This document shows, one piece after another, positions 1-64,000 of a stretch of 64,000 nucleotides of DNA. The first letter of the stretch is position 1. Each line of letters starts with the position of its first letter. A program made the translations under genes and the position numbers. The stretch lies in the NCBI GenBank assembly GCA_035235625.1, contig CP141141.1, positions 38,773,719 through 38,837,718 of the forward strand. Reading direction: 5' to 3'. The stretch is from Saururus chinensis (taxonomy: Eukaryota; Streptophyta; Magnoliopsida; Piperales; Saururaceae). The notes beneath the pieces were generated by a model, which ran no database searches, was not told where the DNA came from, and saw only the letters and a list, made by a program, of their open reading frames with translations.

Positions 1-1375
1 AGTTCAAATCTGGTTTGCCTATCCAAAATCGAAAATACGCGAAATCGACAAGAACATCCCAATATCTCTTCCAAACATCATAATATTGAAATAAAAGCTT
101 AAGATATGATAGATCTAGTCATTTCTACACTAAATTAACAAAAAATCACTAAAAGAACATGTTTTACTTAATCCACCGTTAAAGCACAACATTAAACAAA
201 ACTCATATAAACCATTTCAAACCACAAATTTGAAACATAAACCCATTTAGGAGAAAAAACTCTTACCTTCAGTGAACTTTTGGTCCAAAATCGAAGCTTC
301 AATCTCCACAAATCCCTACCCAAAGTTAGGGTTTAGTTAATACCTCATTAAATTCGATTATTAAGCTTAAACTACTTAAAAACATGTATATCTAGGGTTT
401 TCTTTGCTTAAAAATGAAAATCCCTCATTTGGAGGTTTGAAATATGGATTAAAAACAGAAACTTTAGTATGGTAAAACAAGATTCAACTTTGGAAAAGAT
501 GTGATTAAGAAAGATTAAGTAAAAACCTAAGAGATTAATGAAAAATAAGGACTAAAACACACCTAAATCAACTTTTCTTCTTTGGTACAGGGATTAGGGC
601 TTCTTAGCTTACCAAATCTCAGCCCTTCCCAATTGTGAATGAAACTCGGATTTTCTATTTATATGGGGTATACGTATTAAAAATTAGGGTACAAATAGAA
701 ATTTATATTATAAATAGGTGATTTGCTCATTTTAGGTCTAAAACGAATTTTAAAAATTTTGGCACTCTTTAATGATAAAATAAGTGGAGTTTAGGGTTTC
801 GTGAGACCCTTGCCCCAAAACGCGAACGTGGGGCCACAGTGGGACGCGCGCCCTAATTTTACGAAAAAAATCCCTAAAAATAGAATAAATTAAGATTAAC
901 ATGAAAACTCATAAAAATAAGAGAAAACTTTATTAAAAGAATCATTATCCATATTTAACCCCAAAACAAGACAAATCGGCCAATTAAAACAAAACCACAT
1001 GATTAATAACATAATTAAATCAAAATAAACCGAGTTAGGGTTAGAGATCTTATAGTAGAAAATTTATCTGTGTTTCATGTTCAAATTTCTTTTCCGCCGT
1101 TGGGATTTTCTTCATTTGGTTGAAGGAGGTATAATTTTGGTTCAAGTGTGATGTATCTCAGTGTAAGACTCTTGTAGCATTTAATTGCGTGATCTACCAA
1201 TAGGGAATTTGATCCAAATTCAATAGTTCTTTTATCCACAAAAGTAACAATAATATAAAAAATTATCTATTAAGAGGTAAAAGAAATCAAATATAACTTA
1301 TTATATTTTTTTGCAAGAAATATCTTCACAATTTTTTTTTAAAAAAAAAGAGAGAGAGAAAGAGTCAAAAGGAAT
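1..1375. other. AT-rich intergenic DNA, possibly LTR-derived
   Basis: No convincing open reading frame on either strand. Read on the minus strand the block has a TATA-like CCATATAAATAG near 650-665 followed by a GAAGCTTCGATTTTGG-type leader around 280-300. This resembles the transcription start and leader of a plant LTR element or a degraded promoter. No partner LTR, primer-binding site or target duplication was found, so the origin stays open. Confidence 0.3.
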
Positions 1376-1469
1376 TAGTGCAAAATTTTGGACCTCAAAG
1401 TGGACAAAGTCTCTCAATTGAACCAAGTCCAAGAGAAAAATAAGATGAGTTCTATCCTACACATATAAG

Positions 1470-2185
1470 AGTAAGGTGAGACTTCTAACCAAAAGAAAAA
1501 AAAATTGAGTGAGGCCCTCATAGACCCCACATTGAAAGTACCACAAAAATTCAAATTGACTAAATGAGACCTCTTAAGCCTCATGTTAAAATTAACCACC
1601 AAAATAAAAATAACTAATTGGATGCCTCATAAGCCTGCACTGAAATTCATTACAAATAAAAAAAATTTAAAATTATAAAAAGGCTAGGTGAGACCCATGT
1701 GGTTCCCACCTCAAATTAGTCATGAAATCAAAATGCTAAGTGAGATTCTCATTGGTCCCACATTAAATTAGCAATCTATTTAAAATTATAAAATACTAAG
1801 TGAGACCTCATGTAAGTCTCACATCAAATTAGTCATTAAATCAAAATTACGAAAAACTTAATGAGACCTCTATATATTTTACATCTGATTTGCTATTAAA
1901 TCAAAATCACAGAAGGCTAAATTAGACCTCATATGAATCTCACATCAAATTAGTCATCAAAATAAAATTATAAAATACTAAGTGAGATTGTCATGAGTTT
2001 CACATCAAATTAGCCATTAAATTAAAATTATAAAAGGCTAAGTAAAATCATATGTTCATTTTACATCAAATTAGCTATCAAATTAAAATTATAAAAGGCT
2101 AAATAAAACCCCTATGGGTTCCACATCAAATTAGTCATAAAATTAATATTACGAAAAGGTAAGTGAGATCTCATATGCTCCCCTT
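1470..2185. repeat. Tandem repeat array, unit about 60 bp
   Basis: About ten or more diverged head-to-tail units. Each contains the order TGAGACCTCAT, then a CACATCAAATTAG core, then a TCAAAATTATAAAAGGCTAAG-like tail, with successive TGAGA motifs roughly 60 bp apart (for example near 1741, 1801, 1861, 1981). Units at the left end (before about 1600) are more worn. No coding potential. The spacer is not unique sequence, so this is a minisatellite and not a CRISPR-type array. Confidence 0.85.
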
Positions 2186-2290
2186 TGTCATGAAATAAGC
2201 TACCCACTTAAAAAATTATTTGTCATGAAATAAGTATCTCATTTTATTAGCTCTCGATTACTTTCTCTCCTCTTATACAATTTTTATGTA

Positions 2291-2366
2291 CTTGCTCCAT
2301 CTTAAATTAATAGCTACATATAGTTTTGAAAAACTATATGTAGCTATTAATTTAGGACAGAGGAGG
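2291..2366. mobile_element. Stowaway-like MITE (hairpin)
   Basis: A near-perfect foldback: the arms TTAATAGCTACATATAGTTT and its complement are separated by a few bases. The ends read CTTGCTCCATC... and ...GACAGAGGAGG, flanked on both sides by TA (2289-2290 and 2367-2368). TA duplication and CTCC-type ends are the hallmarks of Stowaway (Tc1/mariner) MITEs. At 76 bp it is short for the family. Confidence 0.7.
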
Positions 2367-2368
2367 TA

Positions 2369-3225
2369 TATTTTTTAAAAATACATTTTATCAACTTTCT
2401 TTATATGTCAATAAAAAAGGATAATAATATTTCTACACCTTTGATTAAATAGGGTAAGGCCTATTATGTAGAGAAAATGGAGTATAAATATCATTTTTTA
2501 TAAAGAAAGTTTAATTCAAATAAAATTTGAGAAATATAAGGTAGATTTAATATTTGACTTTTTCAAAATGGAACATTTATTTAAGGAGAGTGGGAGTATT
2601 GATTAATTTTTTTATGTTGCTACTACTTGCCCTAGCTTTATTTGTCATGATATTTTTTTACAACAATATTAGGTCAACAAATTTAATCTTGGAAAAATAT
2701 TTGCATACTTGAATTGAAATTATTCTTCTAGTTTTAGTTTCTTGAATGTATGCATGTTTATTATTTTGTTTAAATATATTTATGTTTAAAGTCTAGCTGC
2801 ATATAATCTTGCCTAATATTGTTAGTGGGAAGTTTGCCCTCCTGCGAGAGAAGCCTGGCTCTATAGTGAGCACACAACGGTGAGGTAAGTAACATGGCCA
2901 CATCTCCGTCTTGTAGGCGTGGAATGAAGACATCTTATGCTGTTAAAGTAGGAAACGCTAATAAGGCATCTTGTGCTGTTAATGAATTTATTGATCTAAT
3001 GAAAACGCTATACCCACATCATTGCAACCGTACGTGTGTACATGTCAAGTTAATATAGGAGAATACAATACATACATATATTATCTTTTGTATTTCTGGC
3101 AATGAATGGGGGAGGCCAGGTCACTCCGTTATCATTACTACAAAAAATCAGAAAAACTTTCGATTGTTTTCGCAGAAAAGGCAAGTGGCCGCTGCCATTT
3201 TTAATAGTGAAGAACTAAATTAGCC
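2369..3225. other. Intergenic, no gene seen
   Basis: AT-rich sequence without a supported ORF. A short imperfect direct repeat (TCTTATGCTGTTAA and TCTTGTGCTGTTAA) lies at about 2930-2985. Confidence 0.5.
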
Positions 3226-3951
3226 CCATCCATCTTGTGTATCCCACAAACAATTCAATAAGTGACATTACTTGTTGCTGCAATAGGGAATCAACCGCCC
3301 CTGCATGCATGACTCTGCATCTTCCATCCAAAAAGATTTAGACCTTAAAACCGCCAAAAACTCTCCTCCCCTCGCCACTCCATGGCTAGAATATGCAGGG
3401 AAGTATTTTCTGTACTTTCTACCAAAAAACGTCCATCGTAAAGTAAAGAATTAATACATGGGAGCTGTCGATATTTAGAATCGAATCAATGGCTCGTACA
3501 TTTCCGCATATGCGCCATTGATTTCAAATATAAACGGCTTCGCATGCAATTTTTTTAAGCCAGGCTCACTGTGACTAAGACCATAGAAAATGATTCCAAC
3601 ATGCAGTTGTTAATCCCATCAACATTGAGTTGTAACTTTCCAAGATTGAGCCTTGAAAGAGACGCAAAACCAAAACTTGCCTAAGAGGGCAGTGGACCTC
3701 CACCAAACCAAAGGTGCGATCAGTAATTGGAGATTCTGCATATGCATACCTGGGAGAGTCAACTGTGTCAAGTGATGTGCATATACCCGAGAGGTTCATA
3801 TAAGATAGAGATCCAGTACGGCCTTCGAGCCCCCTAACACACAGCTAGCCTCTTATAATTCCTTCAGCCACCAGCAACTCTTCCCATCCCTCTCCTCTCC
3901 AGCCACCATCATCAGAACCACTTTGATACCCTATCATCAAGAGACCAGGAA
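3226..3951 (+). promoter_or_regulatory. Promoter and 5' leader of the first YSL gene
   Basis: A TATA box (TATAAG) is at 3799-3804, 150 bp before the ATG. Several blocks match the upstream region of the second YSL gene: GAACTAAATTAGCCCC (about 3210-3225), CCATCAACATTGAGTTGTAA (about 3617-3636), ACCAAACCAAAGGTGCGATC (about 3702-3721) and GGGAGAGTCAA (about 3751). Conservation between duplicated genes whose flanks otherwise differ suggests regulatory sites. No known iron-response element was recognised. Confidence 0.6.
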
Positions 3952-6900
3952 ATGGCCATGGAGGTGAGGGAGAGCCGGGAAGAGGTTGGGGGTGAAAGGG
4001 AGCTCGGCATAGAGGAGATCTTCGAGTCCAAGACAGTGCCCACATGGAGGGAGCAGCTGACCTTCAGGGCCTTCGTAGTGAGCTTTGTGCTGGGGGCGTT
4101 CTTCAGCTTCATTGTCATGAAGTTGAACCTCACCACCGGTATCATCCCCTCCCTCAACGTGGCCGCCGGCCTCCTCGGCTTCTTCTTCGTCAAGATCTGG
4201 ACCACTCTCCTAGAGAAGTCCGGCATCCTCAGGCAGCCCTTCACCCGCCAGGAGAACACCGTCATTCAGACCTGTGTTGTTGCCTGCTCTGGCATCAGCT
4301 TCAGTGGTATGTAAATATATGTCCATACGTCAATATAATAAGACCCTGGCATGTCTATTCATATCAAATTCATTCTTCCCTCATTCGATTTTAATCTTGT
4401 TACATTTTCTATCTTAAAAAAATTTGCTTGCTTTGGCGTCAGCTTCAGTAGTGATACGTTTATACTTCATATATCATCCAGAGTTTGATCTTTGCATATT
4501 CGTTGATGCAAATACAAGCATAATCTTACATATTCGTGTTCCTCATTGGATCAACATTTTTTTTCACTTTGTTATATCTTTTGTTGTGTGAAAGAAATTT
4601 ATGGGTCTAATTGGGTTTGCGGCCCCCCAACCCCAAAATGTTTACGTTTCGGGCTGCTTCGTCACAGACGTTTTTTTATTCCATCCTTTCTTTTATCGTT
4701 CTCATGCGTTCTTTACACTGCGCTTATTGTAATATGTGTGTCATTGATTTCAAATATCAATGGTTCTCATGTGTTGTTTACACTGCTAGGCTTATTATTA
4801 AGAGTATTAAAAATACTTCCCTTAACATCATACACAAAGGCCTATATTTTCCAGAACAACTCATAATTAGTTCCGCCTCTGTATAACATGTTATGAGCCC
4901 ATGTAGTAACATGTTATGAGCCGTATGGTCACGAGTTTGATGGTATAGCCGGTCAGGCTAGACGCGTCCTTATTTTTACTTTCTTTTTATTGATCTCCCT
5001 TTATATTTGGTATTTAGCAATATGAATGTTCATGCCAAATTAAAATGACCTGTTTGCCTTCTGTTCATAAATAAAAGTACACGCAATGATACAGTATTTA
5101 CTGAACAGATTACAACAAAAAAATGTGGTTTGCATGTGATATTGGTTCAGGTGGATTTGGGAGCTACATGCTGGGTATGAGCCAGAAGATTGCAACCAAG
5201 GCAGGAGATGGTGACACTCCCATTAATGTCAAGAACCCTTCTCTGGGATGGATGATTGGATTCATGTTTGCAGTGAGCTTTGTTGGCCTCTTCTCCATTG
5301 TCGCTTTGAGAAAGGTGCATGTTTAATCTTGTTCTAAATTACTTCAATCCCCTTTAATCCCCCTAAATTAGTTCTAGCAGGATTATTGCTCAGACAAAGA
5401 ACTAAATAATGAAGTCTAATTAGTACTAGTGTAAATGTGAAAAGATACAAATTTTTATTAATATACGTTGAATTACGTCTTTGCTAACTATGTTAAATCC
5501 TATTCTGCCGTTGTATACAGATTATGATCATTAGGTACAGGCTGAGTTATCCCAGTGGAACTGCAACTGCCCTCCTCATCAACAGCTTCCACACCCCTGC
5601 TGGAGCCAAACTAGCCAAGTACATTCTTCTTTGGCCCGATCTATCTTGGTTCTTGAGCTGTAAAGTACTGTTTACTTATACAAATCTTGTCTAACTATCG
5701 AACTTGTTTGCGGTACCAGAAAGCAAGTGACTGTACTTTTCCATACCTTTGGAGGAAGCTTCTTCTGGGCCTTCTTCCAGTGGTTCTTCACTGCTGGCGA
5801 GAACTGCGGTTTTAACAGCTTTCCAACTTTTGGCCTTAAGGCCTTCGATAACAAGTATGAAATCACTAGTCTGCCTGCTACTTAAATTGCTTGATTCTCC
5901 TCTACCAAACAAAAAGAAAAATTAAACTGCTGCCTGATTCTCACCCGAGCATTGTTCTTACGTGAAAAGCTGTTTGTCACTTTTGCAGATTCTACTTTGA
6001 TTTCTCAGCCACCTATGTTGGTGTGGGTATGATTTGCCCTTACATCATCAACATCTCCTTGCTTCTTGGGTCAATAATATCTTGGGGAATCATGTGGCCA
6101 CTCATTGAGAAAAAGAGAGGGGACTGGTACAGAGCTGATCTTTCTCCTAGCAACCTGCATGGTCTTCAGGGCTACAAGGTACACACCCTCCCCCTAGAGG
6201 TTTCTGAAAAATTCAGTGCCTAGAATCCTTTCTCCCTGGTCCCTGCTAGTGCTCTATGTTAAAGTCTTTTCATCAAAGAGTCAGCAATCTTTTGATCTTA
6301 ATGTTGTTATACAGGTATTCATTACCATTGCTGCCATCTTGGGCGACGGGCTCTACCACTTTGCTGCTGTGGTGATCAAGTCCATTCTAGACATGTCCAG
6401 GAGGTCTGCTGCAAAGAGGGACTCATCTGTGACCCCATTTGCTGACAGAAACTCGCCTGATACAAGAGACCTCAGCTATGATGACCAAAAGCGCACCGAA
6501 GTCTTCCTCAAAGGCCAAATCCCCGACTGGGTCGCCCTGGGAGGCTATGTGGGGCTTGCCATCATCTCCATCATCACGGTCCCAATCATCTTCCCCCAGT
6601 TGAAGTGGTATCATGTGCTGGTGACATACATCATCGCCCCTGTCATGGCCTTCTGCAACTCGTATGGTTGTGGTCTCACCGACTGGTCCCTCGCCTCCAG
6701 CTACGGCAAGCTGGCCATCTTCATCTTCGGTGCATGGGTGGGCATGTCCAACGGCGGCGTACTCGCTGGCTTAGCAGCTTGCGGTGTGATGATGAGCATC
6801 GTCTCCACGGCTTCCGATCTCATGCAGGACTTCAAGACTGGCTACCTCACACTAGCCTCGCCCCGTTCCATGTTCGTCAGCCAAGTCATCGGCACCGCCA

Positions 6901-7427
6901 TGGGCTGCGTCATTGCACCCTGTGTGTTCTGGATCTTCTACAAGGCCTTCCCTCTCGGCGATGCAGACAGTGCCTACCCGGCTCCCTACGCCACTGTCTA
7001 CAGAGGAATAGCACTTCTGGGCGTTGAAGGATTCTCCTCTTTCCCGAAGAACTGCCTCACTCTCTGCCTTGTTTTCTTCCTGTTGTCATTTGCCATGAAC
7101 CTTCTAAGGGACCTCTTGATGTGGGGCAACATAAAAGCATACAAGTTTGTCCCCAGTGCAATGGCAATGGCCATTCCGTTCTACCTCGGCTCTTACTTCA
7201 CCATTGACATGTGCTTGGGGAGCTTGATATTGTTCATATGGGAGAAGACGAACAAGAAACAATCGGATGCTTTTGCCCCAGCTGTTGCATCTGGGCTGAT
7301 CTGCGGGGATGGGATATGGTCTCTGCCATCGTCTCTTTTGGCACTGCTCAAGGTTCAGCCTCCCATTTGCATGAAGTTCCTCTCTAGATCAGACAATGCA
7401 AGACTGGACAAATTCCTGACCGGTTAA
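3952..7427 (+). CDS. YSL: Yellow Stripe-Like (YSL) metal-nicotianamine transporter, copy A
   Basis: Oligopeptide-transporter (OPT) family membrane protein. YSL members move metal-nicotianamine complexes (Fe, Cu, Zn, Mn) across plasma or internal membranes. Six exons: 3952-4306, 5151-5314, 5521-5618, 5720-5854, 5989-6178, 6315-7427, all with GT-AG introns, giving 684 aa, the usual YSL length. An acidic N-terminus (residues 1-30) precedes the first membrane segments. Family motifs include [11 protein letters not shown] (59-69), [10 protein letters not shown] across the exon 1/2 junction (from 119), YPSGTATA in exon 3, [18 protein letters not shown] in exon 5 and LGDGLYHF at the start of exon 6. 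A charged cytosolic-type loop lies at about 340-385. About 14 hydrophobic segments are expected. The start MAMEV is chosen because copy B begins in the same way (MTMEA). From memory it looks closest to the AtYSL5/7/8 group, which is not certain. No disabling change was seen. Confidence 0.93.
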
Positions 7428-8690
7428 CTTCATGTTTTAACAGATGGTCTTCTGCTTGGGTGTCTTCTGCGTATATTTTACATATAGGCTCTACTTTCTA
7501 GTCTCATGTGGTGCAGCACTTTGGTTCATGGATTTGGATTTCGAAAGTTGATTTGAAATCCATGGCTTTCAAGCTCACAGATATTCGAATCCCCAGATTT
7601 CCGAAAGACTGTGCTTGTTTGCAAAGTGCATGGATGCAGAAATCCTTTAATTTGTTGTCATCATGGATTTGTTATGGCAAAGAAAAGATAAAGGAAGTTA
7701 CCATGTATTCTTATTTAGGTTTAATTAATTAGAAAAACCATAACATAACATTAACACTAACAATGCAAAGTTCTAAATTTACACTAACAACACAAAGTAG
7801 TTAGTGTTCCACAGTAATAGATCAATTTTAAACAAATTATTCCATATTAATAATTTCATTTGTCTCAATTTAAGTGGCTAAGTACTTAAAAAAAATTTAT
7901 TTACAAGGTTTTAAAATTTTGTAGTCTCGCCATTCAATAAAAATCGTTATTAATATGGGATAAAAAGAACACATAAAGTTCACTCCCTCCCTTCCACATT
8001 AATGGATCCATTTAATTTTTTAAAAATAAATTAAATAAAGATATTAATATGGGACTGAGAGTATTAAACATTGTAAGGTGTTAGTCACAAAGGGTTTTAT
8101 TCCACAATTGCACAAACCGTGGGAAAAAATATTACAGATTAACTTCACAAATTAATATTTAACTATAGAAAAATTATCACATATTAATTGGCCATAATTT
8201 ATTTGTGCAACAAATTTATCTCATAAAAATTTTAAAATATGATCCGTGGAAGTGCCCAATTTGAACACGCCACTTGGGACGATGCGTAAGAATCCGGTAC
8301 ACATTCTCACGCATTTTTCGAAGTAGCGTCATGATATGGGCACTCTCCACAACGGGGTGGGAGTGTTTCACATCTAATTTGAAGCCCATTTCCACAATTC
8401 CCAACCTGTCTACATTTTCTCATTCCTGTCTTCGCCTGATTCCCGACTCCTGAGCTTTACGAGCCCACAATATTCTGAGCCTCTCTCGTGACCTGTATTG
8501 AGTTCATACGCACATATTTGTCGGTTTTACTATATGAATGTGGCTATTCAAACCCAACTTTTATTTCTGTGTCCCCCAAAATAAACTGAAAAAGTGATTA
8601 TTATTTTCTTTTCATCCCCCATATTTCCTCCCTCAATTTGCTCATACTTCCCCTATTACATTAAATCCCACTTTTTATTTCCTGGAGATG
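7428..8690. other. Intergenic region 3' of YSL copy A
   Basis: Starts with the 3' UTR of YSL copy A. The remainder is AT-rich and holds a Stowaway-like element (7983-8061, listed separately). No further ORF is supported. Confidence 0.5.
7983..8061. mobile_element. Stowaway-like MITE
   Basis: Ends CTCCCTCCCTTCCACATTAA and TTAATATGGGACTGAGAG are inverted copies. The right flank is TA and the left is CA, probably a mutated TA duplication. About 79 bp, non-coding. Confidence 0.6.
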
Positions 8691-8699
8691 GTGACATTG

Positions 8700-9110
8700 A
8701 CTCCGACGATGACAACAACGACGACGACATTGACTCCAGTGACAACTCCAGTAGCAAGATCTGGCCTGCGTAATTAGTCCGGCCAAGCTGAATCCGGCCT
8801 GTGAACCGGATCTAGCAGCGCAGGCCATGCGTGGCCAGATCTGGTCGGCGCTAGCAGTGCGCAGCTGGAATGTATGCATGGCTAGTCCGGCCGCGCAGGC
8901 TGTGCAAGGCCAGATCTGGCCATGCACAGCGCATGCCTATGCACGGGCCTACAACCAGTCCGGCAGCGCAGGCTGTGTGAGGCCAGTGCGCGGCCAGATC
9001 TGGCCGCACAGGCCCTCTGGCTACATAGGCCCTCTGACCACGGTCGTTGCTGGCCATGGTCGCGACCAACTCGCCGTGGCCAGCGGCTACGATTAGCCGC
9101 AACGGCGAAA
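8700..9110. repeat. GC-rich block with repeated GGCCAGATCTGGCC palindromes
   Basis: An abrupt GC-rich island in AT-rich DNA. The palindrome GGCCAGATCTGGCC is perfect at 8908-8921 and 8992-9005, with partial copies at 8833-8844 and about 8757. Each lies next to GCGCAGGCTGTG or TGCGCGGCC phrases, so the block is an imperfect tandem array. Short ORFs exist on both strands but only reflect the repeats. It may be a fragment of a GC-rich transposon interior or a short segmental array. Confidence 0.65.
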
Positions 9111-9329
9111 AAAAGATGTCAGCATTGTCGCCAGCACTGGAGATGAAGAAGAAAGAGGAGAAGAAGATAAGTGAAAAAATGGAAGTGGGTAAAATGAGGG
9201 ATATGAGAGATTTTAGTTAAAGATGGCGGGGTAAGAAAGTAATGGGGGACGTAGGGATAAAAATGGGGTGTGTACGTTCTTACCATTTTTTTATTTTTCT
9301 CATGAGTATAAATATACACATCATATATA

Positions 9330-9532
9330 TTCTCTCTGTCTTATATTAATAATTATATTTAAAAAATATATAATTTTTATTAAATAATAAAACACATATC
9401 TAAGAGAAAGAAAAATAAGCTTATAATATTCTTTTTTAAGTACTCTACCACTTAAATTTAATAAAATAGAACTATTACTATTGAACAAACTTTTTTTTCT
9501 TAAATAAAGCTATTAATTGAAGATAGAGGAAG
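9330..9532. mobile_element. Stowaway-like MITE, about 200 bp
   Basis: Left end TTCTCTCTGTCTTATATTAA mirrors right end TTAATTGAAGATAGAGGAAG. TA lies on both sides (9328-9329 and 9533-9534). Interior is AT-rich and non-coding, as in Tc1/mariner MITEs. Confidence 0.65.
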
Positions 9533-9546
9533 TATTAGTTACTTGA

Positions 9547-9586
<40 letters not shown>

Positions 9587-9587
9587 G
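9547..9587. repeat. Compound (GT)n(AT)n microsatellite
   Basis: Eight GT units run directly into about twelve AT units. Confidence 0.95.
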
Positions 9588-9967
9588 ATTCTGAAAACAA
9601 CCCAATTAGCCAATTTATGTTCTAATATGCTAGTCAGTTTTTTGGTAAATATGATCCATTTTTGTTATTTCATTTGATAGTTTGACACTAATCAAATGTA
9701 ATACAATAGTTGACGCAACATAGAAAGGACAATATGCAAAATACATTTATTCACATAACACATCTGCATTTATTGTAAACACAAATGCAAGAGCCTTAAC
9801 TGTGGTGGGAAAAAATTACATAAAACACAACATAACAATCTAGACAATTATGATATGCATAGTCTATATAGCACCAACGCTATAAGATGACCCATTACTA
9901 ATCATATGCAAATATACTATTCCATGTTTCACATTTTAGTAAAAATATCACGACTCAAGGATTAGAG

Positions 9968-10417
9968 TATTGAACAAGTCTATGTATACCCCAAAAATCT
10001 CTTTAATACCCTATTTTTTATTTACTTCAAATAAAAATCTTTAGAACTCTCTTATATACCTCATAATATATGAATATTTTCTTCTTTAATTCTACCACTT
10101 TCTCCATCCTTCTCCTACACCAGAACTCTTGCTAGCCAAGTTGTCGCATACTAGCAGCTAAATCTAAGCTAGTTGCATGCTATGTAACAAACAACTCCTC
10201 TGTGTCACCAACTATTGAGAATGAGGAGGAAGAAGAAGAAGTACGTAGGACGCCACCACTATAGGAGTTGGAGGAGATATATAGTTATTTTAGTTAGGAT
10301 AATAAGTTAGAGTAACACTGAAAATTCATGGGGTTAGGAGAGCAAGTAAAAAATAATGAATAATTTAATAATATAGGGCATTGAAGGGATTTCGAGTTGT
10401 ATATGACGTGTTCAAAA
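9968..10417. mobile_element. Inverted-repeat element of unknown family
   Basis: The left end (TATTGAACAAGTCTATGTAT, then a run ending TAATACCCTAT at about 10013) reappears in inverted form at the right end (ATAGGGCATT at about 10374, then ATATGACGTGTTCAAAATA). The match extends over about 45 bp with several differences. No clear target duplication was seen, so the exact ends are approximate. Confidence 0.45.
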
Positions 10418-12210
10418 TATTCATAATATGTGAAGCTTCTCTTATAGCCTTAGTACACAAACACGAAGAGAAAAATATTAAATCATTTGTATGTGATTTT
10501 GATTTTTTTTATATCTTTTTAGAAACAAAAAATCATGAAACAAACAAGTAAATTTGGTAGTTAGAAGAATATACTATACTCCTTGCATCTCACATTAATA
10601 ACTCCACTTAGTTTATCAAAATGAACTATATTGAGTTTATTTTTGAACAATCAAATAGAGCTAATAATGTGATACTAATGATATCACTTTCATAGAGCTT
10701 ACAAATTGGTGACAACTAGTTTTGACATATAATAGACTCATTACCAAGTGGTTTCGAGGAAATCCAAAGAAATGCATATGTTGTCATGCTTTCCCCTTTC
10801 TAAAATTTCAAAAACCTCCATTGACTAGCCTTTTTTACAAATAATTTAACCCCTATTTCTTTTTCTTTCACACACTTCCAAATAGCAACTTTTCAATTCT
10901 TAAATAATGACAAAAAAATTCCACTTTTTTATCTACTCTAACACATATTATTTAAGAATTAATAAAAAAAAATTAAGGCAGTAACTATCTCGTATCAAGT
11001 CAGGCTAGGGAGTGGCTTGAAAGGCCAACCAAGGCTAGACAACAAACAACATACCACAAACCACTAGACGGAGTGACACTGACAGCAAAGGGGTAGCAAA
11101 AGGCTTAAGTTTTTTTTTTAAAAAAAGAAGCTAATAATTTTGAAATTTTAATGTAAAAAGAGGGGTATTTTTATCTTTTGTCTAATTTAGTCCTTATTTA
11201 TAAGATAAATTAAGAGTTTGAGTTATGTGTATTTCTTAAATAAAAAATATCCTTATTTGACATTGACTCAAATAAAATTATTTAATTATCTTATTTTCAA
11301 AATTGACATACAAAATAGCTTTTCACACGAGGTTATGGGGTCACATGGGCATAAGAATGACGGCTCGAGAAGGAGGAGAACTGAAGTTGGAAGCTCGATT
11401 TCTAAGATAAGTTGCACTTGTTGACTCCCTTAATAAAAATAAGTTGCTCACAGAGATTTGTCCTTTGAACATGTTCTTTTCTAGGACCAAACCTTGTTCC
11501 ACTTTGAGTGGATACAAGAAGTAAAAAGTAAGTGCGAGTGGCAGTATTATTATTAATATAGACGGAAGGAATGATAATTGATCCTAACAATAGACAATAT
11601 TGAATTTGAAAAAGAGGAGACAAATAATTCGTTTCTCACCATTAACTTTTTTCTTTTCCTAACAAGTTTGGATTGGCTGATCCTTCTCTTTACCTCGTAA
11701 GGGATAATGATAATTGATAGCGATCAACTTTTATCAAGAGATGTAGGAAATTTGATCCTGGAAGAGTCATGTCACGCATATTGTGAGGATTTGACGCTAA
11801 AGAACCCTAGTGCATCATCAAGAAGAAGCACCAGAAATTGCAGTCTCTCTATCAGTGAAGATAATGTGAACGCCTAGAATGTGTCAAAAACAGTAGAACG
11901 GAGCTGAATATCTTGAGGTGCATGGGCCAAATGAGTCCCAAATAGATAGAACCCTAGTGCCTTGGATGTGTAACAATGTGAACACACTCTGTTGACGGTC
12001 CATCTTCCATTGGTTGACATTGGACTGTGGCCCAATTGGCCCTACCTAAGCTTGTCTTCACGGCACATTTAGTCCAGTTTTTAATACAAGACACATCTGC
12101 TCTGCAGGGCTGCTTGGTTTGGCTTCTGGTGGACTGAAAATATATATATTTTCTTGCACATGGGTGAACATGAAAATTCTTATCCAGTTTCTAAGTTTTT
12201 ATCTCGGATA
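10418..12210. other. Intergenic, repeat-like, no gene seen
   Basis: AT-rich DNA with no supported gene. A Stowaway-type half element begins near 10579 (CTCCTTGCATCTCACATTAA) but its matching right end is not clear. Confidence 0.45.
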
Positions 12211-12213
12211 GTG

Positions 12214-12365
12214 ATAGTATCACAATAAAAATACTTACTTATACAAGTGTTTTGATTGAACTTTACAAGTAGGTCCTACACAAAATTTATATAAGTTTAC
12301 TTATTTAAACCAATCAAAATTTATGTATAAATTTTTTATGTATATTTTTGATGTGAAAATATTAG
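12214..12365. mobile_element. Small foldback MITE, family X, copy 1
   Basis: Left end AGTATCACAATAAAAATAC is mirrored by right end TATTTTTGATGTGAAAATATTA, and the inner parts (TTATACAAGTGTTTTGATTG and CAATCAAAATTTATGTATAA) also pair. Two relatives with the same plan lie at 25711-25870 and 28526-28682. No transposase; superfamily not determined. Confidence 0.5.
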
Positions 12366-12837
12366 TATTTTTCACTGATATGCAACTTCCCATTACTTTA
12401 TAATGATAAATCACTTATCCTTATCATGAAAACTAGGGGCTAGACATATCCACTGTGAAATTGAGTTGCATGTCCACGTCTGGAAGTTTGGTGCCATCTT
12501 GTGAGCGTGGAATTGATACGTTTAAAAATCATGTTCCCAAAAAGACGAAAAGCTGACTTCTTGGTCTGATCATTGATCATGGTTCACACCTTATTACATT
12601 ACACCAATATTTGGTTTCTTTAATTAACAAAATTGGGGGATATGACAAGTATTTTAATGTGACACCCACCGTACCCTTTTAAGTAATAAAAAAAGGAAGC
12701 ACTACATGTGACAATGTGACCCATGGTGCACTTTTTAATCATGCTCCCCTTCATAAAAGGCACCCACAATGTGCAGCTTTGTGTGTTCACACTTTTTGAA
12801 TGTGCCCAGTCCCATGACTCCCAAAAGATCCCAATCT
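12366..12837. other. Intergenic, no gene seen
   Basis: No ORF or clear repeat is supported here. It lies directly before the promoter-homologous stretch of YSL copy B. Confidence 0.4.
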
Positions 12838-13507
12838 GTTGATTGCTTTCACAGAATCACAAGGAAAACAAAGCAAAGTGGACCTTGCCCAGTTTCTAAC
12901 GGTGGAACTAAATTGTCCCCTCCAACTTGTGTTGTATACTCGAACTAGGAAACCAATCTCTTGTCTCTCCCTCCCAAAACAAGACCCCAAAACCGCGCGG
13001 AACCTCTGCCCGTTTACTCCAGGCTAGCGAACAGAAACAAACACGGTTTTGGCCTGTGAATTCCATCAACTCTGAGTTGGAACTTTCCGTGATTAGACCC
13101 CAGATTGGCAGCCAGAACCAGACTTTTGACAACCGGGGCAATGGGGCCCCATCAAACCAAGGGTGGATCAGTCAGGAACAGCAGATTCTGCAGATACCTT
13201 GGAGAGTCAAAAGATGTGAAGCGTGATACCCGGGGTGGCTCTTCATATATAGTAATATAGCGGTAGAAAGAGCCTGTGGTGACTGTGATTCAGGATCAGG
13301 CAGGAAGGAAGGAAGGCCTTCTCCTCGTACAACTCAGCCTCTTTGAATTCCTTGAGCCAAACCCGGAAACCAACCCAAGTCCCTCTCCTCTCCTTTCCAT
13401 ATTTCCTGGTACGGATACAAGCCGAGGTTCATGCTTATATAAGCACCAGGCACCCCCACCTAGCACCGGGAGCCTTTTGACACTCTGTACGCGGGACAGC
13501 AGAGGTG
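12838..13507 (+). promoter_or_regulatory. Promoter and 5' leader of the second YSL gene
   Basis: Two TATA candidates: TATATA at 13246-13251, which is the positional match to the TATA box of copy A, and TATATAAG at 13436-13443, only 65 bp before the ATG. Blocks shared with copy A are GAACTAAATTGTCCCC (about 12905), CCATCAACTCTGAGTTGGAA (about 13062), ATCAAACCAAGGGTGGATC (about 13151) and TTGGAGAGTCAA (about 13199). The extra ~110 bp next to the ATG is missing from copy A and supplies the second TATA box. Confidence 0.6.
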
Positions 13508-16500
13508 ATGACCATGGAGGCGAGGGAGAGGCGGGAGGAGGGGGAGAGGGAGAGGGAGCCCAGCGTGGAGGAGATCTTCGAGGCCAAGAGGGTGCCCTCA
13601 TGGAGGGAGCAGCTGACCTTCAGGGCCTTCGTGGTGAGCTTCGTGCTGGGGGTGTTCTTCAGCTTCATTGTCATGAAGTTGAATCTCACCACCGGTATCA
13701 TCCCCTCCCTCAACGTGGCCGCCGGCCTGCTCGGCTTCTTCTTCGTCAAGATCTGGACCACTCTGCTCGAGAAGTCCGGCCTCCTCAAACAGCCCTTCAC
13801 CCGCCAGGAGAACACCGTCATTCAGACCTGCGTTGTTGCCTGCTATGGCATCAGCTTCAGTGGTATGTTCCTATTTCAATGTCATGAAATCCAATGCATG
13901 TCTCTTCATCTCAAATCCTGTTTTCTTCCCCTATAATCAGTCATTTGATTATTTCCTTATTCGATCGATTATGTTTCAATTTGTTAATCTTTTTCTTCCA
14001 CAAAAACAAAACAGAAAAATTGCTTGCCATTACAATCTTTTCTATACAAATACAAGTACATCTTATTCATGTTCCTCAATAGATTAAAAATTTTGTCATA
14101 TCTTTTGTTCTGTGAAAGAAATTTGTGGATCTAATTGGGTTTTGTGGAGAGATAACTTTTGCGTTTAGATCTTGTCTTCTATTGCCAAGTTGCTTTAATG
14201 GGGTCGGTCATACAGAGAGGCCAAGTTTCTTTAATGGTGGCCATGGCCGAGAGCTTGGCCTACGCGCGTGCCTTTTGCACGTGTCTTTGTGTGCAGAATG
14301 CTTTGGTTGGGCTTGGCCATGCACAGAGAATCAATAATTGCTTTCATTGACGGTATTGACCTTTGAAATCTAGCATTTGTCTTTTTTTAGGTTTTTCTAT
14401 TATTAGGGCTATATTGTCTTTTTAGCGGTATGTGTTAATTTTCGGGTTTCCAGTCGCTTGACCGCAATTAAAAACGCTAATTACGGTTATGATTTTGGGG
14501 TGTCACGCCTAAAACCCATCTAATTTAAGAAGTCCTGAAAATTTGGACGTTATTTCCGGATCTTCTTCTTCTTCACCCATTTATGCTTACGATTTGATCT
14601 TATGAAGATTCTCACTTATCTAAGTTTTGTCTATTCAGTGGGAATCTCTGATTGGTTCATGCCCAATTAAAACGACCCGTTTACCCTCCATTTATTCTTT
14701 AAATTACTTCTGAGTTAATTAAGAATAATAATTGAATTAATTAAAGCTAAAAAGTATGATTTGCATGTCAATATGTCATAAGAACTAATGGAATTGATTA
14801 CAGCTAAAAAGTGTGATTTGCATAACATGGTGCAGGCGGTTTTGGGAGTTACATACTGGGTATGAGCCAGAAGATTGCAACCAAGGCAGGAGAAGGTGAC
14901 ACTCCCATTAATGTCAAGAACCTTTCTCTGGGATGGCTAATTGGATTCATGTTTGCTGTGAGCTTTGTTGGGCTCTTCTCCATTGTCGCTTTGAGAAAGG
15001 TGCATGCTTAAAATCTTGTTCTAGATTTACTTCCATTCCATTTGTTAATCCTGCTGAATTAGCATTTCTCTTAAGTACTCCATTATAATTTATAACTAAT
15101 TTAATTATGTCTTTATTGATATATACTGTTTCTTTGCTAACTATGGTATCAAAAAATTCCTACTCTGCTGTTTGTATGTAGATTATGATCATCAGGTACA
15201 GGCTGAGTTATCCCAGTGGAACTGCAACTGCGCTCCTCATCAACAGCTTCCATACCCCTGCTGGTGCCAAACTAGCCAAGTAAATTCTTCTTTGGCCAGA
15301 CCCTCTTGCTGCTTGAGCCCTGTAAAATACTTCTTATTCTCTCAAATCTGATCCAATTGTTGCATTTTCTGCTGTACCAGGAAGCAAGTGACTGTTCTTT
15401 TCCGTACATTTGGGGGAAGCTTTGTCTGGGCCTTCTTCCAATGGTTCTTCACTGCTGCAGATGGTTGCGGTTTCAACAATTTTCCAACATTTGGCCTCAA
15501 GGCCTACGATAACAAGTAAGAAATCTGTAGTGTGCCTGCTACTAAAACTGCCTGATTCTTGCTCAAGCATTGTTCTTATGTGAAAAAACTGTGTCACTTC
15601 TGCAGATTCTACTTTGATTTCTCAGCCACCTATGTTGGTGTTGGCATGATCTGCCCTTACATCATCAACATCTCCCTGCTTCTTGGGTCAATAGTATCTT
15701 GGGGAATCATGTGGCCTCTCATTGAGAAAAAGAAAGGCGATTGGTACAGTGCAGAACTCAGCCCTTCCAGCCTCCATGGTATCCAAGGCTACAGGGTACG
15801 TACACCCTCCCGGAATCCTTTCTTGCTGCTCTGTTCATCAAGCAGTATCATGGTTTTGATCTGAATGTTGTTACACAGGTATTCATCACCATCGCTGCCA
15901 TCTTGGGCGACGGGCTCTACCACTTTGCTGCTGTGGTAATCAAGTCCATCCTGGACATGACCAAGAGGTCTGCTGCTGTTAAGAGGGACACATCTGTGAC
16001 CCCATTTGCTGACAGAAACTCGCCTGATACCAGAGACCTCAGCTATGATGACCAAAAGCGCACTGAAGTCTTCCTCAAAGGCCAAATCCCCCACTGGGTC
16101 GCCCTGGGAGGCTACGTAGGACTTGCCATCATCTCCATCATCACGGTCCCAGTCATCTTCCCCCAGTTGAAATGGTATCATGTGTTGGTGACATACATCA
16201 TCGCCCCTGTCATGGCCTTCTGCAACTCGTATGGTTGTGGTCTCACCGACTGGTCCCTCGCCTCCAGCTACGGCAAGCTGGCCATCTTCATCTTCGGTGC
16301 ATGGGTGGGCATGTCCAACGGAGGCGTCCTCGCTGGCCTCGCCGCCTGCGGTGTCATGATGAGCATCGTCTCCACCGCTTCCGATCTCATGCAGGACTTC
16401 AAGACTGGCTACCTCACCCTAGCCTCGCCCCGTTCCATGTTCGTCAGCCAAGTCATCGGCACAGCCATGGGCTGCGTCATTGCACCATGTGTGTTCTGGA

Positions 16501-16994
16501 TCTTCTACAAGGCCTTCCCTCTCGGCGATGAAAACAGTGCCTACCCGGCACCATACGCCACCGTCTACAGGGGAATAGCACTTCTGGGCGTTGAAGGATT
16601 CTCGTCTCTCCCCAAAAACTGCCTCACTCTCTGCCTCGTTTTCTTCCTGTTGTCATTTGCCATGAATTTGCTGAGGGATCTCTTGCAGAGGGGCAACATA
16701 AAAGCATACAAGTTTGTCCCCAGTGCAATGGCAATGGCCATTCCGTTCTACCTCGGCTCCTACTTCACCATTGATATGTGCTTGGGGAGTTTGATTCTCT
16801 TCATATGGGAGAAGACGAACAAGATTCATGCCAATGCTTTTGCACCGGCTGTTGCATCTGGTTTGATTTGCGGGGATGGGATATGGTCTCTGCCTTCCTC
16901 TGTTTTGGCACTGCTCAAGGTTAACCCCCCCATTTGCATGAAGTTCCTCTCAAGATCAGATAATGCAAGAGTGGACACTTTCCTGACTAGTTAA
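13508..16994 (+). CDS. YSL: Yellow Stripe-Like (YSL) metal-nicotianamine transporter, copy B
   Basis: Tandem paralogue of the YSL gene about 6 kb upstream, with the same predicted role in moving metal-nicotianamine chelates. Exons: 13508-13862, 14836-14999, 15182-15279, 15381-15515, 15606-15795, 15879-16994. The first five exons have exactly the lengths of copy A (355, 164, 98, 135, 190). Exon 6 is 3 bp longer because of one extra valine in the cytosolic loop (SAAVKRD against SAAKRD). The product is 685 aa. All OPT/YSL motifs of copy A are kept. Differences cluster in the acidic N-terminus, the exon 4 loop (ADGCGFNNF against GENCGFNSF) and the C-terminus. An in-frame ATG two codons downstream (13514) has the stronger ACCATGG context and could be the true start. 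No stop or frameshift was seen, so both copies appear functional. Confidence 0.93.
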
Positions 16995-17481
16995 CTTCAA
17001 GTTGCAGCAGACAGCTAATGGATGCACCTTTTCTTTTGCCTTATATAAAATATTTGTATATAGGATCTAGTTACTAGTCTCATGTAATGCCCTTCTTTGT
17101 GTTGGCAATGCTTTGTTCTTAAAGAGAGCTAAAGAAAGCACCCAAATTCCTTAAACTTCAAAATTTATCCAAGTAATCTATTGTTGCTATTATAATCTGT
17201 GCTAATCTTTGAAAGTGGTTTATCGATAACAATTATCTCCCAATTCTTCAAAGTATGCACTGCGAACTACTTAAATTTGAGCAGAAGGTCAATATATTTT
17301 TATTTTGGTAAGAAAGAGGCGCTTTGTTTGTGAACTTCTCCCCCGGTTATTTACAAATGCAAACACAGCATGATGATTATCGCGGTAAGTTATAACGACA
17401 AAGTGATTAATGTGAACAATACATGTTATTGTCATCCAAGAACATCACCTCATTCAGAGTTCAGCAGGACAAATCAGAGTA
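16995..17481. other. 3' UTR of YSL copy B and spacer
   Basis: AT-rich, no ORF. Ends at the terminal GGGTCCG of the large palindromic element pair. Confidence 0.5.
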
Positions 17482-20400
17482 GGGTCCGTTTGTTTACCTT
17501 AATCAGCGCTTACCTGATTAAGTATCTTATAAGTTAGGTAAAAGCCGGCTTATAAGCTTGTTTGTTTTAAGCTTATTTTTTATCCGATTAAGTTAAAAAA
17601 TTAAGCCCACGTTATTCGGAAATAAGATAGGTTTTACAGGCTGATTTGGCTGAAAATAAATCGCGAACCCGATTCACCTCCTCCATCTCTGAAGCCCTTT
17701 CCATGGCGTCGCCTGCTTTCCATTTTGGCGCCTTCGACTCTCCTCGCTACCTGCTTCGTCCCGGATTTATCTGCTCATAAGCCATCCATTCCTCTTCAAG
17801 CAACAGTCGCTTCCCCCTATCATGTCGCTACACTCTGTCACTGTTGCTACCTCTCATCGCTGCCTGCTTCAACCCGGATTCATCTCGATTGTTCACCCAG
17901 CATCTTGCTAGTGAATCTGCAGCATCTCGCTAGGATTACTCACCTCCAGCTCTCAGATCATATGTGGTGTTTTCGCCCTAACCTCTTTGTCAGATTCACT
18001 GCATCAAGCTCTTTGTTCTTCTTGTTTTTTTGGTAAGTTCCTTTTCCGCTTACTCATGGTCTGCAATTGCAATTAAGTTAGAAAGTCAGACATCTCTGTC
18101 AGAGTCCCGATGTGTTTACAACTTTTTGAGCTTTAGGGTCTCGATGCCCACTTCCCAATTCTGCAAAGGTAAATCATTTCCCTTCTTCCGTTTGAATCTT
18201 TGATCTCCTTTCTGTTCGGTATTCCCATAATCGCCTACAATTGAGGCCTCTGGTGGCATAAAGTTTTTATATTTGAGGAAGGTGTTGTGTCGTTAGGGTG
18301 CTTGTGGAAATGTTTCTTGCGCTACTTTGACTTAATAAGCTAATGTTCGAGCTTCTCTTCTTTGTTGTAGTATTGCTTCTTTGTTTCCGCTCTGACCTTG
18401 GAAATCTAGCTTTGTTTCGTGAGCTGGGTTTTCACTGTTTTGCTGCTTCTTTGCCCCGAAAACTTCAATTGCCAGTATTTGCTTATTCAAGTTTTTCACT
18501 TACAGTTGCCGAAAACTTCTTTGGTGCAATTGATGTGTAAGCATGGCAGAATTCATAATGTGATGAGCCTGAAAAATCATGTATTGATCGAACATTTGTC
18601 AATTGCAGTATATAACAGTCTTTTATTTCATCTATTTCAGAATAGACATATTTTTCCTGCTATGAAACTTTTGGTTGAAATTATCATTGTCTGCAGTTAT
18701 TTTTTCCTTCTTTGAACTTGGCATCTGCATATGCAAAAAGAGAAGCTATTGCTCCAACCCCTCTTAGGGTTGCTTTGAGCAAATTGTGGGAGCTTATGCA
18801 ATTCCTTCGCTATGAATCAAATCTCCCTTGGCGAAGATTTCAACGAGATAGCATAGATTTGAGAAAAGAAAAGAATTGTACAAATGGATTTTCAGTTAAG
18901 AGATAGTATATTGTGCTGGTCCTACAATATTGGCAACCAGTTTTTTGCTCCTTGGGGAACATGTTATTGTTTATAATAAAGGTGCTTTTGCATACATTTT
19001 CCGGTATATAGTTAAATGCTTTCTCAAGCACATAGCTCTTGTTACCAAATCACAAGACACTCTTCCTTTGGATTTTTAATCAAGAGAAAAAATCAAATTA
19101 AAGCCTTACAGTGGAGTCCTCAACATTGACTTTGGAAAAGGGATTGGAAAGAGAGACGTTTATTTGCTGTAAGTTATAAAAATTTGTACACCAGTTTAGT
19201 TTTTTAGAGGAAGAATGTTACATTCATCAGGTATGATTAATGAATATGACCTATATCTTCGACAATATGTATTTATGTTGCTTCATTATGAATCTATGCT
19301 GTCAAATAAGAGTTTAGGAATGGAATTATAACTTTTGCTCAGTTAAAGCAAGAAACTCATTCGTAAAAATTGATGGGAGCCATGAAATTGTCAAGTGACA
19401 TGATTGAACTATAGTTATTACCATTTTACCTGGTTCAAACTCCAAACTGATTTCACGTTTGGTTAATATTACGTTTGATTGAAAAGCATATTATTCTAGT
19501 ACGTGATAGATGTAAAAGATAAAATTAAATTATAAGGAAAGTGTGAATGGGTTGGTTTGCAAAAAATAGTCTGCTTTGCAATGAACTGGCTATGTCTGGC
19601 TTATTGAATGCTCACATTAGACTAGAAAAGTGGTGATGTAAACGGGTTAAATTATCTATTCAATTCCATCTTTCAAAACACTGACTGATATTCATATGAG
19701 GTGCTCTGGTAAAAATAGCTTTGAATTGACTTGGGCTACAATCTTATGTAGTACGGTTTCTATGTGAAAGAATTCTGATGGAAACCAATTTGAAGAATTT
19801 TTGTGCGCAGCTATACAGTAGAGTTTTTAAAAAAGGAGAAATACAACTAAAAAAGTTGTTTACTGTAGAAGGAGATTAATTTATGTACGGAGTGCAATTT
19901 ATATTTTGATTGCAGTAATATGTACGGAGTGCAATTTATATTTTGATTAATTTATATTCTTGGGATCTCCTAATTAAAAAAAATGCTATCCTTTATAATG
20001 TTCAATAATTTTTATGAGAGCTTGAGTTGGACTGTATCTTTGTTAATTTATATGGTGTATCTTGACCATTGGACATAGCTAGGATAATCATTGGTGAAAT
20101 AGACTGAAAACTATTATTTCACCATTCGACATGTTGACTTGGTTAATGAATAATTTGTCCTAAATGCATAAAGAATTGTGTTTTATGCTGCATTGTTGCT
20201 GAAGTTGGTAGCTATGACCAGTAAGACCCTTGCCAATTTTATTTGTGCTTTTATATGCTGCTAACTTGCTTTTTGTTCTACATGCAAGGTAGCGCTGTAT
20301 AAGGGACGTATATTCTTCAATTTGGTTCCAGATATAGGTACTCATAAATCTGGTCCTATGGCATGTCTTATGGTATCAAAGGGATGGAGGGGGCCGGGCT

Positions 20401-20797
20401 TGATCGGGCTTCTTTATTTTATGTGTAATTAGTGTATCAAATATTTTGGCAACAATGTGTAATGACTAATGAGTGATATCAATTGAACACAAGAGATAAT
20501 GATGTTTTATTCCTTTTCTTTTTATTTTGAAAAGGAATGGATCCTAGAATTAACTGAGGTCAACTTTGTCACGTTGAAGCTTAAATTGAAGATGCAAGTT
20601 GTAGTTTTTGATCATTTATGAACGTCCTAACCAGTTTATAAACGTCTCTTGATTCCGATTTAAATTCAGCTAATTCAGCTCCAGATTCAGTTTCAGATTA
20701 GCTAATTCAGTTTCAGATTCAGCTAAATCAGATAATTAACTTTTCAGCTAATTAAGATAACTTTTCATATTCAGATTCAGCCAAAACAAACGGACCC
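17482..20797 (+). mobile_element. PIF/Harbinger-like non-autonomous element, left arm
   Basis: Ends are GGGTCCGTTTGTTT and its inverse AAACAAACGGACCC, of the GGG-N-GTTTG type typical of PIF/Harbinger and Tourist elements. The subterminal right end is packed with ATTCAG/CAGCTAATTCAG motifs. Flanks are GTA on the left and TAG on the right, which share only TA, so a proper 3-bp duplication is missing. No recognisable Harbinger transposase or Myb-like ORF is encoded. The interior is gene-like (listed separately). Strand is set by that gene-like content. Confidence 0.7.
17703..18906 (+). pseudogene. Unrecognised spliced gene-like sequence inside the left arm
   Basis: A GC-richer stretch starts ATGGCGTCGCCTGC at 17703, after a leader of plain 5' UTR type, and reads open to a good donor (GGTAAGTT, about 18031). 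A second exon-like piece ends at AAAG/GTAAAT (about 18169). A third follows CTGCAG at about 18695 and encodes ASAYAKREAIAPTPLRVALS and then KLWELMQFLRYESNLPWRR, ending at a TAG (18904-18906). I do not recognise the protein. It could be a captured host-gene fragment or a remnant of the element's own gene. Codon use and splice sites argue that it once was coding; it is listed as a fragment because no full product can be assembled. Confidence 0.4.
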
Positions 20798-20864
20798 TAG
20801 CCTCATCTTAAAAGTTAAAAGCCGTCAAGTCATTTACTTGACTTGAAAATAAAAAAGAGACTAA
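20798..20864. other. Spacer at the centre of the large palindrome
   Basis: 67 bp between the two mirrored arms. It contains TTAAAAGTTAAAAGCC, resembling CAAAAGTTAGAAGCC just beyond the right arm (about 24188-24202). The spacer may therefore be a copy of the sequence flanking the right arm. Confidence 0.5.
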
Positions 20865-23800
20865 GGGTCCGTTTGTTTCGGCTGAATCTGAATCTGAAAA
20901 GTTATCTTAATTAGCTAAAAAGTTAATTATCTGATTTAGCTGAATCTGAAACTGAATTAGCTAATCTGAAACTGAATTTGGAGCTGAATTGGCTGAATTT
21001 AAATTGGAATCGAGAGACGTTTATAAACTGGTTAGGACGTTCATAAATGATCAAAAACTACAACTTGCATCTTCAATTTAAGCTTTAATGTGACAAAGTT
21101 GACCTCAGTTAATTCTGGGATCCATTCCTTTTCAAAATAAAAAGAAAAGGAAAAAAACATCATTATCTCTTGTGTTCAATTGATATCACTCATTAGTCAT
21201 TACACATTGTTGCCAAAATATTTGATACACTAATTACACATAAAATAAAGAAGCCCGATCAAGCCCGGCCCCCTCCATCCCTTTGATACCATAAGACATG
21301 CCATAGGACCAGATTTATGAGTACCTATATCTGGAACCAAATTGAAGAATATACATCCCTTATACAGCACTACCTTGCATGTAGAACAAAAAGCAAGTTA
21401 GCAGCATATAAAAGCACAAATAAAATTGGCAAGGGTCTTACTGGTCATAGCTACCAACTTCAGTAACAATGCAGCATAAAGCACAATTCTTTATGCATTT
21501 AGGACAAATTATTCATTAACCAAGTCAACATGTCGAATGGTGAAATAACAGTTTTCAGTCTATTTCACCAATGATTATCCTAGCTATGTCCAATGGTCAA
21601 GATACACCATATAAATTAACAAAGATACAGTCCAACTCAAGCTCTCATAAAAATTATTGAACATTATAAAGGATAGCATTTTTTTTAATTAGGAGATCCC
21701 AAGAATATAAATTAATCAAAATATAAATTGCACTGTATATTATCAGCAATCAAAATATAAATTGCACTCGTACATAAATTAATCTCCTTCTACAAGAAAC
21801 AACTTTTTTAGTTGTATTTCTCCTTTTTAAAAACTCTACTGTATAGCCACAAGACAAAAATTCTTCAAATTGGTTTCCATTAGAATTCTTTCACATAGAA
21901 ACCGTACTACATAAGATTGTAGCCCAAGTCAATTCAAAGCTATTTTTACCAGAGCACCTCATATGAATATCAGTCAGTGTTTTGAAAGATGGAATTGAAT
22001 AGATAATTTAACCAGTTTACAGCACCACTTTTCTAGTCTAATGTGAGCATTCAATAAGCCAGACATAGCCAGTTCATTGCAAAGCAGACTATTTTTTGCA
22101 AACCAACCCATTCACACTTTCCTTATAATTTAATTTTATCTTTTACATCTATCACGTACTAGAATAATATGCTTTTCAATCAAACGTAATATTAACCAAA
22201 CGTGAAATCAGTTTGGAGTTTGAACCAGGTAAAATGGTAATAACTATAGTTCAATCATGTCACTTGTCAATTTCATGGCTCCCATCAATTTTTACGAATG
22301 AGTTTCTTGCTTTAACTGAGCGAAAGTTATAATTCCATTCCTAAACTCTTATTTGACAGCATAGATTCATAATGAAGCAACATAAATACATATTGTCGAA
22401 GATATAGGTCATATTCATTAATCATACCTGATGAATGTAACATTCTTCCTCTAAAGAACTAAACTGGTGTACAAATTTTTATAACTTACAGCAAATAAAC
22501 GTCTCTCTTTCCAATCCCTTTTCCAAAGTCAATGTTGAGGACTCCACTGTAAGGCTTTAATTTGATATTTTCTCTTGATTAAAAATCCAAAGGAAGAGTG
22601 TCTTGTGATTTGGTAACAAGAGCTATGTGCTTGGGAAAGCATTTAATAGAATACCGGAAAATGTATGCAAAAACACCTTTATTATAAACAATAACATGTT
22701 CTCCAAGGAGCAAAAAACTGGTTGCCAATATTGTAGGACCAGCACAATATGCTATCTCTTAACTGAAAATCCATTTGTACAATTCTTTTCTTTTCTCAAA
22801 TCTATGCTATCTCGTTGAAATCTTCGCCAAGGGAGATTTGATTCATAGCGAAGGAATTGCATAAGCTCCCACAATTTGCTCAAAGCAACCCTAAGAGGGG
22901 TTGGAGCAATAGCTTCTCTTTTTGCATATGCAGATGCCAAGTTCAAAGCAGGAAAAAATAACTGCAGACAATGATAATTTCAACCAAAAGTTTCATAGCA
23001 GGAAAAATATGTCTATTCTGAAATAGATGAAATAAAAGACTGTTATATACTGCAATTGACAGATGTTCAGTCAATACATGATTTTTCAGGCTCATCACAT
23101 TATGAATTCTGCCATGCTTACACATCAATTGCACCAAAGAAGTTTTCGGCAACTGTAAGTGAAAAACTTGAATAAGCAAATACTGGCAATTGAAGTTTTC
23201 GGGGCAAAGAAGCAGCAAAACAGTGAAAACCCAGCTCACGAAACAAAGCTAGATTTCCAAGGTCAGAGCGGAAACAAAGAAGCAATACTACAACAAAGAA
23301 GAGAAGCTCGAACATTAGCTTATTAAGTCAAAGCAGCGCAAGAAACATTTCCACAAGCACCCTAACGACACAACACCTTCCTCAAATATAAAAACTTTAT
23401 GCCACCAGAGGCCTCAATTGTAGGCGATTATGGGAATACCGAACAGAAAGGAGATCAAAGATTCAAACGGAAGAAGGGAAATGATTTACCTTTGCAGAAT
23501 TGGGAAGTGGGCATCGAGACCCTAAAGCTCAAAAAGTTGTAAACACATCGGGACTCTGACAGAGATGTCTGACTTTCTAACTTAATTGCAATTGCAGACC
23601 ATGAGTAAGCGGAAAAGGAACTTACCAAAAAAACAAGAAGAACAAAGAGCTTGATGCAGTGAATCTGACAAAGAGGTTAGGGCGAAAACACCACAGATGA
23701 TTTGAGAGCTGGAGGTGAGTAATCCTGGCGAGATGTTGAAGATCCACTAGCGAGATGCTGGGTGAACAATCGAGATGAATCCGGGATGAAGCAGGCAGCG

Positions 23801-24167
23801 ATGAGAGGTAGCAACAGTAACAGAGTGTAGCGACGGGATAGGGGGAAGCGACTGTTGCTTGAAGAGGAATGGATGGCTTACGAGCAGATGAATCCGGGAC
23901 GAAGCAGGTAGCGAGGAGAGTCGAAGGCGCTAAAATGGAAAACAGGCGACGCCATGGAGAGGGCTTCAGAGATGGAGGAGGCGAATCGGGTTCGCGATTT
24001 ATTTTCAGCCAATAAAACCTATCTTATTTCCGAATAACGTGGGCTTAATTTTTTAACTTAATCAGATAAAAAATAAGTTTAAAACAAACAAGCTTATAAG
24101 CCGGCTTTTACCTGACTTATAAGATACTTAGTCAGGTAAGCGCTGATTAAGGTAAACAAACGGACCC
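20865..24167 (-). mobile_element. PIF/Harbinger-like non-autonomous element, right arm
   Basis: Mirror copy of the left arm, with ends GGGTCCGTTTGTTT and AAACAAACGGACCC. It is flanked by a perfect TAA on both sides (20862-20864 and 24168-24170), the expected 3-bp PIF/Harbinger target duplication. This arm therefore looks like the original insertion, and the left arm lacks such a duplication. Confidence 0.8.
22752..23955 (-). pseudogene. Unrecognised spliced gene-like sequence inside the right arm
   Basis: Mirror copy of the gene-like stretch in the left arm. Its start ATG is at 23953-23955 and the last exon ends at 22752. The last exon (KLWELMQFLRYESNLPWRR) is unchanged at the protein level relative to the left arm. 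The first exon has small indels and substitutions. Confidence 0.4.
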
Positions 24168-24170
24168 TAA

Positions 24171-25710
24171 GTCAATTGGTCGCCAACAAAAGTTAGAAGC
24201 CACACATGACTTGTACTAAACATTTTAAATTCCAGTTTTTTTATTCACATTTTTTTTTTATTTTGATAAATATAACAATAGCCTTGTTGGTAGTGTTGTG
24301 GACCTCTTTACCTCATTGGTTAAAAACTAGTAAAAAAAAGAAAATAATAGTTACTCTTTCTACGGCATAGTCATACTCCAGCTTCTTAATCATACTCTGA
24401 GAAAAGTGAATCCTTCCATTGGAAGGTGAGACTCACCTTTTTTAGTTTTTTTAGTGAGTCTAATTAAAAGCTGGAGTAAGATTTTAATATAAAGATAATA
24501 AAATAAGAATATCATCTTCGGCAAAAAAAAAAAAAAAACTATATGAGTTAGGGGCCAAAAATGTAACCCATTCTCTGATGCTTACGGTTAGCTTAAGTGA
24601 AATGTGACAGTAACATACGCCAATAAGTGCAAACGCAAATATAAGAACGGAAATAAAATAGTAAAATGGCAACTATGTGCCTTATTATAAATTATTAATA
24701 AAAAATAAAAAATAGCCAAATACTGGAGTCTACTCTATTATTCTCTAAACAAAACCATCTATCTGCTACTCTGATTTTATCAAAAAAGTGCATTACTTAA
24801 AAACCCTGAAGGGAACATGTTAATACTCATTTTCACCAATACTCAGTTTATGCTTATTCGAAAAAAGAAGTTTCCCGGATTTACATGCCCTTAAGGGAAC
24901 ATGCTAGAAGATAAACTCTTTCAAGCTTTGAATCTATAATGAGCGAACCAAATCAGTAGACAAACAGCGTGCTTTATTAATTATAAGCATACCCTGGAAT
25001 GGGAGCAAGATGTGACATCACAGTTGCCAAATATATTCCGGAAGCCATTGTGATGACCGGCAGGGTCAACAAAGGATTGCGATATTTGAGCGGAAACTAG
25101 CAAGAGAGCCATCAGAATTAAAGCGTTCATGAAAGTCTCTTGGAATTATAGATCTCAAGAGAGCATCGATGAAAGACTCTCGGCATTAGAGTCAGAGATG
25201 CTCAAGAGATCAAGATGAACATCAAAACTAAACCTACTCACATAAAAAAGGCTAATCTGTGGTAACAAAAGACATGATGACCTTCTTCCTCTCTTTACTC
25301 CACCTCTCAACCCCACTTTTTCTGGCCTACCCCACCTCTCGCACATGTTACAACTTCATTAATGATGGTCTTTAACATAGGAGCTATTAAATTTTTTAAT
25401 TTATTTATAAACTTTAATTTTAAAAGGTATATTCATAAAGATTTTCAACTCCTTAAAAGTTAAAATCAAAAATAAATTTTAATTTTACTTGATTCTAAAC
25501 TTTATCTAACATTGAACAAAACTGACTTCTATTAATGGTAACTCACCCCTTTGACTATCCATAGATAAGTCAACTAACAGCTGACACGCACAAATATATA
25601 AATAAACATATATAATGCATAGTGTATGGCAAAGCCTAAGACCACATTGAGTAGCTTTGCCCTAGTACGAGAGAGTGTTTCTAACTATCAACTTGAAACC
25701 ATTTGTAGGA
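24171..25710. other. Intergenic with a short MITE
   Basis: No supported gene. A Stowaway-like element at 24376-24476 is listed separately. Around 25128-25190 there is a short imperfect direct repeat (ATGAAAGTCTCT and ATGAAAGACTCT). Confidence 0.45.
24376..24476. mobile_element. Stowaway-like MITE, about 100 bp
   Basis: Perfect ends CTCCAGCTT and AAGCTGGAG, flanked by TA on both sides (24374-24375 and 24477-24478). The interior holds further small palindromes (CCTTCCATTGGAAGG, GTGAGACTCAC). Confidence 0.65.
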
Positions 25711-25870
25711 AAATATTTTCACATCTAAAGCACATATCAAAAACTCACACATGAATATTAATTGGTCTAAATTAGTAAGTTCATGTGAATTTTGTATTGG
25801 GTCCACTTGTAAAGTCTAATTAAAATACATGTGTGAATTTTTGTGGGTATTTTTTGTTGTAAGAATATTA
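25711..25870. mobile_element. Small foldback MITE, family X, copy 2
   Basis: Ends AAATATTTTCACATCTAAAG and TTTTGTTGTAAGAATATTA are inverted relatives. The inner parts AACTCACACATGAATATTAA and TTAAAATACATGTGTGAATT also pair. Same plan as the elements at 12214 and 28526. Confidence 0.5.
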
Positions 25871-26764
25871 CTATTCTTTGTTAAATCTAGCTAGTCGCAT
25901 ATTCCTAGTTTTCTGACTTCCTGTGCTACTTACCAAAACTATATTTTTCAACCAAAAAAAAAGGATGTGGGATAGATTTTAAGGCCTCACCATCTTGTTC
26001 TTTGTCCAATCACTATGTTCTTGCTATGAAAATATATTTGCATAAATGGAGCTATTTAGTCTTTTGATCTACTGTATAGAGATAATACTTAGTTAACAAT
26101 TTACAAATGCCCAATTTACAGCATCACATTGCATGCTACGTTTCAACACTTATACTCAAAACCAAAGATGTAAAGATCCAAGAGTTTTTTCCATATTACC
26201 TGACCTAAGATACAAATATTTCATATTCCCTAGTTTTGTAAAAAACATTCTACCGAACTTAGGTTTACACAAAATAGACCAAAATATCCTTTCAACAAGG
26301 ATTGGGTTAAAAATCGTGTAAACTAGTTGTGACAAAGCATAAACAAAGAGGAGATCGGAGCTCAAAGATGATTTGTGATTTTCGCCCGGCAGTTTTCATC
26401 AACAACAAATTCCGATTTCTATTCGGCAATTGTCGGCCTCCCTCACTTCATCGGCGATCGTTCTCTAATTTTTGTCCAAAAAATTCTAACCACAAACTAT
26501 TTATCATTACAAAAGGAGATCAAGATGATACTGCAACTCAAAAAATGAATCTTGAGGGATTATCTAGGGAGAACATGGATATATAAGAGGGACTCTAGTA
26601 TAATTGTAGAATCGCTATGATAGCCTCCTACCCTATTGTGCAAAGAGGGACTCTAGTATGATTTTTTATATGCAAGTTTTACTATGTAGAACATCTTATG
26701 TAAGCATATACACGATCTCAGAGGTTTTTATCCCTGACTTGATGAACAATTGTATAAATAACAA
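25871..26764. other. Intergenic, no gene seen
   Basis: AT-rich. Short ORFs are present but show no family resemblance or splice-site support. Confidence 0.4.
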
Positions 26765-27375
26765 ATACTAGTGAATATCATGTTATCAATAATATGCTAT
26801 GGCGAATATCATATTATCGTATATGCGATATAGAGGAAAATAAATAATACATCTTGTTGGCATATCGTGTTATCGATAACACGTTATGGCGAATATCATG
26901 TTATTGATAATACGCTATGACGAATATCATATTATAGTATATGCAATATAGAGGAAAATAAATAACACGTCTTGTTGGAATATCGTGTTATCGATAACAC
27001 GCTATGCTAACATATCGTGTTATCAATCGTGTTATCAATAATACGCTATTGCAAATCTCATGTTATTGATAATACGCTATAGCAAATATCGTGTTATCGA
27101 TAACACGCTTTGGCAAATATCGTATTATTGTATATGTGATATAGAGGATATCGTAACATATTGTATTATCAATAGCACGCATTGTTGGCATATCGTGTTA
27201 TCGATAATACGCTATGGTGGCATATTGTGTTATCGATAATACATTATGGCGAATGTTATGTTATAGTATATGCAATATAGAGAATATCATATTATGGGTT
27301 GTCGGCTTAAAGAATACATATCGTATTATCAAAATATGTTTTATTGACATATTGAGTTATTGTATATGCGATATG
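26765..27375. repeat. Satellite-like array built on CGTGTTATCGATAACACG
   Basis: An irregular tandem array of ~31-bp monomers of the form ATATCGTGTTATCGATAACACGCTATGGCGA (variants). Monomers are grouped in a longer unit of 118 bp that includes ATTATCGTATATGCGATATAGAGG; that phrase starts at 26813 and again at 26931. The 18-bp palindrome CGTGTTATCGATAACACG is perfect at 26866-26883, 26984-27001 and 27090-27107, and diverged elsewhere. Confidence 0.8.
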
Positions 27376-28525
27376 GATTAAGTGTTGGACATAGGCCATG
27401 CGGAGCGTGAGATTTTTGGTTCATTTAATGAGAGACATCCTCTTATTCTCGCATTCTCGGAAGTCTCGCGAGTCATGTAAAGTTGATGTACTCTGCCCGA
27501 TTTTATTTGGATTCGTTGTACTCCCAAAAATCATTTATTTTTGCAGCATTCAATCCCCATTTGGCACAAGTCTCCGGAGTCCTTCAATCTATTCTAAACG
27601 CAACCCAATTTTTCATATTGCATGAACATTTTGTTTGTTGCAATTCAGCAAGCACTAAAGTGTCTTCCTTTGATTCCCCCTTTCGAACCAATTTTTGGAT
27701 TGAAACTGGGAGGTGGCTCTGTTTTGGTTTGTTCTCTGGAACACAGGATTGAGAAGGATAAATTTTTTACTTTCTATCAATCATCTTTAAGTGGGTGATT
27801 TATTTTTTGTATGTTGAGTGTTTTGATTTTGCTCATACAAATTTGTGCCATTGTCGATAATTTTTCACCAATAATGAGATAAGAGCTTTGGTAAAGGTTT
27901 AGGTTTGACCTAAGGGATATTTATCCTAAACCAGATCATATGGGATTAAGTGTTAAAATCCAGGGAATATAGAATATTTGTAAATCGAGCCAGGTAATAT
28001 GGAAAAAACTCAAGATCCAATGCATACTACAACACTAAATTGCATACTAGAGCTCAATACTTTCTTACATGAGCTGTAAGAGCTGCAATCATATGTTGTA
28101 AACATGGCAGTAGTTGTTAGTTGTCAGATAGTTATTAATGAAAGTCCAAGTTTCGTTTAGTGCTAGAAAAGGCTCGAAATCAAGTAAAATTAAAAGTCAA
28201 TTGTAAATTTCAATAGTTGAATATGTTTACATGTTCATATTTTAAAATTGAAGCTTATAAAAAAATTATTAAATGACTTTCATATTCGAAAGCATCATTA
28301 ATAGAGTTGTAACACATTTCGTAATTAAAAGATGTCATGGTCAGGTCAGATTTGGCATGGCTGGAGCCATAACAACATCAAGGTTTTTGCTACGACCACA
28401 ATCGGATTTATGGTTTTGGGTGCCACACATTTGGCCTTTCTCATATGCGTAGGTCTAGTTTTAATATTCTTCAAATTTTGCTCATGATTCTTCAATTTTA
28501 GACCTATGTCTGCTTACGTGAAAAA
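27376..28525. other. Intergenic, no gene recognised
   Basis: Overlapping short ORFs at about 27398-27752 show no recognisable domain and no conserved splice structure. Confidence 0.4.
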
Positions 28526-28682
28526 TGATATTTACACATCAAAACAACACAACAACAACTCATGTGAGTTTTGATTAGATTGGTTAAGTGAGCCCAAATG
28601 AACTTTGTGTAAGGCTCACACTTATTAAGTCCAACCAAAACTCATGTGAGTTTTTATGGATACTTTTATTGTGTAAATATCA
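28526..28682. mobile_element. Small foldback MITE, family X, copy 3
   Basis: Ends TGATATTTACACATCAAAAC and TTTTATTGTGTAAATATCA are inverted copies. The inner arms ACTCATGTGAGTTTTGATTA and CCAACCAAAACTCATGTGAG also pair. It is the best preserved of the three family members in the window. Confidence 0.6.
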
Positions 28683-29204
28683 CTATTTTTTAAGTGAAAT
28701 CCACTTTAAAAAACTAGTGTTACTTTTGATTGGGTTAAGATTTGGTTGAATCATGTTCGCGATTATAGTATTTGCTTAACAGTAGCATTTATGACCTCTA
28801 GTGACCTTTGAGTCTTTGATATGGCGGCATGAGACATGTTTCTAGTACTTGCCTACAGAGAGTAACCCATTGCTTATGGGGGGAACACCCATGGGCCTTC
28901 TATTTTTTTTATTTGCGGTGTACACAGGGTGGAGCTAGAAATTTTCTTTTGGAGGAGTAATTTATTGTGTCATTATTTTACTCCTTTCAAGTGCTCTATC
29001 ACAAAAATTTATAAGTTCTTAGATAAATTTAAAAGTTAATGTCACCAACACATCTATCTTCTTCCCACGCATGCATTAAGTGCATCGCTATTGGATCTCA
29101 ATTTGACAATGCGTATTAGTTAGAGGTTGGATTGAGGTCCCATGGCTTATGATGCACCCCATGCATACCATGCGAGCTGTATGGGATGCATACTATCATG
29201 AGTC
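28683..29204. other. Intergenic, no gene seen
   Basis: No ORF or repeat is supported in this stretch. Confidence 0.4.
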
Positions 29205-29207
29205 TTA

Positions 29208-29737
29208 GGGGTTGTTTGGGTACTGAATCTGTGAAAGATTCAGTCTCAATTCAGTACTGAATTATTAGAATCTTGTTTGTGTATTGAAGCTGTACTGAAT
29301 TAAAAATTCAGCACTGAAGTTAGATTCAGGCCTAAATCAGCCTGAGGTGATTCAGTCAATTCAGTCTCCTAATCACCATTTTGAAAATTACAGATTCTAT
29401 TATTTTTTAATGGTTAGCGTTCATATTGATTTGAACCTCGAAGAATGTGTCATATAGGTAGGGCCCACTTTGAAAGTTCAAAATTACCTACCCTTGTAGG
29501 ATCTTGTTTGATAGAGCTTGAATTTAGAAATGTAATGGTACCAAGAATGTGCATATCCGAGTTCGAGAGAGATAGTTATATTAGTTTAAAGTTTTAAAAC
29601 TGGGTTTGACATGACATTTAAATTTATTCTAACAAATTCTCTACACAAACGTAATTCATATTTAGCGGTGAATTTTTTGAATTAATTCACTATTGAATTA
29701 ATTCGCTACTGAATTAATTCCGTACCCAAATGACCCC
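29208..29737. mobile_element. Tourist-like (PIF/Harbinger) non-autonomous element
   Basis: Ends GGGGTTGTTTGGGTAC and GTACCCAAATGACCCC, flanked by TTA on both sides (29205-29207 and 29738-29740), the classical PIF/Harbinger duplication. Interior is rich in ATTCAG and TGAATTAATTC motifs near the ends and has no ORF. 530 bp. Confidence 0.85.
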
Positions 29738-29972
29738 TTAATATAAAAGTTATATATTTTATTAGAAAGATTTGTTTTATTCTATTTTAGGATGATTGTC
29801 TATAATTATAATTGCATATTCTCTCTGTCTTACATTAATCGTTCTATTTGGCAAAAAAGTTTGTTCTAGATTAATAGTTCTATATTTTATTTCATTTAAG
29901 TAGTTGGATATTTCAAGAAAATATCATTAGCTTATTTTCTCTTTTTTAGATGTAGTTTCACCATTTAATAAA

Positions 29973-30200
29973 GGGAAAATATATAAATATTAAAAAAATA
30001 TTTACTAAATAATAGAGAAAAAAATATTTTTGATAATAGTGTTCTTTTTTGCCACACAAGATGGTTTTTTTATTAAAAAAATTATTTATGAGTTTCATCT
30101 GACAAAACTCATTTTACATAGATTTCATCTTTTTAAAAGATAAAATTAGCATATTATAGGCAAGTGTATTTATTTCATCTTTTTAAACTACAAAATCAAT
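29973..30200. mobile_element. Diverged MULE terminus
   Basis: Follows the same order as the terminal repeats of the MULEs at 41801 and 52371: GGGAAAATATATAAATATT, a run of A with ATATTTACTA, then GTGTTCTTTTTTGCCACACA (30050-30069). Next come weak hairpin motifs in place of the GATTTCGTCC ones. No opposite terminus was found, so this is a worn relic. Confidence 0.5.
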
Positions 30201-30334
30201 ATATTGTTACTAATTTCGATTGTGAGAAGTATATTTGGCAAACCACGATTGTAGGTAAGTGTATTGTAAAGAATGAAATCAATACATTGTCACTCTAAAA
30301 GACAAAATTAATATATTATTATACATGTGTAAGT

Positions 30335-30750
30335 GTCTAGCAAGTATTGCAGCTCCAGCGCTGATAGCCCCCTAGCAATGCTAGCGAGAGCTGAAGCTAT
30401 AGCGCCCACTAGATTTCTCCTTTATATATACCATCTCTTGTAGATTTGAGTGTGAGCTGCATAATAACTGCAAAACATTTAACCTTTTTCCTATTATTTC
30501 TATAAGTGGGTTCATACTAATCATTAATTTAGTATGTAATGCGATCAGTATAAAATGATAATTACAGCCTAAATTTTATTTTTTAGTTACCAAGAAAAAA
30601 TGAAATCAATGTTGTTTTCAGCCTCTATGAATGGTTACACCCCAGGTCCCCTAACTGCCCCGCCACCCCAAACTCGGTCAAAAAAATAAATAAAGAAAAC
30701 TTGGCATATAGAATCCCGGCTTAGGAAGACATCACAAAATGCATACCAAC
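30335..30750. repeat. Direct duplication, unit 1
   Basis: Starts AGTGTCTAGCAAGTATTGCA and includes TTCCTATTATTTCTATAAGT, GCGATCAGTATAAAATGATA, and the tract ending in GCCACCCCAAACTC and GACATCACAAAATGCAT. The same order recurs at 30805-31945 once the hAT insertion there is removed. Confidence 0.7.
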
Positions 30751-30804
30751 CCCTTTGCTTGATTTTATTAAATAGATTTACTAGAATTATTTCCCTTTTC
30801 ATAT

Positions 30805-31945
30805 ATAAGGTTGTCTAGCTGGCATTGCAACTTCAGCGCTAGGTGTGTTCATAGATTTTCATTGTCCGAATGTTTGTCCGTATCCGTGTTCATTTTTATA
30901 TGAAATAAACAAATTTTTTTGTCCAGGCCGGACATGGATAAAATTTTTTATCCGCACTAATAAGGAGCTACAGACACGGATATACCCTTGTCCGTGGGAC
31001 TGTGTCTGTGGACGTCTGCCACTCTTACTTAACATTTTCTTAAATATAGTAATAATTATTATTAATTATTAGAAGAAAAAAAAATTAAAATTCAATTCTT
31101 ATGTAATATTTTAGGACAGTCCTAACATGCTACATAGGCACTTGACTACATAAAAACATGAATTCAGTACCTATGTAGTATGTTAGAACAGTCCTAACAT
31201 GCTACATAGGTACTGGATAGTTTGAAAATATAAATTCATAATTTATATAGCATGCTAGGATAATCTTAATATATTGCATAGGTATTAAATAACTTGAAAA
31301 CATAGATCTAGTAAATATGTAACATGTTAAGACAACTTTTACATGCTATAAAAGTGCTAAATTTTTTAAATAAAAATAAAAATTTAGGTGTTGAAATATT
31401 TGTCCATGTCCGTCTGTGTCCGTAACGGATGGACTTGAATAAAGTATAATACAAACTAGGACGGACACGGACAAGAGTTATTCAAATGACGGACAGACAC
31501 AGATAACCCTCTGTCCACGTTCATTTCCGTTCGTGAACACCCCTATTCAACGTTGGCTAGCCCCCTTACCAAAGGGCAAGTCATCAATGAAGTTACAACG
31601 CTCCCTAAATTTCTCCTTTGTATCTAAGCAACATAATAGGCACAAAAAATTTACTTTTTCCTATTATTTCTAAGTTGGTTAATACTAATAATTAATTTAG
31701 TACACATGCGATCAGTATAACCTGATAATTATAGCCTAAATTTTCATTTATTGGATAATTAATAATGATTAATTTCATGTTTTCAGTTACCAAAAAAATG
31801 AAATCAATATTGTTTTCAGCCATGGTAACCCCCAGTCCCGCTATCCGCCCTGCCACCCCAAACTCCATAAAAAACAAAATAAAAAAAACTGACATATAGG
31901 AAAACGAAAATAATCCTAGCGTAGACGACATCACAGAATGCTAGT
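30805..31945. repeat. Direct duplication, unit 2, split by a hAT element
   Basis: Starts AGGTTGTCTAGCTGGCATTGCA. It is interrupted at 30840 by a 706-bp hAT element and resumes at 31546 with the same order as unit 1 (TTTCTCCTTTGTATCTAAG, GCGATCAGTATAACCTGATA, GCCACCCCAAACTCC, GACATCACAGAATGC). Duplication therefore preceded insertion. Confidence 0.7.
30840..31545. mobile_element. hAT-type non-autonomous element, copy 1
   Basis: Ends TAGGTGTGTTC and GAACACCCCTA with 8-bp flanks TTCAGCGC (30832-30839) and TTCAACGT (31546-31553), a target duplication with two changes. Subterminal regions are packed with GTCCG/CGGAC motifs (GGACACGGACA). The middle has imperfect repeats of TAACATGCTACATAGG. No transposase. 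Related to the element at 61398-62292 in opposite orientation. Confidence 0.75.
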
Positions 31946-32826
31946 TAGCTGAATGACATAAAGCAATTAGCCACACAAGAGCTCATATCAATTCTCACAC
32001 TCTTTTATCGGTAAAACTATGCTCAAATTCATGGTTCCGTCCTAGCTAAAACATCCTCGCTACGGCTAAATAGTAGAAAACCAACCGGGAAGTTGGGAAC
32101 ACGAACATCATGTGAAAAACATGTAACAAGATCATCTGAAATTATGAATAGCTTTCCTTACCGACTCCTCATGCCTTCGTCGAGAGGACAAATAATATAC
32201 ACACACGAACCTCCACACAGCTTTCACTAAAATCACCTTACGTTTCCTACAAGGAAAGAAATCAAAAGGAGGATACACAGTTGCATGTACAATAATTTGG
32301 TGAACCTATAGCATCCTTGGCATTAGATACAATAACCTTTTTTGGGTAAGTTCGAGACAAGAATTTATAACATATTGACGACTCTATACAAAACAAATAA
32401 AGCCTCACTTGAGAATGGACGGAAAAAATAAAAATCTAGTCGACAAATAATAGTGCAGCCGATTCAGAGTTCACTTAACTGAATAGTGTATTAACTAAAA
32501 TTCGCACTTGCTACCAGTTCAACGAACACTTCGAAATCTGGCTTTTGTTATGCAAGAGATACAATGAATATTCCACACTTATATTTACAAAAATCAGCCA
32601 AGACTTGAAGCCAGCATCCTCTAGTTAAAAAGGGGAAGTAGGAATTTGAAAGGGTAAAAGACAAAATTATATATACATGATTTTATGCGAGGTAAATGAC
32701 AGAACCAGAATGAATCACCCGGTCAAAAGCTAATTTCTGTATCTGGTGAGATGATGTGTGTCAGTTGCATCATTTTTTGCACTAGTCAACAACTGAAGTA
32801 TAGTAAAAATGCATACAGAAGCTGCT
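31946..32826. other. 3' flank / 3' UTR of the DUF789 gene
   Basis: Lies downstream of the stop codon of the minus-strand gene. Non-coding; the part nearest the stop codon is likely 3' UTR. Confidence 0.45.
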
Positions 32827-35800
32827 CTAGCGCCTACGTGAAAGGAAGAACTCATAATCTGGTTGTCTGTTCTCGTATTTTTGGTCTTCCTTGCAAACAG
32901 AAGCTGTTGCAAGTACGCAAGCACTCTCTTCCAGAGTCCTTAGCCGCTCCTTCAGTATTTCAGAGGGCCTCAAACTTGAACATCCTGCATTGTTCATGGT
33001 CCCAGAGTTTTTATGCTGAAACCAGCACTCACCCTGCAAGTAAACAATGTAGGTCAGAACCGAATGGAGAAACTAATTTCCATTCCAAAATTCAAATTAA
33101 AAAATAAAATCCTAGAAGATTGTTGTTTGCAGGGTTGACATCAGTGACATATGCTAATTAATAAATGGTAAGAAGAGAATCATCAATTATAAAGGATAAA
33201 GAAATAACATTAATTGGATTCACTAGATTCAAAATCCATCTAGTCAAATAAAAAATCAAAACACCTGGGCATTGAAACTCTGTAAGCCAATAACAGGAGA
33301 AGCTATACAAGGATCCATGTTGAGTAAGTCCAATGAGGCACTTCTGTAAATGAAATGCCCAAGTGAATGGTATGTCAAAAATGCAGCACGGAAGTTACCA
33401 TCAGGTATGCGATAAATGGGATACCAAGCAACAGAATACCTGACACACAACAAAGGATCATGAGATAAACATGTGAAATAGAACATTTGAACCAAGGAAT
33501 AGTTTATAACATCTGTACTGTAAACATGTACATAAACAAAACCAAAATTGTCAAGTATCTCAATTTACCATGATAAAGGATGCATATCATGCAAATTCAA
33601 GTGTTCAAGCTTAAGCGGATCCCCAAACATTTGGCTATTTGAAGTGCTTTCATTTCTGACAAGCTCCTGTATCCTGATCATGCAACACAACACGGGAAAA
33701 AAAAGTGAAAATTAGCCATTGGCCTTAGTATGTAGATGGAAAAAAGACTGATTTGATATTCTGATGGCCTATGCATGCAAATGATAATATTTTCCTTCCT
33801 CAAATTTTTAAGTCCTGGTGGATCATGCAGAAACATATTCTCCATTAGGCACAGTAACGACATAAAAAAAGACTTAACAGGAACAAATCTTTCATAAGAA
33901 ATGCTAATGCATATACCCTTTTTAGGCTCTTAGGGCCAACAGCTCCTAAAGGTTCAACAAAAATGGTGGAAAAGAGCCCCATTCATGACCTTCCATGACA
34001 AAACTTATTTCCCCTTTAAGGGCTCTTCAACCTCAAAAGCCTGAAAGTTCTCTGCCAATATCAATCTTTTGCTATTTAAATATATATTCTGGTGATTAAA
34101 AAAGTCAAAAAATACTGACATTCAATTTGATCTCTAGCAAATATGTTCCTTTAATATGTTCTACTAATTTTATAAGCTCCGACTTTCCAAGTTTTTTATG
34201 TTATGCTTCCTCAGAAAACAATGCAAATGAAGAAACACTTTAAAATTAAAGTCTTGAAACCCCTCTAGATCCAGCCTACCATGATAGGCTGGTACTAAGC
34301 AGAAAATATTAGCAAACTGGTATAGCTTACTTTTCAAATAATGGTCGGCGTAGCTGAGGTTGCTCAGTTTCAAAATACTCGAAAAGGAGTTCCAGATCAC
34401 CAAGCTGAGGAACAACACTGAATGCATTTAATGGATCTGAACCAGGAAAACCATCAAGATGCCGGTGCATTCCTACATCCTCATCTTTCAAGGGCTGGGG
34501 CAGAAGCATCGCAAGCATGGGAAGAAAACTGGAAGCTGTATCTTCAGAGGATTTATCCCCGAAACAACTTTTAACATCCTCAATATCAGCAGTGCAACTC
34601 TTAGGATGCCCAAACAGTTGCACAGCTGACAAAAATGGCACAAAATAAGCATGAAATGTAAAACGATCAGGTCCAAGTCTCTTTGGTTGAAAATCCTCAA
34701 CTTTAATTTCCAGTCCACAGCTCCCCGGCCTTTCATACCACTGCCAAAGGTTTCCCAAAGAAAGATTAGGTATCTGATGTCTGCAGAGAGAATCACCAAT
34801 TACCTTATTAGCTGAACATGAATAGCAAGACAGACGACTATATGCTTGGCAAAGAATAGGAGAGGCAGCATCAAGAAATCTCTCAAATTCAGCAAGAGGG
34901 TGACCTGTGGCCAATTGAACAACTTCGGATTGAAGTCTTAACCTGTAGGAATCATTTACCGCTTGAACTATCTTTTCAGCACCAGTCAATGAAGTGAACA
35001 TTGTGTCTGTCTCACCACCACCTACATTGTGATAGGTTCCAGATTTAGAAGCATCAAGACTCAACTTGATAACCGCTTCATCTGCCTTGGTAAATGAGCC
35101 ATTTACAGGCCCAAAATTATTGCCATCAGGGGCTCTTTCTTGTTTATTTAAGAAACCCAATTTCCTTCCATTCATATCTTCCAGACTCCTAGCAGCCAAT
35201 GACCTTTCAGGGAATGATGTGGTAGAACAATTTCTGCTAGTGCAGAACGTCTCTACAGTTTTCCTTCCAACAGGCACCCACTTTTGCAACAAACATCCAA
35301 ATTTCTGATCTTGATTTTCACAATCAGGATGTTGAACTTCACTCTCTAACTTCGTATTTTCGACAAGTTCATCATCAGTTAAGAAGAGAGAATCACCAGA
35401 ACAGCTGTCAGGCATAATAAATTTGCTATGAGATATCCGATCACATGACACAGTTGTGGCTGAAAGATCAGGTAGTAAACTATGTGGAACCCCCATACTA
35501 ATGGAACAAGTTTTTTCCAGTGACCTTGTCTCTTCCAAATGTGATGGTAAGGTCTCAAGTGGACGACAATATTGGGTGCTGCTGTCAGCTATAGGAAATA
35601 TTTTTTCATCAACAGTTGCTACTTTTTTTTGTATGATACCCATTACTGCAGCACTCTGTGACTTGATCTTTCTATCATGACGCTTCATTCTGTAGTTAAG
35701 GTTTTTACTTTGCTTTGAGTGCAAGAAAAATTTACCTACATACTTTGTAATGGCCTTATTTTTTGAAGCTTCATCTTGTGACCTTCGCAAAGAAGAACAT

Positions 35801-37170
35801 GAATCACCATGGCCTGAAAATAATTCAGCAGAATCATTTTGAGGTGTAAATTCATCAGAAGTAGCTGGCATAGAAGTATTATCAGACACATCACTTTTCA
35901 GGCTTGTTGACATATCATATCTGATGCTCAAAGGACTCATTTCTTCCAAATTAACTGGATGCATCCTCTTTGGCTCATAAACAAATTCATCCTTATCATC
36001 CTTTTGGACCCTCTGCCAGACAGCACTGGGGTTCTTGCTTCCATTTCGGCCAGAAACATGAAAAACACCTTCCTGCCTATGGGCACATGATGAAGTTCCA
36101 GTCAACTTTCTAATATGACTAATCCTCTTGCTTGATAAAGCTATTTGAGTATTACTGCTGCTACAACCCTGCTTATCAGATTCTCCCTCTCCCAGAGTAC
36201 TACATACTCTGGTATTATACTTGTTGGAGTCACGAGAATTTCCATAGCAATGAAAGCCCTTGGCAGAAATTGAACCACTAATATCACAAGATCCAATTGA
36301 ACCATCAAGAAAAAGATTATTATCTTCTGTGTTAGATGACATATTTTCAAAACCACTCCTAAAATTCCTACTGCCATCACTATTACATTTACACTCATCT
36401 GATAATGCATCTCTAATTATATTCCCAGAAAAAATATTATAACTGTAACTAATGCTATGATTAGCACGAGTAAGTACCTCATCAGAACTAGAAAGAACAG
36501 TTTGATTCATGCTAGAAGTACTTCGAAGTTCTGAAGACCTTCCATCAACCAACTGATCTCGAGTAAGATTTTCTGCAGTAAGATCTTGTGATATAGATTC
36601 TGTCCTTTTCTCTTTTAACTCATGGGGATCTGATGTGCATGAGGTACAATGCTTATTGATGTTGCTGTCATCAAAATTTTCTGTAATGTCCACAACAAAA
36701 AGAGTGGTAGCATTACCAGCCGTGTTTGTATCCGAAATGTGATCACTCCCAAAATTTTCATCTTCAGAATAGTGTTCATGGCCTTTCTCTGTAAGTATAC
36801 CATATAAAGATGAAAATTTCTTATTCCAATTAGCCTTCCTTCTGACCTTTTTTCTTGAACCTTTCTTCGTAAGTTTATTAGCATCAGATCTATTAGTGTA
36901 GGGATATGTTGAGCTGTAAGCATCACATTTATCATTAATCAAGCTAGACAAACCATCATTCGATGCATCATGGATCTCTTCAATGGAACCGGGAAAAGCC
37001 AGGGCAGTACTACCTTCTTTGGTTAGAGAACTGCTAATTTCTTGACATTGTTGTACATCTGCCTGATATGATTTCAATGACTTTCTTGAACAATTATTCC
37101 TCCTATGTGCTCTTTGCAGGTCATTATGAAAAGAAACAGGTTGCCAACAAACTAGATTTTGTTCATCCAT
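32827..37170 (-). CDS. DUF789 family protein with long N-terminal extension
   Basis: Coding exons (minus strand, in order): 37170-34331, 33673-33569, 33439-33265, 33033-32827, all GT-AG, joining in phase to 1108 aa. The DUF789 region spans about residues 759-1040. It begins LAEFERFLDAASP, continues through LSLGNLWQWYERPG, YFVPFLSAVQLFG and LLFEYFETEQP, and ends with the strongly conserved SVAWYPIYRIP and FLTYHSLGHF in exon 3. The first ~750 residues, all in exon 1, are Ser/Asn/Asp-rich and probably disordered. A basic stretch at 101-119 (KKGSRKKVRRKANWNKKF) resembles a nuclear localisation signal. The last exon adds a 68-aa tail. The domain's biochemical function is unknown to me. Many DUF789 proteins are only 300-450 aa. 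No break was seen, so the gene looks intact. Confidence 0.88.
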
Positions 37171-38802
37171 ATTTAAATGAATTCCATATCCCGGATTGAT
37201 ACCCTGATTGATTCATATAAGTAGTGGGACAAATGAAACCAGGAATTTCCAGTGTGCATCACGTGTGAATTATGCAAAAATAAAAAACCTGACAATAAAG
37301 AAGAAATGAACTACATCAGAAATGTAAAATTGGTCAAGCTACAAAATGGAAAGCAACACTCCAACAATCACAAGGAATGTTACCTTTGATCAAAACATCT
37401 AATGATCACAACAGAAACCTCAGGTCCCCGTAATAAAATAATAATAATAATAAGGGTAATAACAAATATCTAGAATCATTGACATTCAAAACCCACACTA
37501 ACTGGACCAAAATTAAGCCCCTACAGAATTGCAGTACTGAGACCTTTATATTTAAGTTGCAATCAGATTGCTGTGAAGATCTCGTTTCAGCATAACAACT
37601 TGTTCCTTTTAAAGCATTCTAAACACTGTCATTGGCACTTCTGGGGACACAGTGAATCTTCAGTTGAGCCTGAAAGCAATAAATGAAAATCAAGTATTCA
37701 AACTACGTAAATTAATCCATAACATCGAAAAACATAGTAATTCCACCTTCATATGAAAATTTCTAAGGCTTGAACGAGCCATTGCATCTAATATGTTATT
37801 GTTTGAGCCAGATAATTTTCATGCCTGTGAAAATTATAGTTCACAACCAGCACTACAACACGTGGTCTAATTTATGCAATTTCTATGCGATCAAATGATG
37901 CAATATCGTTCATGCAATCAAACAATGTAAACATTAGTTTTCGTTTCTAAACATTAGTTCTTTTCTTTCTTTCATTTTAATTTCTATCTCTAACAAGAAA
38001 GGCATATTTTTTACTGAGGAAGATAAGAAAACTCCAAAAGAACTACGTCTCCAAATGGTCATAATACTTCTTTTTCTCAGATTTTCCAAATTTAAAAGCA
38101 GAACTCAAAATGATGGATAATTTCTTTTACAATATAATGATAGATCATGAATGACAACAAAATACTAGGGTTCTCCATTTCAAAAACTTTGCCATTCAAG
38201 TACAAGTAATACAAGTCAATGGCCTGCAAGAATAATAGCCATATACATAGAATTCAACGTAAATAACAAACGGAACAATTCTTTGTAAACAATGCCAAGA
38301 ACACTAGCTACTTCTTGCTTGCTCAATTCACTTACTGGAAAAACAATGATACAATCGAAACCTCCAATCAAAATAAAATTGTACTGGGTTTCAGAAACGT
38401 AAAAGAAGGCAAACCTATCTACTTTGCAGAAGGAAATAATCTCCTTAAAAGAGTAAAAAAAGGAAATGAAGAACTTACAAACAAATATAAGAAAAAAGAA
38501 CAAAAAACAGCATATGAAAAGCAGAAACATATAGTCCAACACTCTGGAACTCAAAAAAAGTTTCACGGCTTAAGCATTTAGCTTAAGAACCATATGAATT
38601 TGATCAACAACATTCAGCTGAAAATCTTTTTTAGATATAACCTTCCGGACTAAAACCTAGTGTATTGAGTTAGAATATTTCAAAGTTATCACATTTTTCA
38701 TAAAACAAAATAAATAATGTCAGAATTTAAAACCAGGCAATCATATATATATATATATAAAAGGAAACTCTTGTTGAAAAGATTTAGCATTTATAAGAGA
38801 AT

Positions 38803-38990
38803 GAGAGAGAGAGAGAGTTATAATAAAGAACCATCGATTTTCAACCATATTTTTCAGATGATCCATCTGCTACTTTCCAAGATAGTAGGAGATAGGGGGG
38901 AAGAGAGAGAGAGAGAGAGTTATGACGAAGAACCAACGATTTTTTAGAATAATTTTCACACGATCCATGTGCAACTTTCCAAGATAATAG
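38803..38990. repeat. Tandem duplication, about 100-bp unit
   Basis: Two units, each a GA run followed by GTTATRA, AAGAACCA, CGATTTT, GATCCATSTGC and ACTTTCCAAGATA. They start at about 38803 and 38903, inside the presumed 5' UTR intron of the DUF789 gene. Confidence 0.75.
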
Positions 38991-39122
38991 AATGAACACA
39001 AATACCTTCCATAATGAGTAAGCCAAAGAACGAAAACAAAATCAGGTAGCAAAACGAGGTTCCTAATCAATCAGCCCTTACAGTACAGCCACTTTTACGT
39101 CCCAGTTGCAAAATGAAAAAAG

Positions 39123-39140
<18 letters not shown>

Positions 39141-39156
<16 letters not shown>

Positions 39157-39160
39157 TATA
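39141..39160. repeat. (TA)10 microsatellite after a poly-A run
   Basis: Ten TA units directly after about 18 A residues. A similar shorter TA run lies at about 38743-38759. Confidence 0.95.
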
Positions 39161-39637
39161 GCAAAAAAGATACCCATCTCATGCATCTCCAATCTAGAAG
39201 ATGAATTCGACCCAGAACTAGGAAAAAAAATGAAAACGCACATAAAAAACTCTGTCAGACTTCTCTGGGCCAAGACCACTACACTTGCAAAGAACCCAAG
39301 CCAGCCCAAAAATGCAAAGATCATCAGGAGACAGGTTCAGCGTCAAACTAAGCAAAAACTTCCATATCAGATAAAGAACTACGAGTCCCGCAAAAAAAGT
39401 GCGGCGCCATTAGTACAGTTACTAAAAATGACCAGAACGCATCCGAACGAAAATGGAAACTTCGAAGCCTCCAACAAAAATGGACGGCGGAGGAGAAATC
39501 GAGGAGGCCACCCATCACTGATCACGACCAATTTAGAGCAAACTAAATTAGATAAAATAAATCATAACCTGGTGCGTATCGACTGCAACACAACGTGACA
39601 CCGGCCAATGCCTGTGGAGAAACAGAAGTGAGAAGAC

Positions 39638-39640
<3 letters not shown>

Positions 39641-39672
<32 letters not shown>
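39641..39672. repeat. (GA)16 microsatellite
   Basis: Sixteen GA units; on the gene strand this is a CT tract close to the presumed transcription start of the DUF789 gene. Confidence 0.95.
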
Positions 39673-39677
<5 letters not shown>

Positions 39678-39700
39678 GAAGGGGTGGGGACGGGAACCGT

Positions 39701-40190
39701 GGATAGACATCAGCCACGAGGTGCTGGGAAGGCACTACTGGGACGTAATCCTCGAAGAGAGTTCGATTCCCCCCTCATCCATGGCCAATTTTGTTTCACA
39801 TGTCCATGAGATACTACTAAACCGGACCGGCCCGGTTCGTCATGCCGGCGGTTCAACCGGCCGAGCGAGTATGACCTGGCTCGGTCATATGGACCTTTGA
39901 CCCGGATGGATGGGCCCATTTCTTACACCGATCTAGTTGAACCCAGTCAAACCGATCCGGGTATTAAAACACTGGGTAGGACTGCCATCTCGGTTATGTT
40001 AGGCGGGTTCTTGCATGAACCGAACTGGAGTCGAAAACGGGAACGAAAATTTCATAAGCAAACTTGAACCCAGTAAAGAACTTGGAACCGACGTAAAATT
40101 GGTCTTTTTTATCAAAATCGAACTGAACCCAATATGGAATCGAAACAAATTGAGAACCAATTATTTCCCGTCACCCCACCAAAGGTTGTG
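39701..40190. other. Repeat-derived spacer rich in CCGG/AACCGG motifs
   Basis: Contains ACCGGACCGGCCCGGTTCG, GGTTCAACCGG, AACCGATCCGGG and GAACCGAACTGG phrases that pair with one another, as in degraded subterminal regions of plant hAT-like MITEs. No ends or duplication could be fixed. Confidence 0.4.
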
Positions 40191-41296
40191 AACACCTCAA
40201 CCTTCTCTCTATCTGCCATCCTCACATGCGGGTGCTATTGAGTGGAGACGAGTTTTTACCTCACGGAGTTTTTGAACTCAAAGTCGGAATATTTGGCACA
40301 AACTCAAACTCAACTCAATGCTCGAACAAGCTTAAGCTTATTAGCTCGAACTAAAAATATTAAGCTCGAGCTCATTTTATTACAATGGCAAGCCCATTTT
40401 GAATTGAGCTCGATATATAATTAAAAATAAACTTAATTTTGAATTCAAATTTTCAAAATTAATATTCAATAAACAAATTAGTTATATAGAATGAGTTGAT
40501 CATTTTAAAATTATATGAAAAGTTACAAATAAAAGTTAATATATGTTCAAAGCAAACTTGCTCAAAGCCTCAAACTAGGCTACACTTGAGCTTTAGTTAC
40601 TCCCAACTCTCTAATATATATAATATCAAAATATCATTATTAATTAAACATGTATGAAAATATAATAGCAAATTATATAATCGATGTTGTCCCTACTTTA
40701 AGATTTTATTTTCAGGTTATGACTACCTTCAAATTTGATCTCAATATGTAGCAAAACATCTTTGGTATGTTTCAAATAAAATAGGTTAATATATTTATAT
40801 ATATATTATAAAATATTTTTATAACATCCATTCGAGTTCAAGTTAAGAACGAGTCAAGTGTGAGCCGAGTTCGAGTTTTATTTGAGTCGAGTCGAGTTGA
40901 GCCAAGGTATGCTTAAGCACAATTTGAATATGTTCAAGTTTGAATCGAGTTCAATCCGAGCCACTTCGAGTCGAGCCATATTTGAGTTAAGTCGAGTTGA
41001 GGCATCCTTGCTCGACTAGCTGCTCGATGAGCCGGCTCGGCTCGTTAGCACCCCTAACAATATACAATCATATATATGTACAAATATATGATATATGAGA
41101 CTCATTTATATGATTGTATGTCGAATTTATATTCGAGTTTGAGCTCAAGCCGACCCAAGTCGAGCATGGGCATGCTCGAACTCGGCTCAAGCCCATTCGA
41201 GCTTGAATCAAGTTTGAATCGAGACTAGTTCGAGTATAGCCTAGTTCAAGCCAAGCCAAGCCGATCCAAGCTCGCTCGGCTCGTTCACAACCCTAG
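40191..41296. repeat. CGAG-rich repeat, probable nested hAT-like remnants
   Basis: Dense GAGTCGAGTTGAG, GAGCCGAGTTCGAG and GCTCGAGCTC motifs. Two candidate right ends follow GGCTCGGCTCGTTAGCACCCCTA (41035-41057) and CGGCTCGTTCACAACCCTA (about 41277-41295), which resemble the TAGGGGTGTTCAC ends of plant hAT elements. The left ends were not identified. Non-coding. Confidence 0.45.
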
Positions 41297-41791
41297 CAAG
41301 CATGCCTAGCTCATGACATGGTCAAAAGTCTAAATATAAAAAAAATACATTATAACAAAATATATTTATATATTTTAAATATACATTTTTTTAACTCTTA
41401 AAGAGGTGGAAATTGTATCTATGTAGTTTGAGTACATGCCAAATAGGTTGACGCTCACTCAGTTATCTATTATTTGTAATTTATCTTTAACACCTCTAAG
41501 ATAAAAAAATTTATATTTAAACTATCTAAGAAATTAAAAATTATGTAAAGTCTCCTTTTATCTCCTCTCCAACTTTGGAGCTTAATCCATTAATTCTACA
41601 TAAAGTCAATTCTTAAAGCATATGCAACACTCCACCATCGTTGAATATAGTCAGCTTCTCTGATAGTCTATGTTTCATGAATCAAAAGTAAACTCTAAAG
41701 TTATTGTAGACATTGGAGGTATTAGTATATCATGCGTTATAGCAACAAGTACAAGATAACTTTTTCCATGCACCAAATTAAAATATCAAAG
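41297..41791. other. Intergenic, no gene seen
   Basis: AT-rich, no ORF or clear repeat. Its last bases, just before 41801, form the left MULE target duplication. Confidence 0.4.
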
Positions 41792-41800
41792 TAATTTATT

Positions 41801-43580
41801 GGGAAATTACTTAAATAATAATTAAAAAAAATATTTACTACTTTGGACTACTGGGAAATATTTTCCAAAGTGGTGTTCCTTTTTGCCACACAGGTGCTAG
41901 TCAAGCAACTGGTGTCTGCGTGACTTTTAAAAAAATTTAGCTAATTTTGTTGTTTAGAAGGACAAAATCACCTTAAGGCAATTTCGTCCTTCTAAACAAC
42001 GAAATTGCCATGACTTGTTCTTACTAGTCTCTATTTGTGACTAGATCAGGGCTTACAAGCTACAGTCACCAAGCAACTCGAGTCAAATCATGGATGTTGG
42101 GGGCAACCCGCGGCGGCCGGGGGGAGTGGCGACTGACGCATGAAGCAATTTAATAAACAAGACCAGGATCCATGAACTCGATCCAATCTCTGGCATGCGC
42201 TTCCAATTGTTGTGACGATGAGACTCATGCTCTTCACGATGCAAGCATTTTTTAATGCTCTTATTTACTGTGAGCTTAAGAAACACTTGAAGGCAGTTCA
42301 TCTACTATATTGATAGTATACACGTTACCATATTAAGCTGGGTTTATGGTGAGAAAAGGAATTGTCGAGGAGGGAGCTCATCTGGTAACTTCAAGCGGCA
42401 GTGGGTCCCTTAATGGATGCAAAATAGGGACATCACATCCCGTAACCCTTTATCGTCAGCCTTACATGCATTTGGAGAAAGGTAACGATCAAAACGACAA
42501 AATCACCATACTTATATACATTTGGAAAGATGAACAGTAAGTTTTATTTTCCTGTGCTGCAGATCAACGATGACCAATGAGACTATGGCTGGCCACTTGT
42601 GCACAATTTAAGTAACTATTCCCCAAGTCCACATGGCGCTAATGTCATTATTGTTTCTGTAGTCTTCCTAGCATAATTGAAGTCCAAGAGATATTTGATT
42701 GACAATCTTCTAATCAAAGAACGATGGGTTGAAATTTATAAGCACTGAACGAAGTGCATATATTCAAGGAGGCAGATAAGAGATTGTTTGAAGGAATCCG
42801 ATCTGAAGGACACAGTAGCATCGAAGCTGACAGACAACAATCTACTCATTGCCTGGTTTGGCTGCTCACATTTATAGAAGAGAAGACGACTGCCAACAGA
42901 ATAATGTGTAAACAAGTGCGACTTTTTGGAATTTTTATTCTAGACTAAAGGTATTTATCAATGGGATATGTATACAAACATGTTTGATTTATATGTGCTA
43001 CGTAGATTAGGCTCTCTAGAAAATGATTATAACCTTTTTTTTAAATAATTATTACGGTAAATCCTTTTTTTTATGTAAAGAAACCCTAAACAAATACCCA
43101 AAGTACGACAAATGAGGATAGCCTTATTACAGTTTGTCATAAGAGACGGATAGCCTAATTTATAGGAGATGCCTCGGGAGTATAACCGTTTGTGTTTGTC
43201 ATCTACCATCGAGATGCTCTTTTGTTGCAACATCCCTGCTCTCATCGGCTCGATGATGCCAGCGAGATCATGCAGATGTCTATCCGGCAGAGCAACAATA
43301 GCTCCATACTTTTTTTTTAAATTAATATGATTTCGTCCTTTAGAAGGACGAAATCGGGTTAAGTTTTATAAACTTTAACCCGGTTTCGTAGTCTAGAATG
43401 ACGAAATCAACTTAAACCTGATTTCGTCCTTCTAAATGACGAAATTAGCTAAAATTTTTATATAAAAAAAAGTCATGCAGGCACCAGCTGCTTGGCTGGC
43501 GCCTGCATGGCAAAAAGGAACACCACTTTGGGAAATATTTCCTAAAGTGGTAAATATTTTTTTATTTAAATAATTTTCCC
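41801..43580. mobile_element. Non-autonomous MULE, 1.8 kb
   Basis: Ends GGGAAATTACTTAAATAAT and ATTTAAATAATTTTCCC, with a perfect 9-bp target duplication TAATTTATT at 41792-41800 and 43581-43589. Terminal repeats contain the motif order GGGAAATATTTTCC, AGTGGTGTTCC, TTTTTGCCAYRCAGG, then hairpins of the GATTTCGTCCTTCTAA type, all shared with the large MULE at 52371-59273. The interior (about 42060-43300) has no transposase and no gene I recognise; a GC-rich scrap (CCCGCGGCGGCCGGGGGG, 42109-42126) could be captured DNA. Confidence 0.85.
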
Positions 43581-43784
43581 TAATTTATTTCTTCTTTTAT
43601 TAGATAATTAATAAAAATAATTTATAAATACATAAGTAATTTATTATTAGAGATATTTTTGTATATTTGTTTAATTCTACTAAATAGTAACCAAGAAGGG
43701 TCATTTCTATTCAAAAGACTTGGAGTAGTAGTCCTTCTACTACCATACATGGATATATAGCAAATAAACAAAAATATCCTTCTC

Positions 43785-44290
43785 GTTGCTTGCCACCACC
43801 CCGCCTCCCCTTCCATCTTCTCGCTCTAGTATACTATGCTCTCCACCTCCTCCCTGCCAACTACCAACTGCCAACACCTCCTTCCCACCGATCGCCATCA
43901 CCATGCCTCCCCTTCTCTGCTCAAGTTGCCCAACCACTCACTCCTCCCCCTCCCTCTCCTTGCTTAAGTCCGCCAAGCCCTCCAACTCCTCCCACCAACC
44001 ACCACAACCCTCGTGTTCCCCTCCCTGTTTCAATTGTCGAGCCTCCCACTCCTCCACCTCTCTCTCCTTGCTCCAGTCCTCCAGGCCCTTCCACCTCCTC
44101 CTCGTTGGCCGCCACCACCCCTCCCAACTCTAGTTGCCTAGCCAACTCATCCTTATTGGATGATGACGTTGTTCTCTGCCTTCAACAATTGACGCCATTC
44201 TCCGCCTCCATGCTTCCATTGTTTCTCCTCTCCGCCTCTTGCCCATGTTCTCTCCCAATCGGGAGTACGACATCCCATTGAAGGTGCATG
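43785..44290. repeat. C-rich low-complexity block with imperfect ~110-bp repeats
   Basis: Pyrimidine-rich (CCTCC, TCTCC) sequence. The phrase CAACCACTCACTCCTCC recurs as GAGCCTCCCACTCCTCC about 110 bp later, with CTCTCCTTGCT(T/C)(A/C)AGTCC inside each unit. It opens long proline/serine-rich frames on one strand and glycine-rich frames on the other, which is what base bias alone produces. Not called as a gene. Confidence 0.6.
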
Positions 44291-46554
44291 GGGTGCAGTA
44301 GGACGTGCATGCCTAATGTGCCTAAAGACAAACCTACAAAATGAAAAATGGATAAATATCTAAAAGGGAAGACTCCTCACTATAGTTATGGCCTTTACGA
44401 ACCCTTTACACAACCTCTTCTTATTAGGTAAACCTGCAACACAAAGGATGTTGAGTATATGTGTATACTCAAATGGGATTGAAAAACCAAAACTAATATT
44501 TCGACAAAAGTACATTGAGGAGGAATCATTTGAGTAAATAATTTGATAAAAGTCGAGTCAAAACAAACTTACCTTTCAATGACACAATGATATTTACAAG
44601 CAAAATGATCCCAACATTAGAAGCTTCTCTAGACACAGTAGCACCATCTATGAGTTCATAACTCATTCTATATATTTAGACTACTACAAACTCAACTTCA
44701 AACTCTTCCTGCTTGCCCCACTCCAGACATACCATGAAGCAAGGGCCCAGTAGGGCTCATGGACTCTAATGGTTGAAATCCTGACTTTCATAATCATCGA
44801 AACCTTTTGTATTACACTGTGTTGGACCAACCATCTTTTTATACTCTAATACATTCGAACCTAACTCCTAGGCTAGGGGAGCGGCTATGCATACAACTCC
44901 CACTTTTAAAGAGATGAAAAACCATGATCTTGTTTCCTATCATACCATTCTGTATATGTGGCTAAAATAACTCACTTGAGGAGCGAACCCAACACTAGGA
45001 TCCTTTGTCTTTGAGTGTCTAATGCATCAGTTTTGATGACTATTTATCACAAGGACTCACACACATGCATTAGAGTGTACTTACCCCTACATAATACATG
45101 CACGTTTGACAACATCCAATTATGCTTTCAAATTCAAACCAAATCATGCTATTGTGTAGTTATTTAATAGCATAATCACTTATGCTAATTATGTTAGAAA
45201 TCTCATAACTTGAGGCACCACTGTACCCACACCGACGTGTCAACCAGGGCCCTGATGATCATCAATGTGCCACTAATGTGTTGTGTAAGATCTCTAATTT
45301 TATTTTGATTTAAATTCCTTTTAATTGTGTGAATTTGTGTGGTTTTCCTTATTTGCCTATTTGATTTAATATTGGGGTTATGGGTTAGTTAATTCTGACT
45401 TTATTAAGGTTTAATTTCATTTTTAAGAGTTTTAGTGTCAAGCTTTATTTACCCAATTTGTTTACCAATTTAATGGCATTTTCTCTTAACTTTTCCTTAA
45501 TTAAGGGGCGCAGACCCCACCGTTGGACCCACATCCATGTGGGTGGACATGCGACACATTTGACCCTCTAAATCTTCTATTATTTTATTTCAATGGGTTT
45601 GACTGTGATTAAATGCATTTTTAAGCTAAAAATAACCTTAATTAGCCACTTAAGGCGTTTTGACCTATTTTTCAGTTTCAGCCTAACAGTTTGTATACCC
45701 AGCCCAAAACCCTTACTATTTAATGAAAACCTTAGCCTATTTGTCAAATAGGGAAGGGCCATGTTAGGATGGAGGAAATGCTCTACCCCCATTTCCCAAA
45801 GGAGAAGGTTGGATTAAAGATTTCTTGATGATTGAAGCTATTTCCTGGATTCAAATGCTCGTGAGAGGTAAAAGATTTTTATCTTATGTGATTTTCTTCA
45901 TTAGAAGCATGATTATAGGTTTATTTGAGTTCTTGCTTTATTTTGATGTTTAATGGAGATTTGTTAAAAATATGTGATTTATGGTTATGTTCTTGTGATT
46001 GAGCATGAAAATGATTAGATCCATCATGTTCTAGGCTTGGATCTTGATTACATATATAATGTTCTATGGTGATTTGTGGATTTTAAGTGGAATTTCAAAA
46101 CGTTTTCAGTTTGATTTTCAAGAGGTTGAAAACGAACTAAAACGAACCGTTTCGACCATTCGAACGGCCTATCAGGCTGATTGAATGGCCAAGTGTTCGA
46201 ACAACCTGCCACATCATTCAAACGGTTGTACTGCATGCTGGTTATTTTGGTCATTTTTGTGGATTTTCAGCCATTTCTTGTTCTTTTCTCGTAATTATAA
46301 TTCTTTATGACTATGATGAGTTATGACTACTTATAGATGTCATTTAATTGCATGTGAACTTTCTTTGAATTATGATTTAGCTCAAGCATGACGATGATTA
46401 TACTTGTTTAAGTTTAACATGATGTTATACTTATCTTGAATCTATATTTCAATGATTTCTTCGCATTTATTCCATGATTCTAGTAGGACATGGTCATGAT
46501 AAATTATGAACGCTTGCACATATAACATTGATTATAGGTGAATCATGTCTTCCA
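44291..46554. other. Intergenic, probable LTR remnants
   Basis: No gene. From about 45284 (TGTGTAAGATCTCTAATTTT) through an AT-rich leader to TGCTCGTGAGAGGTAAAAG near 45860 the sequence has the look of a plant LTR and leader, but no second LTR or primer site was found. At 46140-46230 is a small cluster of TTCGAACGG/CCGTTCGA-like motifs. Confidence 0.3.
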
Positions 46555-48930
46555 ATCGAGGAATTGTCATCTTTGGTTTTGAATGCAGTCTTCCAATTAT
46601 CTCCGAGCTACATTCTAATTTGATGATAACCAGACCTTAAATCCACTTTAGAAAAAAATTTGAGCCCCTGCAAGCATGTTTAACATGTCTTCCAATATAG
46701 GAATTGAAAATCTATACTTAATTGTGATTTTGTTAATGGCTCTTGAATTTACACACATCCTCTAAGATCCATCCTTCTTATGAACATAAAGAGTTGGTAC
46801 AACCATTGGACTTGAACTTTCTCTTATCAAACCCCTTTTAAGTAAATCTTGAATATGCTTCTGTAATTCAGCATGCTCTGTTGGACTCATTCAATAATGA
46901 GGTAAATTAGGCAATGTAGCACCAATAATCAAGTCAATCTTATGCTGAATATTGCACATAGGGGGTAGGGTTAAGGGCAATTCATCATTCACCAAGTGTA
47001 TATATTGTTGAAGAAGCTCTTATACACCTTTGTGTGCATGAATAGGTAGGTTTTCACCAACTGTTAAGGCATTCCTATTTACTTAAGCTAGAACCACTTG
47101 CTCAGTTCTCCATTCTGAAAAAATATTACAGGCAATTGCAACCAATTTCTTTGTTTTGTTAGCTTTTCTACGATTGTGCCCAATTTTGATATTGATTTTT
47201 CCTTCATTCAAACTTGTTGAAACAAGATTTAAGTTTTCATTCAATGAGTCATTCTGTAACACCTTCAGTTTCACTGTTTGAGGATGCAGTATTATAGTTT
47301 TTCCCTTGAATTCAAATCGAATAGTATTGGCATGACCATCATGTATGATATAAGTATCAAACTGCCAGGGTCATCCAAGCAATAGTTGACAAATTGTCAT
47401 ATCTAAAACATCACACACAATATCAGCTTTATAATTTTTTCCAATAGAAAAGGTACTACACATTGTGTATGAACCTTAATTTCTCCCACCTCTTTAATCC
47501 ATCCAATAGTATATGGTTGTGGGTGAGGGGTAGTAGGTAAATTTAATTTGTCAACCACTGTCTTGGTTCAGTACAACCTCTGTCCACAATATCTTTGCAG
47601 TTAGTGTCCTTAATAGTTCCAGCAGTCATAAACAAATTATGTCTTTGAATAGGAACTGATTACTTAGGAGTTATATTTTAGCAGATTCTTCACTTTCTTG
47701 TTCTCTATCATCATATACCTACTCATATTCATTTTCATTTTCACTGATGTCAGTGTTATCTTCCCCCATTGAAACCTGTTGACATGCCATTACTTTAGAT
47801 TTAGAACTATGTTCTCCTTTTTTGAGTGGACATTTAGAAGAATAATGCATTTCCAGCAAGAGTCTGGTTTAGGTGTAGCATATTCATTTTTCTTCGAACC
47901 TGGCATTGAAAATGTAGGTTTAGAATTCCTCAAATTGTCTTTTCGTTGTGACCTTGCATAAGTGATCAGTTGCTCTTTATTTCTGCTTTGTTGATGATTA
48001 GAATCTTCCCCCTGCATTCTAGAGTAATGCACATTTCTAGGTTTAATCTGTTCCAACAAAATTTCATTGAGCAAGGCTGATTGAATTGCTTCTATAACAA
48101 TTCCAATTGGCTTAGAAGCTAATTGTAACTGCAATTCATGCATAAGGCCTCCTATAAATCTATGAATTCTTTGAGCTTTTATTTCATTTAATCCATTTCG
48201 AGTTGAAAGTCTATGAAATTCTTCAACATTTGTAGATACAATGTTTGAATTTTGTTTACAATTCTAAAATTGTCTAAAGAGTGATTGTTCATAGTCAACA
48301 GGCAAGAACATATCCTTGAGCAATTTCTTCATGCGTGGCCAAGAATGAATTTGATGCTTACCTTTACTTATTGTATCTTGTTGGATCTGATTCCACAAAG
48401 TTGAAGCACCACTTTTCAATTTACAAGCCACCACTTAGACATTTCATATCATCAGGAACTTCCATAGAATAAAAGTAACTTTCTACTTCTACTAGCCCGT
48501 CTAAAAACTCCTCAATATGCATTTGACTATTGAAATAAGCTAGATCAACTTTAGGCTTAAATCAAGGTATGAAATTATTCGAACCTGAATTCTTTGATAG
48601 ATTAGGATTTGGTTGACAATCTTCATCACTAGAAAACGATTCAACACTCTTTCTAGGTCTTAAAACTCTGTGATTTCTTGTCTGATATGGTTCCGCATTT
48701 CTCGGATCTGGATTCACAGTTCTCTGAGTATCTTGACCTTGATTCACAGTAGCATTCATGAAAGCGCTCAAATTGCAGTTCATCATTTCCATCTGAGTTG
48801 CCATGAGTTGCATCGATTGTTGTAGTTATTGCTGCAACGTCATCATATTCGCCATGGAAGATGAACTTGAAGCATTATCACTGAATGTTTGCCGCCATCA
48901 AAAATAGCTGAACCGAAGCTTTGATACCAA
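46555..48930 (-). pseudogene. Decayed Ty3/gypsy gag-pol fragment
   Basis: Read on the minus strand in order: a gag N-terminus with MATQMEMM (about 48813 down), gag core, a damaged zinc knuckle (CWKC then a frameshift into YSSKCP, about 47860), a protease-linker region with WQFDTYIIHDGHANT (about 47370-47320), and the start of reverse transcriptase with PTLYVHKKDGS, RAINKI and KVDLRSGYHQIRM down to about 46560. Many frameshifts and stops. RT is cut off before its catalytic YxDD motif, and RNase H and integrase are absent. A dead truncated retroelement. Confidence 0.8.
48918..48930 (-). other. Retrotransposon primer-binding site
   Basis: Minus strand TTGGTATCAAAGC resembles the initiator-methionine tRNA primer site (TGGTATCAGAGC) with one change. 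It lies a few bases 3' of a CA dinucleotide that would end the LTR (48934). This fixes the 5' end of the gypsy element and its direction. Confidence 0.6.
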
Positions 48931-48933
48931 ATT

Positions 48934-49480
48934 TGACGACAATCTCAAATTGAAATGAAACTTGAAAATGGAATTTCAGACTTTACTAAGAAATTGAATG
49001 AAAATTACAAAACTAACAAGCTGAGATGCAATGCCTAGTTGAATATGCAACTTCAGCTCATCAAAGCTCGAGGAAACCCTCACATGGAATTATCCAAAGT
49101 TCAAATCAACAACAACTTGCTTCTAATTACAATTGAGACACTATTTATACTAAACAAACACTCTTCTTCATATCTGGATGACTCAGATCAAGTTCAAATA
49201 TTGACGGCATTAATTGAAATCCTGTTTCCATTTCACTGTTCAAACGTCCATTTGGAGAAGATGACCGACAAACTTAATGGTCTCTTATTTTAGACTGAAA
49301 TGTCAGAAGTGCCCATTTCAAGTTCGCGTATTTACCCGATATACCAACGCAAAGTCTTTTGGCCCATTAGTGATTACCAAAAATGCCCTTGTCTATTTTA
49401 AAACCTTCACATCTGCTCGATAAAATGCTTGAACCAAATTCTTCTCCTTTCAGCTTTTGTAAAACATTTTGCTCCTGCAT
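48934..49480 (-). mobile_element. Putative 5' LTR of the gypsy fragment
   Basis: Sequence immediately upstream (minus strand) of the primer-binding site. The inner boundary ends in TCGTCA. The outer boundary is a guess near 49480, and there is no 3' LTR in the window for comparison. Confidence 0.3.
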
Positions 49481-50489
49481 TAATCACCGAGTACAAAATA
49501 AATATTCTAACATACTTTGTATTATACAAGAGTTTCAAAAGATGACATAACATGCTTTTATACATCAGTCATTGTAAATATTACACTAATTTTAAAAAAT
49601 AAATAGAGACTTTAAATTATGAAAGCTCTTCATCCACTTCTTCAAGTTCTATAGTTACACATGTAGAATCTAAGGGTGGGTGTGTAAATTCATACTCAAT
49701 AGGTTGAATTAAATTCTACAAATATGCTTCATGAATACATTAGTTTTGTTATACTTTTAAAAATTATTCAAAAAATAATAATTTTCAAAAATAAATAATC
49801 ACAGAATGTCGCAATACCAAACGACTTACACCCATGCTTATGGGTCAACAAGAGACAAAAGGAGAGAGATTTTCCTATAATTTCCCAATTCCTGTGCATG
49901 CCAGAGCCAAGTGTGGCGGTATACAAAATCTTTATCATGATAATTTGTAGTTTTGAAGAACATAGAACTACCCAGAGGGTATAGGTACCCAAAACACAGA
50001 AAACCTCTACAAAAGAAAGTAAGTCTTAAAAGACAAAGTTTCTTTTAAAAATAAATTAAAAAAGTCTTTAACAAAACCTCTATAAATCAAAATAACAACA
50101 TAAATCTATAAATTTAAAACCACCTACCTCTAACCAGCTTAGGTTCTTCCAACGGTCTTAGGTTATGGTAGTAAGAGTCCCTTCTCAAGGTTTCTCAGTT
50201 TTGAGTGGTCAACTCAAGAAAATAGTCATTCTAGTGTGTAGAACACCCTCGATTTAGTAAAGAATGACTTTTGAACAGATTCAAATGGGTTTACAATAGT
50301 CCATAAATAGTAAAAGTAAGATGAGGTGGGAGATAAGGTTTTCTCGGATTTAGAGAGGTCAAATCAAGAAAATACTCTTACAGAGTATAAAACACCCTTG
50401 ATTTAATAAGTAACAACTTTTGAACGGATTAAAATGGGTCTAAAATGGCTCAGAAGCAATAAAAGTAAGAAAATGAGAGAGAAATGAGG
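49481..50489. other. Intergenic, no gene seen
   Basis: Contains two related phrases about 180 bp apart: AAGGTTTCTCAGTTTTGAGTGGTC with CTCAAGAAAATAGTC (about 50190-50230) and AAGGTTTTCTCGGATTTAGA with ATCAAGAAAATACTC (about 50336-50377), a worn tandem duplication. Otherwise AT-rich and non-coding. Confidence 0.45.
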
Positions 50490-50938
50490 ATGTAAAACAA
50501 ATTTCACCCCCGGACGGTATTTAAACCATATGAAGTTGGTGCTGCATGCCAAAAATGGTGTGACGAACGCAAGTTTGTCGCGCGTCGCTCAGTCGCGTCA
50601 TGCGCGCCACTTTTTTTTTAAGCTTATAATTTCAAATGATCATATCTTTCTATCTAGGACTCGGATTGATGAGCACTATGAAATTAGATCACTTATGAGT
50701 AGGTTTGATCATACTTTACAAGTGGATCCAGCCCACATAACATGCTTCCCGATGTCATAACTTTCATTCCCGACCTCTATTTCTCACATTCTTCGACTTG
50801 TTATGCTTGTCTCTTCGAGCTCTAACCCACATTTAAAAAATTATTAAATAATAAAATATAAAAAATAAAATTTATTATCAATATTCATAGTCTTTACTCG
50901 ATGAATAAAGATCGTACCAGAAAATTAGGGTTGTTACA
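50490..50938 (-). mobile_element. LTR-like fragment (possible solo LTR)
   Basis: On the minus strand it begins TGTAACAACCCTAATTTTC at 50938, the usual start of many plant Ty3/gypsy LTRs, and continues without ORF to a CGCG-rich tract (about 50578-50612). The far end and target duplication were not found. Confidence 0.35.
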
Positions 50939-52361
50939 CCTTTGTACGCATGGACATGTGAACATAGAGGAGAGAGAGGACTAAAATAGATTATTGTCAA
51001 GATAAATTATTTAGCACTCTTAGAGTAACACATCATCATGTAGACACGTTATCCCCCATTAATTTCTTGCCACCATATGTTACCCACATTTCCAATCATG
51101 TTTGAAATATGTTACCAATATGTTTGGAATTATTTCATAAATGACAAACACACTTATATAAGTGGCAGCTATAATTTAGGACTCTAGGAGCACTATGCTA
51201 GAGAGAAAATAGAGTTTAAGTAGGAGGTAAATTATAAAGAAAACTCAAATGAATTAAAAAATTAGGTCTTACTCAAGGGTAGAACCATTATTTTTGCCTA
51301 GATGGTGCAAAGAATTTTGCTATGAAATACAAATTATAGAAAAAAATTGCGATACTACATAATATTTAATAATTATTTGCAATTAGTTCTTTTGTTATGG
51401 AAGTTTACATTACTTTACAAGGAGTCAGTAGCTCACATATTGACTTTTATTTGAGAAATTTATCCATATTTCACTATTGAATAGAAAGATTTTTTACTCT
51501 ATGTATAAAATATAAATAGTATTTTGGTGAAAGTAAAAACAAGTGAAAATCAACATTATAAATTAATTTGTGAAAAAAGTTACATTTGGGATAGTTATAT
51601 CTATATTTACATTTTTAATACAGTTTCTAAGAAAATTAAATAAGTTTTTTAATAATAAGAGAATTTTTTTGCCATAAACAAACAAATAAATATTCAACAC
51701 TAAGAGTTCATAAGTTGACACACATCATTTTCATTGGAAAAATTTAAAGATTTTGATTACTAAATTATTAATCTAAAGAAACAATATTTATACACATACT
51801 TTATATTTTTTAAGGTACATGTACCATATCTTACAGAAGAGTAATTGAGTGACATTGGCATGCTGCTGCATTGTTGATGTCAAACTCATTTACATCAAGA
51901 GTAACACGAGTTGTCCAAGTGAAGGAGAAACCATGAATGTGCTTGGGACTAAGTGAAGAGGACAAATCCCTAGCCCTTCACCATTTTTTATTGAGAATAA
52001 GTGATGAGACTCATAAGATTCTAGGAGGTCCAGCCTCCATCCCCTTTGGACAATTTCTTAAAGGGTCTGTGTATCTCGAGTTATTTGTCGAAATTGCACA
52101 TATCAAACATGCTTGCAATATGTATTAAAAGGCAGTCACACGATCAAAATCATGTGGCCCAAAAGTGCATAACGTATGCTGATGTACATGCACATGCCCG
52201 CTTAATTATACAGATATATTATTCTCAATGGTCTTTTTAGGGGGCCACCTAACAAAATATTTTTTTAGTATAATTTTGACTTTTTCTTAGTTGTGATAGC
52301 ACAAGCCAAATTTTCTACATCCAAGTACAAACTAAAAATACTTTTTTTATGAGGGGTAATT
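50939..52361. other. Intergenic, no gene seen
   Basis: AT-rich. A short ORF near 51937-52128 has no recognisable domain. Ends at the target site of the large MULE. Confidence 0.4.
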
Positions 52362-52370
52362 TACTAACAT

Positions 52371-52699
52371 GGGAAATTTATTTAAATAATATTAAAAAAA
52401 TAATTACTGATTTGGACCACTTTGGGAAATATTTCCCAAAGTGGTGCTCCTTTTTGCCACGCAGGCGCCTGCCAACCGCGTGGCTTTTTTTTTTAGTTGA
52501 TTTTGTCTGTTAGAAGGACGAAATCAGCTTTAAGTTGATTTTGTCCTTCTAAAGGACGAAACCGGGTCAAGCTATAGTTTTGTTGAACCGATTTCGTCCT
52601 TTAGAAGGACAAAATCAACTTAAAGCTGATTTTGTCATTCTAACCGATGAAATCGTGGCGAGAGCGGAAACTGATTTCGTCCTTTTAAAGGACGAAATC
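52371..52699 (+). repeat. MULE left terminal inverted repeat
   Basis: Contains GGGAAATATTTCCC (52432-52445), CTTTTTGCCACGCAGGCGCC (about 52450-52469), then five or more near-palindromes of the GATTTCGTCC...GGACGAAATC type. The best, at 52673-52699, has 13-bp perfect arms (GATTTCGTCCTTT) around one base. Confidence 0.85.
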
Positions 52700-53507
52700 G
52701 TCGTCTTCTTACAACAACTCCGCCTCCCGTCTTCAGACGCATTTTTCTCCATCCAGACAGTCCACTCCACCGCGACTTTGTGCACTCCGCCACGATTCCT
52801 TCCGCTCTAATGCAATTTTGTCTGCCCCAGCCTTTATTTCGTTTGCTCAGCCTTGATTGAAGCTCTCTTTTGACTACCACCTTGCCGCCGAGTCCGCCAA
52901 GCCAATTTAGGTAATGTTTTTTGCCCTAGTTTTAATTTAGGGATTTGATACATTTAATATTGTAAGGGAAATTTGTGATATTTCGTAATGTATGCCTTAA
53001 ATATTCAATTGTTAGATTTTAGGGATCTTCTTGTGTTATGTTAGTCATTAAAAATGATTTTGTGTGCTTAAAGATTTAATTGTTAGCGAATTTTGTTAGT
53101 TCATCTTAGGAATTTTGTATGCTTAAAGATTCAATTGTTATGGTATTGACTATGAATTTTGTAATTTTTCACAATGTATGCCTTAAAGATTAAATTGTTA
53201 GATTTTAGTGATCTTCTTGTGTTATGTTAGTCCTAAAAAATAATTTTGTGTGCTTAAAGATTAAATTTTTATGGAATTTTGTTAGTTCATCTTATGAATT
53301 TTGTGTGTTTAAAGATTTAATTGTTAGGGCCTTGATTGTGTGTGCCCGGACTTGTACTAATTAGATTCATTAAATTAACATAGTAATATTTTCTAAAGTC
53401 CTTAGGGACTGGTTAGTCTTTAGGTTAATATTTCTATCAATAGGTATAGAGAGATTGCTTGATCTAATATTATTTTAATTTATTGTTTATGAATTAAGTG
53501 AATAGAG

Positions 53508-56355
53508 ATGACAGAAGAAATGATTAGTTTTTTAATTAACTATGACGGACGCATAGAAGGATTATTAATTAAAAAACCATCTACATTTGATGAATTTGAG
53601 ATGCACGTAGCAAGTAAGGTTGGGTTGGATCGAAGTAGATGGAAAATTACTATAAAATGTAATATTCCGTCATATGGATCGAGAATGATACTAATGTGCA
53701 TAAATGATGATACATCAATGGGTTTTATGTTTCACCACTCATGTCACAAAATTTCTTTCGAGTTATTTCTCGAAAAAGAGGCCCAAGTGACTAGTGAAAG
53801 GCGAAGTAGTTTACATAGAAGCTCTCACAGGAGCTCACATAGGAGCTTAGATAGAAATGTGAACAATGAAATGCATATGCAAATACCGGTGGACGACGAA
53901 GAAGAAAGGAATTTATCTATGACAGTAGCTTCAAATGAACGTCATAGGTCGTCTGCCCCTATTTACGATGGAAGTGGACCGAATTGGAGGTAAGGTTTAT
54001 TAAGCTGTAAATCCTTTTTGAATCTTATAATTATTAATGAAATATAGGATGCTAAATTTTGAATTTTATTTGTGTGTAATATGGAAGGTCTACAACACAT
54101 GCATACGAGCCATTTAGCTTTCAAATGTCCCAAGGCAGTGCATGGTATGGAACTCAAAGTTTGATGGGTATTCATTACCCCTACACGTATGTTGGTCATA
54201 CCAATGCTGGACCATCTAATCAAAGGTGAAATTTATATCCATAGATGAATACAACATTTTTAGGCATATATAATTTAATAATTATGCGATGTTCTTATGT
54301 AGGGGGCATATGTCCACGATGAAGATATTGATGAAAATGAGGCTAACAAAGGTGAAGATAATATTGGTGAAGTAAGTGGAGAAGATTCAGATATGAACGA
54401 AGAAGAGATAAGAGGTGAAGAAAGCGCTCAACAGATGGTTGACGGTGAGGGGGATGATGCGGTAGATAATGCTATTGCTACAAATGATATGAATGTGGAT
54501 GATGAAGAGCCGCCATACTATGAAGTGGAGCCACTTTATGCATACATCACAGATGAGGAGATAGATGTGGCAGTTAATTCTGCCATGGATATGGACCAAC
54601 AAAATGAAGATGAGTTATATGTTGGCCGCATCTTTGAGAATAAAGAAGCATTCGTTACAGCCTTGCAGGAATATTCCATTCAAAATCATGTCGAATATAA
54701 GGTTGTACGAACAATTTTTTTAGTGTATACAGTGAAGTGCATTGATAGTACTTGCCCTTGGAGAGTTCATGGCTGAGTAAAAAGGGGTGGAGGGTTCTTT
54801 AAATTAAAGACGTACAAAGGTGACCACACATGTCGGAATGCCCAGCTTAGCACAGATCATAGGCAGTGTAGTGCCTCTTTTATTTCAAATGTCATAATGC
54901 CCGCTATCCAAACCGAATTAACTCTCACACCGGGGGATATTATTCAAAGAATAAATGAGAAGTATCATGTTGACATATCCTATAAGAAAGCATGGACAAG
55001 AAGGAATATGGCGATCAAGGCTATATATGGGGATTGGGTGGAATCATATAAATTGTTGCCAATGTACCTACGGGTGGTGCAAGAAGCGAATCCTGACACC
55101 TACTACCGCTTAGAGGATGATGTAGTACCTCGTGCAGATGGTGGCACTTGTAGGAGATTTATAGGGTTGTTTTAGGCATTTGGGCCGTCTATAGCGGGGT
55201 TTCGACATTGCATCCCTGTGATTGGTATTGATGTCACTCACTTGTATGGTAGATATCCTGGTGCTCTTATGGCTACAAGGCTATAGATGGAAATAATGGG
55301 TTATTTCCTCTAGTATTCGGGCTTGTCGGGAAGGAAGATGAGACAATTGGAAATGGTTCTTAATGGAACTGAGGGATCATGTACTAATGGTCATGACAGA
55401 CATCGTTATTATTTCAGATCAGCATAAGGGGCTTCAAAAGGCTGTGCTTGAGGTTCTTCCCGAGCCTCTGTACCACCATCATTATTGCATTTGTCACATA
55501 AAAGCAAATTTTAAGAAGGAGTTCAAAAATGATTCACTAATGGACTTGATTGGGGCAACAGCTTGTGCACTTACAGTCGAAAAGTTGGATGCTAAAATGG
55601 ATTTGATTGGTCAGGAGAGTCCTAGGGCAAAACATCTCCTCTTAGGGAGAGAATTGCATCCTGCACAGTGGTCCCTTGCCCACGGTGGTTGTGGGACATT
55701 TGGCATGACGAATACAAATATGGCCGAAAGTTTAAATAGCGTATTGAATGGGGCACGAGGATTACCCATGCAGGCTTTAGTGTCAGCTATTTTTTATCGG
55801 GTCATAAAATTCTTTGTTAAACGATCGTCTGTCGCATCTGCCATGGCTACCCCGTATATTCCTAGAGTGTAAGCGATAATGAGAGAAAAAACAAGAAAAA
55901 TTGGGGAGTATATAGTTAATAGGATCAACAGCGGTCAATACGAAGTGACGTCTATTTGTGGCTGGAAGGTTATGGTAAATGCGAGAATGCATACTTGTAC
56001 ATGCAACATCCCTCAGGTTTATGGTTATCCTTGCACTCATATTATCGCCGTGTGGGCAAAGCAGCGGGAGCCGATACAGGCATCACTGTTTTACACATCG
56101 TCCACTTATAAAAATGTGTACTCCGCAGAATTTAATTCTCCTCGTGGTCGGGAGTATTGGGAGAGGGATATACCTTTTGTGTTGTACCCTCTGATAGCAA
56201 CAAGACAACCCGGTCGCCCACGGTCTGTTCATATTAGGAATATAATGGACCGTAGAACGATGGAGAGAGATGGTAGAGGAGGATATAAATACGGGAGGTG
56301 TAAACAGAGTGGGCACAATAGTAGAGCATGTAGAAATCCTCCTGTTGATTGGTAA
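53508..56355 (+). pseudogene. MULE (mudrA-type) transposase, inactivated
   Basis: Reads from ATG 53508. The first exon (53508-53989) encodes an N-terminal PB1-like domain (SFLINYDGRIEGLL ... KFTI-like core) and a Ser/Arg-His stretch. A second exon, 54088-54225, and a long third block from 54303 follow. Transposase motifs: VIGIDVTHLYGRYPG (first Asp, about 55220-55260), IISDQHKGLQKAV (second Asp, about 55400), NMAESLNSVLNG (Glu, about 55720), a SWIM zinc finger CTCNIPQVYGYPCTH (about 55993-56040) and a zinc knuckle at about 56290-56330 in which the first Cys has become Tyr (YKYGRCKQSGH). Breaks: TGA 54774-54776, TAG 55173-55175, frameshifts near 55278 and 55345, TAA 55870-55872, and a phase mismatch at the exon 2/3 junction. 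Confidence 0.85.
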
Positions 56356-56448
56356 ACATATAATCAATCTATTTATTTATTCTCTCTTTTAGGTATGATA
56401 AAAATGTTCCTGATGAATAATGATGTGATCTTAATTCTCCGTCCGCAG

Positions 56449-58701
56449 ATCATATGGATCATGCAGATCCATCTTACCGGCCATGCCCGATTGATGATTC
56501 TGTACTTTCACATCAAGAGACACATAGGTCGATAGCTATTTGGAGAGGAGAGGTATGATAACTCTTATTAAAATTTGTTTCATTTTTTTTGACGATATAG
56601 TATGATGGGTTATAATTTTAAAATTTATTATAGGACCCTGGGTGCCTTGAGTGCACCGAACACTTTACGTATCTCCACCATTGGCCGGTGGATGATCGTA
56701 TGCTGCCCTATATTGAGCGAGCGGGATTTGGGCATTTCATTCATCTTAGATACATCCGTCTCGATCGGCCTCTATTGACAGCTCTTGTTGAGAGATGGAG
56801 GAGGGAGACGCAGACGTTCCATTTGCCCTATGGAGAGATGTCCATCACTCTCATGGATGTGGCAGTTCTATTAGGACTTCGCATCGATGGCAATGCGGTG
56901 ACGGGCACGACAGGAGGAGCTCATGGTGATATATTAGTTAGACTCCTTGGTAGAGCTCCTCCTGCTACATTCATGCGTGGTAGCCAAGTGAGCCTTCGAT
57001 GGCTCTTACAGGAGTTTTGAGAGCTCCCGGCCAATGCTACGGAGGTAGTTATTGAGTAGCATGCACGAGCCTATATTTTACATCTACTTGGAGCGACAGT
57101 ATTTGAGGATACCACGAGTAGCCATGTACATGTGGCCTATCTCTCCCTCCTTTAGGATTTCGACATGGCGGGTGTGTATTCATGGGGTCTTGCATTTTTA
57201 TACCGAGAGTTAGAGAAAGCATGTCAGGCCATGACCTCGGGGATTGCAGGCTGCTTGACCCTTATTCAAGTAAATGGATTTATAACTTTAAATAGTTTTT
57301 TTCATGTATAATTCTTTAATTTTAGTTAATATGTTCATATTTTCTGACATAGCTATGGTCGTGGGAGCATTTACACTTCGGACGACCAAGTGCTGAGATG
57401 AGTCACTTAGCCGAGGGTGCTCCATTAGGAGCGAGGTAAGCTTTATTTTTGTTTAACACTTGATTATTTTAGAATCGTTTCATATACATTTGCTGAACTC
57501 ATTTTTTAAATTTAACTCCTTAAGGTGGAATGTTCGGAGAAAGAGAACAGAAAATCCACAAGGAGTCCTCCGATTATACAGAGGAGAGTTAGACCACCAG
57601 TGGCCATATCAGGTAGTTTTATTTATGTGTTGAACTTTTCTTGTAGTGTTTATAAAAAAATATTGTCGTTATTTAAGCTAAATTATTTGTATATATTGTA
57701 TATGTTATTTGGTAGTCGTACTCACTAGAAGTATTGGCTGCCTTACCTCCTCTATGTACTGACAGTCGAAACGTGTGACTATCTCGAACTCCATTAATAT
57801 GTTATGAGATAGTAGAGATGTATGTGCCAGATAGGGTAATGCTCTAGTTTAACATGGAGCAAGGGGTCCCACCGTCTCCTGTTGAGTATATCCATTGCAT
57901 CACTCGACAGGGTCGCCATATTACCGATAGGACATTACATCATGCGTCATATATCACTCGATGGGAGGATCAGATAGCCACTATTATCGGAGGGGAGATG
58001 GCTATGACATCGCGAGATGTGCGTAGCGCATATATACAGTGGTATTTACTGATTACACGACGATATATTTTGCCCCGCAATGATATAGAGGAGATGACAT
58101 ATCAGCCTAGGAGAGCATCTGAGGCAGCTTTGGTAAGTATAAATTTGTTAATTAAGGCACATATTATTTTCTTATTTCTTATTAATTATTTATCTAATTT
58201 TTAATTTATTTTTTGATAGCTTTGTCTAGCTCGACGTACGCATACGTATTTGACTGACGCAATTAACACCTACACTTCGAGTGAGGATTTATTAGCAACA
58301 TGTCAGTTGGTGATTAGGGAGCATGATGACGTTATTCGTAGCTTGCCACTGCTTTAGTCGGTGATTACGGATGTCCCTAGAGATTATCCTATCCACGAGG
58401 CTGCTCAGACACAGCCTCCTCACTCTTCATTCCATGATATTCCATCGTCATCAGCATCGCATAGTTCTCCTCCATGATCATTATATGGAGTCACTGCACA
58501 TGTAGCTCAAGCAAAGCCGATTTTATATTATAGACGACATCGGCCAGCTCGTGTTGAACCATCTATTACTTATGCGGAGCCGAAGCTAGTGCTAGAGCCA
58601 CATCCGGAGCCTAAGCCACAGCCAGAGCCGGAACAGTCAGATCATGAGGAAGAGATCACACAGCACCGTCGTGGCCGAGGTCGAGGACGTAGGAGATTGT
58701 G
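56449..58701 (+). pseudogene. Plant mobile domain (PMD, MAIN-like) gene inside the MULE, inactivated
   Basis: Exon 1 (56449-56552) encodes HMDHADPSYRPCPIDDSVLS. Exon 2 from 56634 carries the PMD core: LHHWPVDDRMLPYIERAGFG, LVERWRRETQTFHLPYGEMS and LMDVAVLLGLRIDGN. Later exons continue the domain (57180-57270, 57354-57436, about 57525) and finish with a Pro/Glu-repeat tail and a basic RRGRGRGRRRL end (58665-58701). In-frame stops occur near 57019, 57057, 57153 and 58357, so it is not expected to make a full protein. PMD proteins are known both as host genes (MAIN/MAIL1) and inside plant transposons. Here position between MULE ends shows it is transposon-borne. The transposase ends in TTGGTAAACA, which could be a donor for fusion with exon 1, but the phases do not match now. 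Confidence 0.8.
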
Positions 58702-58913
58702 ACATTTGCGTTGTTTTATGTTTATTTTAAACTAAATATTTTCTCCCATTGTGTGTAATATATTTGATAAATATTTATATTTTATGTTTGTTTTTATTCG
58801 ACGATGTCAATAACTTTAATGTTATCTTTGGTATGCATGAAATGTCTGGAATGCATGAACAGGGACAGGTGTTAAATTTAGTTTAAAACATATCTTTAAA
58901 AAAAAATTAACTA

Positions 58914-59273
58914 GATTTCGTCCTTCTAAAGGACGAAATCAGTGTATATGTGATTTCATCCTTTAAACGGATGAAATCAGCTTCGTTTGCTGTGAAAGTG
59001 GTTAAGTGTCGCGATTTCCATCCGTTAGAAGGATGAAATCGGTTCAACAATATTATAACTTGACCTGGTTTCGTCCTTTAGAAGGATGAAATCAACTTAA
59101 AGCTGATTTCGTCCTTCTAACAGACGACATCAACTAAAAAAATAAAAAAAAACTACGCAAGTACCACCTGGTTGGCTGGCGCCTGCGTAGTAAAAAGGAA
59201 CATCACTTTGGAAAATATTTCCCAAAGTGGTCCAAATCAATAATTTTTTTAATATTATTTAAATAATTTTATC
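58914..59273 (-). repeat. MULE right terminal inverted repeat
   Basis: Inverted relative of the left repeat. It holds several GATTTCGTCCTTCTAAAGGA-type palindromes, then GGCGCCTGCGTAGTAAAAAG, then GGAAAATATTTCCC and AAGTGGTCC, then the A/T-rich end. Confidence 0.85.
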
Positions 59274-59282
59274 TACTGACAT

Positions 59283-60191
59283 TTACATTGCCTATAGTGC
59301 AATGCTCATTTATGAAGTTGGGATAAGACTTCAGCATGTGTAAATACTAGTACAATAGTTTCTACTTATCTAGATGGGGCAATTACCCTACCTTGGTTCC
59401 GCCCATGGTCTTACTTGTAAAGTGGGTAAATTATTAAAAAAATTATTATTTAAATAAAAAATTAGCATACAAGGTGAGAGAAGAACTTATTTATTAATAT
59501 AATGTCATGTAACTTCATCACTTAGAGAGAGATTGTCACTTTAGAGTGTATAACTTAGTGTTTTTCTTCATTGTAAGTGACGAAATTAAGTAAAAATAAA
59601 AATAAGTCATACAGGTGCAAGTTACCATAATGATGTCTATGTGGCATGTTAGAACACTAATTTAATAATTTTTTCTCTAATATAAAATGATAATTAGTTA
59701 TTAAAATAATAATTTTTAATATTTTTCCTTAAGAAAGTCGAGTACTAATGTTCCCAGGAAGCCCCTTAATTGAATTCCAATGGTTGCTATGGTTGATGAG
59801 TTAACTCGTGTGAAACAACCATCCCTTATTTCAATCCATAAGTGGCCGACACTACCCTATCAATTTGTTTTTTTAATGTGGCTATTAATTTTTTAGGAAC
59901 TAAGTGTCATAAACTAGAAGTCAAAACACCTGAGAGGTACTTTAAGAATAAATAGTGGAGTATTTCCAATAACAAAAAAGTTAAAATGAGCCAAGGCTCA
60001 TGTGCATGTGTGAGACAGGGGATCTCGAACCGTCAGAACTCAATTTGACACCACAAAGGGCATGCAGTGATTCAAACATGCATACCCTTTTAATTATATT
60101 ATATATGTCATCAAATTGAAATTCGAACTATCCACAAAGCGTACGCCGGGTTCATACAAATCAGATTCTTAAAAAGTAAATAAATTAAGAG
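59283..60191. other. Intergenic, no gene seen
   Basis: AT-rich. At about 59570-59700 a weak repeat of MULE-end vocabulary (GTGACGAAATTAAG, CATACAGGTGCAAG) may be a further worn MULE relic. Confidence 0.35.
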
Positions 60192-60375
60192 TGGTGCTAT
60201 ATAGCAAACCAAAATCTCACGTTAAAATTCACGCGTTGATGTGGCAGTAAAGTCTTAGATGCCACATCACTGCCCCTTCTCACCCCACAGTAAAGTCTTA
60301 GATGCCACGTCAAAGTGCTACTTTAGTAGTGTTATGACGTATGAATTTTAACGTCGTGAAAGCATTTTTCATTTA
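60192..60375. mobile_element. Small inverted-repeat element with internal duplication
   Basis: Left arm ACGTTAAAATTCACGCGTTG pairs with right arm GACGTATGAATTTTAACGT. The middle has two copies of CAGTAAAGTCTTAGATGCCAC (60245 and 60288). No ORF. MITE-like; superfamily unknown. Confidence 0.5.
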
Positions 60376-60694
60376 TTTACTCTTAGTTCCCCTCGTGCGT
60401 CAAGCCCGCTCAATTCGACCATTAGCTTTCAAACTATATGCAACCTCCTCCCCGACACCTTACCAGCTACAATATTTGACCATTAACGGCCTCTTGTAGG
60501 TTGCCGTGTTGGATTGCCATTTAAGATACGTCAGATTTGGCGTGAGTATCCGGTGGGAGGAAATTAAAGTACCATTAAAGATACGTGACAGTGGCACTTT
60601 GCACTCCTATGGCATTAGGTAGGCCTTTTACCTCCATTAGATATAGGTGTCTAAGGGCCCACATGGTCCACCAGGATGACATGTTTCACGCGTC

Positions 60695-60862
60695 AAAAAC
60701 TCTATTTCATTATTTTCACACCGCTAATGAGTCCTTAAAACTTTATTTTATTATTTTTACACCATTAATAAATGGGGACTCATCAATAATATGAAAATAA
60801 TGAAATAAAGTTTTGACCCAACTCATTAATATAATAAAAATAATAAAATAAAATTTTGATTT
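60695..60862. repeat. Foldback made of two repeats and their mirror images
   Basis: Two ~46-bp units (TCAAAAACTCTATTTCATTA..., TAAAACTTTATTTTATTATT...) are followed at once by two inverted units (...ATGAAAATAATGAAATAAAG, ...AAAAATAATAAAATAAAATT). Centre near 60776 (GGGGACTC). The result is a long AT-rich hairpin. Confidence 0.65.
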
Positions 60863-61284
60863 ATGAAATTTCAATTTACTCGAATATTTTTCTCTTTTTG
60901 GAGGAACTATTCCGTTTTTGGAGATCCTTTTATTGTCAAATATAAGTAGATAGAATAAAAAAAGAATACGTTTATATACACCTAATAATCCCCTCAGTAC
61001 TTTATTAACTCTAAACCCCTTTATAAATTTATGAGTAAAATAAAAGGGCATTAACTTATAGAGACAAAGAAAATTTATTAATTATAGAAACCTCAATTAT
61101 AACTTTACCTAACATAAAACGTCATTAATAGAGGTGATTGTGTAAATAGACGAAAATACCCATTCGTGTAAATCTTCTTTTCTCTACTCGTCCATCGATT
61201 TCAAATCAGATCACCCCTTTCTGTTCGATTCCGGGAACAAAGTTCTCCTCTTCGTCATCGTCGGTGTTGTGTTAGGGCTCGAAG
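60863..61284 (+). promoter_or_regulatory. Upstream region and 5' UTR of the VAMP72-like pseudogene
   Basis: Pyrimidine-rich leader (CTTCTTTTCTCTACTCGTCC from about 61169) directly before the ATG at 61285. No distinct TATA box is certain. Confidence 0.35.
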
Positions 61285-61397
61285 ATGAGGCAACAGTCGC
61301 TGATCTACAGCTTCGTGGCCCGGGGGAACATGATCCTGGTCGAGTACACAGAATTCACGGGGAATTTCACAAGCATCGCTGCACAATGCCTCCAGAA

Positions 61398-62292
61398 TAG
61401 GGGTGTTCACGGACGAAAATGGACGCGGACATAGGGTTGTCCGTGTCCGTTTGTGTCCGCCTTAGTCCGTAATATACTTTGTCCAAGTCTGTCCGCTACG
61501 GACATGGACAAATATTTCAACACCGAAATTTTTATCCCAATCCAATTTTTTTAGAACTTTTATAACATGTAAATGTTGTCTTAACATATTACATAAGTAC
61601 TAAAACTGTGTTTTCAAGTTATCTAATACCCATGTAGTATATTAAGATTATCTTAACATGCTATATAAGTTCTAGATTTATATTTTCAAACTGTCCAGTA
61701 CCTATGTAGTATGTTAGGACTGTTTTAACATAGTACATAAGTACTAGATTCATGTTTTCAAATTATCAAGTGCCTATGTAGCATGTTAAAACTGTTCTAA
61801 CATGGTACATAAGTAATGTATTCATGTTTTCAAATTGTTAAGTACCTATGTAGCATGTTAGGACTATTCTAACATAGTACATAAGTACTAGATTCATGTT
61901 TTCAAATTGTGAAGTGCCTATGTAGCATGTTAGGACTATTCTATCCTAACATGCTACATAAGTATTGGATTCATGTTTTCAAGTTGTCAAGTGTCTATGT
62001 AGCATGTTAGGACTGTCCTAAGATGCTTCATAGGAACTGAATTTTTTTTTTCTAATAATTAGTAATAATTACTACTATATTTAAGAGAATCTTAGGTAAA
62101 TGACAGACGCGGACGTCTGCGGACACGGACAAGGGTATGTCCGTGTCCGTAGCTCCCTATTAGTGCGGACAAAAAACTTTGTCCGTGTCCGCATCTGTGT
62201 CTGGCCCGGACAAAAAATAATGTCCATTTTATATAAAAACGAACGCAGACACGGACGGACATATGGACAATAGATATCCATTAACATCCCTA
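61398..62292. mobile_element. hAT-type non-autonomous element, copy 2, inside VAMP72 exon
   Basis: Ends TAGGGGTGTTC and TAACATCCCTA; perfect 8-bp target duplication CTCCAGAA at 61390-61397 and 62293-62300, the hAT signature. Subterminal GTCCGTGTCCG/CGGACACGGAC clusters lie on both sides of a repeat-filled centre. No transposase. Opposite orientation to the relative at 30840-31545. Confidence 0.9.
61560..62040. repeat. Internal ~72-bp tandem repeats of the hAT element
   Basis: CTATGTAGYATGTTARRACT recurs at about 61703, 61773, 61845, 61917 and 61994, each followed by an ACATAGTACATAAGTACTRG-type mirrored phrase and TTCATGTTTTCAAATTGT. The element at 30840 has a shorter version of the same array. 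Confidence 0.75.
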
Positions 62293-63339
62293 CTCCAGAA
62301 GCTCCCCTCCAGCAATAACAAATTCACTTACAATTGCGATGGCCACACTTTCAATCACCTCGTTGAGGACGGTTACAGTAAGCCCTGCGGCCTTCCTTTT
62401 GTTCTGTCGTCGGTATTATGTCTTGATTTTTTTCAAAGAAATGGCTGTTTTACGTTAATTAAGTAGTTGATTTTGGATCTGTTAATGTAAGGGTGTTCAT
62501 TCTAGAAACCCATTGTAGAGATTTGATGAATTTCGCGTATATTTTGATGATTTGCTGTTGCGATGGGATTACGGGTCGATAGTGGGTCGGTTTCCTGATT
62601 CACATTGTCTGATTGATCAAATGATCTTGTAATGTGGGTTCTCGTTGTCGACTCAGATGAAGTTGGCGTTAAATTAGATGTTTAGAAAGGTGAATTTTGT
62701 TTACTCAAATGCTCTGCCGTTTTGCTTTTGTGGTGCAGCTTATTGTGTTGTTGCTGTAGAGACTGCTGGTAGGCAGGTTCCTATTGCATTTCTGGATAGG
62801 GTCAAGGATGATTTTAACGAGAGATATGGAGGAGGAAAAGCTGCAACTACTTCAGCTAACAGCCTTAACAGGGAATTTGGGTAAGTGATATTAAAGTAAG
62901 ATAGCCAAAAAGGAGAAAAAAATGCGGTAACATGGTGGCCACTTGAGGTCATTAAAGTGATATTTCAGAGGTGGATAATGTATAATCTAATTTTGCAGGC
63001 CAAAACTTAAAGAGCACATGCAGTACTGCGTGGACCATCCCGAGGAGATTAGCAAACTTGCAAAAGTTAAGGCCCAGAAGTTAAAGGAGTGATGATGAAA
63101 AATATTGAGAAGGTTTGTTAATACATTGCATTTCACATATGAACATGCTACTCTCAGTATATACTTTATTCTTTTGAACCTTCTGATTAATTAGTCTATA
63201 TTGCCCTCTTCGTGGACGCGTTATCAGAAAGTTAGCCCTATGTAGTTGAATAATCTTGAGGTACTTCTTTCTGTAGGTCCTTGACCGTGGTGAAAAGATT
63301 GAGCTTTTGGTGGACAAAACAGAAAACCTTCGCTCACAG

Positions 63340-64000
63340 GTTGGTAGTTGTCTTGCACTCAGTTAAGACCAAAAACTTTTTTATGTGGGACTTATCTCAT
63401 CTGAGTTGGTTTTAAGGCGACACAATTTTATTTTGTGGCCTATAAGCTGTCCGACTGTTTTTGGCTGCTTAAAACTGTATAACGAAATTAGATAACTATC
63501 AAATGTAATTAGTTGATATATATAGTTATTATTTATACCTTATCAATCCCCAATAGCTTAAGTATTTAGGGAAGGACGAACTACCTATGTGTTGTGATAC
63601 TAATTGCCAAGCTTCTGGACTGTGTTGAGCTATGAAAAATGTCGCTCTTCATCCCCAAGAAAATTAGCAGCATAGGAGAAATGACCAGATTTGATTGTTT
63701 TATTTGGAGGCTGCCATTTAGGTGAAGCTTGAAGCACCGACGATCTTGCTATTATATGCTGAGTTAGATCAATCTATGTAATGAATGTTGTATCCATTTT
63801 AAGTTCTCAAGTCTTGTTCTAATTCTGGAGCTAGATTACGTTTGTGGTCATACTAGAAATTTAGGCAGCGTGATCATGCTGCCTTGAAATTTCTAATAGA
63901 TTTCAAAGGGGCAACATGATCATTATGCTCTCCACTTATTTTAAAAATGGACAACATGAACATGTTGCCCTTCATTTTCCAATTTATTTTAAAAGTGTAG
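63340..64000. other. Intron or flank 3' of the VAMP72 fragment
   Basis: No further VAMP exon is recognised. Near the end a short phrase recurs: GGCAGCGTGATCATGCTGCC (63864-63883), GGCAACATGATCATTATGC (about 63911) and GGACAACATGAACATGTTGCC (about 63950), suggesting a small degenerate repeat or hairpin family. Confidence 0.4.

Follow-up and report, generated by a model that had tools for sequence, protein, structure and literature searches.

A 6.7-kb palindrome in Saururus chinensis composed of two inverted PIF/Harbinger-like elements with seemingly unequal target duplications

The 6.7-kb palindrome described here lies within a 64,000-nucleotide stretch of Saururus chinensis DNA (the window) and is best explained as two copies of one non-autonomous PIF/Harbinger family, each inserted by ordinary cut-and-paste transposition; we put the probability of this reading at roughly three in four. 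Two complete elements would have inserted with opposite orientations and 67 bp between them, the pair standing approximately 490 bp past the end of an OPT-domain transporter gene, and the palindrome would be a by-product of the two insertions. The element type is an ordinary one, in an uncommon-looking arrangement.

Comparison of the region with the window by BLAST returned an inverted self-match at 17480-24169, on opposite strands, with 97.2% identity (E = 0), a figure in which each difference is counted twice because the alignment passes through the left arm, the spacer and the right arm. The inverted repeat is far beyond chance, and the palindrome of mirrored elements reported in the initial annotation is thus real. 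It consists of a left arm of 3,316 bp (17482..20797, minus strand, reversed with respect to its partner), a spacer of 67 bp of non-element DNA (20798..20864) and a right arm of 3,303 bp (20865..24167, plus strand), as delimited by arm alignment and, for the arms, by their exact terminal inverted repeats (TIRs). The initial annotation had suggested that the arms be aligned for identity and indels; the global alignment spans 3,317 columns and contains five indels of 3, 1, 1, 1 and 9 columns (15 in total), which leaves 3,302 ungapped columns; 70 of these are substitutions, 51 of them transitions and 19 transversions. Identity is 97.9% when gap columns are set aside and 97.4% when they are counted, and the longest identical run is 361 columns. 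"Near-perfect" is a generous term for 97.9%. The K2P distance between the arms is 0.0216. Plant substitution rates of 1.3e-8, 6.5e-9 and 2.6e-9 are in use for dating, and under these assumed rates the arms would be approximately 0.8, 1.7 or 4.1 million years old if they began identical. The proposal that the pair is recent or maintained stands for its first half in a relative sense (2.1% substitutions); maintenance, as discussed below, we consider very improbable. Elsewhere in the window, the arms have no other match of substantial length.

Long inverted repeats are prone to fold-back or collapse during assembly or library making, and such an artefact could in principle produce a palindrome of this kind. 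The arms are, however, separated by 70 substitutions and five indels, mirror symmetry in the flanks gives out a base or two beyond the TIRs, and the 67-bp spacer is itself not mirrored; an artefactual origin is accordingly given a very slim chance.

An identical 14-bp TIR, GGGTCCGTTTGTTT, is present without mismatch at all four element ends: at the outer and inner ends of the left arm (17482..17495, plus strand, and 20784..20797, minus strand) and at the inner and outer ends of the right arm (20865..20878, plus strand, and 24154..24167, minus strand). Beyond the TIR, the two ends of the element diverge. Hallmarks of PIF/Harbinger elements, as set out in a section of PMC2213677, are TIRs of 14-25 bp with a G(N)5GTT motif and a 3-bp TTA/TAA duplication; a TIR of at least 14 bp carrying this motif was found at each of the four ends. 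In table 2 of PMC6327408, ZmPIFa of the maize PIF group is listed with the TIR GGGCCCGTTTGTTT and the target duplication TTA, and our TIR is the same at 13 of 14 bases. The right arm's 3-bp duplication, TAA, likewise resembles that of the PIF group (maize PIF/mPIF and ZmPIFa), in which TTA/TAA is usual. Because the TIR resembles that of ZmPIFa and the right arm carries a TAA duplication, assignment of both elements to the PIF/Harbinger group is supported, in agreement with the identity first proposed for them, although no transposase domain was recognized. They differ from the PIF group in that no transposase or ORF1 was recognized in the domain search of the right arm and in that the left arm does not show a TWA target, and from mPIF in size (364 bp versus 3.3 kb here). 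A second likeness, drawn from the TIR alone, is to MtPH-A6 subfamilies 1 and 3 of Medicago truncatula, whose consensus TIRs start with GGGTCCGTTTG and have the first 11 bases in common with ours, whereas base 12 is G there and T here; subfamilies 2 and 4, as given in that source, do not have this 11-base start (PMC2213677). Among the members listed in tables 2 and 3 of PMC2213677, 8 of 9 in subfamily 1 and 13 of 16 in subfamily 3 are without coding capacity, as these elements appear to be. A 26-base end pattern was found in no stretch of the prokaryote genome and viral contig collections, where a plant transposon is not expected.

The coding content of the right arm was assessed in six read-through frames. 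No transposase domain was found in Pfam at E up to 0.1, nor any match at or above the curated cut-off, and a search of the same frames against the PDB gave no match at E 0.001. Four weak Pfam matches at E up to 0.1 were treated as noise: DUF6585 (E 0.00044, 20.1 bits against a cut-off of 27.7) and Treslin_N, Col_cuticle_N and YebU_pre-PUA_dom (E 0.041-0.097). A captured gene or transposase in the right arm was rejected on the strength of these six frames without a Pfam match at the curated cut-off. Only two stop-to-stop frames of at least 130 aa occur in the arms (136 and 133 aa), and neither looks like a gene. As a positive control, three read-through frames of the MULE region of the window were searched, two of which gave transposase-related domains (DBD_Tnp_Mut in one; MULE, Transposase_mut and SWIM in another); the control transposase belongs to the MULE superfamily rather than to PIF. 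This region (52968-56400) contains MuDR/MULE-type transposase remains and lies beside a 186-bp tandem repeat. A DDE transposase, which is a feature of autonomous PIF/Harbinger members only, was thus not recognized in the right-arm frames, and because of this we file the elements as probably non-autonomous and PIF/Harbinger-like.

The flanks of the two arms differ in a manner that bears directly on their origin. In the standard register, the right arm is bounded by TAA/TAA (inner copy 20862..20864, outer copy 24168..24170), a clean duplication, and the left arm by GTA/TAG, as the initial annotation had described. The right arm lies in a GAC-TAA...TAA-GTC context, in which the flanks are complementary over 3+3 positions; such flanks occur at only 93 of the 3,461 TWA sites of the window (2.7%), and for this reason the symmetry modestly supports a single normal insertion of the right arm. 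A preference for an extended 9-bp target is reported for mPIF and PIF in part of PMC6327408; a literature search for the 9-bp maize PIF target motif found it in no paper. The right copy would have entered at a GACTAAGTC site and duplicated its TAA. For the left arm, the flanks match only as TA/TA when nothing is changed. When nine boundary registers were tried, a shift of the left boundary by one base gave a TAG/TAG match, and among the single-base insertions tested across the 16 bases of the left junction, an added G within the G run was the only one to yield flanks that match the inner TAG; this insertion keeps the TIR intact. Loss of a single G at the outer end of the left arm can therefore, on a reading picked among the nine registers, explain the unequal flanks: the putative duplication would comprise TAG at 20798..20800 on the inner side and TAG at 17480..17482 on the outer side, where the loss of one G would make it share the first G of the TIR. 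On this account a TAG site would have received the left copy, and the G would have been dropped from the outer G run later or during joining, so that the left duplication now looks unequal.

TAG nonetheless departs from the usual TWA and remains an unusual site. A non-TWA target duplication, ATA, is in print for OsPIF2 (in the element listing of PMC6327408). With mPing, in the experiments described for that element, TAC/TAC flanks nearly abolished excision, and by analogy a changed third target base may make a poor site. The outer and inner flanks of the left arm (17473-17495 and 20784-20806) are partly complementary past the TIR (87% over 23 nt, TIR included), which may hint at a symmetric target. 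An inversion of the spacer was tried and rejected; it gives GTA/TTA and CTA/TAA, no better a match of target duplications.

The whole 6.7-kb pair might instead have moved as one composite transposon by its outer ends, with the outer TA(A) as its target duplication and the inner flanks brought from the donor. TA is common to the outer flanks, and an outer TAA/TAA would presumably require one lost A. The outer flanks match over these 2 bp only, however, and a target duplication of the palindrome as a whole was rejected for having just the TA in common; the GAC-TAA/TAA-GTC symmetry, moreover, suits a right arm that inserted alone. We consider movement as a single unit very unlikely.

The initial annotation had favored a different history: one normal insertion, that of the right arm, and then an inverted copy that became the left arm, made either in the course of aberrant gap repair or by alternative-end transposition. 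The mismatched 3-bp flanks of the left arm in the standard register and the 97.9% identity of the arms are in keeping with this account. It would require, however, that the copied unit both start and stop at the TIR cut sites with unrelated spacer between, when such copying would be expected to take flank along or to halt inside the element. Mirror homology ends two bases past the outer TIR ends (BLAST self-match) and one base past the inner TIR ends (repeat search). The annotation had also pointed to a phrase of the spacer that resembles the outer flank of the right arm. This phrase exists: AAAAGTTAAAAGCC at 20810 corresponds to AAAAGTTAGAAGCC at 24188, a match of 14 bases, AAAAGTTA(A/G)AAGCC. 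It stands in direct rather than inverted orientation in spacer and flank, and 8 shuffles out of 1,000 (single-base) attained its alignment score in what was one of six comparisons, which makes it only weakly significant; the backing that it was thought to lend to inverted copying thus falls away, and it could reflect an old small tandem duplication or chance. The best inverted match, an 11-mer rich in A, had a score that 32 of 1,000 shuffles attained, the remaining four comparisons had scores reached in 271 to 614 of 1,000 shuffles, and in the six comparisons together no convincing mirror similarity among flanks and spacer was found. One insertion followed by inverted copying is accordingly disfavored by homology that ends at most two bases past the TIRs, by the availability of a matched TAG reading and by the direct phrase, and we judge it unlikely.

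The distribution of differences along the arms points in the same direction. Seventeen of the 75 difference events sit in three runs of at least four within 6-nt steps, a number reached in none of 20,000 uniform random placements (maximum 14), and such clustering is more in keeping with two members of one family, each with its own history, than with a single copy that has diverged by point mutation. Eight of the 17 clustered events form one run adjoining an internal 30-nt repeat. This duplicated motif is present within both arms (19882-19948 and 21714-21776), beside the densest run of arm differences; its two 30-nt copies are identical in the left arm, but in the right only 21 nt are. With the events merged to 54 clusters, neither their dispersion (p 0.07) nor the longest clean stretch (p 0.10) showed divergence along the arm to be significantly uneven, and for this reason no gene conversion tract is claimed.

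Two insertions are therefore favored because mirror homology halts within two bases of the cut sites, a TAG/TAG reading exists, the phrase is direct and the differences are clustered, yet none of this evidence over inverted copying is decisive. Template switching in one lineage, or change in the internal 30-nt repeat, could also give clusters; two opposite insertions 67 bp apart are a coincidence unless insertion is locally biased; and the matched TAG reading needs both a lost base and an off-TWA target. If two insertions did occur, the second copy may derive, by a hop over a short distance, from the first or from a close relative, and transposase supplied from elsewhere is assumed to have mobilized both in trans.

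Two OPT-domain transporter genes stand in tandem on the plus strand (3952-7436 and 13508-17003), the second of them with the palindrome about 490 bp downstream. They are 84-92% identical in matching blocks, and we take the pair to be YSL-like. Homology between the two genes ends at 7436/17003. A paralogous empty site was sought by comparing 17004-17481, 24168-26500 and the spacer with 7437-13300. A 28-bp match (E 3e-5) occurs at matching distances behind both genes (55-82 and 46-73), and from this one match some 3′ homology appears to persist. On the right side, matches of 121 bp (E 8e-13) and 63 bp (E 2e-4) lie about 1.5 kb past the palindrome and are read as a dispersed repeat; a further match of 25 bp had E 0.008 and the other rows E of at least 0.1. 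Because no match in the 3′ DNA of these genes spans an insertion point, the comparison yielded no paralogous empty site. Other repeats of the window include a dispersed family of at least four copies (41800-42006, 43322-43551, 52370-52654 and 58902-59270), rich in the inverted motif GATTTCGTCCTT...AAGGACGAAATC and with some copies self-complementary, and a 72-bp tandem repeat array (61577-62016), to which a shorter array on the other strand, at a distance of 30 kb (31080-31413), is related. The window contains no Rfam match and no tRNA gene.

Of the 3,283 21-mers of the right arm, 2,274 have an exact match on the reverse-complemented left arm, so that RNA transcribed through both elements could pair into a long double strand. 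Read-through transcription could in this way feed siRNA-directed methylation, and hairpin silencing at the locus is possible, as judged from sequence. Because the arms contain no recognized transposase sequence, any siRNA would be expected to hit non-autonomous copies and shared ends. In a review, opposite-orientation TE copies adjacent to one another are described as a source of hairpin RNA (Model 2 of PMC10004981); the arrangement here is similar in that copies of one element stand side by side in opposite orientation, and it differs in that LTR retroelements are named in that model whereas these are DNA transposons known from sequence alone.

The initial annotation had likened the locus to Mu killer of maize, and the likeness holds for the inverted duplication, large and adjoining a gene in both cases (PMC3440606). 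It fails for the transposase: in Mu killer, part of a single MuDR derivative is duplicated in inverted orientation, transposase sequence included (PMC3440606), whereas the locus here comprises two complete, separate elements, with the inverted duplication present and transposase unrecognized in the right arm. For want of recognized transposase sequence in the arms, the comparison is a loose one. In the passages of PMC3440606 that deal with transcripts, effective silencing by Mu killer is tied to short antisense transcripts, and read-through sense transcripts are found in non-silencing plants; the authors leave room for a contribution of longer transcripts by way of a hairpin. A locus maintained by selection for its hairpin, in the manner of Mu killer, would be consistent with the 21-mers shared in reverse complement and with a same-strand transporter gene some 490 bp upstream, but the lack of recognized transposase sequence in the right arm and the short antisense transcripts of Mu killer itself make such a history very unlikely. 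Similarly improbable is the combined proposal that the left arm arose by transposase-driven inverted copying (alternative-end or sister-chromatid transposition) and that the hairpin silences the family in trans.

If inverted copying were true after all, the locus would be a direct example of DNA transposons making natural hairpin silencing loci. As an ordinary pair, the elements matter mainly as a candidate source of a long hairpin beside a transporter gene, and they illustrate how a target duplication could seem to be missing after the loss of a single base, in what is otherwise an ordinary transposon arrangement.
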